DNA from: Asparagopsis taxiformis | Taxonomy: Eukaryota > Rhodophyta > Florideophyceae > Bonnemaisoniales > Bonnemaisoniaceae | Assembly (NCBI GenBank): GCA_030407315.1 | Contig: JALQPE010003003.1 | Span: 45,568-109,567 of the forward strand | Direction of reading: 5' to 3' | Length of the DNA: 64,000 nucleotides | Part shown: positions 1 to 64,000 of the stretch, one piece after another | Position numbering within the stretch: position 1 is the first letter of the stretch | How the letters are laid out: each line of letters opens with the position of its first letter | Translations under genes and position numbers: made by a program | The notes under the pieces: model-generated | Database searches by the model: none | What the model was told of the DNA's origin: nothing | Seen by the model: only the letters and a program-made list of their open reading frames with translations

Positions 1-1615
1 GCATTCCGCCACCCGGCATTCCGCCACCCGGCATTCCGCCTCCCGGCATCCCACCCGGCATTCCACCAGGTGCACCACCCATGCTCCCCATCATTGCCTG
101 CATCACTGCCGACAGCACAGGTCCCACGTCCGGATCATTGATGTACTTCATTGCAGTGCCCATGGCTGCAGAAGGGTTTGACTGCAACTCTTCAAACACC
201 TTCTTCATCTTTGCTTTCACGGCTGGATCCTTCATTTTTTCTTGCACATCTGCAGGCAAGTCCAGTCCATTGAGCATCTTTTCAAGATCGGGTGCTCCAT
301 CACCACCCGGCATTCCGCCTGGCATACCACCCGGCATTCCGCCAGGCATACCACCCGGCATTCCGCCAGGCATACCACCAGGCATGCCGCCCGGGAATCC
401 ACCTGGCATTCCACCAGGGAATCCGCCAGGCATTGCGTTTTCAGCTTCCTCTTCAGCTTTCTTGGCCGCCTCATACTGTTTGACAGCTTCCGCACGCGCT
501 TTTGCCTTTTCCTTTGCTTGTTTAGCCACATTTCTCTCGCGCATCTTCGCTTCCTTGCGCAGTCGGAATTCCCGAATTTTATTCCATCTCGCTTCAACAA
601 TGCGTTGGACCTGGCCTGCTTTCTCCTCATAGTCCAACGCGTTGCCTTTCTGCAAATCAAGAGCGGCCTTCTCCCAATCGCCCAATAATCTGTATGCCAT
701 ACCGCGAATCTTGAGACTTTTGGCACTGTCCGGATTGACGGACAGCGCAGCATCGCAGTCACGAATTGCAGCATACGGCTGCTTCAACTTCAAGAACACG
801 TCGGCGCGCTTGGCCAGCGTCAAAGGGGATGCTTTAATCTCGATAACTTGATTCCATGCTGCCAGAGCGCCTTCCAGATTGCCCGAGCCGGATAATTCCG
901 ATGCCTGTTGTTTGAGCGAGATTTGCTTATCCATATCGGCTTCAGAAATTTCTGCATCGAAGCTGCCCATGGGTACCTCAACAGGATTGATATCACGATC
1001 CTCTTCCTTCAATACCTCGGGATCTTCCTCCAGTTCTTCCATGAGTTGCTCATCGTCCTCTTCTTCCTCCTCGTCTTCGTCGTCGTCCTCTTCTTCTTCC
1101 ACGACAGGCTCTGGGGGCGGTGCAGATTTGGGCGTGCTCTCTGGCGCTGCGGCGGCAGCTTCGACGAGAGCAGTTAGTTTGGCGTGATCAGCTCCAGTGA
1201 CGGAATCGACCTTGACCCCGTTGCGGAAGAGAAGAAATGTTGGCATTGCGGAAATTTCAAATTGCCTGGCAAGATCAGGAACTTCGTCGACGTCAATTTG
1301 GGCAAAGACGACCTTGTCACTGTATTTGGTAGAGAGGGTTTTGAAGACGGGGGCGATCATTTTGCAGGGAGCGCACCATTCAGCAAAGGCATCCACTATG
1401 ATAGGTTTCTGGGCAGAATCGTTCACGAGAGCTTGCCATTGTTCAACGGATGCGACAAGAGTGACAGAAGTGGGCGAGGTCTTTTCGGGCAGCGTTGCGC
1501 CGAGAGATTTGAGATAGTCGCGGAAAGAGGCCAGTTCCGGTTGGTAGAGTTTCTGCGGGTCTGATTTGAGTTGATTTATCAGCGAGCCAATAGCTGCGAA
1601 CTGTGATTGATTCAT
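1..1615 (-). CDS. ST13: Hsc70-interacting protein (Hip/ST13) with an internal thioredoxin domain, 3' end off window
   Basis: One open frame runs from the ATG at 1613-1615 to the window edge (538 codons, no stop). Domains in order: a Hip N-terminal oligomerisation segment (about residues 1-43), a complete thioredoxin fold (about 52-152) with active site WCAPC at 80-84 and a cis-proline loop SAMPTF, a very acidic linker (165-205), a three-motif TPR block (about 230-335), a charged helix (340-393), a GGMP repeat tract (394-434), a STI1/DP2-like module (about 440-505) and a second GGMP tract reaching the edge. In animal and plant Hip proteins the TPRs bind the Hsp70 ATPase domain and stabilise the ADP state; GGMP repeats are a Hip hallmark. 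The thioredoxin inserted between Hip-N and the TPRs is unusual: plant TDX has its thioredoxin at the C-terminus. Likely a cytosolic redox-active Hsp70 co-chaperone. The identification is firm; the redox role is inferred from CxxC. Confidence 0.93.
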
Positions 1616-1886
1616 CGCGGCGGCGCGGGAGTAATGAGCGGTCGAGTCAAGTCACGATAACGATCGGGGTAACGGCGGACGGAATGAATAGTATCTCGTT
1701 CACACAAGGAATACTGCAGTGGAAAGGCGCGACAAGAAAACATTCATTTACCGGAGATATATTGAAAAATCAAGGGAAATTGATGAGCGGATCAATGTGT
1801 TGATCGAGCGACTGGCGAATAGATGCTTATGGATGGTGCGCAATTGGCTGGAGGCATGTACGTCAATACGATATGTTAAAATATTT

Positions 1887-2513
1887 TCATCTTCTACCCC
1901 AAATTTTCATCAAAGATTTTCGCAAAACTCTCTCACCGACGTTTCTATCCCTCTTGGGAGCGTTGCTGGCAGGAGGAAGATGCAAGTGCTCCGTCTCAAC
2001 CGACGCTGTCTCTGAGCAATCACCTTGTTCCGTTTTCGGCGTCTCTTCGACTGGCACGCACAATTTCTTCTGCCTGCCATGCTTGGCATCCTTGGTGACA
2101 AATGAATTCAACTGTAGTGTAACCATAGACGGCGCTGTTTGGTCAAATGTCGACATCGATGCAACTGGTATGTCCAAATCATCGTCCATGCTTTCTTTCT
2201 GTTCGATTGAGAACAGTCCCTGGAATGCACCAGAATCCCCTTGAAGACTCGCACACACCTTGTGTTCATCCGGCTCCAAAAGGCATGCGGCTGCGCTTTG
2301 TCGTGCAACGGCCTTGGATTGCTTTCTAAATGATTCCATGTCGAGCACAGACACTGGCTGCTCACTGTTCATCATATCCATCTGTTCGCCAAGCGTTTCT
2401 TCGTCAAAATCGTCGCACTCATAGTACGACCCAATAAAGTCGGCCATAATGCAACGAATGATTCGACAATAACTGTTGGTTGAAACAACGAACAAGGTAT
2501 TGTATCTGCTCAA
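1887..2513 (-). CDS. Hypothetical protein, 208 aa
   Basis: An intact reading frame on the same strand as its two neighbours, 271 bp upstream of the Hip start and about 100 bp downstream of the DUF1499 stop. The first Met is followed by a hydrophobic stretch; an in-frame Met at residue 23 (ATG near 2447) begins a more typical acidic start (MADFIGSYYE) and may be the real one. The body is polar and acidic, with many Asp, Glu, Ser and Met, and the C-terminus is basic (KSLMKIWGRR). I recognise no domain. Support is its length in a stretch whose other long frames are shadows, and its regular spacing within a co-oriented gene row. It could be a short lineage-specific protein or a chance frame. Confidence 0.5.
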   Translation of the reverse strand: MSRYNTLFVVSTNSYCRIIRCIMADFIGSYYECDDFDEETLGEQMDMMNSEQPVSVLDMESFRKQSKAVARQSAAACLLEPDEHKVCASLQGDSGAFQGLFSIEQKESMDDDLDIPVASMSTFDQTAPSMVTLQLNSFVTKDAKHGRQKKLCVPVEETPKTEQGDCSETASVETEHLHLPPASNAPKRDRNVGERVLRKSLMKIWGRR

Positions 2514-2615
2514 ATCTGCATTTGGGTCAAGGCAATCAGTTCAAACTCGAGACCATTAAAATATTGCTGCGTGTCGTGGCAGGTTGTACGACACTCATTT
2601 AGAATGTGCACAATG

Positions 2616-3305
2616 TTATCGAACTGGACGGCTTCCAATACTACGGTTTTCAATCAAAGCGTCGACATCAACTGCGGTAGGTCCGAACGAATCAAAGGGA
2701 GTTTCGAAGCCGACCATGGGTGAAATGCGGTTGCGCAGTATAGCAATCTGCGACAATCCTGCCTGCTGTCGAATGCGGTCAAGTCGGCGACGATTCTGAA
2801 AGAAATCAAAAGCTTCATCGCGTCTTGCGCCTCTGAAATGTACAATGTTATCATCAGGGGGGAAATAAAACTCGAGGTCGTCCATTTGGGAGCTGTTTGA
2901 CGACGCGGCTATTTCAAAGCGAAGATACCGATCTTCAGATTGTACCAACACAGCTTTACGGTCGTTGAGCACGATTTTCTCTAAACGAGATTTTATTTGT
3001 TGCACATTACCGTCGTATTCCCACGGCTCCAGAAACGACATGGGTGTGTCATCCTGCGACGACACGCACGATACTCGTGCGGGACTGCAGTCTGTCAGTA
3101 ATTGATTGTCAACACCGAGAGCTGTGCAGGCCGTCGCAGCTGTTGATACACTGGCAGCGACAATTGCGACGGCAGCGGCACGCTTGGCAGCTTTCGCAAG
3201 TGCGATTTGGCAGTTTGTCCAAGTTTTGGGGACAGCAATTTTCGCGGAGAGAGGAAGAAGTGTTGGAAGATGGAAGGCCGCTCGCGTTTTCAAGCGTCGA
3301 TGCAT
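2616..3305 (-). CDS. DUF1499 family protein, probably plastid/thylakoid targeted
   Basis: 229 residues. Residues about 78-183 show the DUF1499 pattern: CVSSQDD at the start, a central YLRFE strand, then DDLEFYFPPDD, an HFRGARR segment in the usual RSASR position, and NRRRLDRIRQQAGL at the end. DUF1499 proteins occur in proteobacteria, cyanobacteria and plastid-bearing eukaryotes; their biochemical role is not established. The N-terminal 60 residues are basic and hydroxylated, then carry an Ala/Val-rich hydrophobic segment (about 43-59) ending in a small-residue AxA-like site. That looks like a bipartite transit plus lumen-targeting peptide, which I infer rather than see proven. The gene is a single exon and is divergent from the sulfotransferase gene, with about 380 bp between the starts. 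Confidence 0.8.
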   Translation of the reverse strand: MHRRLKTRAAFHLPTLLPLSAKIAVPKTWTNCQIALAKAAKRAAAVAIVAASVSTAATACTALGVDNQLLTDCSPARVSCVSSQDDTPMSFLEPWEYDGNVQQIKSRLEKIVLNDRKAVLVQSEDRYLRFEIAASSNSSQMDDLEFYFPPDDNIVHFRGARRDEAFDFFQNRRRLDRIRQQAGLSQIAILRNRISPMVGFETPFDSFGPTAVDVDALIENRSIGSRPVR

Positions 3306-3686
3306 TATTCAATGAAGAGCACGACCTGAGCTGGCTCGTACGGATAAGAGCAGCAGTTGAGCACATTTATGTTTCGTGAGCTCGTATCGATATGAGTCGT
3401 TGATTTCCGAAATATTTTTGTTTTTCGAAAGTCGGTAGCACATGTTTCGCCGACGCCGCTATGTCATGATGGATGCCGTGATAGTGGAGAAACGTTTAAA
3501 TTGAGCCAGCAAAGCAGTCAAGCTAATCTTCGTTCGACGCTTCTCATCCAATGCCAAAACTTGTGTCGCATCTGCATCCAACCTCATGTGCGCTCCGCTT
3601 GCTTCTGCTGTCTACCAATTTTATTCCACGCTTTTCATCGCTTCGACCACATGTTTAGCATCTCCCGGCTAGGCTTCTCTTGAAAG

Positions 3687-5182
3687 ATGCCACGCACCAT
3701 TCCGTCATCTTCAGAGCAATTGCAGCTCTCCGACGCCCTCTTTATCAAACTACGATGTGATCCGTCTGCATATTGGTCGATGTCCAATAACATACTGCTT
3801 GGTTATACGTTTTCGCAATGGCTCTCAGTTCTAAGAGACAATTTCACTCGGATTGATTATCATCGACTGTTTGTTCTCCTTCGTCTCGTTGTGGTAACTT
3901 TGTTCAGCATCTTCAACTCTGTAGTATCTATATTTGATACCTTGAAATATCACCGGCGCATTAGCTCTACAGCTGTCTCCCCTCGACCTTTATTCATTCT
4001 CGGTCAGCCCCGCAGTGGTACCACATTATTGCATAACTTGCTTGCGCGCCATCCCGATTATATTACTCCTGATATATTTCAGGTTGCCTTTCCATGTTCC
4101 TTTCTCAGCTCTCGATTTTTGACTCATCAGTCTTATTTTCAGCGCCTACTCACTCCTACTAGGCCTATGGATAACATTCCACAGTGTTGGCAATGTAAGT
4201 AACCAAACTATTCTCTTAATCCTTAATGATGAATCTCAAGTTTATGCTGGATCCTGTGTGATTGGGAACACTTCATGTGCTCTCACTGACAAGAACAACT
4301 TGGAGAGCCTAGTAGGCATACTGAAAGGAATCATGTTATCGCCCTATAACCTGTTCATTCTAACCTGTTCTTTCGAATGACTTGGCTTCATTAGCACCTT
4401 GCGAGGATGAGCTGGCTACAGCAGCGATGTCAGGCGGCATATCAGACTATTTAACGTAAGTTGAAATTCAAAGGTAGCAATGTTACCAGCCATTGAGCGT
4501 TGTAACTAACATGCCACTGGATGGATGTTTGTCCTGGTAATTTCTCAGTTTATGCTTTCTCCGCAATTGGGATAAGTTTGTCCCACATTTTGTCACACTT
4601 GAAAACGTTGTAGATGCTAGTTTCCACAGATGGAAAAACGCCTTTATGTACTTTTGTCGCAAGTTACAATTCAAAGGTGGAAATTCTCGTCGGTTGTTAC
4701 TCAAGTCACCGTCGCACACCGCTCGTGTCAAGACGCTATTATCACTATTCGACAATCCGCAGTTTGTATATATCCATCGAAATCCATATGAAGTATTCCA
4801 AAGCAGTGTTCATCTTGTGGAAGCACAATTCCCGTATTGTGCTTTACAGCAGATGGATAGTCAAAGCGCCCAGGATTACATAATTCGTCTCCACCAAACA
4901 CTGGCAGATAGCTATTTGGAGGATCGAAGACTGCTGTCTGGTGATCAAATATGCGAAATCTCTTTTGTGGAACTGACTCGCGATCCTGCCAACACTTTGA
5001 GGCGTATATACAAAGAGTTGAATATTAATGTTCCTGTGGAGGTTGTCGAACAGCACATCGATATGACTGGTTCCGTCCGTAACTTTAAGAAGAATACCCA
5101 TCCACCGCTATCCGAAGCGGCCAAAAGGTTTGTGTACTCCAAATGGAAGCGCAGCTTTGATGAGTTTGGATACGATCCGTAG
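3687..5182 (+). CDS. Sulfotransferase (Sulfotransfer_3-like), three exons
   Basis: Exons are 3687-4194, 4395-4455 and 4549-5182, joined by GTAAGT...AG introns, giving about 400 residues. The frame is kept through both junctions and the small middle exon encodes a PCEDELA motif typical of the family. Residues about 61-83 form one hydrophobic segment suited to a type II Golgi anchor. The 5'-phosphosulfate loop is LGQPRSGTTLLHNLL (about 105-118); the 3'-phosphate region is YIHRNPYEVFQSS in exon 3; LLLKSPSHT sits just before it as expected. These enzymes transfer sulfate from PAPS to carbohydrate hydroxyls. In red algae such genes are candidates for sulfation of carrageenan or agar-type galactans, but the substrate cannot be read from the sequence. 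Two introns stand out, because the neighbouring genes have none. Confidence 0.88.
4195..4394 (+). other. Intron 1 of sulfotransferase gene
   Basis: Begins GTAAGT at 4195 and ends TTAG at 4394. It splits a codon after its first base. The long frame from exon 1 stops soon after 4200, while the frame continued from 4395 carries the family's PxEDE motif, which fixes the acceptor. Confidence 0.82.
4456..4548 (+). other. Intron 2 of sulfotransferase gene
   Basis: 93 bp, GTAAGT at 4456 and TTTCTCAG ending at 4548. It joins two bases of exon 2 to one of exon 3 and restores a frame that stays open from 4549 to the stop at 5182. Confidence 0.82.
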
Positions 5183-5560
5183 CGTGGAACAAGAGTATGC
5201 GACAGTCAAAGAGTAGATTGTTTAGTTTCATGTATCAGTCTTCTAAGCTTGATGTTAGTGCGAAATTAAAGGTGCCCGGCAAGTCTTGCTCGTTTATGAC
5301 AACAAATAGTAGGAGCAACGGCTACCAGTGCGTGTAAGCGATAACGGTTGCTGCAGCATCAGCCCCCACGCGAATTGAGCACCGGATGGAAATGAGCTGC
5401 TACATGAGAAATGAGGTGATCGGCAATCAAGGTTGCCGTTGTTAAGAAGTGCGGATGACTGGCCAAACGAACAAAACTGACCCAACACACCTAGCTGAGG
5501 GCGAAAGACGGTCAATATAGCGTCAGAGCTTTGGCAGTATTCTCCGCGACATGACATCCA

Positions 5561-7054
5561 TCACTGCGAGTTAGATGACCCCGCAACCAATTGTTGGCTG
5601 GGTGCCTGATCAACAGGCTCAGGACCAGCAGCTTGAGCTTCCGAGTCAACATCGAAGCTGTATAGAACATTTGTGTTGTAGCTTCCACAGTCAACATTTG
5701 TACATTTGTGATATTCAAAGTGATATTGTACTTCGCCTTTCTTACCACAATCATTGCAACGAATCATCGAGCGCTTGTTGTCGTATTCTGGTGGCATCGG
5801 CTCGTTGCGAATGTGCTCGTCAATTTGTTCAAAGAAAGATTTCATGTCAAGTAACGAACGCATGCAAAGCGGACATTGGTAACGGCCAGCTGTGTATTCT
5901 TCAAAACACTCCTTGTGCATAGCGTGACCGCACCTCATGTAGACCACGGGTTCTGTCGACGTAAAGAGATAAACCCTGCAAACTGGACAATCTGCGTGCA
6001 GTGCTTCACGCCGACATTGATGGTGAGCCTTGGACTCCATGGAGACACAAGCGTCACATATATCGCAATGATAGTTGTCGATGCCAAGCCCCTTACCAAG
6101 ACGGCAGATATTGCAGCGATCGCAGTGATAGATGTTTTTGTTGGGTGTATTCTCGTAAAACCGACAGTGCGGACAAAAGTAGTGCGCAAAGGAAGTCTTG
6201 CATTCGACGCATTTGGGGCCGACGTCCTGCTCGGTGAGGCATACCATGCAAAGGACTTTTTCGGTCGCAAACCGATCAATTCCATGATCATCTGCCAGAA
6301 GCTCGTCATGACAGAGGCGGCATGAGACAAAGAGGCCGCAGCATTTTGCTTTGAGTTTGCAATTTCGTGCATAGTGCTTACATCCCAGAAGACCTTGCTG
6401 TTGAGAGGCGATTTGAGCAGCTTGTTGGTGAGTGACGATGTTTCCTTCGCGGTCGAGACGGTCATATTGCATTTTGAAAAGGTCGGAAACGTTATTTTGG
6501 AGGCGGAGCATTTGTTCGCGCATGTAGGGAGTGATCAAGTTATTGTGACAGAGGTTGCTTTTCTCTTGATCGTCCAAGTTTTGGATATCTTTGCGCAGCT
6601 GCTGCTGCAATTTGACAGATTCAGAGGATTGGCCATCTGTGGAAATGGGATTTGATGAGGATTGGTGCGCAGCTTTACTGGGATGATCTGCAAGTTTTTG
6701 TGGCGTTTGAGTTACGGAGGCTGAGTGAGTAGAGGGTTTGAGGGGGTTTGCCGGAAATCTCATGCGCTTGCATGGAGTTTCGTGGGACTTTTCTGAAAAC
6801 GCTGGACGAGGTGGGGCCGAGGCGGTTGAGGGGGACGGGGATGGTTCTGCACGGTAAAAATCATAGGCAGCACGACAAGCCGTGTCTGGGGGCATATCGG
6901 AATGGGTTTGAAAGTGAAGCTGGAGACGACGGAGCTTGTTGAGTAGCGCTTTGGTCGAGTTGGAGGGCGTCGTGTTCTTGATGGCACCCTCGGGAGCGAG
7001 GTTGGCGGACATTGTTAGGGTGTGAGAAAGGGGGCGCAGTGGATGCAGGAGCAA
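5561..7054 (-). CDS. RCHY1: CHY/CTCHY zinc-finger RING E3 ubiquitin ligase (PIRH2/RCHY1 type)
   Basis: 497 residues from the first ATG; the ATG at residue 15 (MSANLAPEG, near 7012) is an equally good start. The N-terminal 220 residues are polar and probably disordered, with a helical QQQLRKDIQNL stretch. Then come a CHY zinc finger (about 224-300, starting GCKHYARNCKLKAKCCG), a CTCHY finger (about 301-352, with YHCDRCNICR and YHCDICDACV), a C3H2C3 RING (about 356-398, DCPVCR...CGHAMHKECF...CPLCMRS) and a C-terminal zinc ribbon (about 432-456, CNDCG...CTNVDCGSYN). All metal ligands I can check are present. Relatives are E3 ligases (human RCHY1, plant MIEL1) that ubiquitinate transcription factors and other nuclear proteins. 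The animal proteins lack this long N-terminal extension. Single exon. Confidence 0.93.
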   Translation of the reverse strand: MLLHPLRPLSHTLTMSANLAPEGAIKNTTPSNSTKALLNKLRRLQLHFQTHSDMPPDTACRAAYDFYRAEPSPSPSTASAPPRPAFSEKSHETPCKRMRFPANPLKPSTHSASVTQTPQKLADHPSKAAHQSSSNPISTDGQSSESVKLQQQLRKDIQNLDDQEKSNLCHNNLITPYMREQMLRLQNNVSDLFKMQYDRLDREGNIVTHQQAAQIASQQQGLLGCKHYARNCKLKAKCCGLFVSCRLCHDELLADDHGIDRFATEKVLCMVCLTEQDVGPKCVECKTSFAHYFCPHCRFYENTPNKNIYHCDRCNICRLGKGLGIDNYHCDICDACVSMESKAHHQCRREALHADCPVCRVYLFTSTEPVVYMRCGHAMHKECFEEYTAGRYQCPLCMRSLLDMKSFFEQIDEHIRNEPMPPEYDNKRSMIRCNDCGKKGEVQYHFEYHKCTNVDCGSYNTNVLYSFDVDSEAQAAGPEPVDQAPSQQLVAGSSNSQ

Positions 7055-10000
7055 TGGGGAGGCGGCATGCGGGGTAAAGTGTGAGAGTCGCGGCTAAAGT
7101 TGCGCGACGAAGAATGTGGAAGCGCGGTCGAGGGCCGGTGGATTGCCAAGAAGCAATAGTGGCATAAAGGGGCGCAAGTTGGGAGGAAATTTTGTGAGTT
7201 TTCGGCCAAACATTTTATTTTTATTTGAACAAACATCCAACGAATCATGTTGGGTTGTCAATCGTCTCATTGATGGACAAGTTTTATGTGATGGCAGTTT
7301 GTATCAAAGTCGACGACATAACCAGGCATGAAGGCCGCGCCACGCCACGCCGCACTGCGCCACGCCATGCCACGCCGCGCTGCCAACCGCGTAAACGCAG
7401 TGGTAGCTTGGTCTACCGACACAACGAGCTTGTAGTATGCGCAATCTGCTTTCCCGCAACTATCAAACGTCACTTTGCTTGTCTACCAAACCGCCTTGCC
7501 CTTTTCTTTGTTTTCACACCTCTTCTTCGCATGGGACAGACAGCGTACAACATTTATATGACAATCGGTGGACAAACTTCCCCCTTTCTGTCAACGTCTG
7601 CAATAATATGCTGCAACCTTGCGCAATACACTTGCTTCCACTCCGACTAGTTCACACAACTCTGTCGAGCGCCCTGCCACGTTGACTCACTCCCACAAGA
7701 CTAATTTTTCACTCAAGCGCCGACACCCGGAAACACTATTCGTACACGTCTCAGCGTCTGCAGCCCAACCAATCACCACTTTACAATTCATGTCTGCCCC
7801 ACTGCCTTACAGCAATGCCCAACACTCTAATTCCGCCCATCGCTGCTTCCATCAACTCATACCCGCTTTCGTCCAATTATTTCCTATCTGCTCGAGCAAC
7901 TACAACCATAACTCGCTAACAAACTGCAGCCCGTGCAGACGTCACTTGGGCTAGCATCTGCCTCAACTCCACAGAAAGACCCTGTTCCACTCCAACGCCA
8001 CGCTCAATAGCTAGCACATTGCTCCAAGTATGTGCCCTGTGATTTCGTTGTTGTCTCCCCATTGGCCTTCTAGAATAGCCGGTTACTCGAGCTATCCTCA
8101 CTGCGAAAACAAATCCAGCAATGATACTCCCAATGTATTGCCTACTTACCCACTCCCACATCCTCCACATTGGACCTCTGCGCGTCTGTCTTCACAAGAC
8201 CGCTTGTCGCTGCTTACCCGCTTTGCCCTGTCAATATTTTTCACAGACTTGAAAATATGATACAGATACTATAATGAAAACATTGACAGACGTACAGCAT
8301 GATTCTGGTTCCGAATCGACTATTCATGCTGACAACCTCCAAGTCTGCCCGTCGTGATAGAGTAGAGCCAGGGAATCCAAACAATTTGGAACAGAGGAAC
8401 TATTGCTCGCCACGGGTCAGGAGAAATCGGCGATGCCACATAGTTCCTACTGGCCAACATATCCGTTTCATCAAAATGTGTAGATACTGGATCAAACTGT
8501 AATCATGGGACAATAAGTTGAATTCTCTTGTTCATAGTATTGACCTATTCCTCAAACTATTCTTCTCCAATGTCTCAATGAATTCAAATCATGGTTCTCT
8601 CTGTCATTGGGAAACCGGCTTTCGCCATACTACTGGCCGATGAAGTAATTCATGGGATTAGCGTAAAAGGAACGGGGAAGTAACCACCAATTTCAGGTCA
8701 GGAGGGATACTCGGAAATCTCTCATCCGCGTGTGGGCCTGGCTTAGTTATTTCACTATACTTGCGTGTTTGTCGGGCAGGCTTTCAAGACACCATGTTGG
8801 ATGAGCATATTTGGTTTCGAGAGAATTTTTTCTAAGATGAACATGGAATATTTGCGTGGCTCAGAAATTTGAAGAGAACAGGAAAACAACTTTCGTACAA
8901 TGTCTGTGAGATCAATTAGACTCAGGGCTCCTGGCCAATCCGGCTGAGCAATGGAAAGTTTCCGACTCCTCATGTCTTGGCCAGAATAAAAAATACATTT
9001 GATGAACGTGTGTGGACTGCCTGCTTGATTGTGGAACACAAGAACATACAGTGGACACGTGGAGGATTTAATAATTCATACTGAATTACGTGGTGCATTG
9101 CGGGAGGGGGGCTACAATGAGAGTGAGAGTAAATGAATCGATGCAGAGTAGAACTAAGGGGTCAGATGGCTGAGGAGTCGCAAAAAGATCCGGCGGTGTC
9201 ATAAAGGAATAATAACTTAACAGCAGTAGACGCAAAGAGCGCTCAATAACCGAAATGTCGACATTGATAGGAGTATTACAATTCAATGTTTGCAGGACCT
9301 GTTCTCGCTGGGAAGCGATATAATCTTCTGAATGGGCGTGGGCTAGTGATACACCGAGAAAGAATCAATCCAGAGAGCAGATGTCTTCAAAATCTCTGAT
9401 CGGCGTTGATTAGCCGGACTCCGAGAGGAGGAGAGATGCCAGTACTCGCAGATCGAATCCCAATGTAGCACTCAATTGAGAAGTCGATAGTGCGGTAGAG
9501 CTGGTCTTCTACGTGATTCCTCCGACTGGGATTAGTTTCCCCCTCCGACCACAACCTAATTGAAGATTAGCCGGGTGTCATGAATCACTCCAGACGGAGT
9601 AGATATTTCAGTGAGTCGGACCAGGCTGGGTGCGAGGCAGCTAAAAGTTGTTGTCGTGATACCCTGCACCGCGCTGCTCGGCACTGTGCCGTAAAGATTG
9701 AAAATATGAATCATTTCTTCTTTTATCTTGTATGCGCTTCACTCGAGACGAAGAAATTGGACAAAAAGTTCTGCGCCCTTATCTGGAAGGCTCCGAGACT
9801 GCTGCTGGAAGTAATCGCTCAACGAAAATACGTAGAAGTCAAGATGAACTGGAAATGAGGGAGACTGGTCGAGCGTGCGTAACTGTAGTGTAATGGATTT
9901 TTTGATTTTGGAAACGGGAAGAATTAAAAGTAAGCTGAATTGGTGAGCAACCGCGAGATGTTCAAGACCTCCTGTCCCAGTAGTCTGGCTCGGGTAGAGT

Positions 10001-10831
10001 GTGGTATAGTGAAGGCAAATCTTCTACCCTAACGTGGGATGAAATGACTCACAGACGATCCGTTTAGAACCGTGTACTTACATGGTGAGTCATGATGCGA
10101 CACAGAAAAGATAGTGTTTCGCCAACAATAATCGGGAAGAAGGAAGGATAAAAGGCACGACAAGGATGAGTACCTTTAAGAAGAGGAAACTGGCAGATGG
10201 CCGCGTGTGGGGAAAATGGAAGAGGAAAGGGAAGCAAATACAGCAGGGTAACTATTCAGGGGCTGGGTCAGGTGAGTGAAAATGGTCGGCGTGTTCTGCG
10301 CTATAGCCCAAGACGAACCAGGCTTCCATGACACAGGATAGACAAAAATAGAAAATTTTACACGAAAAATACCGCATCTTACAATATAATTAGTTATCAT
10401 ATTTTGCCGGAACGCCCATCCCCAACTTTGGATAAGGTCCATCGAATAAAATGTAAAAACATGGGCTGAGACCAGCACGGCGATTTTGTTTCACAGTAGA
10501 CAGGAACCAAGTAGAACTATGGTTTGGCCGTGAGGAGATGGCTGAACCATGTACGGAAAGACACGTAGGGATGGAAATGAACCACGTCCATATATGAGCT
10601 GGATGGCGGGTGGACTAGAGCGGGCCAAGTCACGCAGGCACGGATGGTTGGAGTGGAACCAGTACTGTATATGGGTATAGTTAGATATGGGGTGCACCGT
10701 GACTGCGATATGTGGTGGAAGGTGCAGAGCGCTTCCTAGAAATGAACTATAAAATATAATGAGCACACCGTGACGGTCCGTTGTCTGAAACCAGGCGTAA
10801 ACAGCACTCGCTGAATGGACGGTTACCACAG
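7055..10831. other. No supported gene
   Basis: About 3.8 kb. I find no frame with recognisable domains on either strand and no convincing tRNA. 7055-7250 is presumably the promoter of the RING gene. Short frames such as those near 7.6-8.2 kb and 8.8-9.3 kb have no supporting features. The stretch could be ordinary intergenic DNA or old, unrecognisable repeat sequence. Confidence 0.6.
7326..7385. repeat. Short CCACG-rich tandem repeat
   Basis: About 60 bp of irregular repeats of GCCACGCC/CGCCGC. A simple-sequence tract in otherwise AT-richer DNA upstream of the RING gene. Confidence 0.5.
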
Positions 10832-11317
10832 TGTGGAACGACGGTTCGGGAGAAGTAGCTGGTACGAGCTATGGACACGGTGTCCTTCGAACGAAACAAC
10901 GAAACACTGCCACCCGCTAGTGTTTGACTGTATTGGTAGAAAAGTAGAAAAGGATAGGGTAGAGTAGGTTAGCAGGTAGACACGGGCGTCACGACGCAAC
11001 GTTCCACGCGTGGTTCACGTTTGCTAAACGAGGCGGTACGTCTCCGGAGGCGCTCTCAACCAAACCCGTAGTGTGGGACTCTGTGGAATGATAGTTCAGT
11101 AGAAGTAGCTCGTACGAGCTACGGACACGCTGTCCTTTAACGAAACGAAACAACGAACAGTGCCACCCGCTGGTGTTTGACTGTATTGGTAGAAAGGTAG
11201 AAGGTAGAGAATAGGTTAGCGAGTAGACACGAGCGTCACGACGCAACAATCCACGCGAGGATTACGTCAACGAACGAGGTGGTACGTCACGGGGGGCGCT
11301 CTCAACCAAGCCCGTAG
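10832..11317. repeat. Two-copy 250-bp tandem repeat
   Basis: The segment starting TGTGGAACGACGG at 10832 is repeated, diverged, from 11082 (TGTGGAATGATAG). Shared landmarks in both: an AGCTxGTACGAGCT inverted motif, ACACxxTGTCCTT, GCCACCCGCT, TTTGACTGTATTGGTAGAAA, GCGTCACGACGCAAC and CGCTCTCAACCAA. The spacing is 250 bp. This is compatible with subrepeats inside an LTR; the 3' LTR of the old element B should lie hereabouts, but I could not place its ends. Confidence 0.7.
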
Positions 11318-12292
11318 GCACTACACGCGATCAGCCTCACGTGTAGCGATGGGTAGGGAGTGCGCAGCTCGACGGAGACGAAGCCTCGTTAGGCGAAAAC
11401 GTAAACGTAAAACGTAGAAGTCAGTCGTAGACTAGAGCCGTCGCTCGTTCGATAATTGTCCCCTTTCCCTCCCGGCACGATGCCAATACCTATTTAGCCA
11501 CGATGGCATCGCTTTACAGTGTAAACACTGCTCGTAACGTCCCCGAATGGGAAAGGACCTTGTGGGTCGCACGTGGGGACCCGTTAGTCCGTTGGCCGCG
11601 TGCCAGTACGTTCGTTGCACACGTGTGCCGGTGTCGCGCGCGCTCGCGCCAGCAATGTTCGTGCATTGCTGTCGCCGGTCGTGTCCGCCGAAATTCGAAT
11701 TCCGCGGAAATCGTAAATATTTGCAATTTCGGAATTGGCCACGTATACTACACAGACCCACCCCCACACGTGGGCGTCCCGGCCACGCGAGGCCCGTCAG
11801 GACGCGCCTGAGACACGGGGCCGTGGCGCCTTTTCGGGTACAACTGCGGACGTGGCAGTTGTCCCGAAAAATCTCGCTTAAACGTACGCGGCCCAGTTGG
11901 CTGATCGGTTGGCCACGGCGCTGGAGCGCGCGCGTACGCTCCGGCTCTTTCGTAATCATCCACGCCCGCCTGTTGGCATCGTTCGTCAATGCCTCGCTTA
12001 GGCGTTTCCTGCAATCGAATGCAGTGTCCAATTCCACCACGCGAGTGTGTTTCGAATCAGCGTGATACGCACGCAGGCCGCGGCCATTTCGTGAATCTGC
12101 CAGCGGGCATTGCGACAACGGTCGTCCGAAGGTTATTTAAGCCGCGGCTTAACGTGATAGCGGTCGTCGCTTACCCTTCCTCTCACCATCGTCATCCAGG
12201 CCGTTGCCTTTCCTTTCTGCATCTCCTCTTTCCCCCGATGGGTACTCCTGGCTGCTTCCGCCCTTCTCGTTCTCTCGTTTCGTCTCGCCCGC
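11318..12292. other. GC-rich region upstream of the antisense ORF of element B; no gene supported
   Basis: Overlapping frames on both strands (for example 11432-12118 minus) have no domain and arise from low stop-codon density. By analogy with E1 and E2 this should hold the 3' LTR and/or the region between LTR and antisense ORF of element B. A pyrimidine-rich run at 11454-11473 could be a minus-strand polypurine tract, but no LTR end is clear next to it. Confidence 0.4.
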
Positions 12293-12352
12293 GTGGCTCT
12301 CGTTTTCGTGCTCATCGCACTGTTCGTCTTCGTCGTGTACAAACTAACCACG

Positions 12353-12459
12353 ATGGTTACTACGTGTAGCACCGATACCCACACTCCGCGGCCCGCCGGC
12401 TCTGCTGGAGGTGGAGCGAGGAACCCTTCGCAGGGCGCTCCCTCCCTCGTCGGGGCCGG
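12353..12459 (+). pseudogene. Element B antisense ORF, 5' fragment
   Basis: ATG at 12353 (a longer in-frame start at 12293 is possible) opens a Pro/Gly/Ser-rich frame that is cut at 12459 by the E1 insertion. The frame continues in phase immediately after the right-hand target duplication (24558-24562) once E1 and one copy of GCCGG are ignored. The low-complexity N-terminus matches the style of the E1 and E2 antisense proteins. Confidence 0.65.
12455..12459. repeat. Target-site duplication of E1, left copy (GCCGG)
   Basis: GCCGG directly abuts the 5' LTR and recurs at 24558-24562 directly after the 3' LTR. Five base pairs is the usual Ty3/gypsy duplication length. Confidence 0.9.
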
Positions 12460-13119
12460 TGTCATACCACGCGGTGGTCTGCCCTGGTGGGGTCGTGTCA
12501 ACATCCTATTGGATGAGCCCGGGTCGGGACTGACCAATAGAAACAGCCTCGCTGTATCTCGCCCAAGTCAAGGGAATGGACCCACTGGGACAATTAAAGA
12601 CCCCACAAGGGGCAAATTTTAACTAAGCTAACTCAGCTAACTTTACACTGTAACACTAACAGTTGGTGATCTCGCGGGCTCCCGCAGTCGCCATAATCAG
12701 GGATCTGATTGGTGCACCTAAGGATATTTATTCCTAACTGTCTACCTACCCTAACTGTTTACAGTAACTTAGACTAGTATAAAACGCCTCTGGATTAGCC
12801 AGAGTGCTTAACCTTTTAGAGGTAACATAAACTCACGTGGAATTTACGACTCCACTGAACAGTGTTTGCATCGCTCTTTTCTATCCTTCTAGGACGAATT
12901 AGCTTTAGCTATACAGCTCGACGGGTTACGTCTTTCTGCTCCATCAATACGCACTCCGTGCGTGAGCACCCCCAACCTTCACCCGGCATTACCGGAAGAC
13001 CTTTCGTGGTATACACGCCATTGGCGGTTGACGCAAGATTCGCTTGCTCTACCACGCTACCGAAGCTCGGGACACCTGTAGGGTGGTTTTGCCGCTTTGC
13101 GGATTTTCTACCTACTACA
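12460..13119 (+). repeat. E1 5' LTR
   Basis: 660 bp, TGTCATACC...CTACTACA. It matches 23898-24557 base for base as far as I can read, and its outer part (GACCCCACAAGGGGCAAAT block and the last 100 bp) is recognisably related to the E2 LTR. Confidence 0.95.
12778..12784 (+). promoter_or_regulatory. Putative TATA box of the E1 LTR
   Basis: TATAAAA about 320 bp into the LTR. The same heptamer lies at the matching place on the minus strand of the E2 LTR (35713-35719) and in the E1 3' LTR (24216-24222). Confidence 0.55.
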
Positions 13120-13137
13120 TTGGTCTCTCGACCTAGA
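13120..13137 (+). other. E1 primer-binding site (probable)
   Basis: The sequence just after the 5' LTR starts T-TGGTCTCTCGACC. TGG within two bases of the LTR end is the standard complement to a tRNA CCA terminus. I cannot name the tRNA from this alone. Confidence 0.55.
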
Positions 13138-13232
13138 ATCTTACCGACATCTTAGCCGACCGGCGACACACCGAAACCACTCAAGAAGAGTAAACTCGTC
13201 GTGAGACGTGAGCTCATTGAGCAAGAGTAGAA

Positions 13233-15164
13233 GTGATGCCATCGGACAAGTCTCCGGAACACTCTGACTCCGAGTCAGGCCCTATCGGGGGATGTTCAAA
13301 CGAAGAATTCGTCACTGAGGAAGGAGTCTTCCGACTTATGCATGAACATGCAGACAAGATTCTCAATGATAAATTGAAAGAGATGCGCGACGAGATCAGC
13401 CAAGCTGTTGAGGACACCCTCGATGATAGACACGGCGATCTCGTCTCAACTCTCGTGGATAACACGATTGATTTGCTTGCACCCAAGCTGAAAGCCATTT
13501 GCCACGAAGTGGTAGATGAGAAAGAAGTAGAAGTCTTCTCGGGGACGTGGAAGTCTATCCGTGTGGATTTTCTACAACGGGTTATCCGGCTTGAGAAGAA
13601 GGTCACCGACCTACAAAGGAGAAGCTACGCTAGTTCTTCTTCCGATCATCAGCACCAAGGGCTGTGGAATCAACAAGACGGCACTGCCGAGAACAGCGTA
13701 GCTGTGGAAGCCGAGAAGCTCGACAAGGTCGTTGACGTCACCAGACGTTTGTCGGATCGAGTGGATTTACTCAGCGAGTCTCTCGCCCGTCCGGTACCAA
13801 GTACAAATCCCAACATGAGTGACCCAGTTTTCGGGTTCGATTCACCTTCGAATCCATTCGAAACAGAAGAAGGACCCCTGGAACCAGGCTTAACTCCTTT
13901 AAGAGCCCGCGAACCCGCGTTCGATCGTGTAGTATCCTACCGGTATTACCGGTTACAAGACAAGTCGTCATCGACAGAAGCTCCGAACGGAAAGAGTAGA
14001 AGTCTCTACAAGATAACGGAAAAGATCCGGAACTTCAATGCGTCCTTGACGCCGTTCGATGGAACGCAACCCATCGATATACTTCGATTCCTTGCGGAGT
14101 ACCAAGATGCTTGTGACTCCTGCGGAGTATCAGAAGGAATAGCAACAAAGTTGCTACGTTATTTCCTTGAAGGAGATGCGCAACGCTTCATCGCGTCCGA
14201 ATCTCGGAAAAGGAAGTTGCTAAATCAACTGCACCAGCAGATAACTTGGCCACAGGCCGTCCATGCTTTACTTACTCGTTATGCAACGGATACAGTTTTG
14301 GCTGACGCCTACGACGCGGTCACGCGTATTAAACAATAACCTCACGAGGATGAGGCAGAATACGCCGATAGACTGCAAGAGGCCGCACTGTTGTGTGCTA
14401 ATGTTTTCTCTGAGAGAGACTTGGTAAACTATTACCTCAAAGGGCTACGCCCGGGGGTAAAAGACACCGTTAAGGTGACTGTTGGCCGAGACGGCGAAGA
14501 CTTCCTTGCGGTACGCAATTTGGCTAAAGGACTCGGAGATTCCTTAAGAGCCACCACAGCCGACACGGCTAGGCCCAAGATGTACCCTAGTAGGGAGCTT
14601 GCCGAAAGGAAACGCAAAGCGTTAGTAGCTACCATGGCTAATGAAGACCTCGGAATGAGGAGAGAAATGTCTACGTCGCAGACGTTACAACCACTGACCG
14701 TGGGACCGAACGCGGAGACACCGCCGATGGAGGTACCGCCCCTCACAGAGGAACATGTGAGTCTTGCCGAATCCATGATCCCGAAGGGAGCGGTCAATTG
14801 GCGCTGCTCCGGATGCCGGCAACCCGGTCACGTGCTGTACACATGCCCGTACCTCTCCCGTTCCGTGGGAATGTATTTCGCTTTCGCGAACTATGCATAC
14901 CAGCAAGAGCCGGAACAAGTCATGCGCCGCCAGCAACGGCAATTCGACAAGTTCAAGAAGAAGCAGGTCCCTGCTAAAACAGTTCTCCAACGGCAGAAAC
15001 CGTTTCCGCGAATGGTCGCGTTTGCCGAGGACAACAACGTCGTGGAACAAACAAATCTTGCTTCCGGATTGCAACGGAGTATTGGTCCTTCTCGTTCGGA
15101 AGAAACCGCAGTTGATGCTCTAGCATCTTCAGATGAAACATCCGACACTTCGTCGGAAAACTAA
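13233..15164 (+). CDS. gag: E1 gag, one premature stop
   Basis: One frame of 643 codons interrupted only by TAA at 14337-14339; homology to retrotransposon capsid continues directly through it (VTRIKQ, stop, PHEDEAEYADRLQEAA). The N-terminal 200 residues are acidic and helical. The capsid-like part (about 270-430) has the usual FLAEYQDACDSCG and LVNYYLKGLRPGVKDTV motifs. A single CCHC knuckle lies near residue 525 (CSGCRQPGHVLYTC, from about 14806). The protein ends TSSEN at 15164. Gag would form the virus-like particle and bind the element RNA. The stop would make it non-functional without read-through. Confidence 0.9.
15155..15161 (+). promoter_or_regulatory. Candidate -1 frameshift site G-GAA-AAC at gag end
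   Basis: The last gag codons read TCG GAA AAC TAA. Pol lies in the -1 frame relative to gag and is open across this point. The same G GAA AAC occurs in the same phase at the gag end of E2 and near the gag end of B. The A-site slip AAC to AAA is good, the P-site slip GAA to GGA is poor, so this is a candidate only. Confidence 0.35.
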
Positions 15165-15178
15165 CCGGGGGGAGTGAG

Positions 15179-16480
15179 GTGTCGCGCTCCCGCCAGGGGG
15201 TGGAACAGCTTCGCTGTGGGGTGGATATCGCACCATCTACACCTCCACAGGGTGGAACGAAGAAACCAAAACGGTTGAACCGTCCTACCCAGACACCAAC
15301 CGGGGATATCCCTTATCCCCTCCCCTCTCAGCCAAAGGCTGCATGTCTCTTGAAGGCAGCCCACTACGTGGTTTTAGGTTCGATCGGAATTTCCGAGACA
15401 CTTCTAACGCCCATGCGTATGGTTATGGACACTGGTTCCGGTCCTTCGGTCGTCCAAGAATCAACCTTACCGAAGGGATGGAAGGCCTATGCCGCGCAGA
15501 CCGGGAATATCCCTCAACTGGCAGACGCCAATGGTAATCCTCTCAGGATAACGGGAAGAATCAAGCTGCTAATACAGCTAGGCCGAAAGCTTCTGGACGC
15601 AGAATTCTTTGTAGCCCCTAAGCTGGCAGTACCAGTTATCCTGGGAACAGGTATCATGAACTCGCATGTAGAGGCAATTCGATGCCGCGCTCAGCGCATT
15701 GATGTGCATGATGGTGGCTCGATAGCCATACTGCTTATGCAGAATGTGAGTAAAATGAACAACTCTTCTTCTTCTTGCTATATACATGATTCAAGCCCTT
15801 CGCAGGGTACTGACTTGGACCACCAGTCCAACAGGATCCGGCTAGCAAGAGAAATCACCCTTCCCCCCATGAGTCAAGTAACCGCATCGGTTGTCTGTGC
15901 TGGGGGCGGACTAAGCCTCCTCGAGGCGAAGGGAAAACTTTTCCACCGACAGCGGATCTCAATGCCGAACGGCATTGCCGAAATCATTCCTCGAACAGTC
16001 TTCACTGTTATTCTAACGAATTTTGGGTCAGCAGAGAGATACCTCCCGAAGGGGACGGTTGTTGGTATTGCTCGTCGAGCACCCGGCACAGCCGATCGAA
16101 AGCTCCCCAGTGAGTTATCCTCTTCCGGTACAGACCGTATCATCAGTCTGACCAACCCGGCGACGGGAACCAAGGAGAAAGAGAATCCGCAATGGCGGGA
16201 GGATGTATCCTTGGAACACCTTCAGCAACCGCAGTTGAAGGAGAAAATTATAGCGATGCTATCGCAGCATGAGTCCATGTGGGACGGGTCTCTTGGAGAC
16301 ATTAAAGCAACCGAGCATCGGATCGATGTAATCGAAGGAAGTCGACCTCGTCGACAGCAACCATACCGGATGGGACCCTTGAGAAGGGAGCTAGCAAGTA
16401 AGGAGATCATCTCCATGCTAGAGAAAGGGGTCATCGAACCCTCGAATTCTGAGTGGGCTAGCCCAGTTGTCTTGGTACCC
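15179..16480 (+). CDS. pol: E1 pol, part 1: protease and start of RT
   Basis: No ATG lies at the start of this frame; the first possible initiator is a GTG at 15179 and the frame is open back into gag, which favours frameshift translation. A retropepsin-type protease has its catalytic MDTGSG at about residue 84 (nt 15428) and the second half ILGTGIMN. The RT domain begins with QPYRMGP, EKGVIEPS and SPVVLVP. The frame is lost at about 16481, where one A is missing from CCC(A)AGAAGGAT compared with the CCGAAGAAGGAT of E2; reading resumes in the next frame. Confidence 0.9.
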
Positions 16481-16482
16481 AG

Positions 16483-19400
16483 AAGGATGGTAAGCTACGC
16501 TTTTGCGTTGACTACCGCCGTCTCAACGATATCACAATATCGGACGCTTATCCGTTGCCTCGTATGGACGATTGTATAGACTCCTTAGGAGATGCACGCG
16601 TGTTCACCACGCTTGACTGTAACTCGGGCTATTGGCAGATTCCCGTTGCCTCCGAGGATCGGGATAAGACGGCCTTTACGTCGCACCTTGGAACATATCG
16701 ATTTAAACGATTGCCCTTCGGGCTGAAGAATGCGCCCGCCACGTTCCAACGTGCTATCGATATTATCTTAAGCAGCGTACGCTGGCAAACTTGTCTCATC
16801 TATCTTGACGACGTCATCGTCTTCTCACGGAGTGAGGAAGAACACCTTCATCAGGTGGATCAGGTACTCACACTGTTGAGGAAGGCAGGGGTAACCCTCA
16901 AACTGGCCAAGTGCCACTTCTTCGAAGCGAAGGTAGATTACCTTGGACATGTGGTTATGCCAGGTAAGCTGGCGGTCGCCCAAACGGCAACGGACGCTAT
17001 TGCGAAAGCAACTTTTCCGACCACACCTACGCAAATGCGTTCTTTCCTCGGGAGCTGCGGGGTCTTCCGCCGTTTCGTGAAGGGGTACGCGGATATCTCC
17101 CACCCCCTCAACGCGATGTTGACTAAGGAAAACCTACCGAGCTTCGGTTCAATGCCTCCAACAGAGGAACAACGCCACGCGTTTGAACAACTCAAGGAAT
17201 CCTTGGTGCAACCACCAATATTGGCTCTGCCCAGAGTGGGTAAACCATACATCGTAGACACGGACGCTTCTGCGTATCAGATAGGGTGTGCGCTGTTGCA
17301 ACAGCAGGATGACGACGACTATCGTCCTGTAGGATACTGGTCGCGGACCTTAACCAAACCCGAACGGGGATATTCTCCGACAGAGCGCGAGTGTCTCGCT
17401 GTAGTATGGGCAGTCACTACCCTCAGACCATACCTTGAGCAAACAAAGTTTGTGGTACGATCCGATCATAACGCGTTGCGTTGGTTGATGAACATCACCG
17501 ACCCATCCGGGCGCCTTTGCCGTTGGCGACTCCGCCTTTTAGAGTTTGACTACACCATAGTCTATCGCCCCGGTAGGGTTCACCAAGTACCAGACGCGTT
17601 ATCGCGTGTTGAAACAGAAGGGTTAGACCCACATCCGGTGGATGACGAAATTCCCACACTCTTCGCGTATGACCTTACCCAGGAAGTACCTGTTACAGAA
17701 GAGATGAACCCTTGGTTCTTTGATGTGCTCATCGCGCGGAATTACACTGACAAATCCCTAACGGGAATAAACCCAGCTGTCCTAACGACACACCCTCAGA
17801 CAGAGGGTTCCGAACCGATAACACTCAACGAGTGGATTGAGGAGCAACGCTCTGATGACTTTTGTCAACAAGTATTGGCAAGTCAGAAGTCTGACACTGT
17901 CTTCTTTGAAGATGACCAAGGTGTCTTGCGACGTAAATCCAATCTGGACAATTCCCACCAAGTGGTTGTACCAAGAACACTCAGGCCCCGCCTGTTGAAG
18001 ATGTGTCATCACGACGTACTCGCGGGTCACCCCGGACAAAACCGTATGTATGAGACTATGCGTCTCTCGTATTATTGGCCTGCCATGGCCGCGGATATAA
18101 CCGCTACGGTTGAACGTTGTCAGGCTTGCGCCAAGAACCGCCTCAAGTTGCGTAGACACGCAAACACATTGAAACTATTCCCAGCTTCAGCACCGCTGGA
18201 AGAAGTCTCTATAGACTTATTAGGCCCGTTGCCTAAAACAAAGAAGGGTAACCTTCACCTTTTAGTAATTACCTGTCGCTTCACGAAGCTTACTCAGGTT
18301 GTACCATTACGCAGTATCACTGCTTACCATGTGGCTGTTGCCTTTTGCACCCACTGGGTTTTCAAGTACGGTCCCCCTAGGACGTTGCTTTCCGATAATG
18401 GACCTCAGTTTGCTTCCAAACTTTTTCAGGCTGTTTGCCTGCAACTTGGAACAAAGAACTTGTTCACAACAACCTACCACCCTCAGACCAACGGTCAGGT
18501 AGAACGGTATAACCGTACGTTGTTGAACATGTTACGCAACTACGTAAATGAGAACCAGAATGACTGGGATGTATACGCACCAGCGTTGACTTACGCGTAT
18601 AATACGCACGTGCATCGCACGACAGGGACGACACCCTTTGACCTTATCCTAAGTCGACCCCCACCACCTTACTCCCTTCATCACTCGACGAGATCACGGC
18701 AAAAACCGAGTAAACCGGACGCTTTCTTGAAACAGGATTTCCTGCAACGGATTGCTCACGCGATTGAGAAGTCTGGTCAACGGCTACAAGCCACGCAAGC
18801 GCGTTATAAACGGGACTTTGACCGAAGGATCCGGAAGACCAAACGACTCCTCCAGGAGGGTGACTACGTCTACCTTGACAACCCCGAAGTACGGGAACGA
18901 AACAAGTTGACGCCACTGGCGCAAGGACCTTTTAAGGTTGCTAAAGCCGGTAGGCGTACCGTCCATATTGAACGTGATGGACTTGTCGAACAAGTTAGCC
19001 ACGACCGCGTGACGTATGCGCCACAACCTGAACAGGAAATACCGCACTTACGGTTAACTTCTAACGGAGCACCCGTACCTGCGGCAAGAACCGACGATCA
19101 AGCCGCCAACACGGTGCCGACTATGGCGGAAGAACGACTACGTCGCGAGACATCAGGTCCGCAGCGCGTACCTCTTCACACCGGACAACCCCCAGGTCAC
19201 CCTGTAACCAAGCCTTTGTCATCCCGCTCCGCGGTTGAAGGTAATTCCGTAACTAACACACCGAGTATCGGTCCGAGACGAACCGTCTTTGAGGAGGGGG
19301 CCCAGGCTGACATACGTCGTAATAACAATGCTGCTTCACAGCCAATGCCCACTCAAATTGACCTCGCCGAGGATGAAACTCTTGACACAATGCAGGAACC

Positions 19401-19887
19401 TGCTTCCCAAGACGCCAACAAGACGTTCTCCCGGCTTCGCCGATCAACCCATAAGGCACCAACCGGAACAAGTCCGAAGAAGAATAGTCGCTCTCGTCGA
19501 CAAACAAGAATAAGCCGACCACACGGCATGGAAATATCCCAAGAAGCCACTTCGGCTGAGCCGATAAACCCTGCGGGTGACACGGCCAACACCGGAAGCA
19601 GACGACGCTCGTCGAGCCAAGAGGTTATACCCGAACCGGGAACTGTCTCCCACAACCTGGGACCACCTGAGGAACAGGAATTCGCCATAGACGACTTGAT
19701 CGATTATGTCGTCGACGACGATCAGGAGGAATGGTTCCTCGTGAAGTGGTACGGGTATCGTGACCCTACGTGGACGCAACGGCACAACGTGCCAGACGAG
19801 CAAATATCTCGGTACTTCCGGAAAGTTGACCGCCAAGCGGGTAAGAAAACGTCTAAACGACGAACGGCCAAAAGGCGTGGTAAGTAG
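16483..19887 (+). CDS. pol: E1 pol, part 2: RT, RNase H, integrase, chromodomain
   Basis: Continues part 1 after the 1-bp deletion. RT: FTTLDCNSGYWQ (motif A), FGLKNAPATFQR and the catalytic LIYLDDVIVFS at about 16801. RNase H: DTDASAYQIG, ERECLAVVWA and RSDHNALRWL. Integrase: an HHCC zinc finger (CHHDVLAGHPGQNRMY...CQACAKN), then D, D and E in IDLLGPLP, LLSDNGPQF and NGQVERYNRTL, with a GPY/F-type end (LAQGPFKV). A disordered spacer of about 200 residues leads to a C-terminal chromodomain (IDDLIDYVVDDDQEEWFLVKWYGYR and following). The chromodomain places it among chromoviruses and suggests targeting to methylated histone tails. Confidence 0.95.
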   Translation, partial: KDGKLRFCVDYRRLNDITISDAYPLPRMDDCIDSLGDARVFTTLDCNSGYWQIPVASEDRDKTAFTSHLGTYRFKRLPFGLKNAPATFQRAIDIILSSVRWQTCLIYLDDVIVFSRSEEEHLHQVDQVLTLLRKAGVTLKLAKCHFFEAKVDYLGHVVMPGKLAVAQTATDAIAKATFPTTPTQMRSFLGSCGVFRRFVKGYADISHPLNAMLTKENLPSFGSMPPTEEQRHAFEQLKESLVQPPILALPRVGKPYIVDTDASAYQIGCALLQQQDDDDYRPVGYWSRTLTKPERGYSPTERECLAVVWAVTTLRPYLEQTKFVVRSDHNALRWLMNITDPSGRLCRWRLRLLEFDYTIVYRPGRVHQVPDALSRVETEGLDPHPVDDEIPTLFAYDLTQEVPVTEEMNPWFFDVLIARNYTDKSLTGINPAVLTTHPQTEGSEPITLNEWIEEQRSDDFCQQVLASQKSDTVFFEDDQGVLRRKSNLDNSHQVVVPRTLRPRLLKMCHHDVLAGHPGQNRMYETMRLSYYWPAMAADITATVERCQACAKNRLKLRRHANTLKLFPASAPLEEVSIDLLGPLPKTKKGNLHLLVITCRFTKLTQVVPLRSITAYHVAVAFCTHWVFKYGPPRTLLSDNGPQFASKLFQAVCLQLGTKNLFTTTYHPQTNGQVERYNRTLLNMLRNYVNENQNDWDVYAPALTYAYNTHVHRTTGTTPFDLILSRPPPPYSLHHSTRSRQKPSKPDAFLKQDFLQRIAHAIEKSGQRLQATQARYKRDFDRRIRKTKRLLQEGDYVYLDNPEVRERNKLTPLAQGPFKVAKAGRRTVHIERDGLVEQVSHDRVTYAPQPEQEIPHLRLTSNGAPVPAARTDDQAANTVPTMAEERLRRETSGPQRVPLHTGQPPGHPVTKPLSSRSAVEGNSVTNTPSIGPRRTVFEEGAQADIRRNNNAASQPMPTQIDLAEDETLDTMQEPASQDANKTFSRLRRSTHKAPTGTSPKKNSRSRRQTRISRPHGMEISQEATSAEPINPAGDTANTGSRRRSSSQEVIPEPGTVSHNLGPPEEQEFAIDDLIDYVVDDDQEEWFLVKWYGYRDPTWTQRHNVPDEQISRYFRKVDRQAGKKTSKRRTAKRRGK

Positions 19888-19931
19888 AACGGCAGAGCTG
19901 CCCCACAGCGAAGCTGTTGTACGCAAGAGCG

Positions 19932-22361
19932 TCAGTAGGAACGGCTAGTGATCGCGGCGTCACCGCTAATGACCACAAGGTTGAGCCGGTAAGACCCCAC
20001 GAACAGCACCCGTCGGGTTGGCCAAATAACAAAAACCGCGAGCGGTAGAAATATGAAGCCAATCGGCGGACGAAAAATCCATAAAAACAACAAAAACATT
20101 CCAAATTTTAATGGGAGACATGACAAAGCCGCACACGGCGCATGGATGAACGATCTAACATAAGAGTGAAACGCAAATGCGTATAAGAAGGTAAACCCGG
20201 TTACGGAAGTAAGACGTCTAACGTCGGAAGTTGTCGGAGGGACGGGGCGCTGATGCGAAGGGTAGGAAGAGGTTGGCCTCAATGACCGGTTGGTCGGATG
20301 TTGAGCCGTAGAACGAAGAGTGTCGCGAGGACGAATGCGTCCAGCATCCCGACGGGAAGTGGTTAAACGAGCCGGTGGGCGATGATGAGGCACAGCAGGG
20401 ACTGAAGGAACCGATACCGTCGGAGAATTAGTGACCACCTCATCGGACATATCCGGAGACTCCTCCCTCACGGGATCCCGTGATTCGATGCGCTGAAGCA
20501 ACGGCGGAGTCGTGTTAACTGGAGAAGCGCGCCGGGGGCGGACATTTCGACCATCGTCGCGCTCAGCGGGAGAACGATCCCGACGACGACCGGATATCCC
20601 TCCTCGAGGTTGAATACTAGCTGGAGTCTCCAGGGCGTGTGTCGTATCCCTACCCCGCTCATGCGGTATGCGCCTACGCGCTAAGCGCAATTCTTCCTCA
20701 AGCTCTCGGACTCTTGTCACTAGTTCATCGAACGTCTTCTGCCTCGCAGTTAAGTCCTTTTCCAATTTTGACACCTTCTCTTCCGCTAAGCGGCGACCTG
20801 TACGCTCTGCGCGATAGCGCGTTACTGCAGCATCCCGTCGCTCGCGACTTTCCTTGTACCGAGTACCCAACGTGACACACGTTAACGCCAAAGTATCCAA
20901 CGCATTGCGAACGGGGTAACCGTCATCCCGTGGATGAAACACCGACGAAAGTTGGCCATCACCAAGACTATCCGCCAATTGGCGCACATTCGTAACCGAT
21001 AATAACTGCGCCGCAGACAAACTGGATCCAAGAACATCCGCGCGAGCGGTAGCACGACCGACTGTACCGCCATCCTCGAGTGACTGACCGGATTGACGGT
21101 CTGGTGACAGAAACGGCGCTGCCGTAGAAGCCGGAAGACCCGGACGGGTAGAGCGAGAAAGATCCAGTGGGGCTGGTGGAGGGACAACTGCCTGGGGTTC
21201 CATCGCTTCGTAAGAAGCTGGCTCTACAGGAGCAGTTGGATGAGGAGAGACGCCGGAATCGGCTGGACGATAATGACCAGCAGGTGTCGAACGCCCAGGG
21301 CGTGGAACGTGCATCTCCCGTTCGGGTTTGTACATGTAGTCCTCCAAATCTCCGTCGGAGTAACTTGGCGGGTCGACCGTAAGATAACCGTCCTCGGCAA
21401 ATTCACCGTCCCGACGAAACGGAGGAGTCTCAACCACAATCCCGTCCCGGGTAGTATACGCCGCGGCTTTCGCCGGTTTGAAGGGTAAACTCGGATGCGA
21501 GTAAAGGAAGATCTTCTCGGGCGCAACGCCTTCGATTGTACAAGCAATCTCCTCGACACCATCGGTGGTCTTGTAAGAAGCCTCGAGGAGCTCGATGATA
21601 ACCTTCACATCTACGCTACGCGTCTTCGGTACAACTGGTGATAACGGCATCTCATGGAATGTCTTCCACGTCGTGATAGCCGACTCTGCCAAGTGCTTGG
21701 CTAACACCGGGAGGAACCCTCTAGTCTCTACGAGACGAGCCAACTCCAAACCCATCATGAGCTCTCGCTCTAACAGGACATAGTCCAAAAACCGAGGCTT
21801 CACCCAAGGACGGGGATCCGCCTCTACCACACTGTGGAAATGCAGCATCGCTGGTGTATCCCCAATGGGCAAACACAAGGGCGGTGAGTTCTCGCCTTCC
21901 CATCGGGAATCTTCCAACGTCGAATTCAGCTCTGCTGTAGGTACCACCAAGTTCGCAGTGCGATGGTCTATGCTCCGATTAGCTCGGTAACCGAACACTC
22001 GGTAGTCAAGTGACGACACTTGCAAACCGGTAGTCCGGGCTAGGTGACGCGCGTGTACACGCATGTGATATTCCAACATACCGGTATCCGGGCGGGGCGG
22101 ATACGCAAACCATCTTGACCTAACGATAGGTAAGTCGGGAACGCTCCCTTGATCCGAGTGTGACTCGAACAATCTACGGTTCATCCGCTCAACGTACAAG
22201 GCATCGCCTGGGTGAAGAAGAAAGGTACGGTCGCACAGCAACGTGTGTGGTACACGGAAATGTCGCATCGGCCGACACGACGGCAATTGGGCATAAGCCG
22301 ACCAGCTGTTATGCAGCGCATGGGTATCACGGTGTTTAACACCTGCCATGAGACGGAGGTC
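19932..22361 (-). CDS. E1 antisense ORF, C-terminal part (unknown conserved protein)
   Basis: 805 codons on the strand opposite to gag-pol, convergent with pol and ending only 44 bp from its stop. It is continuous in frame with 22362-23420; the two are separated by one TGA. The core (WSAYAQLPSCRPMRHFRVPHT, LHPGDALYVERMNRRLF, WFAYPPRPDT, ITGVAPEK-like, PFRRDGEFAEDGY) matches the E2 antisense protein closely. A second conserved helical module (LLSVTNVRQLADSLGDG, then a coiled coil of about 80 residues rich in ERR and EEL) follows. The last 90 residues are strongly hydrophobic and absent from E2, so the original stop may have been lost. No RT, integrase or envelope signature is seen; function unknown. 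Confidence 0.85.
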   Translation of the reverse strand, partial: DLRLMAGVKHRDTHALHNSWSAYAQLPSCRPMRHFRVPHTLLCDRTFLLHPGDALYVERMNRRLFESHSDQGSVPDLPIVRSRWFAYPPRPDTGMLEYHMRVHARHLARTTGLQVSSLDYRVFGYRANRSIDHRTANLVVPTAELNSTLEDSRWEGENSPPLCLPIGDTPAMLHFHSVVEADPRPWVKPRFLDYVLLERELMMGLELARLVETRGFLPVLAKHLAESAITTWKTFHEMPLSPVVPKTRSVDVKVIIELLEASYKTTDGVEEIACTIEGVAPEKIFLYSHPSLPFKPAKAAAYTTRDGIVVETPPFRRDGEFAEDGYLTVDPPSYSDGDLEDYMYKPEREMHVPRPGRSTPAGHYRPADSGVSPHPTAPVEPASYEAMEPQAVVPPPAPLDLSRSTRPGLPASTAAPFLSPDRQSGQSLEDGGTVGRATARADVLGSSLSAAQLLSVTNVRQLADSLGDGQLSSVFHPRDDGYPVRNALDTLALTCVTLGTRYKESRERRDAAVTRYRAERTGRRLAEEKVSKLEKDLTARQKTFDELVTRVRELEEELRLARRRIPHERGRDTTHALETPASIQPRGGISGRRRDRSPAERDDGRNVRPRRASPVNTTPPLLQRIESRDPVREESPDMSDEVVTNSPTVSVPSVPAVPHHRPPARLTTSRRDAGRIRPRDTLRSTAQHPTNRSLRPTSSYPSHQRPVPPTTSDVRRLTSVTGFTFLYAFAFHSYVRSFIHAPCAALSCLPLKFGMFLLFLWIFRPPIGFIFLPLAVFVIWPTRRVLFVGSYRLNLVVISGDAAITSRSY

Positions 22362-23420
22362 TCAACGCAAGTCGGTAACGTCCTCGCTTAAAAACTCCCG
22401 TAGGGGCAGGCGTGCAAAAGGGTAATACTCCCACGGAGCTCTCAAATACCTTGAAAAAGGCAACTCATGTGAGTCAAAGACCATGAGCTCCGAAGCATTC
22501 GAAGGATAAAATTCGCCTTCGCGACGCCAATCGGCGGAAGGAGCCGGAACCCGCTTGGGCGATGAATAAGTCGGCGCAGCCGTAACAGCAGGAGCTGGTT
22601 TTTGGTACGGATCTACCAACTGACCTTGTCTTCCTTGCGGTTGCACCGTCTCATATCCACCGGACCCATACGCGGCTCGCGTCGAATTGCTAGCAACCAG
22701 CCCGCGACCCGCTTCTTCGGCCGCCTTGCGGTTTCGCGCATCGATGATGAATTGCCGATTACGGCTGTATAAGTCCTCGTAAGGATTCTTGGACTTAACC
22801 GGCTCAGCCGTAACGGGATTCCATGTGGACGAGCGAGGGTTCGCATAAGGATCCGGATACTCCGATGGACGGGGAACGATGGAACGGCCTGTGACGGCAG
22901 GAGCGGCAGAAGTCGCGGGGGTCGAACTGGGCTGCGAAGCCGCAGCAGCGTCAACGATAATTTCTGCCGGTTCCGGCGTGCGGCGCGAAGGCTGGGGAGT
23001 CCCTTGCTTGTCCGATGGCGGTGAACGCAGGGTATCCCGTTGAACTTCAACTTCTTCTACCTCAGGATGAGGGTCGCTTGGGGGCGGAACTACCGAAGGC
23101 AGCACAACCGGTTTACCGGGATTGTCTTTACGAGGCGTAACCTCAGGTGAGGGACTCGGCGGACGGTGAGCGGCCGAAGGTGTCTTCGCCTGTTCTTGAC
23201 CAGTCCCTGTAGAGGGTTTAGCCTGCGAACCGGAATCCGGTGGTTGAGAAGAAGAAGCTGGAACGCCAGCAGCGGAAGCGGAAGGGTTAGTTGTCGGCGT
23301 CGCTGGGGTTGGAGTCGAAGGTGCGCGCGACGCCTGATGGCGGGTGGTTTGACGGCGGGAAGCCGCCCGCGTAGAACGTGTTGGCATGTTGCCTGTCGGG
23401 CTGTTAATGCGATCGACCAT
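22362..23420 (-). CDS. E1 antisense ORF, N-terminal part
   Basis: 352 codons from ATG near 23418-23420. The first 250 residues are Pro/Ser/Thr/Ala-rich with a basic start (RRQTTRHQAS, shared almost exactly with E2). The conserved region opens at PSADWRREGEFYPSNASELMVFDSHELPFSRYLRAPWEYYPFARLP, of which the matching E2 stretch is about residues 356-402. The frame ends at TGA 22362-22364. At this point E2 has an Arg codon in an alignable context, so this is a CGA to TGA type nonsense change rather than a natural boundary. Its promoter should lie between 23421 and the 3' LTR. Confidence 0.85.
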   Translation of the reverse strand: MVDRINSPTGNMPTRSTRAASRRQTTRHQASRAPSTPTPATPTTNPSASAAGVPASSSQPPDSGSQAKPSTGTGQEQAKTPSAAHRPPSPSPEVTPRKDNPGKPVVLPSVVPPPSDPHPEVEEVEVQRDTLRSPPSDKQGTPQPSRRTPEPAEIIVDAAAASQPSSTPATSAAPAVTGRSIVPRPSEYPDPYANPRSSTWNPVTAEPVKSKNPYEDLYSRNRQFIIDARNRKAAEEAGRGLVASNSTRAAYGSGGYETVQPQGRQGQLVDPYQKPAPAVTAAPTYSSPKRVPAPSADWRREGEFYPSNASELMVFDSHELPFSRYLRAPWEYYPFARLPLREFLSEDVTDLR

Positions 23421-23861
23421 GCTGAGTAACAGCAGTCCTTAAATACTCCACTGGAGTCAGAAGCAACGCAACAGACAAGTCGTACGGTCGCCACAGGCGT
23501 GAGGTCTTGCTTGAATCCCGAAGGGACGCCGCGGAAGAACGCAAGGCGGGTATTACCCTTAACGCAAGAAAAATCGCGTATCACGCGCGCAAACCTCAGC
23601 GAGGCACAAGACTTGAATCGCCAGTGTGAGATCGCTTCGCAAACCGGCAGGACCGGAGGGAGAACAAGGTTGGACAACACTGCCACGCCGGTGAAGGGAC
23701 GCAAACCCGAAGGGTCGTTACTCAGATGATGGGCGATGCTCGGGAGTGGAACCGTGTGCACGGGTAAATATCAGCCAAATTTTGGCGGTCAAAATTTTTA
23801 TCCGGTTGGCCGGCCACGGCGGTGGAAATATTTTGGGAATTTAAAATCAGTAGATTTTTGG

Positions 23862-23880
23862 AATTGTCGGGACGACAATT
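23862..23880. promoter_or_regulatory. Perfect inverted repeat next to the polypurine tract
   Basis: AATTGTCG GGA CGACAATT, eight-base arms. The same TTGTCG-3-CGACAA dyad lies at the corresponding place in E2 (36073-36089) although flanking sequence is diverged. Its position upstream of the antisense ORF and beside the plus-strand primer site suggests an operator-like or structural role. Confidence 0.6.
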
Positions 23881-23885
23881 GGCTT

Positions 23886-23897
23886 AGGAGGGGGCGA
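23886..23897 (+). other. E1 polypurine tract
   Basis: AGGAGGGGGCGA immediately before the 3' LTR. E2 has AGGAGGGGGCCG in the same place. Confidence 0.85.
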
Positions 23898-24557
23898 TGT
23901 CATACCACGCGGTGGTCTGCCCTGGTGGGGTCGTGTCAACATCCTATTGGATGAGCCCGGGTCGGGACTGACCAATAGAAACAGCCTCGCTGTATCTCGC
24001 CCAAGTCAAGGGAATGGACCCACTGGGACAATTAAAGACCCCACAAGGGGCAAATTTTAACTAAGCTAACTCAGCTAACTTTACACTGTAACACTAACAG
24101 TTGGTGATCTCGCGGGCTCCCGCAGTCGCCATAATCAGGGATCTGATTGGTGCACCTAAGGATATTTATTCCTAACTGTCTACCTACCCTAACTGTTTAC
24201 AGTAACTTAGACTAGTATAAAACGCCTCTGGATTAGCCAGAGTGCTTAACCTTTTAGAGGTAACATAAACTCACGTGGAATTTACGACTCCACTGAACAG
24301 TGTTTGCATCGCTCTTTTCTATCCTTCTAGGACGAATTAGCTTTAGCTATACAGCTCGACGGGTTACGTCTTTCTGCTCCATCAATACGCACTCCGTGCG
24401 TGAGCACCCCCAACCTTCACCCGGCATTACCGGAAGACCTTTCGTGGTATACACGCCATTGGCGGTTGACGCAAGATTCGCTTGCTCTACCACGCTACCG
24501 AAGCTCGGGACACCTGTAGGGTGGTTTTGCCGCTTTGCGGATTTTCTACCTACTACA
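23898..24557 (+). repeat. E1 3' LTR
   Basis: Second copy of the 660-bp LTR, identical to 12460-13119 as read, followed directly by the GCCGG duplication. Confidence 0.95.
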
Positions 24558-24562
24558 GCCGG
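24558..24562. repeat. Target-site duplication of E1, right copy (GCCGG)
   Basis: Matches 12455-12459. Removing E1 and one copy restores the phase of element B's antisense ORF. Confidence 0.9.
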
Positions 24563-24931
24563 TGCGCCGTCAGCGACGGAAGCGTCCGTCGCGCCCGCCC
24601 CAACCATTAGGGCGGGCCAAGCCGTTGCTTCGCAGGCCGTCGCCTCGTCGTCTCGCCCGATGGCTCCGTCTCGCCTGGTGGCTTCCGTGACGCCTGCCGA
24701 GGCTGCTAGGGCCGATGCCCCACGTGACGATGACGCAACGGCGTCCGACTCGGGGAATTCGTCACCCATCGTTCCGGAGGTCGCGGCCCCGTCTGTGGGT
24801 GTAGCCGCGATGGCAGCGGCCGCTCGTTCGCGTCGTGCTGGGGCAGCGGCCCGCACGGGCGTGCCTCGTCCGCTCGTTCGCGTCGTGCTGGGGCAGCGGC
24901 CCGCACGGGCGTGCCTCGTCGTGACGGGTAG
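24563..24931 (+). pseudogene. Element B antisense ORF, N-terminal low-complexity part
   Basis: Continues the 12353-12459 fragment in phase: Ala/Pro/Ser/Arg-rich sequence as in the other antisense proteins. A 50-bp tandem duplication (24820-24919) shifts the frame by two. An in-frame TAG at 24929-24931 then precedes the conserved part. The frame reading on to 25025 is the shifted one. Confidence 0.65.
24820..24919. repeat. 50-bp perfect tandem duplication
   Basis: 24820-24869 is repeated exactly at 24870-24919. As 50 is not a multiple of three, it moves the antisense frame from one phase to the other; the phase downstream (25010-26734) is the one expected after this shift. Confidence 0.9.
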
Positions 24932-25009
24932 CCTCGTTCCCCTCGCCAGGGTCCCTCGCCGGAGAGTGGTGACCCCGCTGGGACAGTCGGCACCGCTTCA
25001 CGTGGCGGT

Positions 25010-26734
25010 GTGGCGCTCAACGTAGGCGTCCTGACCCACGCGTGGGCTGTGTTGCCTCGCGTGGCTATCACGGATGACGATCTCGCCACGTTGGCCAAAG
25101 ATCGTCTAGACGCCCGCGCGGTTGTCGACTATATGCGTTCCGCCGAGGATAAGTGGGTGCGTGAAGCCGGGCGTCGCTTCGCCGTCGGGCCGCCGGGATC
25201 GGAACGTTACCAGATCCCGGCGTCGATACGTTGCGACCGCTCGTGGTTGCGTGACGTCAACGACGCGATCTACGTGGATCGTATGGACGCGTTACTGTGG
25301 AAGGGAACGCCCAAGGAACCGCCGTTCATCTCGGTGGCGTCCGTATTCGTGTGTCCGCGGACACTTTCCGAGAGGCAACGAGCCGAATGGAAGACCGCCC
25401 TTTCGTTGAGCGTCATATCCAAGAGCGTGGTGTCATACGACGACCATTTCGCGCTCCGTCACGTGAACGCGGACGACTACCGCGTGTCGCACGCGTCGGC
25501 TCCGTTGGTCGTCCCGAGCGAGCTCTACTTCCCGCCGTTGCCGGAAGTGGTAGAGGAGTTCCCGTACCCCCGTGGGTCGTCCACGTTGCTACCACGCGTG
25601 GTGCACTATTTTACCGATGCCGTGAAGGATGCGCCTGCCCCCGTGAAGGAACGTTTCCTCATGGCCGTGGACATCGAACACGCAGCGATGCTCGCATGCT
25701 CGCTGTTCGTGGAACGTCGTGTGTTCGGGCGCGCGTGCCTACTGCCGGAGTCCACGTTGGACTTCCTGGCCGACTACGAGATGCTTCGTGCAATCCCAGT
25801 GGACGGCTCTGACACGTTCGTCTCCGTTACCAGCGCGTTGGCTGAGGCTCGCGGCGCCCTTGCGTTGGGGCCGGAGTATCGCGTTATACGCCCCGACTAC
25901 GCAAGCGGCGATAATCAGGAGTTCGTATCCGTGCGCAGCGATGGGGCTTACGTGCCGCGGACCGCTTCCCGTTCCGAACGCCGTCGTGGCAATCGTACTG
26001 GTTATTTCGGCGGCCTCGGGAGCAACGACCGACCCCGTGGGTCGCGTTCTGGCCGTCGTGGCCATCAAAACGAAGCGCCGCGTGCGCCGGGTGCTCGAGA
26101 GATCGTGCCACGCGAGGCTACGGGAGGGGGCAACGTTGCCCGCGTCGGTCGTCCGGATGCGGCCACGCCGGCCGAGCGCGCGCCACGGTTCGTGAGCCTG
26201 GACGACCGCGTCTCCGATGAGGATGCCCGTCGGCTTCTCGGTACGTCGATGGCCGCTCCGCCTCGTGCGGACGGCTGGGTTATTCGTTCCCTTATCACGT
26301 CCGTGGCTCGCGCAGCCGAAGATTTCAGGGCCCAGACGTTGGACCTGACCGCCCGTTTGGCGACGGAACGCGCGATTTCCGAGCGTCTCGCCGCGGCGAC
26401 TCGTGGTTACGCACCGCCCGGTGGCGTGTGTAATGAACCCTACGGTTATGCGAGTGGCGGCGGCTTCGGAAACCCCGTCGGGTATGGTCACGCAGCGGCG
26501 TACCTGCCACGCGACCCCGCTTCGGCGCGCCCTTTGGATACGCGCAGTCACGGGACTGCGGATCCTTACGCTGGGGATCCCGCGTCGCGTTGCGAGCGAG
26601 CCCCCGTGGTCACGCGGACCGTCGATCCGTACGCGCCGGGCTTCGTTCAGCCCAGTCGCAGCCGCAGCCACGATAGCCGCGGCGAAGGCCCTGGGTCGTA
26701 TGACCCTGCGGGCAAGCGTTCGCGTCGCTACTAG
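25010..26734 (+). CDS. Element B antisense ORF, conserved part
   Basis: 574 codons; the first possible initiator here is GTG, so this is the body of a longer broken gene and not a separate one. Shared with the E1/E2 proteins: a core with RSWLRDVNDAIYVDRMDALLW (compare GDALYVERMNRRLF), then VNADDYRVSHASAPLVV (compare TANDYRVFAHRH), FLMAVDIEHAAMLACSLFVERRVF (compare LELERDILIGIELARTAETRGF) and a late module (SDEDARRLLG, then RSLITSVARAAEDFRAQTLDLTARL). This is strong order-preserving similarity at protein level with little at DNA level, so the family is older than these copies. Function unknown. Confidence 0.75.
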   Translation: MALNVGVLTHAWAVLPRVAITDDDLATLAKDRLDARAVVDYMRSAEDKWVREAGRRFAVGPPGSERYQIPASIRCDRSWLRDVNDAIYVDRMDALLWKGTPKEPPFISVASVFVCPRTLSERQRAEWKTALSLSVISKSVVSYDDHFALRHVNADDYRVSHASAPLVVPSELYFPPLPEVVEEFPYPRGSSTLLPRVVHYFTDAVKDAPAPVKERFLMAVDIEHAAMLACSLFVERRVFGRACLLPESTLDFLADYEMLRAIPVDGSDTFVSVTSALAEARGALALGPEYRVIRPDYASGDNQEFVSVRSDGAYVPRTASRSERRRGNRTGYFGGLGSNDRPRGSRSGRRGHQNEAPRAPGAREIVPREATGGGNVARVGRPDAATPAERAPRFVSLDDRVSDEDARRLLGTSMAAPPRADGWVIRSLITSVARAAEDFRAQTLDLTARLATERAISERLAAATRGYAPPGGVCNEPYGYASGGGFGNPVGYGHAAAYLPRDPASARPLDTRSHGTADPYAGDPASRCERAPVVTRTVDPYAPGFVQPSRSRSHDSRGEGPGSYDPAGKRSRRY

Positions 26735-28857
26735 GTCGTTCCTAGGTTAGTACGTAGGCCTCGTAGGCTTTAGCATCGAGCTGCTTCGTAAACTTCGTCT
26801 TGTTTTCTGCGTAACCGCACGGCTCCGTTGAGCTTCGTAATTCGTATTGGCAGGTCGTCTGCGTTGGGGGAGGGGTGAGCGTTAAGCCCCTCCCCACAAT
26901 TTTTTTTGTTGTAGCGTCTACCCCGTTGAGTGTCGTAGAGCTTTCGCAGCTCGTCCTTCGCGTTCGCGGCGGCGCGTGCCCGTTGGCAGGTTCGTGAAAT
27001 TCGTAACTATTCGGCGAAGCGGCGGCTTCTCACTGCGAGTGGTACGTTAACCTGGATCGTTGAGCCCGTTGGCGTGCGTATCATTTAGTAACTAACTCGG
27101 AAATAGTTTCCGCCGTCGCTTCTCGTGCGAATGACCCCCGTCGGGTGCCGAATTTCGTTGAGCGTTCGAGCTCTTTGACGCGTAGCGCATCGGTGCCAAT
27201 TTTAATTTGCTCCGTCGAGCTGAGCGAAAAAATTCGTCGAACGTCAGACCGGCTCGCGCGTGAGTCGGTTTGACGTTCTACGCCGTGGCGTGTACGCAGC
27301 AGTTCGTCGCTGTGCGTTGCGGTCCCGTTGACAACGTCGTTGCCGGCGGGCTTGGCTTTTCGTATAGCCGTTGACGTCATTAACGCCGTCGCGCTGGTCG
27401 TTTCTGCGGCTTCACGTTAGCCGGTGGCGCAATCGTTGCGCGGGTTCGCTTCGCGCGGCGACGTCCGTGGAGCGTTTCGTTAGCTCGTTCATTTTGTAGT
27501 GCGTCGTGTACCTGGGCATACGTAATGCTCGCCCTCTACGCCGTTGCGTAATTTCGTTTATTCGCCTTGCGAACCCGACGGGGACGCGATTGACGAAGTC
27601 GTTTCGCATGCCCGCGGGCGTTTGAGGCTGCTACGTGAGCCAGTTTTTCGTCGGCTCGTTGCCTTCAGCTGTGCCGTTTACGTTGGCTACCAGCTTGTAC
27701 GCCGTCGCGTATTCGTTTTTCGTTTCGCGGGATCGACCCGTCGGGGCACGTCGTTATCGTTACCGACGTCCGCGTACGCGACCGCGTCCTGGCCGACGTG
27801 GCCGATGGCGCGTGCGCCTTCGAATTCGAACGGAGTCTTAGCTTCGTTAGCTTATTCGGTTACGACGCGCACGTGCGCGTTTTAATCTACGTGACCGTAC
27901 GTGGTCAACCTCTATTGGGTTCGTTCATGCATTTCGACTAGCCCGCGGGCTTTTCGTTTTCGCGCGTCAATCGTTATGCCCGCGTGGCAGGACACCGTTG
28001 TGTCATTCCGTGGCCGCCGTACGTGGCTACCGTGTTCGGCGTCGTGCCTTGAGGTGGCGATAGCGGTTCGCCGTCCGTTGTTGCTGCCTCGTTGGATCGT
28101 TTGTTTCGCACGCTTTTCTCGCGCGCTTCGCGCGCTGAGACCCGTTGGTCTAGTTCGTCAGCTAGCGTATAGCTTCGTTCCGCTTCGTGCGTGGGTTTTA
28201 GCGATGGGGCCGTCGCCATCTTCGTTAGGGACGCGTCCGTCCTACGTGGTTTCTCCGCCTTCCGGCGTTACGTTGCCGTTAGCTCGCGAGCTGTTGGCGT
28301 TGACCTCGTTGGTCGATGCGACTCGTTGTCAGCGGTTGTCCACGGGGACGTACGATTGCTCACACGTCATGCCAAAATTACGAAATTTTCGGGGCACGCG
28401 TGCCCCGAGATTTGGCCAGATTAGCGCACTGTAATCGGCCCGATTTTCCGTACCGTACGTCCATGGCCCGCTGGCCCTATCATAATTTTCGCGCGAAAAA
28501 TCTGACATGGTGTCCGTCCGTGGCCCGTGATGTCGTCATCGTTGCCTGTGGGACGGACAACACTGTCGAGCCAGTCGTGGCTCTTCACATCGTGTGAATC
28601 GTCCGCGCGTGGACTCGTCGTCCAAACTTTCGTTGGCGCTCGTGCCTACACCAACGTATGGTGTCGAAAAAGAACAGAGCGACGGCTCTAGCACGCATCA
28701 CGCCCCCCCAACGCAAGGGTGGACGTCCCGGCCACTCGTTGTGCCTTCGCTTCTCGTTTGTGCGGCTCGTCGCCTTCGGTAGTTGCATCGTGCAACGTCG
28801 CGTACGCGTTCGCTTAACCCAACGCCCGCATGCGTTTTCGGAGGCCGTCGTGGCCTT
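26735..28857. other. Element B spacer between antisense ORF and pol; no gene supported
   Basis: 2.1 kb between the convergent ends of the antisense ORF and pol, against 44 bp in E1 and 307 bp in E2. Short frames on both strands have no recognisable content. It may be an extra insertion, or a B-specific region. It contains an 18-bp palindrome at 28390-28407. Confidence 0.5.
28390..28407. repeat. 18-bp perfect palindrome
   Basis: CGGGGCACGCGTGCCCCG in the spacer of element B, about 450 bp from the pol stop. Confidence 0.8.
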
Positions 28858-30130
28858 TCACGTTGTGGCTCGTCGCACGCGTGCGAAGTATCGAGAGACG
28901 CTCTCTTCAGATACGTTCCGGCGGGGCTCCCACGTAGGGTCACGATACCCGACCCACTTCACGAGGAAGTCTAACGTTCCGTCCTCGTTCACGAGATGGT
29001 TGAGTAGGTCGTCTACTACATACGCCGGACCGTCGCGGTTCTTGTCGAGGTCTGCCTCGGTGGCATCGTATGGCTCCGGCGGGGGCGCGTTCGCCGGCGT
29101 TGGCGCGTACGCAACGCGGTCCGAGTTGACACGTTCAACTACGTCTCCTCGTTGGATGACGAACGTTCGTACGTCGTTACGTAGTACGCGGAACGGTCCC
29201 AACGCGTGGTTTCCGAGCTTCGTGCCCTTCGTATTCCCGTCCGTCGGGTCGATGAATACGTATTCTCCCGCGCGGATGTTTCGATTCGAGACACGGACTC
29301 GTTTGTCGAAATTTCGTTTATAACGTGCCTGCGCGGCCTTCAGCGTTCGATACGCGTTCTCCATCGTTGTGGCGAGCTCACAAACGTAAGTGGCTCGCCC
29401 TCCCCCGTCGGGTAGTTCGCGGTTCGTTACCTTCGTGTGTAGCGCCAACGGTGGCGGTGGATTCGTCAGAATCAAGTCGAAGGGCGTCGTGCCCGTGTTC
29501 GAATGCACATGCGTGTTGTACGCAAACGTTAGCGCCGATGCGTATCGATCCCAGTCGTTCTGGTTTTCGTTCACGTAATTGCGCAGCATCGCCAGGATCG
29601 TCCTGTTGTAGCGCTCCACCTGCCCGTTCGTTTGGGGGTGGTACGTCGACGTGAAGATGTTCGTTACGCCTATCTCGTTGCAAACGCGCTGGAAGAACTT
29701 AGCAGCGAACTGCTTTCCGTTGTCGCTTATGAGCGTTCGTGGGGGTCCATACGAGAAGACCCACGCGTTGACGAACGCGCTCGCCACGTTGGCGGAATCG
29801 ATATTTCGTAGAGGTACGACTCTGGTTAGCTTCGTAAAGCGGTCCGTTATAACGAGGATAAATCGGTTACCACGCGTGGTCTTCGTAAGCGGACCTAGTA
29901 TGTCGATACATAGGTCTCGCAACGGCTCCGTAGCCGGAAATAAACGTAACGGGCTCGTCCGTTTGCGAAGCTTCACGCGGTTCTTCGCACATCCGACGCA
30001 GTTTCGTACCGTTGCGTGGATGTCGGCGGCCATCGCGGGCCAGTAGTACGTCCTCCGTAGGGTATAGTACATACGCGTTTGTTCGGGATGTCCAGCGAGG
30101 ACGTGGTGGTGCGTTAATTCTAGCTGTCGC
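28858..30130 (-). pseudogene. pol: Element B pol: integrase and chromodomain
   Basis: Open from about 30130 (frameshift after VVPASLG, where the upstream frame hits TAG) to the stop at 28858. It shows TYYWPAMAADIHATVRNCVGCAKN (zinc finger end), CIDILGPL, LISDNGKQF, STYHPQTNGQVERYNRT, a GPF-type end (HALGPFRV) and a short spacer before the chromodomain VVDDLLNHLVNEDGTLDFLVKWVGYRDPTWEPRR. The integrase triad looks intact. The spacer before the chromodomain is much shorter than the roughly 200 residues in E1, so the lineages differ. Confidence 0.88.
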
Positions 30131-31900
30131 GGCCTAGCGAAGCCGGCACAACGATTTGTGTACTTTCCTCATCGTGAGGGTTCCGGCGTTGGAGTAAGCC
30201 ATCGTGGCCTTCGAAGAATGCAGCGTCCTGGGTCTCGGACTGTCGCGTCAGTATCGATTGACAGAAAGCGTCTTCACGTTGAGCTTCGATAAGCTCGTCC
30301 CTCGTAATGGGAAGCTGGACTTCAGCTGGTGGCACGCGTGCCGAGTCATCTTCAGCAGCGCGCTGTTCGTCGAGGAAATCCGGTTCCTCGTCAAGAACGT
30401 CATCGAGCGACGCGTCGCGGTTGAACTCGCGTTCATCGTGGCCAGCCGTCGTGGCTGGTGTTCGTTCGTCACGAGTCTCGTTCGACGAGTCGTCGTGACC
30501 CCTGGCATTCGGTGCCTCTTTACGTACGGACGTCGTTCGTCCTTGCCCTTTTCGTGTGGGTTGTCGCCGACTGCGGGTCGTCACGAGGACCGCGTCCCCG
30601 TACGATGGTACGTCATCGTCGACGGGTCGACCGTCGTCATACGTAGATATCACGCGTGATAAAGCGTCAGGCACCTGGTGCACGCGCCCAGGCCTGTATG
30701 TAACTTCGAAATCGAATTCGGCAACGCGTAGCCTCCATCGTAGTAGTCGTCCGGACGCGTCCGTCAACGTCATCAGCCAACGCAAGGCTTCGTGGTCCGT
30801 ACGTACGGTAAATTGTTGACCCTCTACGTAGGGTCGGAGTGACGTTATCGCCCAAACTACGGAGTAGCACTCGCGCCCAGTTGCCGAATAACCGCGTTCG
30901 GTTTCGTTAAGGGTCTTCGATCAGTACCCAATCGGCACCCATTCGTTCGGCTTATCTTCGTTTTGTTGCTGGAGCAACGTAGCTCCCAGCTGATACGCCG
31001 ACGCGTCGGTATCGATCATGAACGGACGTCCCGCCTTCGGAAGGTGCAATACTGGTGGCGACACCAGTATTGTCTTCAAAGTTTCGAACGCATTCGTCTG
31101 CGCGTCAGTTGGGTTCGCCCAATCGGGGGAAGCGTCCTTCTTCAACACCGTGTTGAGTGGCCGAGCGATCTCGGCGTACGCCTTTACGAAACGGCGGTAA
31201 ACGTTGGCCGCGCCCAAAAACGATCGACACTGCGTCTTATCCCGCGGGAACGTAGCCGTACGAAAGGCTCCCTTGTTCCGTGTTGCGACATGCAGCTTCC
31301 CTGAGGTAATCACGTGCCCCAGGTAGTCAACTCGTGGTTGAAAGAACGAGCACTTCGCGAGTTTCAAAGTCACCCCTGCTGCGCGTAGCAGGGAAAGGAC
31401 GTGGTCAACGTGACCCAGATGAGACTCGAGGTCTTTCGAAAAGTCGATTACGTCATCTAAGTAAACTAGGCACGATTGCCAACGAACTCCGGAGAGGATT
31501 ATGTCCAACGTCCGCTGAAACGTAGCGGGGGCATTTCGTAGCCCGAATGGCATTCGCACGTAGCGATACGTTCCCATGAAATACGTAAACGTTGTCTTAT
31601 CACGGTCTTCGGCGGAGACTGACACTTGCCAGTAACCGGCGTTACAGTTGAGTGTCGTGAATATGGCGGCGTCGCCCAACGAATCGAGGCAGTCTTCCAT
31701 TCGAGGAAGTGGGTACGGATCAGCGATCGTTTTCGCGTTCAAACGTCTGCAGACTACATGTAGTCGACACAGAAACGTAAGGATCCGTCCTTCTTCGGCA
31801 CCAACACGATTGGTGACTCCCATTCGCTGGACGCGGGTTCGATAACCCCTTAGTTGAGCATCTTCGTGATCTGCTCCTCGGCTATCGTACGTAGAGCCGG
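30120..31900 (-). pseudogene. pol: Element B pol: reverse transcriptase and RNase H
   Basis: One frame with a TGA at 30921-30923 where E1 has Trp (PIGYW). RT motif A reads FTTLNCNAGYWQ, so the first catalytic Asp is Asn; the YLDD box (CLVYLDDVIDFS) is kept. RNase H motifs DTDASAYQLG, ERGYSATGRECYSVVWA and RTDHEALRWL are visible across the stop. About 31.85-31.9 kb a frameshift links it to the protease part. These lesions make it inactive. Confidence 0.87.
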
Positions 31901-32900
31901 ACCCTGTCGATAGGGCATTGAACGTATGGGCCGCGTGCCCGTTTCGAGTTCGATTCGATGCTCCGTAGCATTGATTTCGCCGAGGCGTCCGCTCGTCCAT
32001 ATTGACGAATGTGTGGCTAGCATCTCGTGGATGCGCTTTCGTAAATCCTCGTCGTCGAGGTGCGACAAATCGATTGTGGACTGCCAATCCGTGGCGGGGT
32101 CGTTCCCCTTTCCGTTGACCAACGGGTCTGGCGTTTCGTCGCCCAACCCGTTCGTATTTGTCCGTGTCGACGCGTCGACTAGCGGTAGGTTCAAAACCTT
32201 CGCGAGGGCTTCGCCGCCCTCACGCTTGAGTGGGACCATTCCCAACGGGGAGCGTACCGCGTACGCAATCGTCGCGCCTTTCGGCAATTCGCGGTCCTTC
32301 TTCGTGAAGTTCGACACGATGATAGAGAACGTCTCTCTCGGTCCTACGTCGACCACTCCGTTGGCTATGCGTAGCCCATGCCGGAATTGCACCAACGCTT
32401 TCGGTTCGAGGAACACGAGTCCGGTCGCGTCCGTCGTCACGTTGACGGTCCGTTGCGACATCGCCGGTACACGCGTGTACTTCGTCAGGCGAACCGAGAA
32501 CGTTCGGCTCGGCCGATTCGAGGCCGCATTACGCTCGCGGCGTTTCGGGTGCTGCACGTTTGGATTCGTCTCTTCCCCCTCCTCGTACGGAGTCGTCGTA
32601 TCGCCCTCCGCGATAATGGGTATCGTATCTCCCCGATGGAGTTCGATTGTCTGCATTCGACAGCGTATGGCATCGACATGCTTCGTCATGAACGATGTGC
32701 CCATTATAACGGGAACAGCCAGCGTGTTGGCTACGAAGAATTTGACATGGAACAGCGAGTTCCCCAGCCTGACGCGAAGCAGGATGGCGCCTTCGATAGG
32801 CAAGCGTCGCCCGTTGGCGTCCCCGAGCTTCGGTAGCTCTTCGTCACGTAGACAGCGGTCAACCCAATCGTAGGGTAGTAAACTTGTTCGTATCAAGTTG
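31850..32900 (-). pseudogene. pol: Element B pol: protease
   Basis: The retropepsin motif reads MDTCSGYN instead of DTGSG, followed by VPVIMGTSFM and CRMQTIEL, matching the E1 and E2 protease domain. The Gly to Cys change falls in the active-site triplet. It runs into the RT start (PYRQGPALRTIAEEQITKMLN) before its frame closes at 31850. Confidence 0.85.
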
Positions 32901-33395
32901 TAGCCGCTGCACGTATCCATCGCGATGGTAATCGCCCTCATCACGTTGAGGTCTAGTCCTATCGTCCCGGACACGATGTAATGCTTCGAAGCAAGTAGGC
33001 ACGTATGCCCGTCGAGAACCAACGGTTCGGTCCTGACCGGCGCGCAGTCTACGTCTTCGTTGGCGGTTCACCGCATGAGCCCGTATAGCTTTTTTTGCGT
33101 CGATACGCTTCGTATAAGCCGCGTGCTTGGCTCTCTCGCGTTCGGAAGCGTCGTGCTTCCGGGTAGCGCGTCTCTCTCGTCTGCGAGACTTCCTCTTCGT
33201 GTGAGGTTCGTTCGTCCCGTTGGAATGCGGTTCTTCCCCCACTTCGGGTGTCGTGTGACTCGAGTTGGCCTTCGCGGCCGTGAGCTTTTCGTAACTCTCG
33301 TTCATTGGTGAGCCTGCGGAGGACCGATCATCGACGTCTGTCGTCCCCCTTTCACGTAAGGGTTCAGGCGATGTGGGTGGCTCGTGACCTACATC
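32859..33395 (-). pseudogene. pol: Element B pol, N-terminal linker
   Basis: A highly charged Arg/Lys/Glu-rich region between gag and protease, in the -1 frame relative to the gag stop once the solo LTR is removed, as in E1 and E2. A frameshift near 32.87-32.9 kb separates it from the protease frame. Confidence 0.65.
33391..33395. repeat. Target-site duplication of solo LTR, left copy (ACATC)
   Basis: ACATC before TGTGGGAC; repeated at 34673-34677. Confidence 0.8.
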
Positions 33396-34672
33396 TGTGG
33401 GACTCGTCCCGTATTGCGCTGCGAGCGGTCGCGGGAGGGACAATTCCAGGCGTCTGGAATGGGCGCCAGGAGGGGTCGCTTAGGCGGTACGCTCGAGAGC
33501 GTGAGTGGGTGCTCGATAGGGAATCAGCCGCGAAGAGCCGCGTTGAGAATCAATGGCCGCGGTGACGTGGCAAGGCAATTGTCGCCCAAGGGCGAATGGG
33601 CGCGTGCCGCCTTGCATTGGCACCGGGCCACATTGCTTGCGCGGGACCCTTCGGCGAGCGTGCAACGTGTAGCGATATAGGCGCGATTAGTCACACACGT
33701 GTGCGAGCGGGAGGATTATCCCGTTACAGTTGTGCACGTGTATGTTACGGCTAGCCGTCTCTATTAGTTTACACGTAGCAACGTAGCAGCTTACTCTGTA
33801 AGGCCCCTGGGCCACATAAACACCCCACAAGGTCCATTGGACGTCGGACCGGGACCATTGGTCCTGGTCCGGTCCCAGCAGTCTCATTGACCATTTAAAG
33901 GTCAACGGACTGACCACTAAGCTACAGTAAAGGCAGATCGTCTCGGTTCCAAATCTTTCGACCGTGGTCGTTTAACTTACAACTAAACGGCGGCGGCAGT
34001 TCCCTTACCGGATACCCGCTGCTCCGTTTCGATCTCCAATTGGGGATCGCTCGCACATTCCCCCAATTGCCCGCCGCGAGCCTCCTCCGGCGGGAGTGCA
34101 CGTGGATTGCCCTAGGGCATTTCGTCTCCGCGGTAGTGGACCACCTTCCCGCTTCTTTTAACGCCGTCAGGCGACCGGGAGTGGCCTTCCCCCCACCGGG
34201 ACAAGGCTACCGACTGGGAGCGCTGTCGGTTCGGCACTCCCAGCCGGTCAACCGAGCTAACGCCCGTGGGCTTCTCAATCGGTCTCGACCGCAGCCGCGG
34301 GCGGTATCACAGTTGCGGAATCCGTCGTGTGGGCAGCCACGCGTGGAGGCGACCACAATTCCCCGCGGGGATCCATCGCGCTAAGTGCCTAGTTAACCCT
34401 TGAGTGGGTTGAGGACGGCCACGGCCGATAGATCCCTCCGGCAGGTTAGATCCAGCCGTCCCGGACCCCGCTCTACCACCCGCTACCGGGTTGGGAGACA
34501 GGTGTCCGGGCTCCGAGGGATCGATCCACCCGACACCGCCCTCGGGCTACTAGGATGGCACGAGGCACCAGCCTCGTGGAACCGGCGCTCTCACTCGTGA
34601 GTTCGAAGCCTTATACCTATCCTCTAATCCTCCTCGGAGGTACAATCAATCTACAAGGGCTAAGGTCCTACA
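33396..34672. mobile_element. Solo LTR, 1277 bp
   Basis: The ends are TGTGGGAC...GTCCTACA, an imperfect inverted repeat with TG...CA termini, bounded by ACATC on both sides. It contains no coding sequence of its own and separates gag from pol of element B. It is unrelated in sequence to the E1/E2 LTRs, so it represents another retrotransposon family left by LTR-LTR recombination. Orientation is not fixed. Confidence 0.8.
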
Positions 34673-34677
34673 ACATC
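34673..34677. repeat. Target-site duplication of solo LTR, right copy (ACATC)
   Basis: Directly follows GTCCTACA; identical to 33391-33395. Confidence 0.8.
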
Positions 34678-35371
34678 GCCTGGTCGTTTTCCGGTGCGAG
34701 GCCGTTCGACTCGTCGTCGTCGTGAGCCCACGAAGCTCGTTCGTCATCGTGACTCGTTTCCACCTCGAGTGGTGTTTCTTCGGCGGGAGTCGTCACGTAG
34801 ACTCCGCTGCGGCCATTACGCTGGCTATTTCGTTCGTTCGCCCACGGGCGGGGGTCACGTCGGTCATTACGAAAGTCGCCGCGGCGCTTGTCGAAGGGCC
34901 TTCCCCCGTCACGATTGGGGTTTCGGAGTATCGTAGGCGGCGTGCCATACCTCCGCGAGGTCACGTTCCCTCGCTCACCAGGTCGTTCCTGGTTTCGTTT
35001 GGCCATTCGTTGGCGGAAGTACTCAGCCTGCCGTGGGTTGCTCTTCACGTGGAAGAGGTAGTACTTGTACGCGAAAAAGATCTGTTGATCTGGCGTCAGA
35101 CGCGGACACGTAAACGTCGAGTGGCCATCTTCGCGGCATGACCAACACGACAGCGTCCAGTAATCATTCGGGATTACGGAATACGCTAATTGCGCCTGCT
35201 CGCTCGTGAGCTTCGGCACGTCCTCGCATGGACGGTTCAATCGAGCTTCGAGCTCGTCCGGCTTTTCGTTTGCCGTTTTCGTATCGTTGGGCGGCAGCCC
35301 GTTCGTGAAGAGGATCGCCTCCAAATTTTCGGCAACGTGAACCGCAGCGAGCGACCCATCGTCGTCATCCC
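34673..35371 (-). pseudogene. gag: Element B gag, C-terminal half
   Basis: The nucleocapsid half, with a CCHC knuckle (CWSCREDGHSTFTC) followed by LTPDQQIFFAYKYYLFHVKSNPRQAEYFRQR. These align with the CCHC and YFAFANYAYQQEPEQVMRRQQRQFDK of E1. The 5' part is removed by the E2 insertion at 35372; the first 13 codons of the visible frame are E2 LTR sequence. The natural stop is a TAG at the solo-LTR junction (PENDQAM). Confidence 0.82.
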
Positions 35372-36054
35372 TGTAGCAGGTAGAAAATCCGCTAGAGCGG
35401 CAAACCACCCGACAGGTGTCCCGAGCCTCGGTAGAGGAAGTGGTAGAGCAGATGAACCTTATAGGTACCCGGCGGGTAGTCTCGTGAGAGAGAAGGGATC
35501 GCTACCCGGAGGGGGTTGTGCGATTATAGCGCTCACGCGAGATGCGTATTAATGGAGCAAGATGACGTAATCCGTCGAGCTGTTGGCTAACCCTAAGGTT
35601 TTCCCGGAGAGGGGTTGAACAATAGGTATGCGAACACTGTTCCTGTGGGTCGTAATTCCACTTGAGTTTACGTTACTCTAGAAACCGTGCCTACTGGCTA
35701 TTCCAGTGGCAGTTTTATACTAAGTCTACTGTAAGCTAGGGTTAGTGGTTAGGAATAAATATCCAGTTAGTGACCAATCAGAACCCAATTACTGGCGCTC
35801 GCCTACCCGCGAGGTCATTGCCAATAGGCTTACATTGTAATGTATGGCTGGTCAGCCTAAGTTAAAATTTGCCCCTTGTGGGGTCTTGGCCGGGGCCGAT
35901 AGGCCCGGGTGGGGTTATTTGTCAGCCATAGCTGGTCCTAAGTATAGGAAACACGCCAGTTGGCTGGTGCCTTCTGATTGGCACATCCCGTAAGTGGGTA
36001 CCCAATAGGGAAGCGACACGGCTCGATCAGCGAGGACCGCCAGGCGGTACGACA
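35372..36054 (-). repeat. E2 3' LTR
   Basis: 683 bp; on the minus strand TGTCGTACC...CTGCTACA. The last 100 bp and the GACCCCACAAGGGGCAAAT block are shared with the E1 LTR. A minus-strand TATAAAA lies at 35713-35719. Confidence 0.88.
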
Positions 36055-36066
36055 CGGCCCCCTCCT
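36055..36066 (-). other. E2 polypurine tract
   Basis: On the minus strand AGGAGGGGGCCG, directly upstream of the 3' LTR, as in E1. Confidence 0.85.
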
Positions 36067-36072
36067 GAGAGA

Positions 36073-36089
36073 TTTGTCGTCCCGACAAA
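36073..36089. promoter_or_regulatory. Inverted repeat beside the E2 polypurine tract
   Basis: TTTGTCG TCC CGACAAA, seven-base arms, the counterpart of 23862-23880 in E1. It sits about 360 bp upstream of the antisense ORF start. Confidence 0.6.
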
Positions 36090-36449
36090 ATTTGATCAAA
36101 TAAAATTACAATTTTTGGCTGTGGCCGTTGCATTGTGCAATTCAAAATTTTCCCGCGCGCGGCGCGTGCACACTAAATGTGTTGTCCATCCGACTCTTCC
36201 CGAGTTCCGCCCGACCGTTTCCTATTGGAATCAATACCTGTTTCAGGTCCATCATCGCCCTAACGCAACACAGCGTATTCACCCCTTCGGTGTCCAACTG
36301 CGTCCACGCATTCGCGTCCTTTCCATTATCCCTCAAAGGGTTTTTGCGTCCATCTGCTAAATAATTAGCCGCGTGATCGCACGAGCGGTGCCAATTCGAG
36401 GCTTGCATTCGCCGTTTCGGCCCATTGCCTCGCGATCCCCCTTCCTGGG

Positions 36450-39400
36450 TTGAATAGCGCAGCTCCCTCCCGGAGACTTAAGCCAATAGGCCACTTGTTC
36501 GTCCCGCTTCAGGGTTTTTATCAACGTCCGTCATCGCCTCTACTGGCTTTTAGGATGACCCCTCGTGCTCCGATTCAATTCGAATCCTCTGAAGAGGAAG
36601 GAGACAATATGGGTTCGCCCAACCGTCTTACCACACGCTCCAGCGTTCGCCGTCCCACGACGCGCCACCAGGCTTCCTCCTCCCGCACCGGGGTTCCGCC
36701 TACACCGGCTAAGTCTTCGTCGACTTCAGCGCCACGCGTGCCGTCAGCCGCCGCGGCTCAATCGCAAACGCGAACGCGTTCGACTGCCGTCAAAGGCACC
36801 GCTGATCCAGCGTCGCCTGCTGGCAAGGTTGTGAGTGCGCAAGCGCGTTCCGAAGAGACGGTCCCCCCTACCAGGGCAAGCGCACAAGAGTGCGACTCTG
36901 TTCCGGCTGAATCGCCTGCTTCCCCGAAGCCTTCCACCCCAGTGGCAAGTGTCAAACCGTCATCGGTTAATCCGCCATCACGCGAAGGTGAGTCATCGAA
37001 GGCCGCCGGCCCGTCCCCAAGGGGAGCCATGCCGGCCGACACCGAGGAGGTGATTGAAGTCGTCGCCGAGGGAGGCGCTACGCCCAGGCCAACAAGGCAG
37101 CCGAACGTCAGGCCTTCGCCAAGTTCGCGTCCGATTACTTCTCGTCCTTCCGCCCCGGCGGCTCGTACCTCTTCTGGTCATGACGCTTCAGCGAATCCCT
37201 ATGAGGACTATGGCCGCCGCAACCAACAGATACTGGCGGACGCTCGAAAGCGTAGGGAAGAAGAATTGCGCCGCGAGGCTGCTCGAGCAGAAGCCGAGAA
37301 GGCTGCAGCCGAAAAGGCTAATGCTCAACCTGTCGAGAAGGTCATAGACCCATATGCCTCTACTGGCAGGGTTACCCGAAGTGGGTCTGGTGCGGCTGCC
37401 GCCGATGCCTCTGTAGGCGTAAGACCGTCGGGCACCGCCTTGGTTGACCCTTACGCAGTTGCGTCTGCTCCAGCACCAGCTGTTCCGTCACACGACACTC
37501 CCCCTCGGGCACCTAAGCCGACTGCCAATTGGCGCTCCATGGGAGAATTTTACCCAGCCAATGCTGATGAACTGGTGGTATTCGATTCGCAAGCCTTGCC
37601 TTTCAGGCGTGAGCTCGCCGCTCCTTGGGAACACTACCCGTTTGCGCGACTCCCTCGTAGGGACTTTACGGATCGCCCGAGAAGCGAGTTACGTCGCGAT
37701 ATGCTTCTCATGAGCTCCCTCCGGGGTCAAAACCATCAGGTTCAAAACGAATGTTGGTCGGCGTATGCCCGTCTCCCCTCGAGTCGCCCTATGCGTCACT
37801 TCCGTGTCCCCCATACGCTATGCAGCGACAGGACTTTCCTGCTCCATCCCGGAGATGCACTGTACGTCGAACGTATGAATCGTCGCTTGTTCCAGGAAGG
37901 ATCGTACCAAGGCTCCGTAGCGGATCTACCGATGGTTCGGTCACGCTGGTTTGCGTACCCTCCACGTCCCGATACGGGTAGCTACGAGCATCATATGCGT
38001 TTGCACGCTAGGGTTACTTCCCGAAGGATGGGACGTCAGGTGACGGCGAATGATTATCGCGTGTTCGCGCACCGTCATGGTAGCTCTGCTGAGCCGGCCA
38101 CTAGGCCCATGAAGGTAGCTAGGGAAGCTTTGGACCCGCTATGGGATGATCCCACTTGGGAAGGCAAGTCATCCCCACCGATGTGTTTGCCCGTCGCCGA
38201 CCCTCCGTCGCTGGTGTATTTCCACAATTCCGCTCTTCGCGACGCGCCCGAATGGCGAATGGACAGGTTCCGATCGTACCTCGAGTTGGAGAGGGATATC
38301 CTTATAGGGATCGAGTTGGCTCGTACCGCCGAGACGCGGGGCTTTGTGTCGGTGATGGCGGAGGAACTCCTCAATAGGGTGAGCAGTACTTGGTACGATA
38401 TCCCGAAGGTTCCGGTGTCGGACGTGGTCCCCTATAGTCGAGAGTTACCTGGTTCGGTAGTGCGTCGGTTGCTGAAGGTGGCCCTTGGGGGTGATGATTA
38501 TCCGCAGGAATTGGTCAGTACCAACATCACGGGAGTGGCACCGGAGAAGGTGGTTATCTACAGGACTGTTGACTTGCCGGTGAGGGCGTTACGTATTAAC
38601 GTGTTAAACCATCGAGATGGTACAGTCGCAGAGCTGCCGCCTTATCGCAGAGATGGTGAGTTCACCGAAGATGGGTATTACGGCGTGGAGCCTGACAGGT
38701 ATTCCGACGGTCACCCCGACTATTACAAATATCAGCCTGTTGGCGAGGCATTTGTGCCGCGTCCGTGGTGGACGGCCGCCGAGGCGGGAGGCCCAGCTGG
38801 GCGTTCGCCTTACGCAGGACGGAGCTTCGCTCCTGTTGCTTCCTTACCACCCAGTGGTGCTGATGACTTGTACGAAAGTCAGGTCCCGATGACCGTCGCG
38901 CCTACCGCGCCAACCCCTCAGCCTACAGCTGCCCCTTCATCCCAAGTGGGTCCCGCCATGGAGGCGCTTCTGACATCCGACCAAGGCTCTGAGCCATCCG
39001 TCAACGGTGATGATGTAGTCACGCGTCAGCCTCCTGCTGTTGATATCCTACGTGGGGAATTGTCGAGTCGCGAATTGCTATCGATTCCGCATGTGCGGCG
39101 GTTGGCCGATGATCTTGGGGATGGTACGGTGGCTTCCATTTTTGCCTCTGCCAATGGGCGTTACATCGTAAGATCCGCGTTGGATGGACTCGCATTGTCG
39201 TGCATCACGTTAGCTGCTCGCTATAAGCAAGGACGCGAACAGCGTAACATCGCCCGAGAGCGTCGCCGCACAGCGGATAGGGAGGTTGAGGCCGCACGCC
39301 TGGAGGCAGCAGAATTGCGAACCCGGGTTGGGGAATTAGAAGGTGAGTTGGAGGACGCCAGGCGTCTACTGCAACAAGCAGTTATTCCCGAAGAGGGTGG

Positions 39401-39821
39401 CGAGGAGGCCGTTCAGCCTGGTTACTCGCGTCGTCGCGCTAGGTTTCCCGATGAGGGTCTTCCCGAACGCAACGTGCGTACTCGTCTTCATTCCCCCGTG
39501 GGTGCTGCGGATGCTAGTAATCCTTTACTTGCGCGTCTTGATGCCCGGTTAGGGTCGCCTGAGTCGCCAGATGTTTCTCCGCCTCCCGCGTCCATCCCAG
39601 CAGTTTGGTTATCCGCCTCTGCGGTTGCGTCTTCGCATGGCCCTGTGCCTGCCAGTCGTCGGGGTTCTAGTGCAGTTCCGCAACGCGGTTTGCGTCGTAA
39701 TCCTACCTTCACAAGGGTTGCACCCCGCTATCCTCGTCCTTCGACGAATGTACGCGCTCCTGCCCCTACGGCACCGTCTGCCTCTCATCGGCCTCGGCCT
39801 TCTAGCCATTATCGTCGCTAA
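36450..39821 (+). CDS. E2 antisense ORF: intact 1123-aa unknown protein
   Basis: The only uninterrupted copy of the antisense protein. The start may be at 36450 or at residue 36 (MTPRAPIQFE, 36555). Residues 1-355 are Pro/Ser/Ala-rich with a short Lys/Arg/Glu/Ala helix (265-295). Residues about 356-770 are the conserved core (WRSMGEFYPANADELVVFDS, WSAYARLPSSRPMRHFRVPHT, LHPGDALYVERMNRRLF, FTEDGYYGVEPDRYSDGHPDYY). Residues about 863-975 are a conserved helical and coiled-coil module (LSIPHVRRLADDLGDG then long Arg/Glu heptads). The tail is basic and disordered. No transmembrane segment, zinc finger or known enzymatic motif is visible. The coiled coil suggests a self-assembling or nucleic-acid-binding structural protein, but that is inference. 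Confidence 0.9.
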   Translation: MNSAAPSRRLKPIGHLFVPLQGFYQRPSSPLLAFRMTPRAPIQFESSEEEGDNMGSPNRLTTRSSVRRPTTRHQASSSRTGVPPTPAKSSSTSAPRVPSAAAAQSQTRTRSTAVKGTADPASPAGKVVSAQARSEETVPPTRASAQECDSVPAESPASPKPSTPVASVKPSSVNPPSREGESSKAAGPSPRGAMPADTEEVIEVVAEGGATPRPTRQPNVRPSPSSRPITSRPSAPAARTSSGHDASANPYEDYGRRNQQILADARKRREEELRREAARAEAEKAAAEKANAQPVEKVIDPYASTGRVTRSGSGAAAADASVGVRPSGTALVDPYAVASAPAPAVPSHDTPPRAPKPTANWRSMGEFYPANADELVVFDSQALPFRRELAAPWEHYPFARLPRRDFTDRPRSELRRDMLLMSSLRGQNHQVQNECWSAYARLPSSRPMRHFRVPHTLCSDRTFLLHPGDALYVERMNRRLFQEGSYQGSVADLPMVRSRWFAYPPRPDTGSYEHHMRLHARVTSRRMGRQVTANDYRVFAHRHGSSAEPATRPMKVAREALDPLWDDPTWEGKSSPPMCLPVADPPSLVYFHNSALRDAPEWRMDRFRSYLELERDILIGIELARTAETRGFVSVMAEELLNRVSSTWYDIPKVPVSDVVPYSRELPGSVVRRLLKVALGGDDYPQELVSTNITGVAPEKVVIYRTVDLPVRALRINVLNHRDGTVAELPPYRRDGEFTEDGYYGVEPDRYSDGHPDYYKYQPVGEAFVPRPWWTAAEAGGPAGRSPYAGRSFAPVASLPPSGADDLYESQVPMTVAPTAPTPQPTAAPSSQVGPAMEALLTSDQGSEPSVNGDDVVTRQPPAVDILRGELSSRELLSIPHVRRLADDLGDGTVASIFASANGRYIVRSALDGLALSCITLAARYKQGREQRNIARERRRTADREVEAARLEAAELRTRVGELEGELEDARRLLQQAVIPEEGGEEAVQPGYSRRRARFPDEGLPERNVRTRLHSPVGAADASNPLLARLDARLGSPESPDVSPPPASIPAVWLSASAVASSHGPVPASRRGSSAVPQRGLRRNPTFTRVAPRYPRPSTNVRAPAPTAPSASHRPRPSSHYRR

Positions 39822-40128
39822 GGACTGGCAATTGCCTTTGGGAGAATAACCTCTAACGGTAGTTTGAACACGCTTTTGCGTTGCGCCATTGTTCATCAGG
39901 TAGTCCTGAGGCACCTCTGAGGTACATTAAAGATGCATCATCACGCTGACGTGCGGATTTGTTTGTTGAAACCCTTTTTTGGTCAATTTTTTCATTTCCT
40001 GAAATCTAAATTTCCACAGTGGCTCCGGTTGGCGGTGATAAAGTGCGCCCTTTTTGGCATGACCCTCCGAGGTTTGCTAGCTCCACCCAGTGGGTACCTT
40101 GTTAGGTTCTTATCCCTGTGGGGTTACT
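39822..40128. other. Convergent gap between E2 antisense ORF and pol
   Basis: 307 bp with AT-rich stretches (for example near 39.96-40.02 kb) that could carry 3' processing signals for both convergent transcripts. No gene. Confidence 0.5.
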
Positions 40129-40985
40129 CTACTTCTTCCCTCTCTTGGGTTTGCGCGTGCGCGCTCGGCGTGGTTGCCTGTCACCTTCGCGGTGTTGTCT
40201 TCGACGGAAGTACCTTGATGCCCATTCAGGGGGGACGTTCGCGCGTTGCGTCCATGTCGGCTTTCGGTAGCCATACCACTTCACCAGGAACCATTGTTCC
40301 CCGTCGTCGTCAGTGACGTAATCTAGGAGATCATCGATGGGATATTCCTCCTCTGAGGTTGCGCGTTCGGCGTCGCTACTTCCCTCTGGGGTTTCCTTCG
40401 TCCCTTCAGGGAGAGCTACTCGTTCCGAGTTCGGCTGCGTGCCCTGTGGCGCTTTCTCTTGTTCCCCATTGGGGGTGGCTTCCGAAGACCTTACGGGGTT
40501 TGCCGTGGCTTTCTTCTTCTTCGCACTTGAGCGAGTGTATCGACCCGGTTTGGGTTTTGCCAAATGGGCGGGTGCTTGACTTGCTTGGTTCGCTATGCGA
40601 AGTTCGGCTCCCGATGGAGGGTTCACATCTCGTTGTGGAGAACTCGGCGTCTGTACGCGTGACCTGTATGGTTGTCCTCTCGTCGCAATTGTGCGGTTTG
40701 AACGTCTTCGGGCGGCTTCAGCAGCGTCGACATTTGTCGTGTCTTGTCGCAACGTTCGCTTGTGCGATGTAAGAGCCCGGTCTGGGTTGACGTCTTGGTC
40801 TTGGTCTGCATTGGCAGAGTTGTCATGGCGTCTTTGTTGACTTCTTCGCAATTGTGTGCGATTGCGGTTGGTAGTTACCGGCTGGGTGGGTGAACGACTT
40901 GGGTCGTGTGCGTCGTTCCCAATTGTGGGTGAGTTACCGAAGGGTGAAAGACTACAAGGTCGATCCCGAGAGGGAGTTGCAAAAT
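40129..40985 (-). CDS. pol: E2 pol, C-terminal part with chromodomain
   Basis: Disordered Arg/Ser/Pro-rich spacer followed by a chromodomain (IDDLLDYVTDDDGEQWFLVKWYGYRKPTWTQR) and a basic tail ending KRGKK. It lies in a different frame from the rest of pol. The two frames overlap at an A6T4 run near 40.98 kb, where one base gained or lost would explain the break. Confidence 0.85.
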
Positions 40986-43900
40986 TTTTTGCTTACGCGC
41001 ACAGCGTCGGGGGCCCCCTCCTGAAGGGTGGTTTGTCCCAAACCACTACCTTCAGGTGTTATCCTAATTGTAGGTTGTCGTGGAGACGATGGTTGATCCC
41101 TGAAGGGGTATTTCTGATTAGGAGTTGGCGGAAGTGATTCGTTTGGCGCGTATTGTTGGCCGTCGCCCGTCGGTTGGCGTGATTGTGTATTTGGCGCGAG
41201 GGCATCTGCACCTGATGGTGACGCTTGTGCGTTAGCGGCATGTAGCCGAGGTGGTAAGGTTGGTTCCTCGGTTGGTCGCGGAGCGAGTGCAACTCTATCG
41301 AGACTAACCTTTTCGGTGATACCATCGCGGTCGATGTAAACCGTTCGCCGTCCGGCACGGATAACCCTATAGGGACCTTGAGCTATTGGAGTTAGCTTGT
41401 TCCGTTCACGGACTTCTGGATTATCCAGATAAACGTAATCATCGGTAGTGATGAGTCGTTTAGACTTCCGGATTGACCGGTCGAAGTTACGCTTGTAGCG
41501 TGCTTGCGCGCCGTGGAGGCGTTTACCTGCCAGCTCGATGGTGTCCGTAATACGGCGTAAGAAGTCTTGCTTCGTGAACGCGTCCGGCGTTGCCCTCCTT
41601 TTCACCGAATGGTGTGTCGCGTATGGCGGTGGAGGTCGGCTTAGGATTAGGTCGAAGGGTGTAGTTCCCGTTGTGCGATGCACGTGCGTGTTGTACGCAT
41701 AGGTTAACGCTGATGCGTAGACATCCCAGTCGTCCTGGTTATCATTAACGTAATTACGTAGCATGCTCAATAGAGTGCGGTTATACCGTTCGACTTGCCC
41801 ATTTGTCTGGGGATGGTAAGCCGTCGTGAAGACGTTCTTCGTTCCTAACTGGAGGCAGACGGCCTGGAAGAACTTCGACGCAAATTGCGGACCGTTATCG
41901 GATAGTAATGTCCGTGGAGGACCATACTTAAACACCCAATGTGTACAAAAGGCTACTGCCACATGGTAAGCCGTAATGCTTCGCAGGGGCACCACTTGGG
42001 TGAGCTTGGAGAAGCGACATGAAATCACCAGTAGGTGCACGTTACCTTTCTTGGTACGAGGTAGAGGACCGAGGAGGTCAATTGCAACGTCATCCAACGG
42101 TGTGGTAGCTGGGAACAGCTGGAGGGTATTCGCATGTTTGCGCAACCGTAATCGGTTTCTCGCGCACGCTGAACAGCGTTCAACCGTTCCGGTTATGTCC
42201 GCAGCCATTGCAGGCCAATAATAAGATAGACGCATCGTGTCGTACATGCGGTTCTGACCAGGATGTCCTGCCAAGATGCCGTGGTGGCACATCGTCAATA
42301 GACGTTGCCGTAAGGCTTTGGGTACCACAATCTGGGATGACCCGTCCAATTTGGACTTCCTACAAAGGACACCGTCTTCATCTTCGAAGAAGAGAGAGTC
42401 AGACTTCTGCGAGGCCAGGGCCTGTTGGCAGAAGTCGTCCGTTCTTTGCTCTTCGAGCCACTCTTGGAGAGTTATCGGGCAGTAGTTTTCCGTTTGCGGA
42501 TGAGTTGTCAAGACGGGTGTACCGTTGCGACTAGGCGCCTCCTTGGCGTGGTCTCTTGCTAGAGAAAGGTCGTAGAACCATGCATCTGTGTCGTCATCAA
42601 AGGATGTTTCACCTTGCGGTGCGTGCGTGGCCAACAGAGTTGGTATTTCATCGTCAATAGTGACGGGCGTCTCGCCGTTAGTTTCAACACGCGAAAGGGC
42701 GTCTGGTAGTTGGTGAACCCGGCCGGGTCGGTAGACTATTTGATAGTCAAATTCCGCAAGTCGGAGGCGCCAACGGCATAGTCTCCCTGAAGGGTCGTTG
42801 ATATTCATGAGCCAACGTAGCGCGTTATGGTCCGTCCGGACTACAAACTTTGTTTGCTCCAAGTATGGACGTAGGATAGTGACAGCCCATACGACGGCTA
42901 GACATTCACGCTCCGTAGGGGAGTAACCTCTTTCAGGTTTAGTCAAGGTCCGCGACCAATAGCCAATTGGCTTGAGATCGTTCTCTTCCCCTTGCTGCTG
43001 AAGCAGAGCGCATCCTATTTGGTATGCGGACGCGTCCGTGTCTACGGTGTAGGGTTGACCCAACTTGGGTAGAGCCAGTATCGGCGGCTTGGTCATGACC
43101 TCTTTGAGAGCGTTGAACGCGCGGCGTTGGTCCTCGGTAGGAGGTTCTTTCCCGAATTTAGGGAGGCTGTCTTTGGTCAGCATTTCGTTCAAGGGGTGCG
43201 CAATTGCAGCATACCCTTTGATGAATCGTCGAAAGACGCCACAGCTTCCGAGGAAGGATCGCATTTGCGTAGGCGTTTGCGGGAAGATCGCGTCAGCGAT
43301 AGCCGAAGTGGCGTTCTGTGCAACAGCTAGCTTTCCTGGCATCACGACATGTCCTAGGTAATCAACCTTCTTTTCGAAGAAATGACACTTTGTCAACTTC
43401 AGGGTGACACCTACTTCCCGTAGGAGGGAGAGTACTTGGTCCACATGGTGGAGATGTTCGGCCTCGTCCCGAGAGAATACGATTACATCGTCTAGGTAAA
43501 TCAGACAGGTCTGCCAGCGAACGCTGCTAAGAATAATGTCGATGGCACGCTGAAACGTTGCCGGAGCATTCTTTAAGCCAAAAGGCAAACGCTTGAAGCG
43601 ATAGGTCCCCAAGTGGGAGGTGAATGCCGTTTTGTCACGGTCGTCCTGTGCAACAGGAATCTGCCAATAGCCAGAATTACAATCCAATGTGGTGAATATT
43701 TGAGCATCTCCGAGGGAGTCAATGCAATCATCCATTCGTGGAAGGGGGTACACATCATTGACAATGATGTCGTTAAGACCCCTATAGTCGACGCAAAAGC
43801 GTAATTTACCATCCTTCTTCGGGACAAGAACCACTGGGCTAGCCCATTCGGAGGTCGACGGTTCGATCACTCCCTTTTCCAGCATACTGGTTATTTCCTT

Positions 43901-45148
43901 ACGGGCAATCTCTCTACGAGCGGGTCCCATCCGGTAGGGTTGTTGCCGTCTAGGCTTGCTCCCTTCGACTATGTCGATTCGGTGTTCCGTAGCGCGGATG
44001 TCCCCTAGGGATCCATCCCACATAGACTCGTGTCGAGATAGCATGCTAAGGATGCGTTCCCTCAACGGGATTTGACCAAGGTGGTCCAGAGAGACTTCTT
44101 GCTTCCAGCTTGGTGGTTGGGTGGCCTCGGCCTTTTGCTCCCGGTGGAGAGTAGTCACCATAGTGGAGGCCTCTTGGGAGGAAGGGGTAGAATGGCTGAG
44201 AGCCATGGGGCGCATTGGCCGTTCGGGTGCCCGAAGGGCATAGCCTATAATTGTCCCTTTAGGGAGGTACTTGTCGGATGTACCGAAGTTAGTTAAAATA
44301 GTCAGGAATTCCTGTCGCGGGATGACTTCCGCAACCCCATTCGGGATAGAGACACGATGTCGGTGAAGGATCCGATCTCTCGGAGAGAGTATACTCAAGC
44401 CGCCACCGGCGCATACAACAGTAGTTGTTACTTGACTCCGCGGAGGAACATTCACACTTTGTGACAATCGAATGCCATGAGGCTGGCGGTCTAAGTTAAT
44501 CCCATTAGAGGGTCGCGAGGCATCCACGCAGCACGAAAGGGTGGGGGATGTTTTACGCGTAGGCGACATCACTAGGATAGCTATCGACCCGCCGTCGTGA
44601 ATATCAATTCGTTGGGCCCGGCACCTAATTGCGTCTACGTGAGTGTTCATTGCCCCAGTTCCCAAGATGAGGGGTACGGCCAACTTAGGCGCGACGAAGA
44701 ATTCTTCCTCAAAGGACTTGTGGCCTAACTGTAATGACAGTGTTATCTTGCCTTTTATCCGAAGAGGATTGCCGTTAGCATCGGCCAGTTGCGGAACTTT
44801 CCCCGTAGGGACTTGGAATTGTTCCCAATTTTGGGGTAAGCTCCTTTCATGGATGACCGATGGTCCGGACCCGGTGTCCATCACCATACGCATGGGCGTG
44901 AGAATTGACGGATCGAGTCCGATGGAACCCATTACTACGTAATGGGCGGCCTTAAGCAGGCATGAGGCTTTCGGCCTTGAGGTTCGAGTCCCAGTGGGGG
45001 AACCCGAAGGGGTTGGTGTCTGGGAAAGACTTTGGTCCCTAGAGGGAGTTGCAGCCTTTTCCTGCGGAGGTGGTTGTGGTGAGATGCCCACCGAGTAGCG
45101 TAATCGCTCCACCTCCTGACGGGAGTGCGACACCTCACTCCCCGTCAT
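40952..45148 (-). CDS. pol: E2 pol: protease, RT, RNase H, integrase
   Basis: 1398 codons. The ATG overlaps the gag stop by one base (TAATG at 45146-45150). Protease: MDTGSGPSVI. RT: FVDY-type start (LRFCVDYRGLND), FTTLDCNSGYWQ and LIYLDDVIVFS. RNase H: DTDASAYQIG, ERECLAVVWA and RTDHNALRWL. Integrase: CHHGILAGHPGQNRMY...CSACARN, IDLLGPLP, LLSDNGPQF and NGQVERYNRTL. All catalytic residues are present, so E2 pol was probably active recently. The frame closes at 40952 just past the A6T4 frameshift, before the chromodomain. Confidence 0.95.
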   Translation of the reverse strand: MTGSEVSHSRQEVERLRYSVGISPQPPPQEKAATPSRDQSLSQTPTPSGSPTGTRTSRPKASCLLKAAHYVVMGSIGLDPSILTPMRMVMDTGSGPSVIHERSLPQNWEQFQVPTGKVPQLADANGNPLRIKGKITLSLQLGHKSFEEEFFVAPKLAVPLILGTGAMNTHVDAIRCRAQRIDIHDGGSIAILVMSPTRKTSPTLSCCVDASRPSNGINLDRQPHGIRLSQSVNVPPRSQVTTTVVCAGGGLSILSPRDRILHRHRVSIPNGVAEVIPRQEFLTILTNFGTSDKYLPKGTIIGYALRAPERPMRPMALSHSTPSSQEASTMVTTLHREQKAEATQPPSWKQEVSLDHLGQIPLRERILSMLSRHESMWDGSLGDIRATEHRIDIVEGSKPRRQQPYRMGPARREIARKEITSMLEKGVIEPSTSEWASPVVLVPKKDGKLRFCVDYRGLNDIIVNDVYPLPRMDDCIDSLGDAQIFTTLDCNSGYWQIPVAQDDRDKTAFTSHLGTYRFKRLPFGLKNAPATFQRAIDIILSSVRWQTCLIYLDDVIVFSRDEAEHLHHVDQVLSLLREVGVTLKLTKCHFFEKKVDYLGHVVMPGKLAVAQNATSAIADAIFPQTPTQMRSFLGSCGVFRRFIKGYAAIAHPLNEMLTKDSLPKFGKEPPTEDQRRAFNALKEVMTKPPILALPKLGQPYTVDTDASAYQIGCALLQQQGEENDLKPIGYWSRTLTKPERGYSPTERECLAVVWAVTILRPYLEQTKFVVRTDHNALRWLMNINDPSGRLCRWRLRLAEFDYQIVYRPGRVHQLPDALSRVETNGETPVTIDDEIPTLLATHAPQGETSFDDDTDAWFYDLSLARDHAKEAPSRNGTPVLTTHPQTENYCPITLQEWLEEQRTDDFCQQALASQKSDSLFFEDEDGVLCRKSKLDGSSQIVVPKALRQRLLTMCHHGILAGHPGQNRMYDTMRLSYYWPAMAADITGTVERCSACARNRLRLRKHANTLQLFPATTPLDDVAIDLLGPLPRTKKGNVHLLVISCRFSKLTQVVPLRSITAYHVAVAFCTHWVFKYGPPRTLLSDNGPQFASKFFQAVCLQLGTKNVFTTAYHPQTNGQVERYNRTLLSMLRNYVNDNQDDWDVYASALTYAYNTHVHRTTGTTPFDLILSRPPPPYATHHSVKRRATPDAFTKQDFLRRITDTIELAGKRLHGAQARYKRNFDRSIRKSKRLITTDDYVYLDNPEVRERNKLTPIAQGPYRVIRAGRRTVYIDRDGITEKVSLDRVALAPRPTEEPTLPPRLHAANAQASPSGADALAPNTQSRQPTGDGQQYAPNESLPPTPNQKYPFRDQPSSPRQPTIRITPEGSGLGQTTLQEGAPDAVRVSKKFCNSLSGSTL

Positions 45149-45295
45149 TAGTTTTCCGACGACGTGTCGGAGTCGTCGGAGGTCTCTAAGGCGTCGGCAA
45201 CGTCTTGAGCCGTTACGGAAGATCCGTTACGTTCTAAAACGTCTCGCCTCAGAGGGCCCAATTTGGGATGATTTTCGTCATCGGCGAACGCAACC
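45148..45295 (-). pseudogene. gag: E2 gag, C-terminal 49 codons
   Basis: VVAFADDENHP...DALETSDDSDTSSEN and TAA, aligning with the E1 gag end VAFAEDNN...DALASSDETSDTSSEN. Truncated at 45295 by the repeat that starts ACGTCTGTG at 45296. The final codons again read TCG GAA AAC TAA. Confidence 0.85.
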
Positions 45296-45321
45296 ACGTC
45301 TGTGTTCTCGGAAATGGACGC

Positions 45322-45620
45322 GGACGTCCACAACCTCTAGTACACCTAGTATTACTAGGCGGACGTCCATGTTCTCCAGTATTTTTGGATGTCCGCCTAG
45401 AACCGGACGTCCATGCGGTCTAGTACGTCTAGTATTACTAGGGCGACATTCATTGTTTCTAGTACCACGGATGTCCCCCTCGGGATGGACTTCCGCCATG
45501 TCTATGTCCACCTAGGACGGGCGCCGGTTCAGAAATTCAAAAATTTCGACCCCAGAAATTTCTGCCGCCGTGCTCGACATGGATGTCCGCATCCATCACG
45601 GCGACCACTCTATTTTTCCT
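45322..45620. promoter_or_regulatory. Cluster of GGACGTCC-type palindromes near the end of repeat R
   Basis: At least six GGAYGTCC/GGATGTCCGC sites in 300 bp, alternating with CTAGTAxxxCTAGTATTACTAGG motifs. Repeated short palindromes just inside a terminus resemble transposase-binding subterminal repeats. The same GGACATCC...GGACGTCC pair ends every satellite monomer. The right copy has the same cluster at 58897-59190. Confidence 0.55.
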
Positions 45621-45958
45621 TGTCGGTCGACTCCAATTTCGTCTTTAATTTTTTCATCCTCTCGCTCACACCCCCTTCCTGTTGGTGCTCACCTCCCCCG
45701 TACTGTACCTCAAACACCCCCAATACCACTCTAGCACGCATTTTTCAGATACCTATCCCCGCTTCCACGGTGCACACCTCCATTCCATACCTACTTTTCT
45801 GCTCTACCGTACAGATTTCGTATAACCAGTCCTCATACTACCTCAGAATAGGGCAAAACACCCCCTATCTCCTCGACCATGCTCTCCCCCATCACCTTTG
45901 AAACGTATTGTTCTTCAGTACCCTCTCTCCTCTACCCTCAACCCCTCTCCTTCGCCCT

Positions 45959-46561
45959 CTACACAAACTTCCCCTGCAGCTTACTCTTCCAAAACCTCTC
46001 ACTCCCCATCCCGTACCCGACCTGCTCCACCCCTCCCTCCCTCAGCTGCTCCATGCCCCCACGCCATCCGCATCTTCGATACCGTATACACCACCACCAC
46101 CGGCCCACGCTCCCGCACTGCGGGGTGGCTCCCCCGCCGTATCCCCAGAAACCTCCCCGCTCTGAAACACATATCAACCCCCCACTTCGCACCCTTCCTC
46201 CCACTCCCCTCCCTCCCCAAATACAATAACCCCCTTCTTCTCCATCACATCCCCACTCACCACAGCCAGAACAGACGCCACCCCTCCCCTTCTTTCTCCT
46301 CACTTTCCTAAAAACCCCTCCTCTCGGCGCCTTCAACCGCACCCTCCTACGGTCCCACCTAAACACCTCCTCCGCCCTCACTACCCCAACACCCCGCAGC
46401 GTCTCCCCAATCCCCATAATATGCTTGTCGGCACTCCTCTCCGAATCACAATCCATTCTAAACCCGCACTCCGTACATTTCCACCTCCCCCTGTACCATC
46501 CCAAGATTCCATCCCCCACAGAACACATCCTCATACCACAGAAGAATTTTCTTCCTCTCAT
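45959..46561 (-). pseudogene. Possible remnant of a zinc-ribbon protein in repeat R
   Basis: 200 codons on the purine-rich strand with WKCTECGFRMDCDSERSADKHI followed by a basic region and CSGCGEWGC. The spacing of Cys pairs and the D-x-D-x5-A pattern vaguely resemble the C-terminal zinc-ribbon/RuvC end of TnpB/Fanzor proteins, but no upstream catalytic domain is visible. The right copy is broken by single-base indels. It could equally be chance in a skewed stretch. Confidence 0.25.
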
Positions 46562-47262
46562 ACCTCATCCTTAAAACCTCCATCAGCTCCATGTAAATTT
46601 CGATGAAATATTTTCTCTACTATGCAATCTCAAACATGTATGAGCCTATGCCTTTCCGCTTTGTCAACCCTGAATATTGGTACTCATGTATTCATAAAAT
46701 AGGGCCACCCACATCCCTATCCCGTTCTGCAAGCTTTACAAACCACTAGACGCATACTCCACAACTATACAACAAACACTACTCGCTATTTCAGACGACG
46801 CGGTACACAAGTAGCGTAGTGTCAACCTTCCGTGACGCCTTCCCTGATGCGTACAAGTGGGAAACACGTCTAGACGTATATCAGAAGTGAGTGCGGGAAT
46901 TTTCGGCACAGGAGATGCTGGGCCACCAAATTGATTTTTCGGAAATTTTAGAATTTCTGGGCTGGCCAGCAATGCAATCGAGCTGGACATCCACCGGACG
47001 TCCATTTCAGGTTGGTCGCGAGAGGGTGGGGCGGGACCATGATGAAACAAGGACCAAGACCTTTCCCTGACGTGTTGAGCCTGAAATCGACCCTTCGTGA
47101 GACGCGATTTTGGCTTACAGTTGGTGCTAATAGAAGCCAGTGATAGCCCCGATCGGGGCGGCAGCCGGCTCCGGCTTACAGTTGGTGCTTACAGACGCCA
47201 GTGATAGCCCCCGATCGGGGCCGGCGGTCGGTTCCTGGGGCCGTTGTGGCCAAATTAGACAC

Positions 47263-49250
47263 CCTGATTTGAATTAAAATTTGGGCTATTCTCAAAAACA
47301 TGCACATGTGAACATGTTTTTGAGATGGGGGTGTGCCGTACGGCACAATCGACCGCCCAAATCGTTGATTTTTGCAAGATTTTTTGTGCCCGAAATTTTA
47401 GAATTTCTGGGCTGGCCAGCAGTGCATCTGAGCTGGACATCCACCGGACGTCCATTTCAGGTTGGTCGTGTGCTGCCTACATCCACGCATTGCAGAAACT
47501 AAGCCAGCGGGTTCACTACTAATACAAAGTACACGGAATATGAGTAACGTGATAGGTGAGTAGTGTTTGTGTTGAGGGAGTAAGGCGGGACCATTATGAA
47601 ACACGGAAGAAGATGCGTACCTAGCATAACTTAGGCTTGAAGCCTGGAATCGACCCATCTTTCGGCGCCATTTAGCCTCACAGTTAGTGCTTACAGAAGC
47701 CAGTGATGACCCCGCTCGGGGCGGCGGTCGGTTCCTGGGGCCGTTGTGGCCAAATTAGACACCCTGATTTGAATTAAAATTTGGGCTATTCTCAAAAACA
47801 TGCACATGTGAACATGTTTTTGAGATGGGGGTGTGCCGTACGGCACAATCGACCGCCCAAATCGATGTTTTTTGCAATATTTTTCTGTGCCCGAAATTTT
47901 AGAATTTCTGGGCTGGCCAGCAATGCAATCGAGCTGGACATCCACCGGACGTCCATTTCAGGTTGGTCGTGAGAGAGTGGGGCGGGACCATGATGGAACA
48001 AGGACCAAGACCTGTCCCTGGCGTATTGAGCCTGAAATTGACCCTTCGTCAGACGCCATTTAGCCTTACAGTTGGTGCTTACAGAAGCCAGTGATAGCCC
48101 CGATCGGGGCCGGTGGCCGGTGCCTGGGGCCGTTGTGGCCAAATTAGACACCCTGATTTGAATTAAAATTTGGGCTATTCTCAAAAACATGCACATGTGA
48201 ACATGTTTTTGAGATGGGGGTGTGCCGTACGGCACAATCGACCCGCCCAAATCGTTGATTTTTGCAAGATTTTTTGTGCCCGAAATTGTAGAATTTCTGG
48301 GCTGGCCAGCAGTGCATCTGAGATGGACATCCACCGGACGTCCATTTCAGGTTGGTCGTGTGCTGCCTACATCCACGCATTGCAGCAACTAAGCAGGCGA
48401 GTTCACTACTCATACAAAGTGCACGGAATACGAGTAACGTGATGGGTGAGTAGTGTTTGTCGTGGAGGAGTAAGGCAGGACCATGATGGAACAGGGGAAA
48501 CGATGTCACCCTAGCATAACTTAGGCTTGAAGCCTGGAATCGACCCATCGTTAGGCGCCATTTAGCCTTACAGTTAGTGCTTACAGAAGCCAGTGATGAC
48601 CCCGCTCGGGGCGGCGGTTCCGGTGCCTGGGGCCGTTGTGGCCAAATTAGACACCCTGATTTGAATTAAAATTTGGGCTATTCTCAAAAACATGCACATG
48701 TGAACATGTTTTTGAAATGGGGGTGTGCCGTACGGCACAAACGACCCGCTGAAATCGTTGATTTTTTACAATTTTTTTGTGCCCGAAATTTTAGAATTTC
48801 CGGGCTGGCCAGCAGTGCAATCGAGCTGGACATCCACCGGACGTCCATTTCAGGTTGGTCGTGAGAGAGTGGGGTGGGACCATGATGGAACAAGGACCAA
48901 GACCTGTTCCTGGCGTATTGAGCCTGAAATTGACCCTTTGTCAGACGCCATTTAGCCTTACAGTTAGTGCTTACAGAAGCCAGTGACAACCCCACTCGGG
49001 GCGGCGGTCGGTTCCTGGGGCCGTTGTGGCCAAATTAGACACCCTGATTTGAATTAAAATTTGGGCTATTCTCAAAAACATGCACATGTGAACATGTTTT
49101 TGAGATGGGGGTGTGCCGTACGGCACAATCGACCCGCTGAAATCGATGTTTTTTGCAATATTTTTTCTGCCCTGAATTGTAGAATTTCTGGGCTGGACAG
49201 CAATGCAACTGAGCTGGACATCCACCGGGCGTCCATTTCAACTTGGTCTT
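47263..49250 (+). repeat. Dimeric satellite array, left (five monomers, forward)
   Basis: The conserved core CCTGATTTGAATTAAAATTT starts at 47263, 47763, 48152, 48655 and 49043: spacings 500, 389, 503 and 388, that is two alternating monomers making an 890-bp higher-order unit. Each core holds a 34-bp hairpin (arms CTCAAAAACATG/CATGTTTTTGAG, for example 47291-47324), the 14-bp palindrome GTGCCGTACGGCAC (for example 47333-47346), a CCCGAAATTxTAGAATTTCTGGGC block and a GGACATCCACCGGACGTCC pair. Short monomers add a CCCCGATCGGGG-like site. No credible protein: the overlapping frames are repeats of the same sequence. Confidence 0.93.
49043..49225 (+). repeat. Left inverted repeat bounding the methyltransferase-SET gene
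   Basis: The last forward monomer core matches the reverse complement of 53003-53180 over about 180 bp, including the variant GAAATCGATGTTTTTTGCAAT and TTTTTTCTGCCC. Most other cores differ there. The pair could be terminal inverted repeats of a 4.1-kb element. Confidence 0.6.
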
Positions 49251-49469
49251 GTATTTTGCATCTGCACGCATAACAGCAACCAAGCAGTCAGGTTCACTGC
49301 TCGGACGAAGTGCACCTAGAGTGTGAACGATTGGTTTTTTGACAGGCGAGTACTGCCGAATAGGTTTCACCCTGGACTAATGGTGGCTGGACATTCTGCA
49401 TTATATGATATACTTCAACTCTGGAACGTAGCTTTATTTGTAGTCGAAATGAAAACATCTTTCGTGACC

Positions 49470-50250
49470 CTAATTCCATGCTCTAAACGCTGTCCCATAA
49501 TGAACGTAGAGCTCCTGCCCCGGACGGATATCGCGGATTGCACGTACTACAATGATCTTCGGATTTTCTAGGTCCTTCGCCTTGAGCTTCTTCCCCGTCG
49601 AACCGCTGCTGTAGTTCTCGACAAACTCGACGTTGGCCATCCGCCTGGTGTCTTCCGCCGGAGTGTCCTCACCTCGCAAATACCGCGGGTCGTTGATGAA
49701 CTGCGCCGAACAGAACGGAGCCGGAACAATCCAAATTGGATGCTCGATGTTTTCGTCGTCCTCCGCTGTTGCATACAGCTTGATAGCATACATCAAGAAT
49801 GTTTCCTTCGTTATCGCCATGTGACCCTCTCCGTACGCGAACCTCATCGACTCCTTGCTCATATCAGAGTACACAACAGTTCCGTAGTATGCACATACTT
49901 CGTCACCAACATTAAATGTCTGTTCAGCGAAGAGCCCTCTTCCTGCATTTGGATGCTTAATCAGCGATGGTCGAACGCTCAATTTTTTCGCAACACAATC
50001 GTGTGCCCGCATCACGCGAGGGTTTTCAGTTTGCAACCAGCGGCGCAGGGAAGGTGGCCAATAATGTACCGGTTTCTCCATGTGCTCGCGCGACGCAATC
50101 GACTCTGGGCACAGCTGCCAGAGGTACTGCCGAATATATTTCGGGAACCTCTGGTACAGGGAAGGCCAGGTGGGGGTTCGATGATCCTGCGTTCCCTCTG
50201 CGTACGCATCGTGACAGAGGGGGACGCCAAGAACTTCTCAGCACTCTGTT
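49470..50250 (-). CDS. SET-domain segment of methyltransferase-SET gene
   Basis: The ATG-initiated frame (203 codons from 50081) is really the end of a longer protein. The same frame is open upstream to about 50250 with convincing sequence (CHDAYAEGTQ, YQRFPKYIRQYLW), and a one-base shift there joins it to the methyltransferase frame. SET features: GRGLFAEQTFNVGDEVCAYYG, QFINDPRYL with NVEF further on (the Asn-containing substrate/cofactor motif), and RDIRPGQELYVHYG at the end. SET domains methylate lysine using AdoMet. No pre-SET or post-SET cysteine cluster is seen. The target is unknown. Confidence 0.8.
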
Positions 50251-51610
50251 TCGCTTCTGTCGTGACCCTCATGTCAGTGTTGTTTGAAAGAATTACACGT
50301 GACATGACTGCACACAGCTTTGGAAGCGATCGTACCACACACAATTTGTCCATGTCACTGCCGACGAAAACACGGTGCTCAGGCAAGCTCATAGCTGCTT
50401 TTCCCGTTGCGAAAGTGCCAGAGAATGGATCGACAACAATATCACCAGGCTGTGAATGCTGGCTGATCAACTCCATCATGAGAGCGACGCTCTTCTGCTC
50501 TGCACGAACTCTGACCGTAGCACCGGTTGTGCTCCTTGTTCGCCACACCATCTCATTCGAATCGATGGCGGGCATATTGATGGTGACGTTGCACCACGCC
50601 GGGTACGTGCCGTCCATGTATCCGTGGTTCCTATAGGCCACCATCTCGCTTCCAGTCTTGAACGGAACACCTCGCTTCCAGAAGTGGATAGCGACCTCTG
50701 CCATGTTCATGCGTTGGTACCTCTTCCGCCCCGGCATTTGATAGAGGTGCCCAGGTAGTCGGACAAACAACAGAGGTACCTCGTCAACGAAGAAAACTGA
50801 ATTCCGAACGACGTCCTCCTCCTCCTCGTCCTCCTCCTCATCCGCACTTTCTTCGCCACTGTGCTGCGATGCTTCGGAGTCCGAATTCATGGACGTAACC
50901 TCTTCTTCATCCGACCCGTCATCACTGGCAGCAGTATCGGTTGGGCCTTCTGACTGCGGTCCTTTGTACGTTTCCAAGTAATGGAACCATTCGTAGAACT
51001 GCAAAACCGAGCAGAACACGATGCCGTGGCCACCGGGGCGCAACAGCTCGTCAAACACTTCGATGCTAGCCTGCATATCTTCTGCAGTTAGCCTGTCGTA
51101 CGAAGAGTTGGAATCGTTCCTCTTACGACGAACATTGTAGGGCGGATCAGTCAGAATGAGCTGAACGTTGCCCGTGATGGGCACGTGTTCTCGGCTCTCG
51201 TCGGCACTGACCAAATCTTCGAAAGGGACGTCGTACACCCGGCAATACTGACTCATTTTCGAAAGAAAGTCCTTTGCGAGAGCCTGCCCTTCACTTTCCT
51301 GCTCTTCTGTCGCATGGGGTGACGGTGACGGGGGAGACGGCCCTTGGGCAGTAAGACTGGTCCTCCCAGGTCCAAGTTGAAGCCTGGTTGTGTGTCTTGT
51401 CGACGGAACCAAACCTCTCCCTCCTGTGTTGCGACGAGTGGGAGTGTCATCAACCGGCTTGGGGACCTTTTCTGCGTCCGCGGCTTGTGGTGCCGGGCGG
51501 AGGACAGCCATAACGTCTTCGTCGAGGGTGTCAAAATACGCTGGCAGCTTGTCCGGATTTCCGCTTGAGAAGTATATTTCCAGTGCCCCCAGCGGTCGGA
51601 CTCCGGCCAG
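50240..51610 (-). CDS. DNA N6-adenine/N4-cytosine methyltransferase segment, joined to SET
   Basis: Middle part of the gene. The catalytic motif IV LILTDPPYNVRRKR lies in the first third and the AdoMet motif VVDPFSGTFATGKAAM near the end. That order is the beta class of amino methyltransferases, with a target-recognition-like region between them interrupted by a long acidic Glu/Asp/Ser insert. GLLRPGGHG-like and FCSVLQFYEW segments fit motif V-VI. The frame continues upstream of the ATG at 51511 to about 51600 (YFSSGNPDKLPAYFDTLDEDV) where a shift joins it to the N-terminal segment. Such enzymes modify DNA bases; beta-class genes are rare in eukaryotes and often bacterial in origin. Confidence 0.85.
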
Positions 51611-52665
51611 GTGTACAGGTCCGGGTTGACGATAAGAAACTGCAACCGGTCGAAGAACTTCCTCACAAGGTCCCTAAATGCACTGTGCTGCGCACTGGTT
51701 CTTGTCTCTACTTTTCCACCATATCCATCAGGATGAGATAGGGGAGCTTTGTTGTGGTAGAGATCTAGCTTCTGCTCCATCGGTGCGAATAGACCTTCAT
51801 CGAGCACGTCAAACCAATGCTCACTGCTGTCGAAAATGATGTACGGCGCCATCAACTCTTCGAAGCTGGAAAACTTTGCGGCGTAGGCCACATCGGTCCA
51901 AGCATGGTATAAAACTTGAACCACGTAACAAGCTCGATTAGTGCTTTTCCGATGGGCTGGGACGCGTGCGGCTTCGTTCCCCTCTTCGGCCGCATCTCCT
52001 ATTCGGCGACGCGGCAGGTTCTTGTTGTGATTTCGGATGATAGACAACGCTTGGAAATACATCAATACCTCGAACGTTTCCGGTGGAGCAAGAACGAAGG
52101 CGCTTGGTTCCCCGCGCTGCGGCGCCTGTAGTGGCGAAGGAAGCATGTTACATCCAATAAGGAAGGTCTGCGGCACGATCCCAGAAAGGATGCAGTGCTC
52201 AACCCATTGCCCGATACGCTCATCCTGTCTTGAAAACTCGGCAATGGGTAATGCCAGACGAACAATCTGCTTGGCTCGCTCAACGTTCATCTCTGCCATG
52301 ACGATTTCGGCAACATCCGCCTCGACTCCAGCATTCTTCGAACGACCGCTGAAGGACATGCTGAGTCGACCTTGCAGCGCCACAAATTGTTCTTCCGTGC
52401 CCTGCGCAACCCAAGCGCCAAGGTCCGCGTATGTGAAACCTCCCGGCTTGTCCGTCAAGTCTGCGAAACTTGAGTGGGCGAATAAATCCAGCAAGAGGCG
52501 GAGGAAGTCTTTGCCAGCGAGAGTAGTTTCGCGGGCGGCGCGACCTACGTTTCGACGTGTACCCATGTCACTAGAATCCTCCCAAGGGCTAGCGGGTTCG
52601 CGCAGAATTGGCACGGTTGCGTCGTCAACGATCGGATTGCTGTTGCGCCTGCGCTTATTCGTCAT
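51590..52665 (-). CDS. N-terminal segment of methyltransferase-SET gene, unknown domain
   Basis: The likely start is the ATG at 52663-52665 (MTNKRRRNSN); a longer frame to 52923 exists but its first 86 codons look non-coding. It encodes about 350 residues with a nuclear-localisation-like start, then an apparently helical globular region (FLRLLLDLFAHSSFADL, RLALPIAEFSRQDERIGQWVEHCILSGIVPQTFL, YHAWTDVAYAAKFSSFEELMAPYIIFD). I recognise no family. It ends near LYTWPESD; from there the sequence makes sense only in the next frame. Confidence 0.65.
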
Positions 52666-53002
52666 AATGGAATGAGTGGAAAATTCGGTACAGGATGGCG
52701 ACCGCTCGGCGAGACAGTCAAATTTGACGACGTATCTCGTGACGTTTGCACTCTTTCGTGAGGAACACTGGTTGATATCGAACGGAACAGAGTATACGGG
52801 TACACAGCACTGGAAAGGTCTTGAAACCCGTAACCGGTGTAGGTAATAAGTTGTGACGGATACGTGGTAGAGAAAAAATTTTAAAAAGATTGTGATTCCC
52901 TGCCTTTGAGTGTTGTACTGCAAGGCCGCCAGTCACATAGGTTGACACAGGTGCCTCACGCTTACCAGGTGAGCGACATCCGGACGGCCACTGGACGTGG
53001 GG

Positions 53003-53180
53003 ATGTCCGACTCAGATGCATTGCTGGCCAGCCCAGAAATTCTACAATTTCGGGCAGAAAAAATATTGCAAAAAACATCGATTTCGGCGGTCGATTGTGC
53101 CGTACGGCACACCCCCATCTCAAAAACATGTTCACATGTGCATGTTTTTGAGAATAGCCCAAATTTTAATTCAAAGCAGG
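53003..53180 (-). repeat. Single satellite monomer core, inverted
   Basis: The hairpin is at 53119-53152 and the GTGCCGTACGGCAC palindrome at 53097-53110, in reverse orientation to the left array. Similarity ends abruptly at the CAGG corresponding to the CCTG start of the core, and the flanking DNA is unique, so CCTG... behaves as a terminus. Confidence 0.88.
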
Positions 53181-53445
53181 ATGCAGATATTCGTCTTCTA
53201 CCATTGTCAGAACACATTCGTATAACCACATTTGGAGAACCTGAGCCCAGAGCTATCGGTTTGGCGGGAGCTAAGCCATATCTCATATAATCAGTAACTA
53301 CTTCCCGCCAGCTGAGTGGTGGAACCCCTGCTATTTCTACCAACGAGACATACGGGGTGTCAACTCGGCAATCGTATATGATTTGGGTGCTAAATTTATT
53401 CAAGAGACGAATGGGCTTCGAAAAGGAGCCCAACTACGTCTACTT

Positions 53446-53815
53446 GTGATCCATGGGTATAGGACTATTCTATTCTTCTCCAGGCTTCCACCGTAGCCGC
53501 CTCCTCCGCCTCCGTTAATGGAAAGAATATCCGAACCGCACCTCAACATGTTCTTCATGTGATCCATGGGTACTGACATCTCACATGCTCTCCAGGCTTC
53601 CACCGTAGCCGCCTCCTCCGCCTCCGTTAATGGCAACAATATCCAAACTGGACCTCTACATGTTTTTCTTGTGATCCATGGGTACTGACATCTCACATGT
53701 TCTCCAGGCTTCCTCCAAAGCCGCCACCTCCACCTCCGTTAATGGAAAGAATACCCGAACCGCAGGCTTCCTCCATAGCCGCCTCCACCTCCGTTAATGG
53801 CAAAAACATCTCACC
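53446..53815. repeat. Minisatellite of about 112 bp, three and a half copies
   Basis: Units start GTGATCCATGGGTA at 53446, 53559 and 53671, with a partial unit from about 53764. Each holds CTCCAGGCTTCC and GCCGCCTCCTCCGCCTCCGTTAATGG. On the minus strand each unit encodes NGGGGGGYGGSLE-like glycine-rich peptides, but frames break between units, so coding is doubtful. Confidence 0.8.
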
Positions 53816-54272
53816 GGGCTGAAAACGGACGGACGACATTGGGTTCGTTCCGCTGCGTAGACGTTTAGAATCTTGTTAGAAAAAAGTAAACGAAAGAGAA
53901 TGACATCTCATCTCTGTCGCAATATGTTCCATTTTCAAGTTCTCGGGTTCCACACCCATCAAGGCCTGGATCGAACCCTCTTCGATGGATAGGACAAATA
54001 GTGGAAGGCTTTTAAGCCTGTGACCAAGCGGCTATTGATTGGTTGGAGGAAGGAAATTACAGAGGAAATTTAGCTGAGTACGGTGCTCGCGATAGCTGTT
54101 AGGTTAAAGTCAAATATGTGTTTCGATTATTTTTCGTACGAAAATGTCTTGCAAAAGACGATGCTTTGTCGTTCTCCTGGAGGGAGTCCGTTGCATTGCA
54201 CTCAATTCGAGAGCATCGTCATGAAGGAGAGGATTCTTTCTGCTTGTTAGAATCGGTTTAGAGCACATAGCT
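53816..54272. other. No supported feature
   Basis: About 460 bp of unique-looking sequence between the minisatellite and the inverted satellite pair. Nothing recognised. Confidence 0.5.
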
Positions 54273-54825
54273 AATGCATTACTGGCCAGCCCAGAAATTG
54301 TAGAATTTCGGGCAGCAAAAATATTGTAAAAAACCTTGATTTGGGCGGCCGATTGTGCCGTACGGCACACCCCCATTTCAAAAACATGTTCACATGTGCA
54401 TGTTTTTGAGAATAGCCCAAATTTTAATTCAAATCAGGGTGTCTAATTTGGCCACAACGGCCCCAGGAACCGACCGCCGCCCCGAGCGGGGTCATCACTG
54501 GCTTCTGTAAGCACCAACTGTAAGGCTAAATGGCGTCTGACGAAGGGTCAATTTCAGGCTCAATACGCCAGGGACAGGTCTTGGTCCTTGTTCCATCATG
54601 GTCCCGCCCCGCTCTCTCACGACCAACCTGAAATGGACGTCCGGTGGATGTCCAGCTCGATTGCATTGCTGGCCAGCCCAGAAATTCTAAAATTTCGGGC
54701 ACAAAAAAATATTGCAAAAAACATCGATTTGGGCGGTCGATTGTGCCGTACGGCACACCCCCATCTCAAAACATGTTCACATGTGCATGTTTTTGAGAAT
54801 AGCCCAAATTTTAATTCAAATCAGG
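54273..54825 (-). repeat. Satellite array, inverted (two monomers)
   Basis: Cores end (CAGG) at 54438 and 54825, 387 bp apart, the short monomer length. Hairpins are at 54377-54410 and 54765-54797, palindromes at 54355-54368 and 54743-54756. As with 53180, the outer end is sharp at CAGG/ACGTC. Confidence 0.9.
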
Positions 54826-55058
54826 ACGTCTTCCGGACATAGGGGTGCTCGCGGCCTAGCTCGACAGCTGTAATTGTACCTCATTAAATACTGTTGATGA
54901 CTGCCTACCGTATACAATCTGGGCTGTTGGCGTATTATCCGGTACTTGACCTGACCTGAACGTTCATCGCAGACCGTTGTGGTTACCGACACTATACAGC
55001 AATCTTTTTTGTATCTCGTGCAACTCAATCGTTCCATCGCTTCCGGGAAAGCTTCATT

Positions 55059-57344
55059 ATGCCGCCGCGTATTGCGAAGAAAGCTCCAAAGCCTCCGGGC
55101 CTCCAGAAAACCCGGTCAGCAGCTGCTGTATCGAGTGCCCGACAATCCCGTGCGAAGAAGCGGTCTGGGCCTACCGGCAGCATTGAACCGCGGTCCGGTA
55201 GTCGCAAGACGGACCGGCGCAGAACTGGGGATCCGCAGCGAGAAAGTGAGGAAGGAGGAACGGCGCGGAGAGAGATGGGGCTTGACCGAGGCAAGCGTGC
55301 TCGCAGGGACAGTGAACATCATGATGATGACATGATAGTGGCTCAAAACATGTTGGAATTGCGGCAGAGTGCTATGGCAAAGGTAGTTCCTCCCGGGTTG
55401 GCAGATGCGGAGGTGCTGCAGACGGAGTCCCAGCCGGGGGTTCCCGAGACACTGGAGGCTGTGACCCCCACTGCGCCAACTATGCCGAGTACATCAGCCC
55501 CAGCAGGTAATGCAGTCAGGGACCCGAGGATAGCGGCAAGGGATGTTGTTTCTGAGCAACGTTCACAGGATGCCAACTATCATCGGCGGTCAGGTGGTAC
55601 TGAGGGGAGAGAGCAGCCGGAGTGCGGGCCTCGTCACAACAGAGTGTCATTGGTGCCAAATATGCGCGTAACGCCCCCGCGACGTCAGGCTATTGGCGAT
55701 GGAGGACATCATATTCCCGATAGCGTGGGAGATGGGGGGACGGTGAGGGCAGAGAGGTTGCATCCGCCGGAATCCATCGATTTAATGGCGAGTCGCATCA
55801 ATGCGCAGAAGAAGAAGATCGCGGAGCTGGAAAAAAAAGTGTTTAGCCAGGACATAGCAAACAAGGCGCTCACCACGGAGATTGTTGCGTTGGAGGCTAA
55901 GGTGAAGACTCTGCAGGCGGAAAATGCCAGCCTTACTGCAATTGCGAGAACAGGTAGAATCAGTGATCACGGTGGCGGTAAGTCGAAAATACAGAAAGCC
56001 ATTCCTGTGAAATACCTTGGAGTTCTTAGGGCGGTTGAGGAAAACCTGACAAAGTGGTGCAAGAACGAGACTATGGAGCTGGACCCTATAGCGGAACAAA
56101 CGCAGAGACGTTGGACTGGACGTACCATCGAGGTAGAGCCGGTAGAAGGGGCACTTTGGAGCGAAAACGGTGTAGGATATATTGCTACCCCTCCGGGCTA
56201 TATCATCAAGAATCTGCAGTGGTATACACCTTCGTACAGGGACGAGAGTGATCTGCTGAATGACTTGGTGCGACACGTACTGCGTCAAAGTCCGTGGTGT
56301 GATGTGTTTTCCGATGAGGAGCAGCGTGTGTGCTGTCAAGAGGCTGTGGCGGGGAGCAAGGAATTGAAAGTGAAGGTGACGCAGAAACTGTCCGACGTGA
56401 TGAGTGCACGGAAGCGTAATGCGAGGGACAGATTGTTCGGTTCGCTGGGGTACACGAAATTAATGTCTAGATGCACGATGCTGACGACGCGAGCTGAGAT
56501 GGACGAGCGAGAGGAACAAAAGCGCGAAGCGTCTGAGAAGCTTTTGAAACGGGAAAGTAACGGTGATTTGGATATGGGGAGGTGGCGAACGGCACCGTTC
56601 TCAGAGCTGCGATACAGCAAAGGCTTGGTTCCTGACAGCTTCGAAATGGAAGTGAATGGTGATGCATGGTTTAACAACCGAGTAGCTGTGAATGTGCTGG
56701 ACATCTTCAGGGGTTATTCGATACGACCAGAACAAGTAATGGACATAGAGACGAGCATACTAACGCTGGCGCGCCTGGATGCTTGGCTAGTGACTACTGT
56801 GGAGTGTTTGGATGAACCGAAGGGGAAAGGAGGTGCACGGCAGAAGGAGTTTACAAGGCGGTACAGTCAATATGTGGGGGTAGCTTTTCAGCAATTAGTT
56901 GGTATGGTGGTGTACTGCATGTCTTGTCTCCAAGGCTCGCAAGCAAGGGAAGAAACGGACGTTGTCGAGAGCGAACAGCGGACTAGTGCACAGTCACGGC
57001 ATGTGTTTGCAAGCCGTACTGTGACGAGAGAGGCTGTTGAAGTGTGGCAAAGCGGAGAGGGGTCTGGAATTGTTCATGTCGTTGATGATGTAAACCGCTG
57101 CTCATCACTTGTTCTAGTGTCCGAGGATTGGATTCAATCGCATATTACGTCAAACCTCGGTGCTGTAATGGATTGTGTGATTGCGCAAGGACTAATTGGC
57201 GCAGAACTTTTCGTCGTTGACCCATATGCTGGACACCTGACTGCAAACCTGAATGTCGAAATCAATGCCCCACAGTATGGGGGCATGGAGCGGCGCCATG
57301 CAGCCACTGCTGATAACGGTTTTGGCGTAATGGAGGATGGTTGA
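55059..57344 (+). CDS. Orphan 761-aa protein with coiled coil
   Basis: Intact frame of 2.3 kb from ATG 55059. Residues 1-235 are basic, then Pro/Gly/Thr-rich and probably disordered (RSRAKKRSG, RKTDRRRTG, GLDRGKRARR). Residues about 245-295 form a clear coiled coil (RINAQKKKIAELEKKVFSQDI, then LEAKVKTLQAENASL). The remaining 460 residues look globular, with Trp- and Arg-containing segments (WRTAPFSELRYSKGLVPDSFEMEVNGDAWF, LDIFRGYSIRPEQVMDIETSILTLARLDAWL). I recognise no family. Basic tail plus coiled coil plus globular domain would suit a structural or DNA-binding protein of a mobile element, but this is conjecture. It is intact while most of its surroundings are broken, and converges with the transposase fragment (77 bp between ends). 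Confidence 0.75.
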   Translation: MPPRIAKKAPKPPGLQKTRSAAAVSSARQSRAKKRSGPTGSIEPRSGSRKTDRRRTGDPQRESEEGGTARREMGLDRGKRARRDSEHHDDDMIVAQNMLELRQSAMAKVVPPGLADAEVLQTESQPGVPETLEAVTPTAPTMPSTSAPAGNAVRDPRIAARDVVSEQRSQDANYHRRSGGTEGREQPECGPRHNRVSLVPNMRVTPPRRQAIGDGGHHIPDSVGDGGTVRAERLHPPESIDLMASRINAQKKKIAELEKKVFSQDIANKALTTEIVALEAKVKTLQAENASLTAIARTGRISDHGGGKSKIQKAIPVKYLGVLRAVEENLTKWCKNETMELDPIAEQTQRRWTGRTIEVEPVEGALWSENGVGYIATPPGYIIKNLQWYTPSYRDESDLLNDLVRHVLRQSPWCDVFSDEEQRVCCQEAVAGSKELKVKVTQKLSDVMSARKRNARDRLFGSLGYTKLMSRCTMLTTRAEMDEREEQKREASEKLLKRESNGDLDMGRWRTAPFSELRYSKGLVPDSFEMEVNGDAWFNNRVAVNVLDIFRGYSIRPEQVMDIETSILTLARLDAWLVTTVECLDEPKGKGGARQKEFTRRYSQYVGVAFQQLVGMVVYCMSCLQGSQAREETDVVESEQRTSAQSRHVFASRTVTREAVEVWQSGEGSGIVHVVDDVNRCSSLVLVSEDWIQSHITSNLGAVMDCVIAQGLIGAELFVVDPYAGHLTANLNVEINAPQYGGMERRHAATADNGFGVMEDG

Positions 57345-57421
57345 AATTAGTGCAGTAAATGTGACGTTGACTAGAAGGTTTATCATGTAGTACATTATCA
57401 ATAGAGTGCTGCGATTTAGAT

Positions 57422-58870
57422 TTATTCTTCTTCATTATCATCTGTGAATTGGTAATCAGTGTTGGTGTAGAAGCGGTTGAGATAGAAACGGTGGTCCGAC
57501 CAGTGCATTTGTTTCGTAAATGGCTTGACTGGAAAGTTACTTCGTACGATGTGCACGGTGCCAGATATAGTAGATGCAGGAATGAGGTCAAACCAAGGAC
57601 CACCTGCACTGTGGGATGCAGTGTCATTGCTGTCAACGGATCCGTTGTCCGGGTCCCATGTGGACCACTTTAAACAAATGCACCCAAGTGATTTTTCCAC
57701 AGCGGTTTTTGGGGCAAAGCAGGTCATATACTGAACGAAAGCGAGTTCTACAGGTTGAAACAGGTTTGGAGACTGCAGGCGTACCAGTGCCAGGACGCGC
57801 CCTACCCATATGGTTCTGTAGTCATCGGCAGTTCCGGAGATGACGACAAAGGAGTACTGCGATCTCTTTGCGGGGCCGAACGATGAAGTTGCAAAGACGC
57901 GCTGCTGCTTGTGCCTCGACACGTTTGTGGGGCGAAGCATGCCACTGTGCGGGTCAAAGTCGTCGGCATCTGGGACGTACCCTCCCATGACGTAGGCGGA
58001 CTTTACCACGGTGACGGAAATGTCCATGTCATGTATTGGAGGGCCTTCTGCCGTGGCGCGCAGTCTAGCGAGGGTGAGGAACGCTTGTGCAGCTGTGTCA
58101 CCGAGTTGCTGGAATAGCGTTATGGTGCCAGACGGGAACGAGGAGTTGTGCAGCGGCAAAAGAGTGGCAGGATCGGGCTGTCCGTCGATATCTGCAACGA
58201 GGAGGGTTGCATCGGGCAGCAGGGAGGCAAAGTCGTGCAGTGCAACGGTGAATCCGTCGCGAACGAGTACTGCACCGTCTGTGGGCGATATCATGCGTGC
58301 GTTTCCCAATGTGTTCGATGGGGTATGACCAGTTGGAGTGGCCAAGGAGAATTCCATGTGGTGAATAGTCTCTTCCATGGCTGTGGAGCGCCTTCGAGAG
58401 GTTTTCCTATAACTCTGTTTGAACAGAAGATGCGAGTGTTCGTAGGGGCCTGCATCAATGTGTTCCAGGGCGCCATATCTCTGCAAGTCACCGGGAAGAT
58501 GGTCTAGAAGATGGAACTTGAAAGTTTTGAGACCTGTGGTGTGGAATGGGCGAGGGTGGAGAGCATTGATTGTTTGAAATAGGAAATGGAGTTCTGGAGG
58601 CTTTCTAGTTCGGCGGCAGTCCAGTGCTTGATGCGACCGCTTTATCATGGACGACATGCGACGAGGTCAGAGTATTGCGTGCAGATGGAAGTGAGGGGCT
58701 GATCTACTTCGTCACAGCATGTGTCAATGAATGCTGCGATGAAAGGGAACACCATGTTCGACATGGTGATAGTCTTTGGCTGCGAGCATGCCGCGTATGC
58801 CGTCCTCCGTGAGAGGCCGTTCAAATTGGTGCCCTTCTCACCCTTGGAGAAGTCCACATGAAGACCGGTG
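57422..58870 (-). pseudogene. Transposase-like gene, C-terminal part (KDZ/Plavaka-like?)
   Basis: The main frame is 57422-58657 (411 codons). Upstream, in another frame, 58645-58870 carries the preceding piece (VDFSKGEKGTNLNGLSRRTAYA), giving one frameshift near 58.65 kb. The block LKTFKFHLLDHLPGDLQRYGALEHIDAGPYEHSHLLFKQSYRKTSRRRSTAMEE (cited in parts: HLLDHL, DAGPYEHSH, YRKTSRRR) resembles the conserved end of large eukaryotic cut-and-paste transposases of the KDZ/CMC-Plavaka kind, where His/Glu residues lie near the catalytic core. The following 300 residues are of unknown type. The gene is cut at 58870 by repeat R. Family assignment is from memory of motif style and is weak. Confidence 0.45.
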
Positions 58871-60827
58871 ACGTCTGTGTTCTCGGAAATGGACGCGGAC
58901 GTCCACAACCTCTAGTACACCTAGTATTACTAGGCGGACGTCCATGTTCTCCAGTATTTTTGGATGTCCGCCTAGAACTGGACGTCCATGCGGTCTAGTA
59001 CGTCTAGTATTACTAGGGCGACATTCAATGTTTCTAGTACCACGGATGTCCCCTCGGGATGGACTTCCGCCATGTCTATGTCCACCTAGGACGGGCGCCG
59101 GTTCAGAAATTCAAAAATTTCGACCCCAGGAAATTTCTGCCGCCGTGCTCGACATGGATGTCCGCATCCATCACGGCGACCACTCTATTTTTCCTTGTCG
59201 GTCGACTCCAATTTCGTCTTTAATTTTTTCATCCTCTCGCTCACACCCCCTTCCTGTTGGTGCTCACCTCCCCGTACTGTACCTCAAACACCCCCAATAC
59301 CACTCTAGCACGCATTTTCAGATACCTATCCCCGCTTCCACGGTGCACACCTCCATTCCATACTACTTTTTCTGCTCTACCGTACAGATTTCGTATAACC
59401 AGTCCTCATACTACCTCAGAATAGGGCAAAACACCCCCTATCTCCTCGACCATGCTCTCCCCCATCACCTTTGAAACGTATGTTCTTCAGTACCCTCTCT
59501 CCTCTACCCTCAACCCCTCTCCTTCGCCCTCTACACAAACTTCCCCTGCAGCTTACTCTTCCAAAACCTCTCACTCCCCATCCCGTACCCGACCTGCTCC
59601 ACCCCTCCCTCCCTCAGCTGCTCCATGCCCCCACGCCATCCGCATCTTCGATACCGTATACACCACCACCACCGGCCCACGCTCCCGCACTGCGGGTGGC
59701 TCCCCCGCCGTATCCCAGAAACCTCCCCGCTCTGAAACACATATCAACCCCCCACTTCGCACCCTTCCTCCCACTCCCCTCCCTCCCCAAATACAATAAC
59801 CCCTTCTTCTCCATCACATCCCACTCACCACAGCCAGAACAGACGCCACCCCCTCCCCTTCTTTCTCCTCACTTTCCTAAAAACCCCTCCTCTCGGCGCC
59901 TTCAACCGCACCCTCCTACGGTCCCACCTAAACACCTCCTCCGCCCTCACTACCCCAACACCCCGCAGCGTCTCCCAATCCCCATAATATGCTTGTCGGC
60001 ACTCCTCTCCGAATCACAATCCATTCTAAACCGCACTCCGTACATTTCCACCTCCCCCTGTACCATCCCAAGATTCCATCCCCCCACAGAACACATCCTC
60101 ATACCACAGAAGAATTTTCTTCCTCTCATACCTCATCCTTAAAACCTCCATCAGCCATGTAAATTTCGATGAAAATATTTTCTCTACTATGCAATCTCAA
60201 ACATGTATGAGCCTATGCCTTTCCGCTTTGTCAACCCTGAATATTGGTACTCATGTATTCATAAAATAGGCCACCCACATCCCTATCCCGTTCTGCAAGC
60301 TTTACAAACCACTAGACGCATACTCCACAACTATACAACAAACACTACTCGCTATTTCAGACGACGCGGTACACAAGTAGCGTAGTGTCAACCTTCCGTG
60401 ACGCCTTCCCTGATGCGTACAAGTGGAAAACAAGTCTAGACGTATATCAGAAGTGAGTGCGGGAATTTTCGGCACAGGAGATGCTGGGCACCAAATTGAT
60501 TTTTCGGAAATTTTAGAATTTCTGGGCTGGCCAGCAATGCAATCGAGCTGGACATCCACCGGACGTCCATTTCAGGTTGGTCGCGAGAGGGTGGGGCGGG
60601 GACCATGATGAAACAAGGACCAAGACCTTTCCCTGACGTGTGAGCCTGAAATCGACCCTTCGTGAGACGCGATTTTGGCTTACAGTTGGTGCTAATAGAA
60701 GCCAGTGATAGCCCCGATCGGGGCGGCAGCCGGCTCCGGCTTACAGTTGGTGCTTACAGACGCCAGTGATAGCCCCCGATCGGGGCCGGCGGTCGGTTCC
60801 TGGGGCCGTTGTGGCCAAATTAGACAC
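58871..60827 (+). repeat. 2-kb repeat R, right copy
   Basis: Begins ACGTCTGTGTTCTCGG and follows the left copy (45296-47262) through the palindrome cluster, pyrimidine-rich stretch and AT-rich part. The differences are mainly single missing bases (for example in C runs near 59050, 59700 and 60030). Same orientation as the left copy, start to start 13575 bp apart. Confidence 0.9.
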
Positions 60828-61920
60828 CCTGATTTGAATTAAAATTTGGGCTATTCTCAAAAACATGCAGATGTGAACATGTTTTTGAGATGGGGGTGTG
60901 CCGTACGGCACAATCGACCTGCCCAAATCGTTGATTTTTTACAATTTTTTGTGCCCGAAATTTTAGAATTTCTGGGCTGGCCAGCAGTGCAATCGAGCTG
61001 GACATCCACCGGACGTCCATTTCAGTTGGTCGTGAGAGAGTGAGGCGGGACCATGATGGAACAAGGACCAAGACCTGTCCCTGGCGTATTGAGCCTGAAA
61101 TTGACCTTCGTAAGACGCGATTTTGGCTTACAGTTAGTGCTTACAGAAGCCAGTGATGGCCCCACTCGGGGCGGCGGCCGGTTCCTGGGGCGTTGTGGCC
61201 AAATAGACACCCTGATTTGAATTAAAATTTGGGCTATTCTCAAAAACATGCACATGTGAACATGTTTTTGAGATGGGGGGTGTGCCGTACGGCACAATCG
61301 ACCGCCCAAATCGTTGATTTTTTGCAAGATTTTTTGTGCCCGAAATTTTAGAATTCTGGGCTGGCCAGCAGTGCATCTGAGCTGGACACACCGGACGTCC
61401 ATTTCAGGTTGGTCGTGTGCTGCCTACATCCACGCATTGCAGAAACTAAGCCAGCGGGTTCACTACTCATACAAAGTGCACGGAATTGAGTAACGTGATA
61501 GGTGAGTAGTGTTGGTGTTGAGGGAGAGGCGGGACCATGATGAAACAGGGAAAAGATGTCACCCAAGCATAACTTAGGCTTCAAGCCTGAATCGAACTTC
61601 GTAAGACGCGATTTTGGCTTACAGTTAGTGCTTACAGAAGCCAGTGATGGCCCCGCTCGGGGCGGCGGCCGGTTCTGGGGCCGTTGTGGCCAAATTAGAC
61701 ACCCTGATTTGAATTAAAATTTGGGCTATTCTCAAAAACATGCACATGTGAACATGTTTTGGAGATGGGGGTGTGCCGTACGGCACAATCGACCGCCCAA
61801 ATCGATGTTTTTTGCAATATTTTTTCTGCCCTGAAATGTAGAGTTTCTGGGCTGGCCAGCAATGCATCTGAGCTGGACATCCACCGGACGTCCATTTCAG
61901 GTTGATCGTGTATCGTGCAC
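60828..61920 (+). repeat. Dimeric satellite array, right (three monomers, forward)
   Basis: Cores start at 60828, 61211 and 61703, spacings 383 and 492: the same short/long monomer alternation as the left array but in the opposite phase, as expected from unequal exchange. Hairpins are at 60856-60889, 61239-61272 and 61731-61764. Many single-base deletions relative to the left array. Similarity fades after about 61960. Confidence 0.9.
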
Positions 61921-62175
61921 GTCCACCCATTACCGGAAGCAAGTAGGCGATGAAGCACGTACAAACCCAATTGTTCTGCTATTTCTACCATAGACCATCG
62001 AGTCTAGAGATGTGAGGGAATCGTCCTGGAAATCATGCTCCACCCACGGGGAATGGACCATCTAGTTTGAAAGCATGGAACGGAAGTACATTATACTAGG
62101 TTCATAGATTGGAAGTGATAAAGGAGATGATTATATTCTCGATAATTGTTTACCAAAGTAGTAGTTGTTAAGCAT

Positions 62176-63420
62176 CTAGCCGTCGGAAAATTGTTCTTCC
62201 TCTTCGTCCTCACTATATTCAGGATCTCCCGGCAGAATAGGCGTTATCGGCAACTGTGGAGTTGAATAGCTCAAGAAGAATTTTTGACCGGTGTGAGGGT
62301 TCTCTTCTTGGGAGCTTCTGTCGTCTCATCCGCATGATTCCGAGTTGCCCTGTCTTCGGCCTACGATCTTTCTTGACGGGATGGGAACAACTGTCTTGTG
62401 GCGAAACATTGACAGGTGCCGGTTGACTTTGCCTGGCAGGACCGGCGCGGAGCATTGGCGATTACTTCTTCTTCGAATCCAAACCGCCTGATGAAACCAA
62501 ACGAAACATTGTCGGGAATCGGATACGACGCATTCCTGAAATACGTGTGATACTCGTTTGTCGTGTGTGACACAACTGCTGTCGACATGCCCTGCCCGGC
62601 ATGTTGTACATGGCCGTGACCGATGAAGACTGAACGTGGCGGAACGATTACCTTCTTCAGCTTCATCGTCTTGGCGTACATATCTAATTCCAGCGCTTTG
62701 GAAAAGAGTACTGTGGGACCCTGGGCACCCCCAGATAGGGAATGGGTCATCTCCGTTGGCAATAACAAAGTAACCCGGAAGTTGATCTTTGCGGTCGCGA
62801 GGAAGGAACAGGGAAATCATTGTGTGGGACCTGCCGAGGACACCCCTTTCCCGTTATCAAAAACCGTCCCCCAGATGCCGGCATGACAAGTTTTTCTCCC
62901 GGTAAACCGCACTCCTCCAGCCCTATCAGCCGGACAAGGATTCCCAACCACACATCCAGCAGGGCTCGCCGCGTCACAAACTTGAACCGGTCGATATGCG
63001 TCTCATCGTTCTCGGCATAGTCAACTAGGCAGTGGCGCGTAGACGTGTGAAGCGAGCCCTCCCCTCATTCCGGTCTTTTCTCATCTGTTTCATCGTCCCC
63101 AGTATTGACAATGGGGACTCCACAGCTGCCGGTTCCCAGGGTCCTTGTGCACCTCCTCCCCCTCCCACGTTCCCAAAAAGTACCGAAACAATTCCGGTTA
63201 GGAATTTCTTCCATGAGACCCAAGTCAAATGGGAACTTGTCCGACGCATCGAGGTAGCTTACATCCGCGAAATTGTGCATCACCGTATACCCTCGCTCGT
63301 TGATTTCCGTTCGGCAATTGTGGAAGTACGCCATACCAGTGCCGGCCTCATACGAATCCTTCCAGCTTGTAGACATTCGCGCAACCTGGGCTGAAGTCCA
63401 GCCTCGAGGGTAGAAAACGT
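62176..63420 (-). pseudogene. Frameshifted gene with 2-oxoglutarate/Fe(II) oxygenase-like motifs
   Basis: Pieces in all three minus frames line up into one protein. From about 63420: YPRGWTSAQVARM, then YTVMHNFADVSYLDASDKFPFDLGL; after a poly-G shift GAQGPWEPAAVESPLSILGTMKQMRKDRNEG; then FVTRRALLDVWLGILVRLIGL and GRFLITGKGCPRQVPHNDF, where H-x-D fits the iron ligands. Next come GYFVIANGDDPFPIW and CPGSHS; then VVPPRSVFIGHGHVQHAG (a distal His in a typical HAG turn), YHTYFRNASYPIPDNVSFGF and an acidic tail ending DEEEEQFSDG with TAG at 62176-62178. At least five frameshifts. The pattern suggests a double-stranded beta-helix dioxygenase, without a specific family. Neighbouring sequence is rich in single-base deletions, so the gene may be intact in the organism. 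Confidence 0.5.
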
Positions 63421-64000
63421 CGATGTAGGCTCACACATCGCGCTTGGCAGCCATCTTCCACGCTGCGGAAAAAACATCGGATAGATGGTGTCGATCTCGA
63501 AAAACAGAGACGAGCCCTGATGTTGTTTCCGGAATATGCAGCCCCTCAAACACAGGGTTCCATCGCCACTTGTTTCAAATACCTCACCTCTCTGCCCTCC
63601 TCATCGATTTTTCCACACTCTCCAATAACAACCTGAGTCTAATCGGGGGCAGACAGCCAACCCTCACCGATGCGATGACGTCCGCGGGACGCTGCGCCAG
63701 ATGATGCCCTTCAGCCGGTCTTTGACTTCGAAATCGTCGGGAAGAGAGATGGCATCCGGTCGTCGAACAGGAGGTCGTGTTCAGAAGGAGAGTCACGAAC
63801 GATTTGTAACCGTCTTCATCGACTTCCACTCCTTCCGGAACAGTGAATGTAATTGTCACTTCGCTGGACCCCCTTGCTTTCGACTTGGCCCACGTCTGCA
63901 CCTGTTTGTCTTCCTCGTCCGAAGCGGTAAATGGACAGATTCTTGGTTGGAGGGAGTCGCACCAGCACGTTGGTTACTCTTGGGGGACAATCTCAACGGC
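63421..64000 (-). pseudogene. Upstream part of the same broken gene (partial)
   Basis: The minus-strand piece VQTWAKSKARGSSEVTITFTVPEGVEVDEDGYKSFVTLLL (63780-63901) and, in a shifted frame, DAISLPDDFEVKDRLKGIIWRSVP look protein-like and point in the same direction as the oxygenase-like gene. No domain is recognised, and the region runs off the window. Confidence 0.35.

What the first reader, a model, noticed from the sequence alone, without database searches (positions are those of the whole stretch)
19932..23420. Large conserved antisense gene in three independent chromoviruses
E1 (23420 to 19932, minus), E2 (36450-39821, plus, intact at 1123 aa) and the older B (24563-26734, plus) all carry, between pol and the 3' LTR and on the strand opposite to gag-pol, a protein with the same layout: disordered basic N-terminus, conserved core of about 400 residues, then a helical/coiled-coil module. 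B matches E1/E2 only at protein level, so the gene has been kept under selection through divergence of the elements. Antisense ORFs are known in some plant Ty3/gypsy elements (for example Grande), but I recognise no relation to those or to env, integrase or RNase proteins. It may be a structural partner, a silencing suppressor or a regulator.
Basis: partly seen in the sequence, partly recalled or inferred. Interest (0 to 1): 0.88.

Follow-up and report, generated by a model that had tools for sequence, protein, structure and literature searches.

The report
Backward-facing accessory gene in jumping genes
Several families of chromodomain-bearing retrotransposons in this eukaryotic genome carry a large extra gene on the strand opposite to their other genes; the protein it encodes is clearly kept by selection and resembles nothing named so far, although backward accessory genes as a kind are already known from some plant and fungal elements.

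Summary
The antisense gene is real. It is an orphan protein-coding gene of related Ty3/gypsy families with a chromodomain: E2 (1070 aa), E1 and sister E1' (1067, 1062 aa) and B (742 aa). A degenerate pattern for its core motif occurs 691 times in the 141.5-Mb assembly, reversed control 0. Among 42 E2-family copies, internal branches carry 24 nonsynonymous and 131 synonymous changes (omega about 0.075; core 0.037); in the same copies the pol linker gives 0.72 and the chromodomain part 0.11. E1 versus E1' core omega is 0.10. B is a remote homologue.
Corrections: the window's E1 gene has an in-frame stop; B's gene is cut in two by E1; B's family is abundant and mostly open, not a relic; the elements are related, not independent. 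Half of the B-type integrase places examined lacked the gene's motif at the expected spot. A conserved block with a shared palindrome (E1, E2) and TATA-like sites (E1, E1', B) precede the gene.
Most likely it encodes a basic, self-associating, nucleic-acid-binding regulator of the element; function is inferred only. Precedents are Grande/Retand in plants and Boty brtn in a fungus; no TRP28 match was found, and BRTN could not be compared.

The parts
12460..24557 (+). Element E1 (Ty3/gypsy), inserted into the antisense gene of B; LTRs 12460-13119 and 23898-24557, target duplication GCCGG (12455-12459 and 24558-24562)
   Evidence: both LTRs 660 bp with 0 differences, TG..CA ends, same 5 bases on both sides
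19932..22349 (-). E1 antisense gene, second open stretch (core, helix region, C-terminus; end out of homology with the intact copy L045)
   Evidence: aligned to E2 at 42%; compared with L045
22362..23420 (-). E1 antisense gene, first open stretch (disordered N-terminus), ending at an in-frame stop 22362-22364; second ATG at 23387 is the start that aligns best with relatives
23438..23445 (-). TATTTAAG, TATA-like, 17 nt before the E1 ATG
   Evidence: one of two such sites in the window (0.93 expected; 27 of 100 shuffles have two or more)
23864..23878 (-). Palindrome TTGTCGTCCCGACAA just inside the E1 3' LTR
12353..12459 (+). First part of B's antisense gene (MVTTCSTDTHTPRP...), cut by E1
   Evidence: intact relative L049 654-2879
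24558..26734 (+). Remainder of B's antisense gene after the E1 insertion
12134..12141 (+). TATTTAAG, TATA-like, 211 nt before B's ATG
28858..30072 (-). B integrase plus chromodomain
   Evidence: rve 2.9e-12, Chromo 9.4e-07 (29.1 bits, cutoff 25.1)
30921..32087 (-). B reverse transcriptase and part of RNase H
35372..36054 (-). E2 3' LTR (683 bp)
   Evidence: copies part from one another at 35370-35372; LTR found in L031 and L032 at 99.3-99.6%
35972..36221 (+). Conserved block at and just inside the 3' LTR; candidate promoter or cis-acting region of the antisense gene
   Evidence: 0 internal-branch substitutions in five successive 50-nt windows over 42 copies; 35722-35921 inside the LTR is equally conserved
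36074..36088 (+). Palindrome TTGTCGTCCCGACAA, same as in E1
   Evidence: 380 exact genome matches, control 0
36555..39821 (+). E2 antisense gene; first ATG 36555, conserved start ATG 36609 (1070 aa), TTG start of the finding 36450
37788..38087 (+). Well conserved core stretch, holds motif DALYVERM
39168..39380 (+). Predicted 71-residue helix (coiled-coil-like)
   Evidence: model residues 72-142; block mean pLDDT 84-97 over residues 71-140
40129..40851 (-). E2 pol C-terminal open frame with a chromodomain-like region
   Evidence: Chromo 0.0053, 17.1 bits, below the cutoff of 25.1; constrained
40952..45148 (-). E2 pol (protease, RT, RNase H, integrase); E2 is truncated at 45296

Best explanation
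The feature is a genuine accessory gene of a Ty3/gypsy lineage with a chromodomain, probably present before the B and E families split. It lies between pol and the 3' LTR on the opposite strand. It is probably read toward pol from its own promoter region: the conserved block inside the 3' LTR plus, in E1, E1' and B, a TATA-like site. It makes a basic protein of about 740-1070 aa with a disordered N-terminus, a conserved core of about 420 residues (E families), a long helix and an arginine-rich tail. The most likely role is that of a nuclear, oligomeric, nucleic-acid-binding regulator or accessory factor of the element's own life cycle. Shown: coding capacity, purifying selection (E families), position, antisense orientation, wide presence. 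Inferred: transcription, promoter, oligomerisation, nucleic-acid binding, nuclear place, role.
For: Purifying selection, E2 family, 42 copies: internal branches 24 N / 131 S (omega 0.075), core 0.037; the other two frames give about 3. Same copies and method: chromodomain part 0.113, pol linker 0.72. E1 vs E1': 0.21 overall, core 0.10, likelihood-ratio statistic against omega 1 = 295 and 226. Frames kept open: 35 of 42 E2 matches and 74 of 76 B matches without stops. Core motif 691 times, reversed control 0, with synonymous codon differences among the 50 places whose letters were shown. Antisense in each linked case: 66 of 121 E2-type integrase places had the core at the expected distance on the opposite strand, 0 on the same strand. 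Conserved block. Palindrome 380 times; 51 of the 69 listed up to C377 stand 1.6-1.8 kb before the core motif on the same strand, 0 within 2.2 kb of it on the other. TATTTAAG twice in the window, each before one of these genes; TATATAAG at the same place in E1'. pI 9.4-9.6, basic ends, no transmembrane-like stretch. Helix model, mean pLDDT 78 in the best of five models. Grande's antisense protein is reported nuclear and transcribed from its own promoter (PMC7264820, passages).
Against: No transcript, localisation or binding data. The core has no usable model (pLDDT 32). The helix model is supported by one model of five (means 78, then 60-67; pTM 0.42) and has no PDB match at E <= 0.001 (best 0.41). 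E2 has no clear TATA-like site, and two TATTTAAG by chance are not rare (27 of 100 shuffles). The conserved block is not unique: 35722-35921 inside the LTR also has 0 internal substitutions, and it adjoins the polypurine tract, so it may serve the sense strand. B genes lack the palindrome (0 of 21). Half of B-type integrase places up to C377 lack the motif at the expected spot (11 of 22 have it; one miss runs off the contig), and five of the ten assessable misses have an open pol frame of 1533 aa, so the gene may be dispensable in cis or supplied in trans. The E1 window copy has identical LTRs yet interrupted gag, pol and antisense frames, again suggesting trans supply. E2 copies were picked by protein score, which favours conserved ones; selection on B was not measured.
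Confidence: 0.5

Rival explanations
1. Suppressor of host silencing: the protein protects the element from small-RNA or chromatin silencing by acting on RNA or on its own locus.
For: Strong constraint and basic tails fit an RNA- or chromatin-binding protein; sense and antisense transcripts would converge and could make double-stranded RNA, for which a suppressor would be useful (inference).
Against: No Pfam family at E <= 1 except a weak filament match; host silencing machinery was not examined; no functional data.
Confidence: 0.2
2. Self-limiting repressor: the protein, or the antisense RNA, keeps copy number down.
For: Antisense position; retroviral antisense genes and Grande are discussed as regulators (PMC11963269, PMC7264820, passages).
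Against: Many copies (121 integrase places and 150 core places in capped lists, 691 motif matches), so control would be weak. A purely RNA-level role would not hold amino acids while letting synonymous sites change.
Confidence: 0.12
3. Structural protein of the particle, second gag-like or env-like.
For: Large size, disordered basic ends and a helix are compatible with a nucleocapsid-type protein (general knowledge).
Against: A separate gag exists (L031 1633-3588, Retrotrans_gag 1.6e-06). No 19-residue stretch above 1.71 on the Kyte-Doolittle scale in the four proteins. gag and pol show no BLAST match to it at E <= 1.
Confidence: 0.13
4. Passenger: a captured host gene or chance open frame without function for the element.
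For: No relatives beyond own-type fragments were found, so an origin by capture is possible.
Against: Omega 0.04-0.1 in the core; kept in lineages whose pol proteins are 57-62% identical; wrong frames give about 3 on internal branches.
Confidence: 0.03

Closest known systems
Antisense aORF (aORF-3R) of plant Grande, RIRE2, Retand (TRP28 domain, PF04195, in Retand)
   Same: Large open frame between pol and 3' LTR, antisense, in most E2-type members checked; Grande's is reported with its own promoter and a nuclear protein (PMC7264820, section 5 and passages; PMC11963269, passages)
   Different: No PF04195 match at E <= 1. Retand is described as a non-chromovirus lineage (PMC11963269), whereas these elements have a chromodomain
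brtn of Boty-like elements in Botrytis cinerea (Zhao et al. 2011)
   Same: Antisense additional gene between pol and 3' LTR of a fungal element (PMC7264820 section 5; title of Zhao et al. seen in the reference list of PMC8365987)
PvRetro13 ORF2 of Phaseolus (SMC-type domain)
   Same: Antisense gene between pol and 3' LTR (PMC7264820, section 5 and passages)
   Different: No SMC match in Pfam at E <= 1
HBZ of HTLV-1
   Same: Antisense retroviral gene making a nuclear regulatory protein (PMC11963269, passages)
   Different: No bZIP match in Pfam (that HBZ is a bZIP protein is recalled); no transcript shown here
Chronos elements of oomycetes
   Same: Ty3/gypsy with a chromodomain after integrase (PMC5348765, passages)
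   Different: Chronos has two RNase H domains; only the Ty3/gypsy type was matched here. The word 'antisense' does not occur in that paper's main text

Membership tests
Antisense accessory genes of Ty3/gypsy elements (aORF-3R) | Open frame between pol and 3' LTR, opposite to gag-pol | tested here: met
Antisense accessory genes of Ty3/gypsy elements (aORF-3R) | Present in most copies and conserved like the element's other proteins | tested here: inconclusive
   E2: 18 of 22 places, constraint like the chromodomain part; B: 11 of 22, 8 of 10
Antisense accessory genes of Ty3/gypsy elements (aORF-3R) | Antisense transcript from its own promoter | not testable with these tools
   No RNA data; only sequence hints
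Retand-type TRP28 proteins | Match to PF04195 | tested here: not met
   no match at E <= 1 in the window's four frames or in L045, L046, L049
brtn of Boty | Sequence homology to BRTN | not tested
   Sequence not at hand
Chromovirus | Chromodomain after integrase | tested here: met
   B above the Pfam cutoff; E1 and E2 below it (17.3 and 17.1 bits of 25.1)
Chromovirus | Place in the chromovirus clade of an RT tree | not tested
   Other gypsy lineages gained chromodomains separately (PMC5348765, PMC12477816, passages)
Chronos | Second, archaeal-type RNase H | tested here: not met
   One search lists no further RNase H family in E1 or E2 pol
Retroviral env | Transmembrane segment, sense orientation | tested here: not met
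   (hydropathy only; no signal-peptide program was run)
HBZ-type antisense factor | bZIP domain | tested here: not met
   No bZIP family in Pfam at E <= 1

The most novel reading that the evidence does not exclude
The antisense gene encodes a self-associating DNA-binding protein whose target in E elements is the conserved palindrome TTGTCG-TCC-CGACAA beside the 3' LTR. Each E element would then carry its own locus-acting, two-way transcription switch, a non-retroviral counterpart of HBZ. This would explain why an antisense protein, which cannot be packaged with its own messenger, is nevertheless kept under strong selection.
Probability: 0.12. Interest if true: 0.75.

Novelty: new variant of a known kind. 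Interest (0 to 1): 0.5.

Why it matters
The role of antisense accessory genes of LTR retrotransposons is described as unknown (PMC7264820, PMC11963269). This one had no named relative in three searches of 5.8 billion proteins and sits in chromodomain elements. It has measurable purifying selection, several divergent families in one genome, hundreds of motif matches, and a cis motif at a fixed place beside it in E elements. That makes the open question of what these genes do, and how a protein from the other strand can be kept by element-level selection, testable by comparative and biochemical means.

Tried and rejected
Rejected: chance open frame (omega and wrong-frame control); env (no hydrophobic segment); TRP28 relative; gag duplicate (no gag/pol BLAST match to the gene); Chronos; 'old relic' for the B family. 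Led nowhere: AlphaFold of the core (pLDDT 32; not used further); helix model against PDB (82 matches at E <= 10, best E 0.41, most of the 50 rows shown are MDM2; not claimed); viral contigs with E2 (0 relatives); Rfam (0); sigma-70-type promoter scan (1 found, 0.5 expected; wrong promoter type); rotifer LTR elements with additional ORFs (PMC5408684, passages: no antisense gene in them); naming the organism (not achieved). The helix region of E2 has a basic stretch before a leucine-rich part like a bZIP; this was seen by eye, looked different in E1, and was dropped. L047 and L048 (degraded E1' relatives) were fetched, read for open frames and left out of the codon tests. Literature searches behind 'no earlier report seen': (CC-licensed PubMed Central only).
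Full report
What is there. The window belongs to a 141.5-Mb assembly of 3156 contigs; the organism was not identified. Three Ty3/gypsy elements lie nested or side by side. E1 (12460-24557, plus) has two 660-bp LTRs without differences and a 5-bp duplication GCCGG. B (minus) was split by E1. E2 (minus) starts with its 3' LTR at 35372 and is cut at 45296, where a 2.2-kb repeat begins, so its gag and 5' LTR are missing here; L031 shows them in another copy and L032 shows the LTR. The polymerase is of Ty3 type (best solved structure Ty3 Gag-Pol, 387 bits). B has a chromodomain above the Pfam cutoff; those of E1 and E2 are below it. E1 and E2 pol are 77% identical, and B is 57-62% identical to either over the parts aligned, so the elements are relatives, not independent.

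The antisense gene. E2: open from ATG 36555, with the conserved start at 36609, to 39821. E1: the same gene broken by an in-frame stop at 22362-22364 and changed at its end; an intact relative is L045. E1' (L046) is a sister family, 76% identical to E1. B: ATG 12353, interrupted at 12459 by E1, resumed at 24558 and ending at 26734; an intact relative is L049 (742 aa). Layout in all four: an N-terminus of which about half is P, S, T or A, with a basic start; a core; a helix-like region; a basic end. E1 and E1' (from their second Met) and B begin MPTRST, MPPRST and MVTTRST; E2 has TTRSS a little further in. The B relation rests on 22% identity over 264 residues (E = 1e-7), rank 4 of 512 window frames behind the three E-type stretches (E = 1.2e-4, next 0.39), and 13.0 bits against 3.7 for the best of 1000 shuffles.

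Selection. Forty-two E2-family places were returned (35 of 42 without stops); all 42 were used. On a FastTree tree with parsimony counts the antisense frame has 24 N and 131 S on internal branches (omega 0.075), and 146 N + 9 stops against 304 S on terminal branches (0.21). The two other frames give 3.1 and 3.0 (internal), 1.8 and 2.1 (terminal). By region, internal: N-terminus 0.083, core 0.037, core end and linker 0.107, helix region 0.04, C-terminus 0.60 on only 7 changes. In the same copies the chromodomain part gives 0.113, the whole C-terminal pol frame 0.47 and the disordered pol linker 0.72, so the method reports near-neutral values where expected. The copies were ranked by protein similarity, which favours conserved ones. 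Free of that ranking, pairwise codon likelihood on one copy each gives E1 versus E1' omega 0.21 (dS 0.72), core 0.10, linker 0.61 and not different from 1. E1 or E1' versus E2 is saturated or nearly so at synonymous sites and is not used for a value. Selection on B was not measured.

How common. A pattern for D-A-x-Y-V-[D/E]-R-M matches 691 times in the genome, reversed control 0. B-type: 76 places scored, 74 without stops. E1-type: 64 matched stretches, mostly in two groups, about 90-98% and 70-79% identity. Many rows there count two in-frame stops, because the window's E1 frame runs past the normal end: the places of L045 and L046 are so marked, yet their genes are open. Linkage to pol was tested from the integrase side. 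On contigs up to C377, which the motif list covers, 17 of 22 have the motif, and one more (C127) has the core. For B, 11 of 22 have the motif; one of the 11 misses runs off its contig. In a DNA check of ten B places not in the list, six of them among those 22, 8 carry the gene. Of the ten assessable B misses, five have an open pol frame of 1533 aa, the others 592-1277, so B-type elements with long open pol but without the gene, or with it moved or its motif changed, exist.

Surroundings. Between the E2 3' LTR and the gene, substitutions are uneven: 0 on internal branches in 35972-36221, 14 in 36222-36271; 35722-35921 inside the LTR also has 0. The first block holds TTGTCGTCCCGACAA, which lies at the same place in E1 (23864-23878). 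It occurs 380 times in the genome, control 0. Of the 69 occurrences listed up to C377, 51 stand 1.6-1.8 kb before the core motif on the same strand and none lies within 2.2 kb of it on the other; 18 have no motif at that distance. Of the 50 motifs with printed letters, 24 of 29 E-type have the palindrome and 0 of 21 B-type. TATTTAAG occurs twice in 64 kb (0.93 expected; two or more in 27 of 100 shuffles), and each site precedes an antisense gene, B at 12134 and E1 at 23438; E1' has TATATAAG at the place corresponding to E1. E2 has no such clear site. These are sequence hints of a promoter, found after looking, not proof. The block also lies next to the polypurine tract, so part of its conservation may serve the sense strand.

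What it is not. No Pfam family at E <= 1 except a weak filament match to the E1 helix region. No PDB sequence match better than 0.68 for E2. In the protein database, three word-limited searches found four relatives, fragments of E1, E1' or E2 type (P0001 is 99% identical to E1' L046; the others judged by eye), and none for B. The core model is unusable. The helix region is modelled as one 71-residue helix with no significant PDB match.

Mechanism. Shown: a protein-coding gene, antisense, in a fixed place, under purifying selection in the E families, old within this lineage. Inferred: its own promoter region; a basic, self-associating protein that binds nucleic acid; a role in control of the element. 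The inference rests on composition, the helix and the analogy with Grande, whose antisense protein is described as nuclear and driven by its own promoter (PMC7264820, passages). A puzzle remains: a protein made from the opposite strand cannot favour its own RNA by packaging, yet it is kept. A locus-bound action would solve this, and in E elements the palindrome at a fixed place is a candidate target; this is the novel reading and is untested. Against a strict need in cis stand the B-type places without the motif and the E1 window copy, whose LTRs are identical although gag, pol and antisense frames are all interrupted, as if it had been moved by proteins of others; gene conversion between the LTRs is another possibility.

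Known or new. [quoted passage not shown] PMC11963269, passages; Zhao et al. 2011 seen only as a reference in PMC8365987). The kind is therefore known. The protein family and its occurrence with a conserved cis motif in chromodomain elements were not found in the papers searched. The label chromovirus is not proven, because other gypsy lineages gained chromodomains on their own (PMC5348765 and PMC12477816, passages).

Noticed in passing
window 49470-52932 (-): A gene-like region with an N6/N4 DNA methylase domain (PF01555, 6.2e-16) and an adjacent SET domain (PF00856, 6.7e-08). It is repeated: 78 places (the number scored), 92-100% identity, most without stops, open frames up to 1198 aa, so it is probably carried by a mobile element. 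A DNA methyltransferase gene on the opposite strand of a Sola transposon is reported in Ectocarpus (PMC12477816, passage).
   Followed up: partly
window 45296-47470 and 58871-61034: Two direct repeats, 98.4% identical over 2183 columns, with further repeated units about 390 and 500 nt apart, flanking about 11 kb in which no reverse transcriptase frame was seen; the left one starts exactly where E2 is cut. They flank the methylase/SET region.
   Followed up: no
window 54960-57344 (+) and 57422-58666 (-): Two long open frames (794 and 414 aa); the first has only sub-cutoff coiled-coil-like Pfam matches, the second none.
   Followed up: no
window 12460-24557: E1 has two LTRs without differences but a stop in gag, split pol frames and a stop in the antisense gene, as might be expected for a defective copy mobilised in trans.
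   Followed up: partly
window 23864-23878 and 36074-36088: Exact palindrome beside the 3' LTR shared by E1 and E2, 380 copies in the genome, 51 of 69 listed in fixed place and orientation to the antisense gene, absent before the 21 B-type genes checked.
   Followed up: yes
window 3684-7093: Likely host genes: a sulfotransferase-like frame (+) and a CHY/RING zinc-finger protein (-).
   Followed up: no
L031 1-8001: A second, 94.5% identical stretch of E2 type follows the first in the same orientation on contig C319, a nested or tandem arrangement.
   Followed up: no
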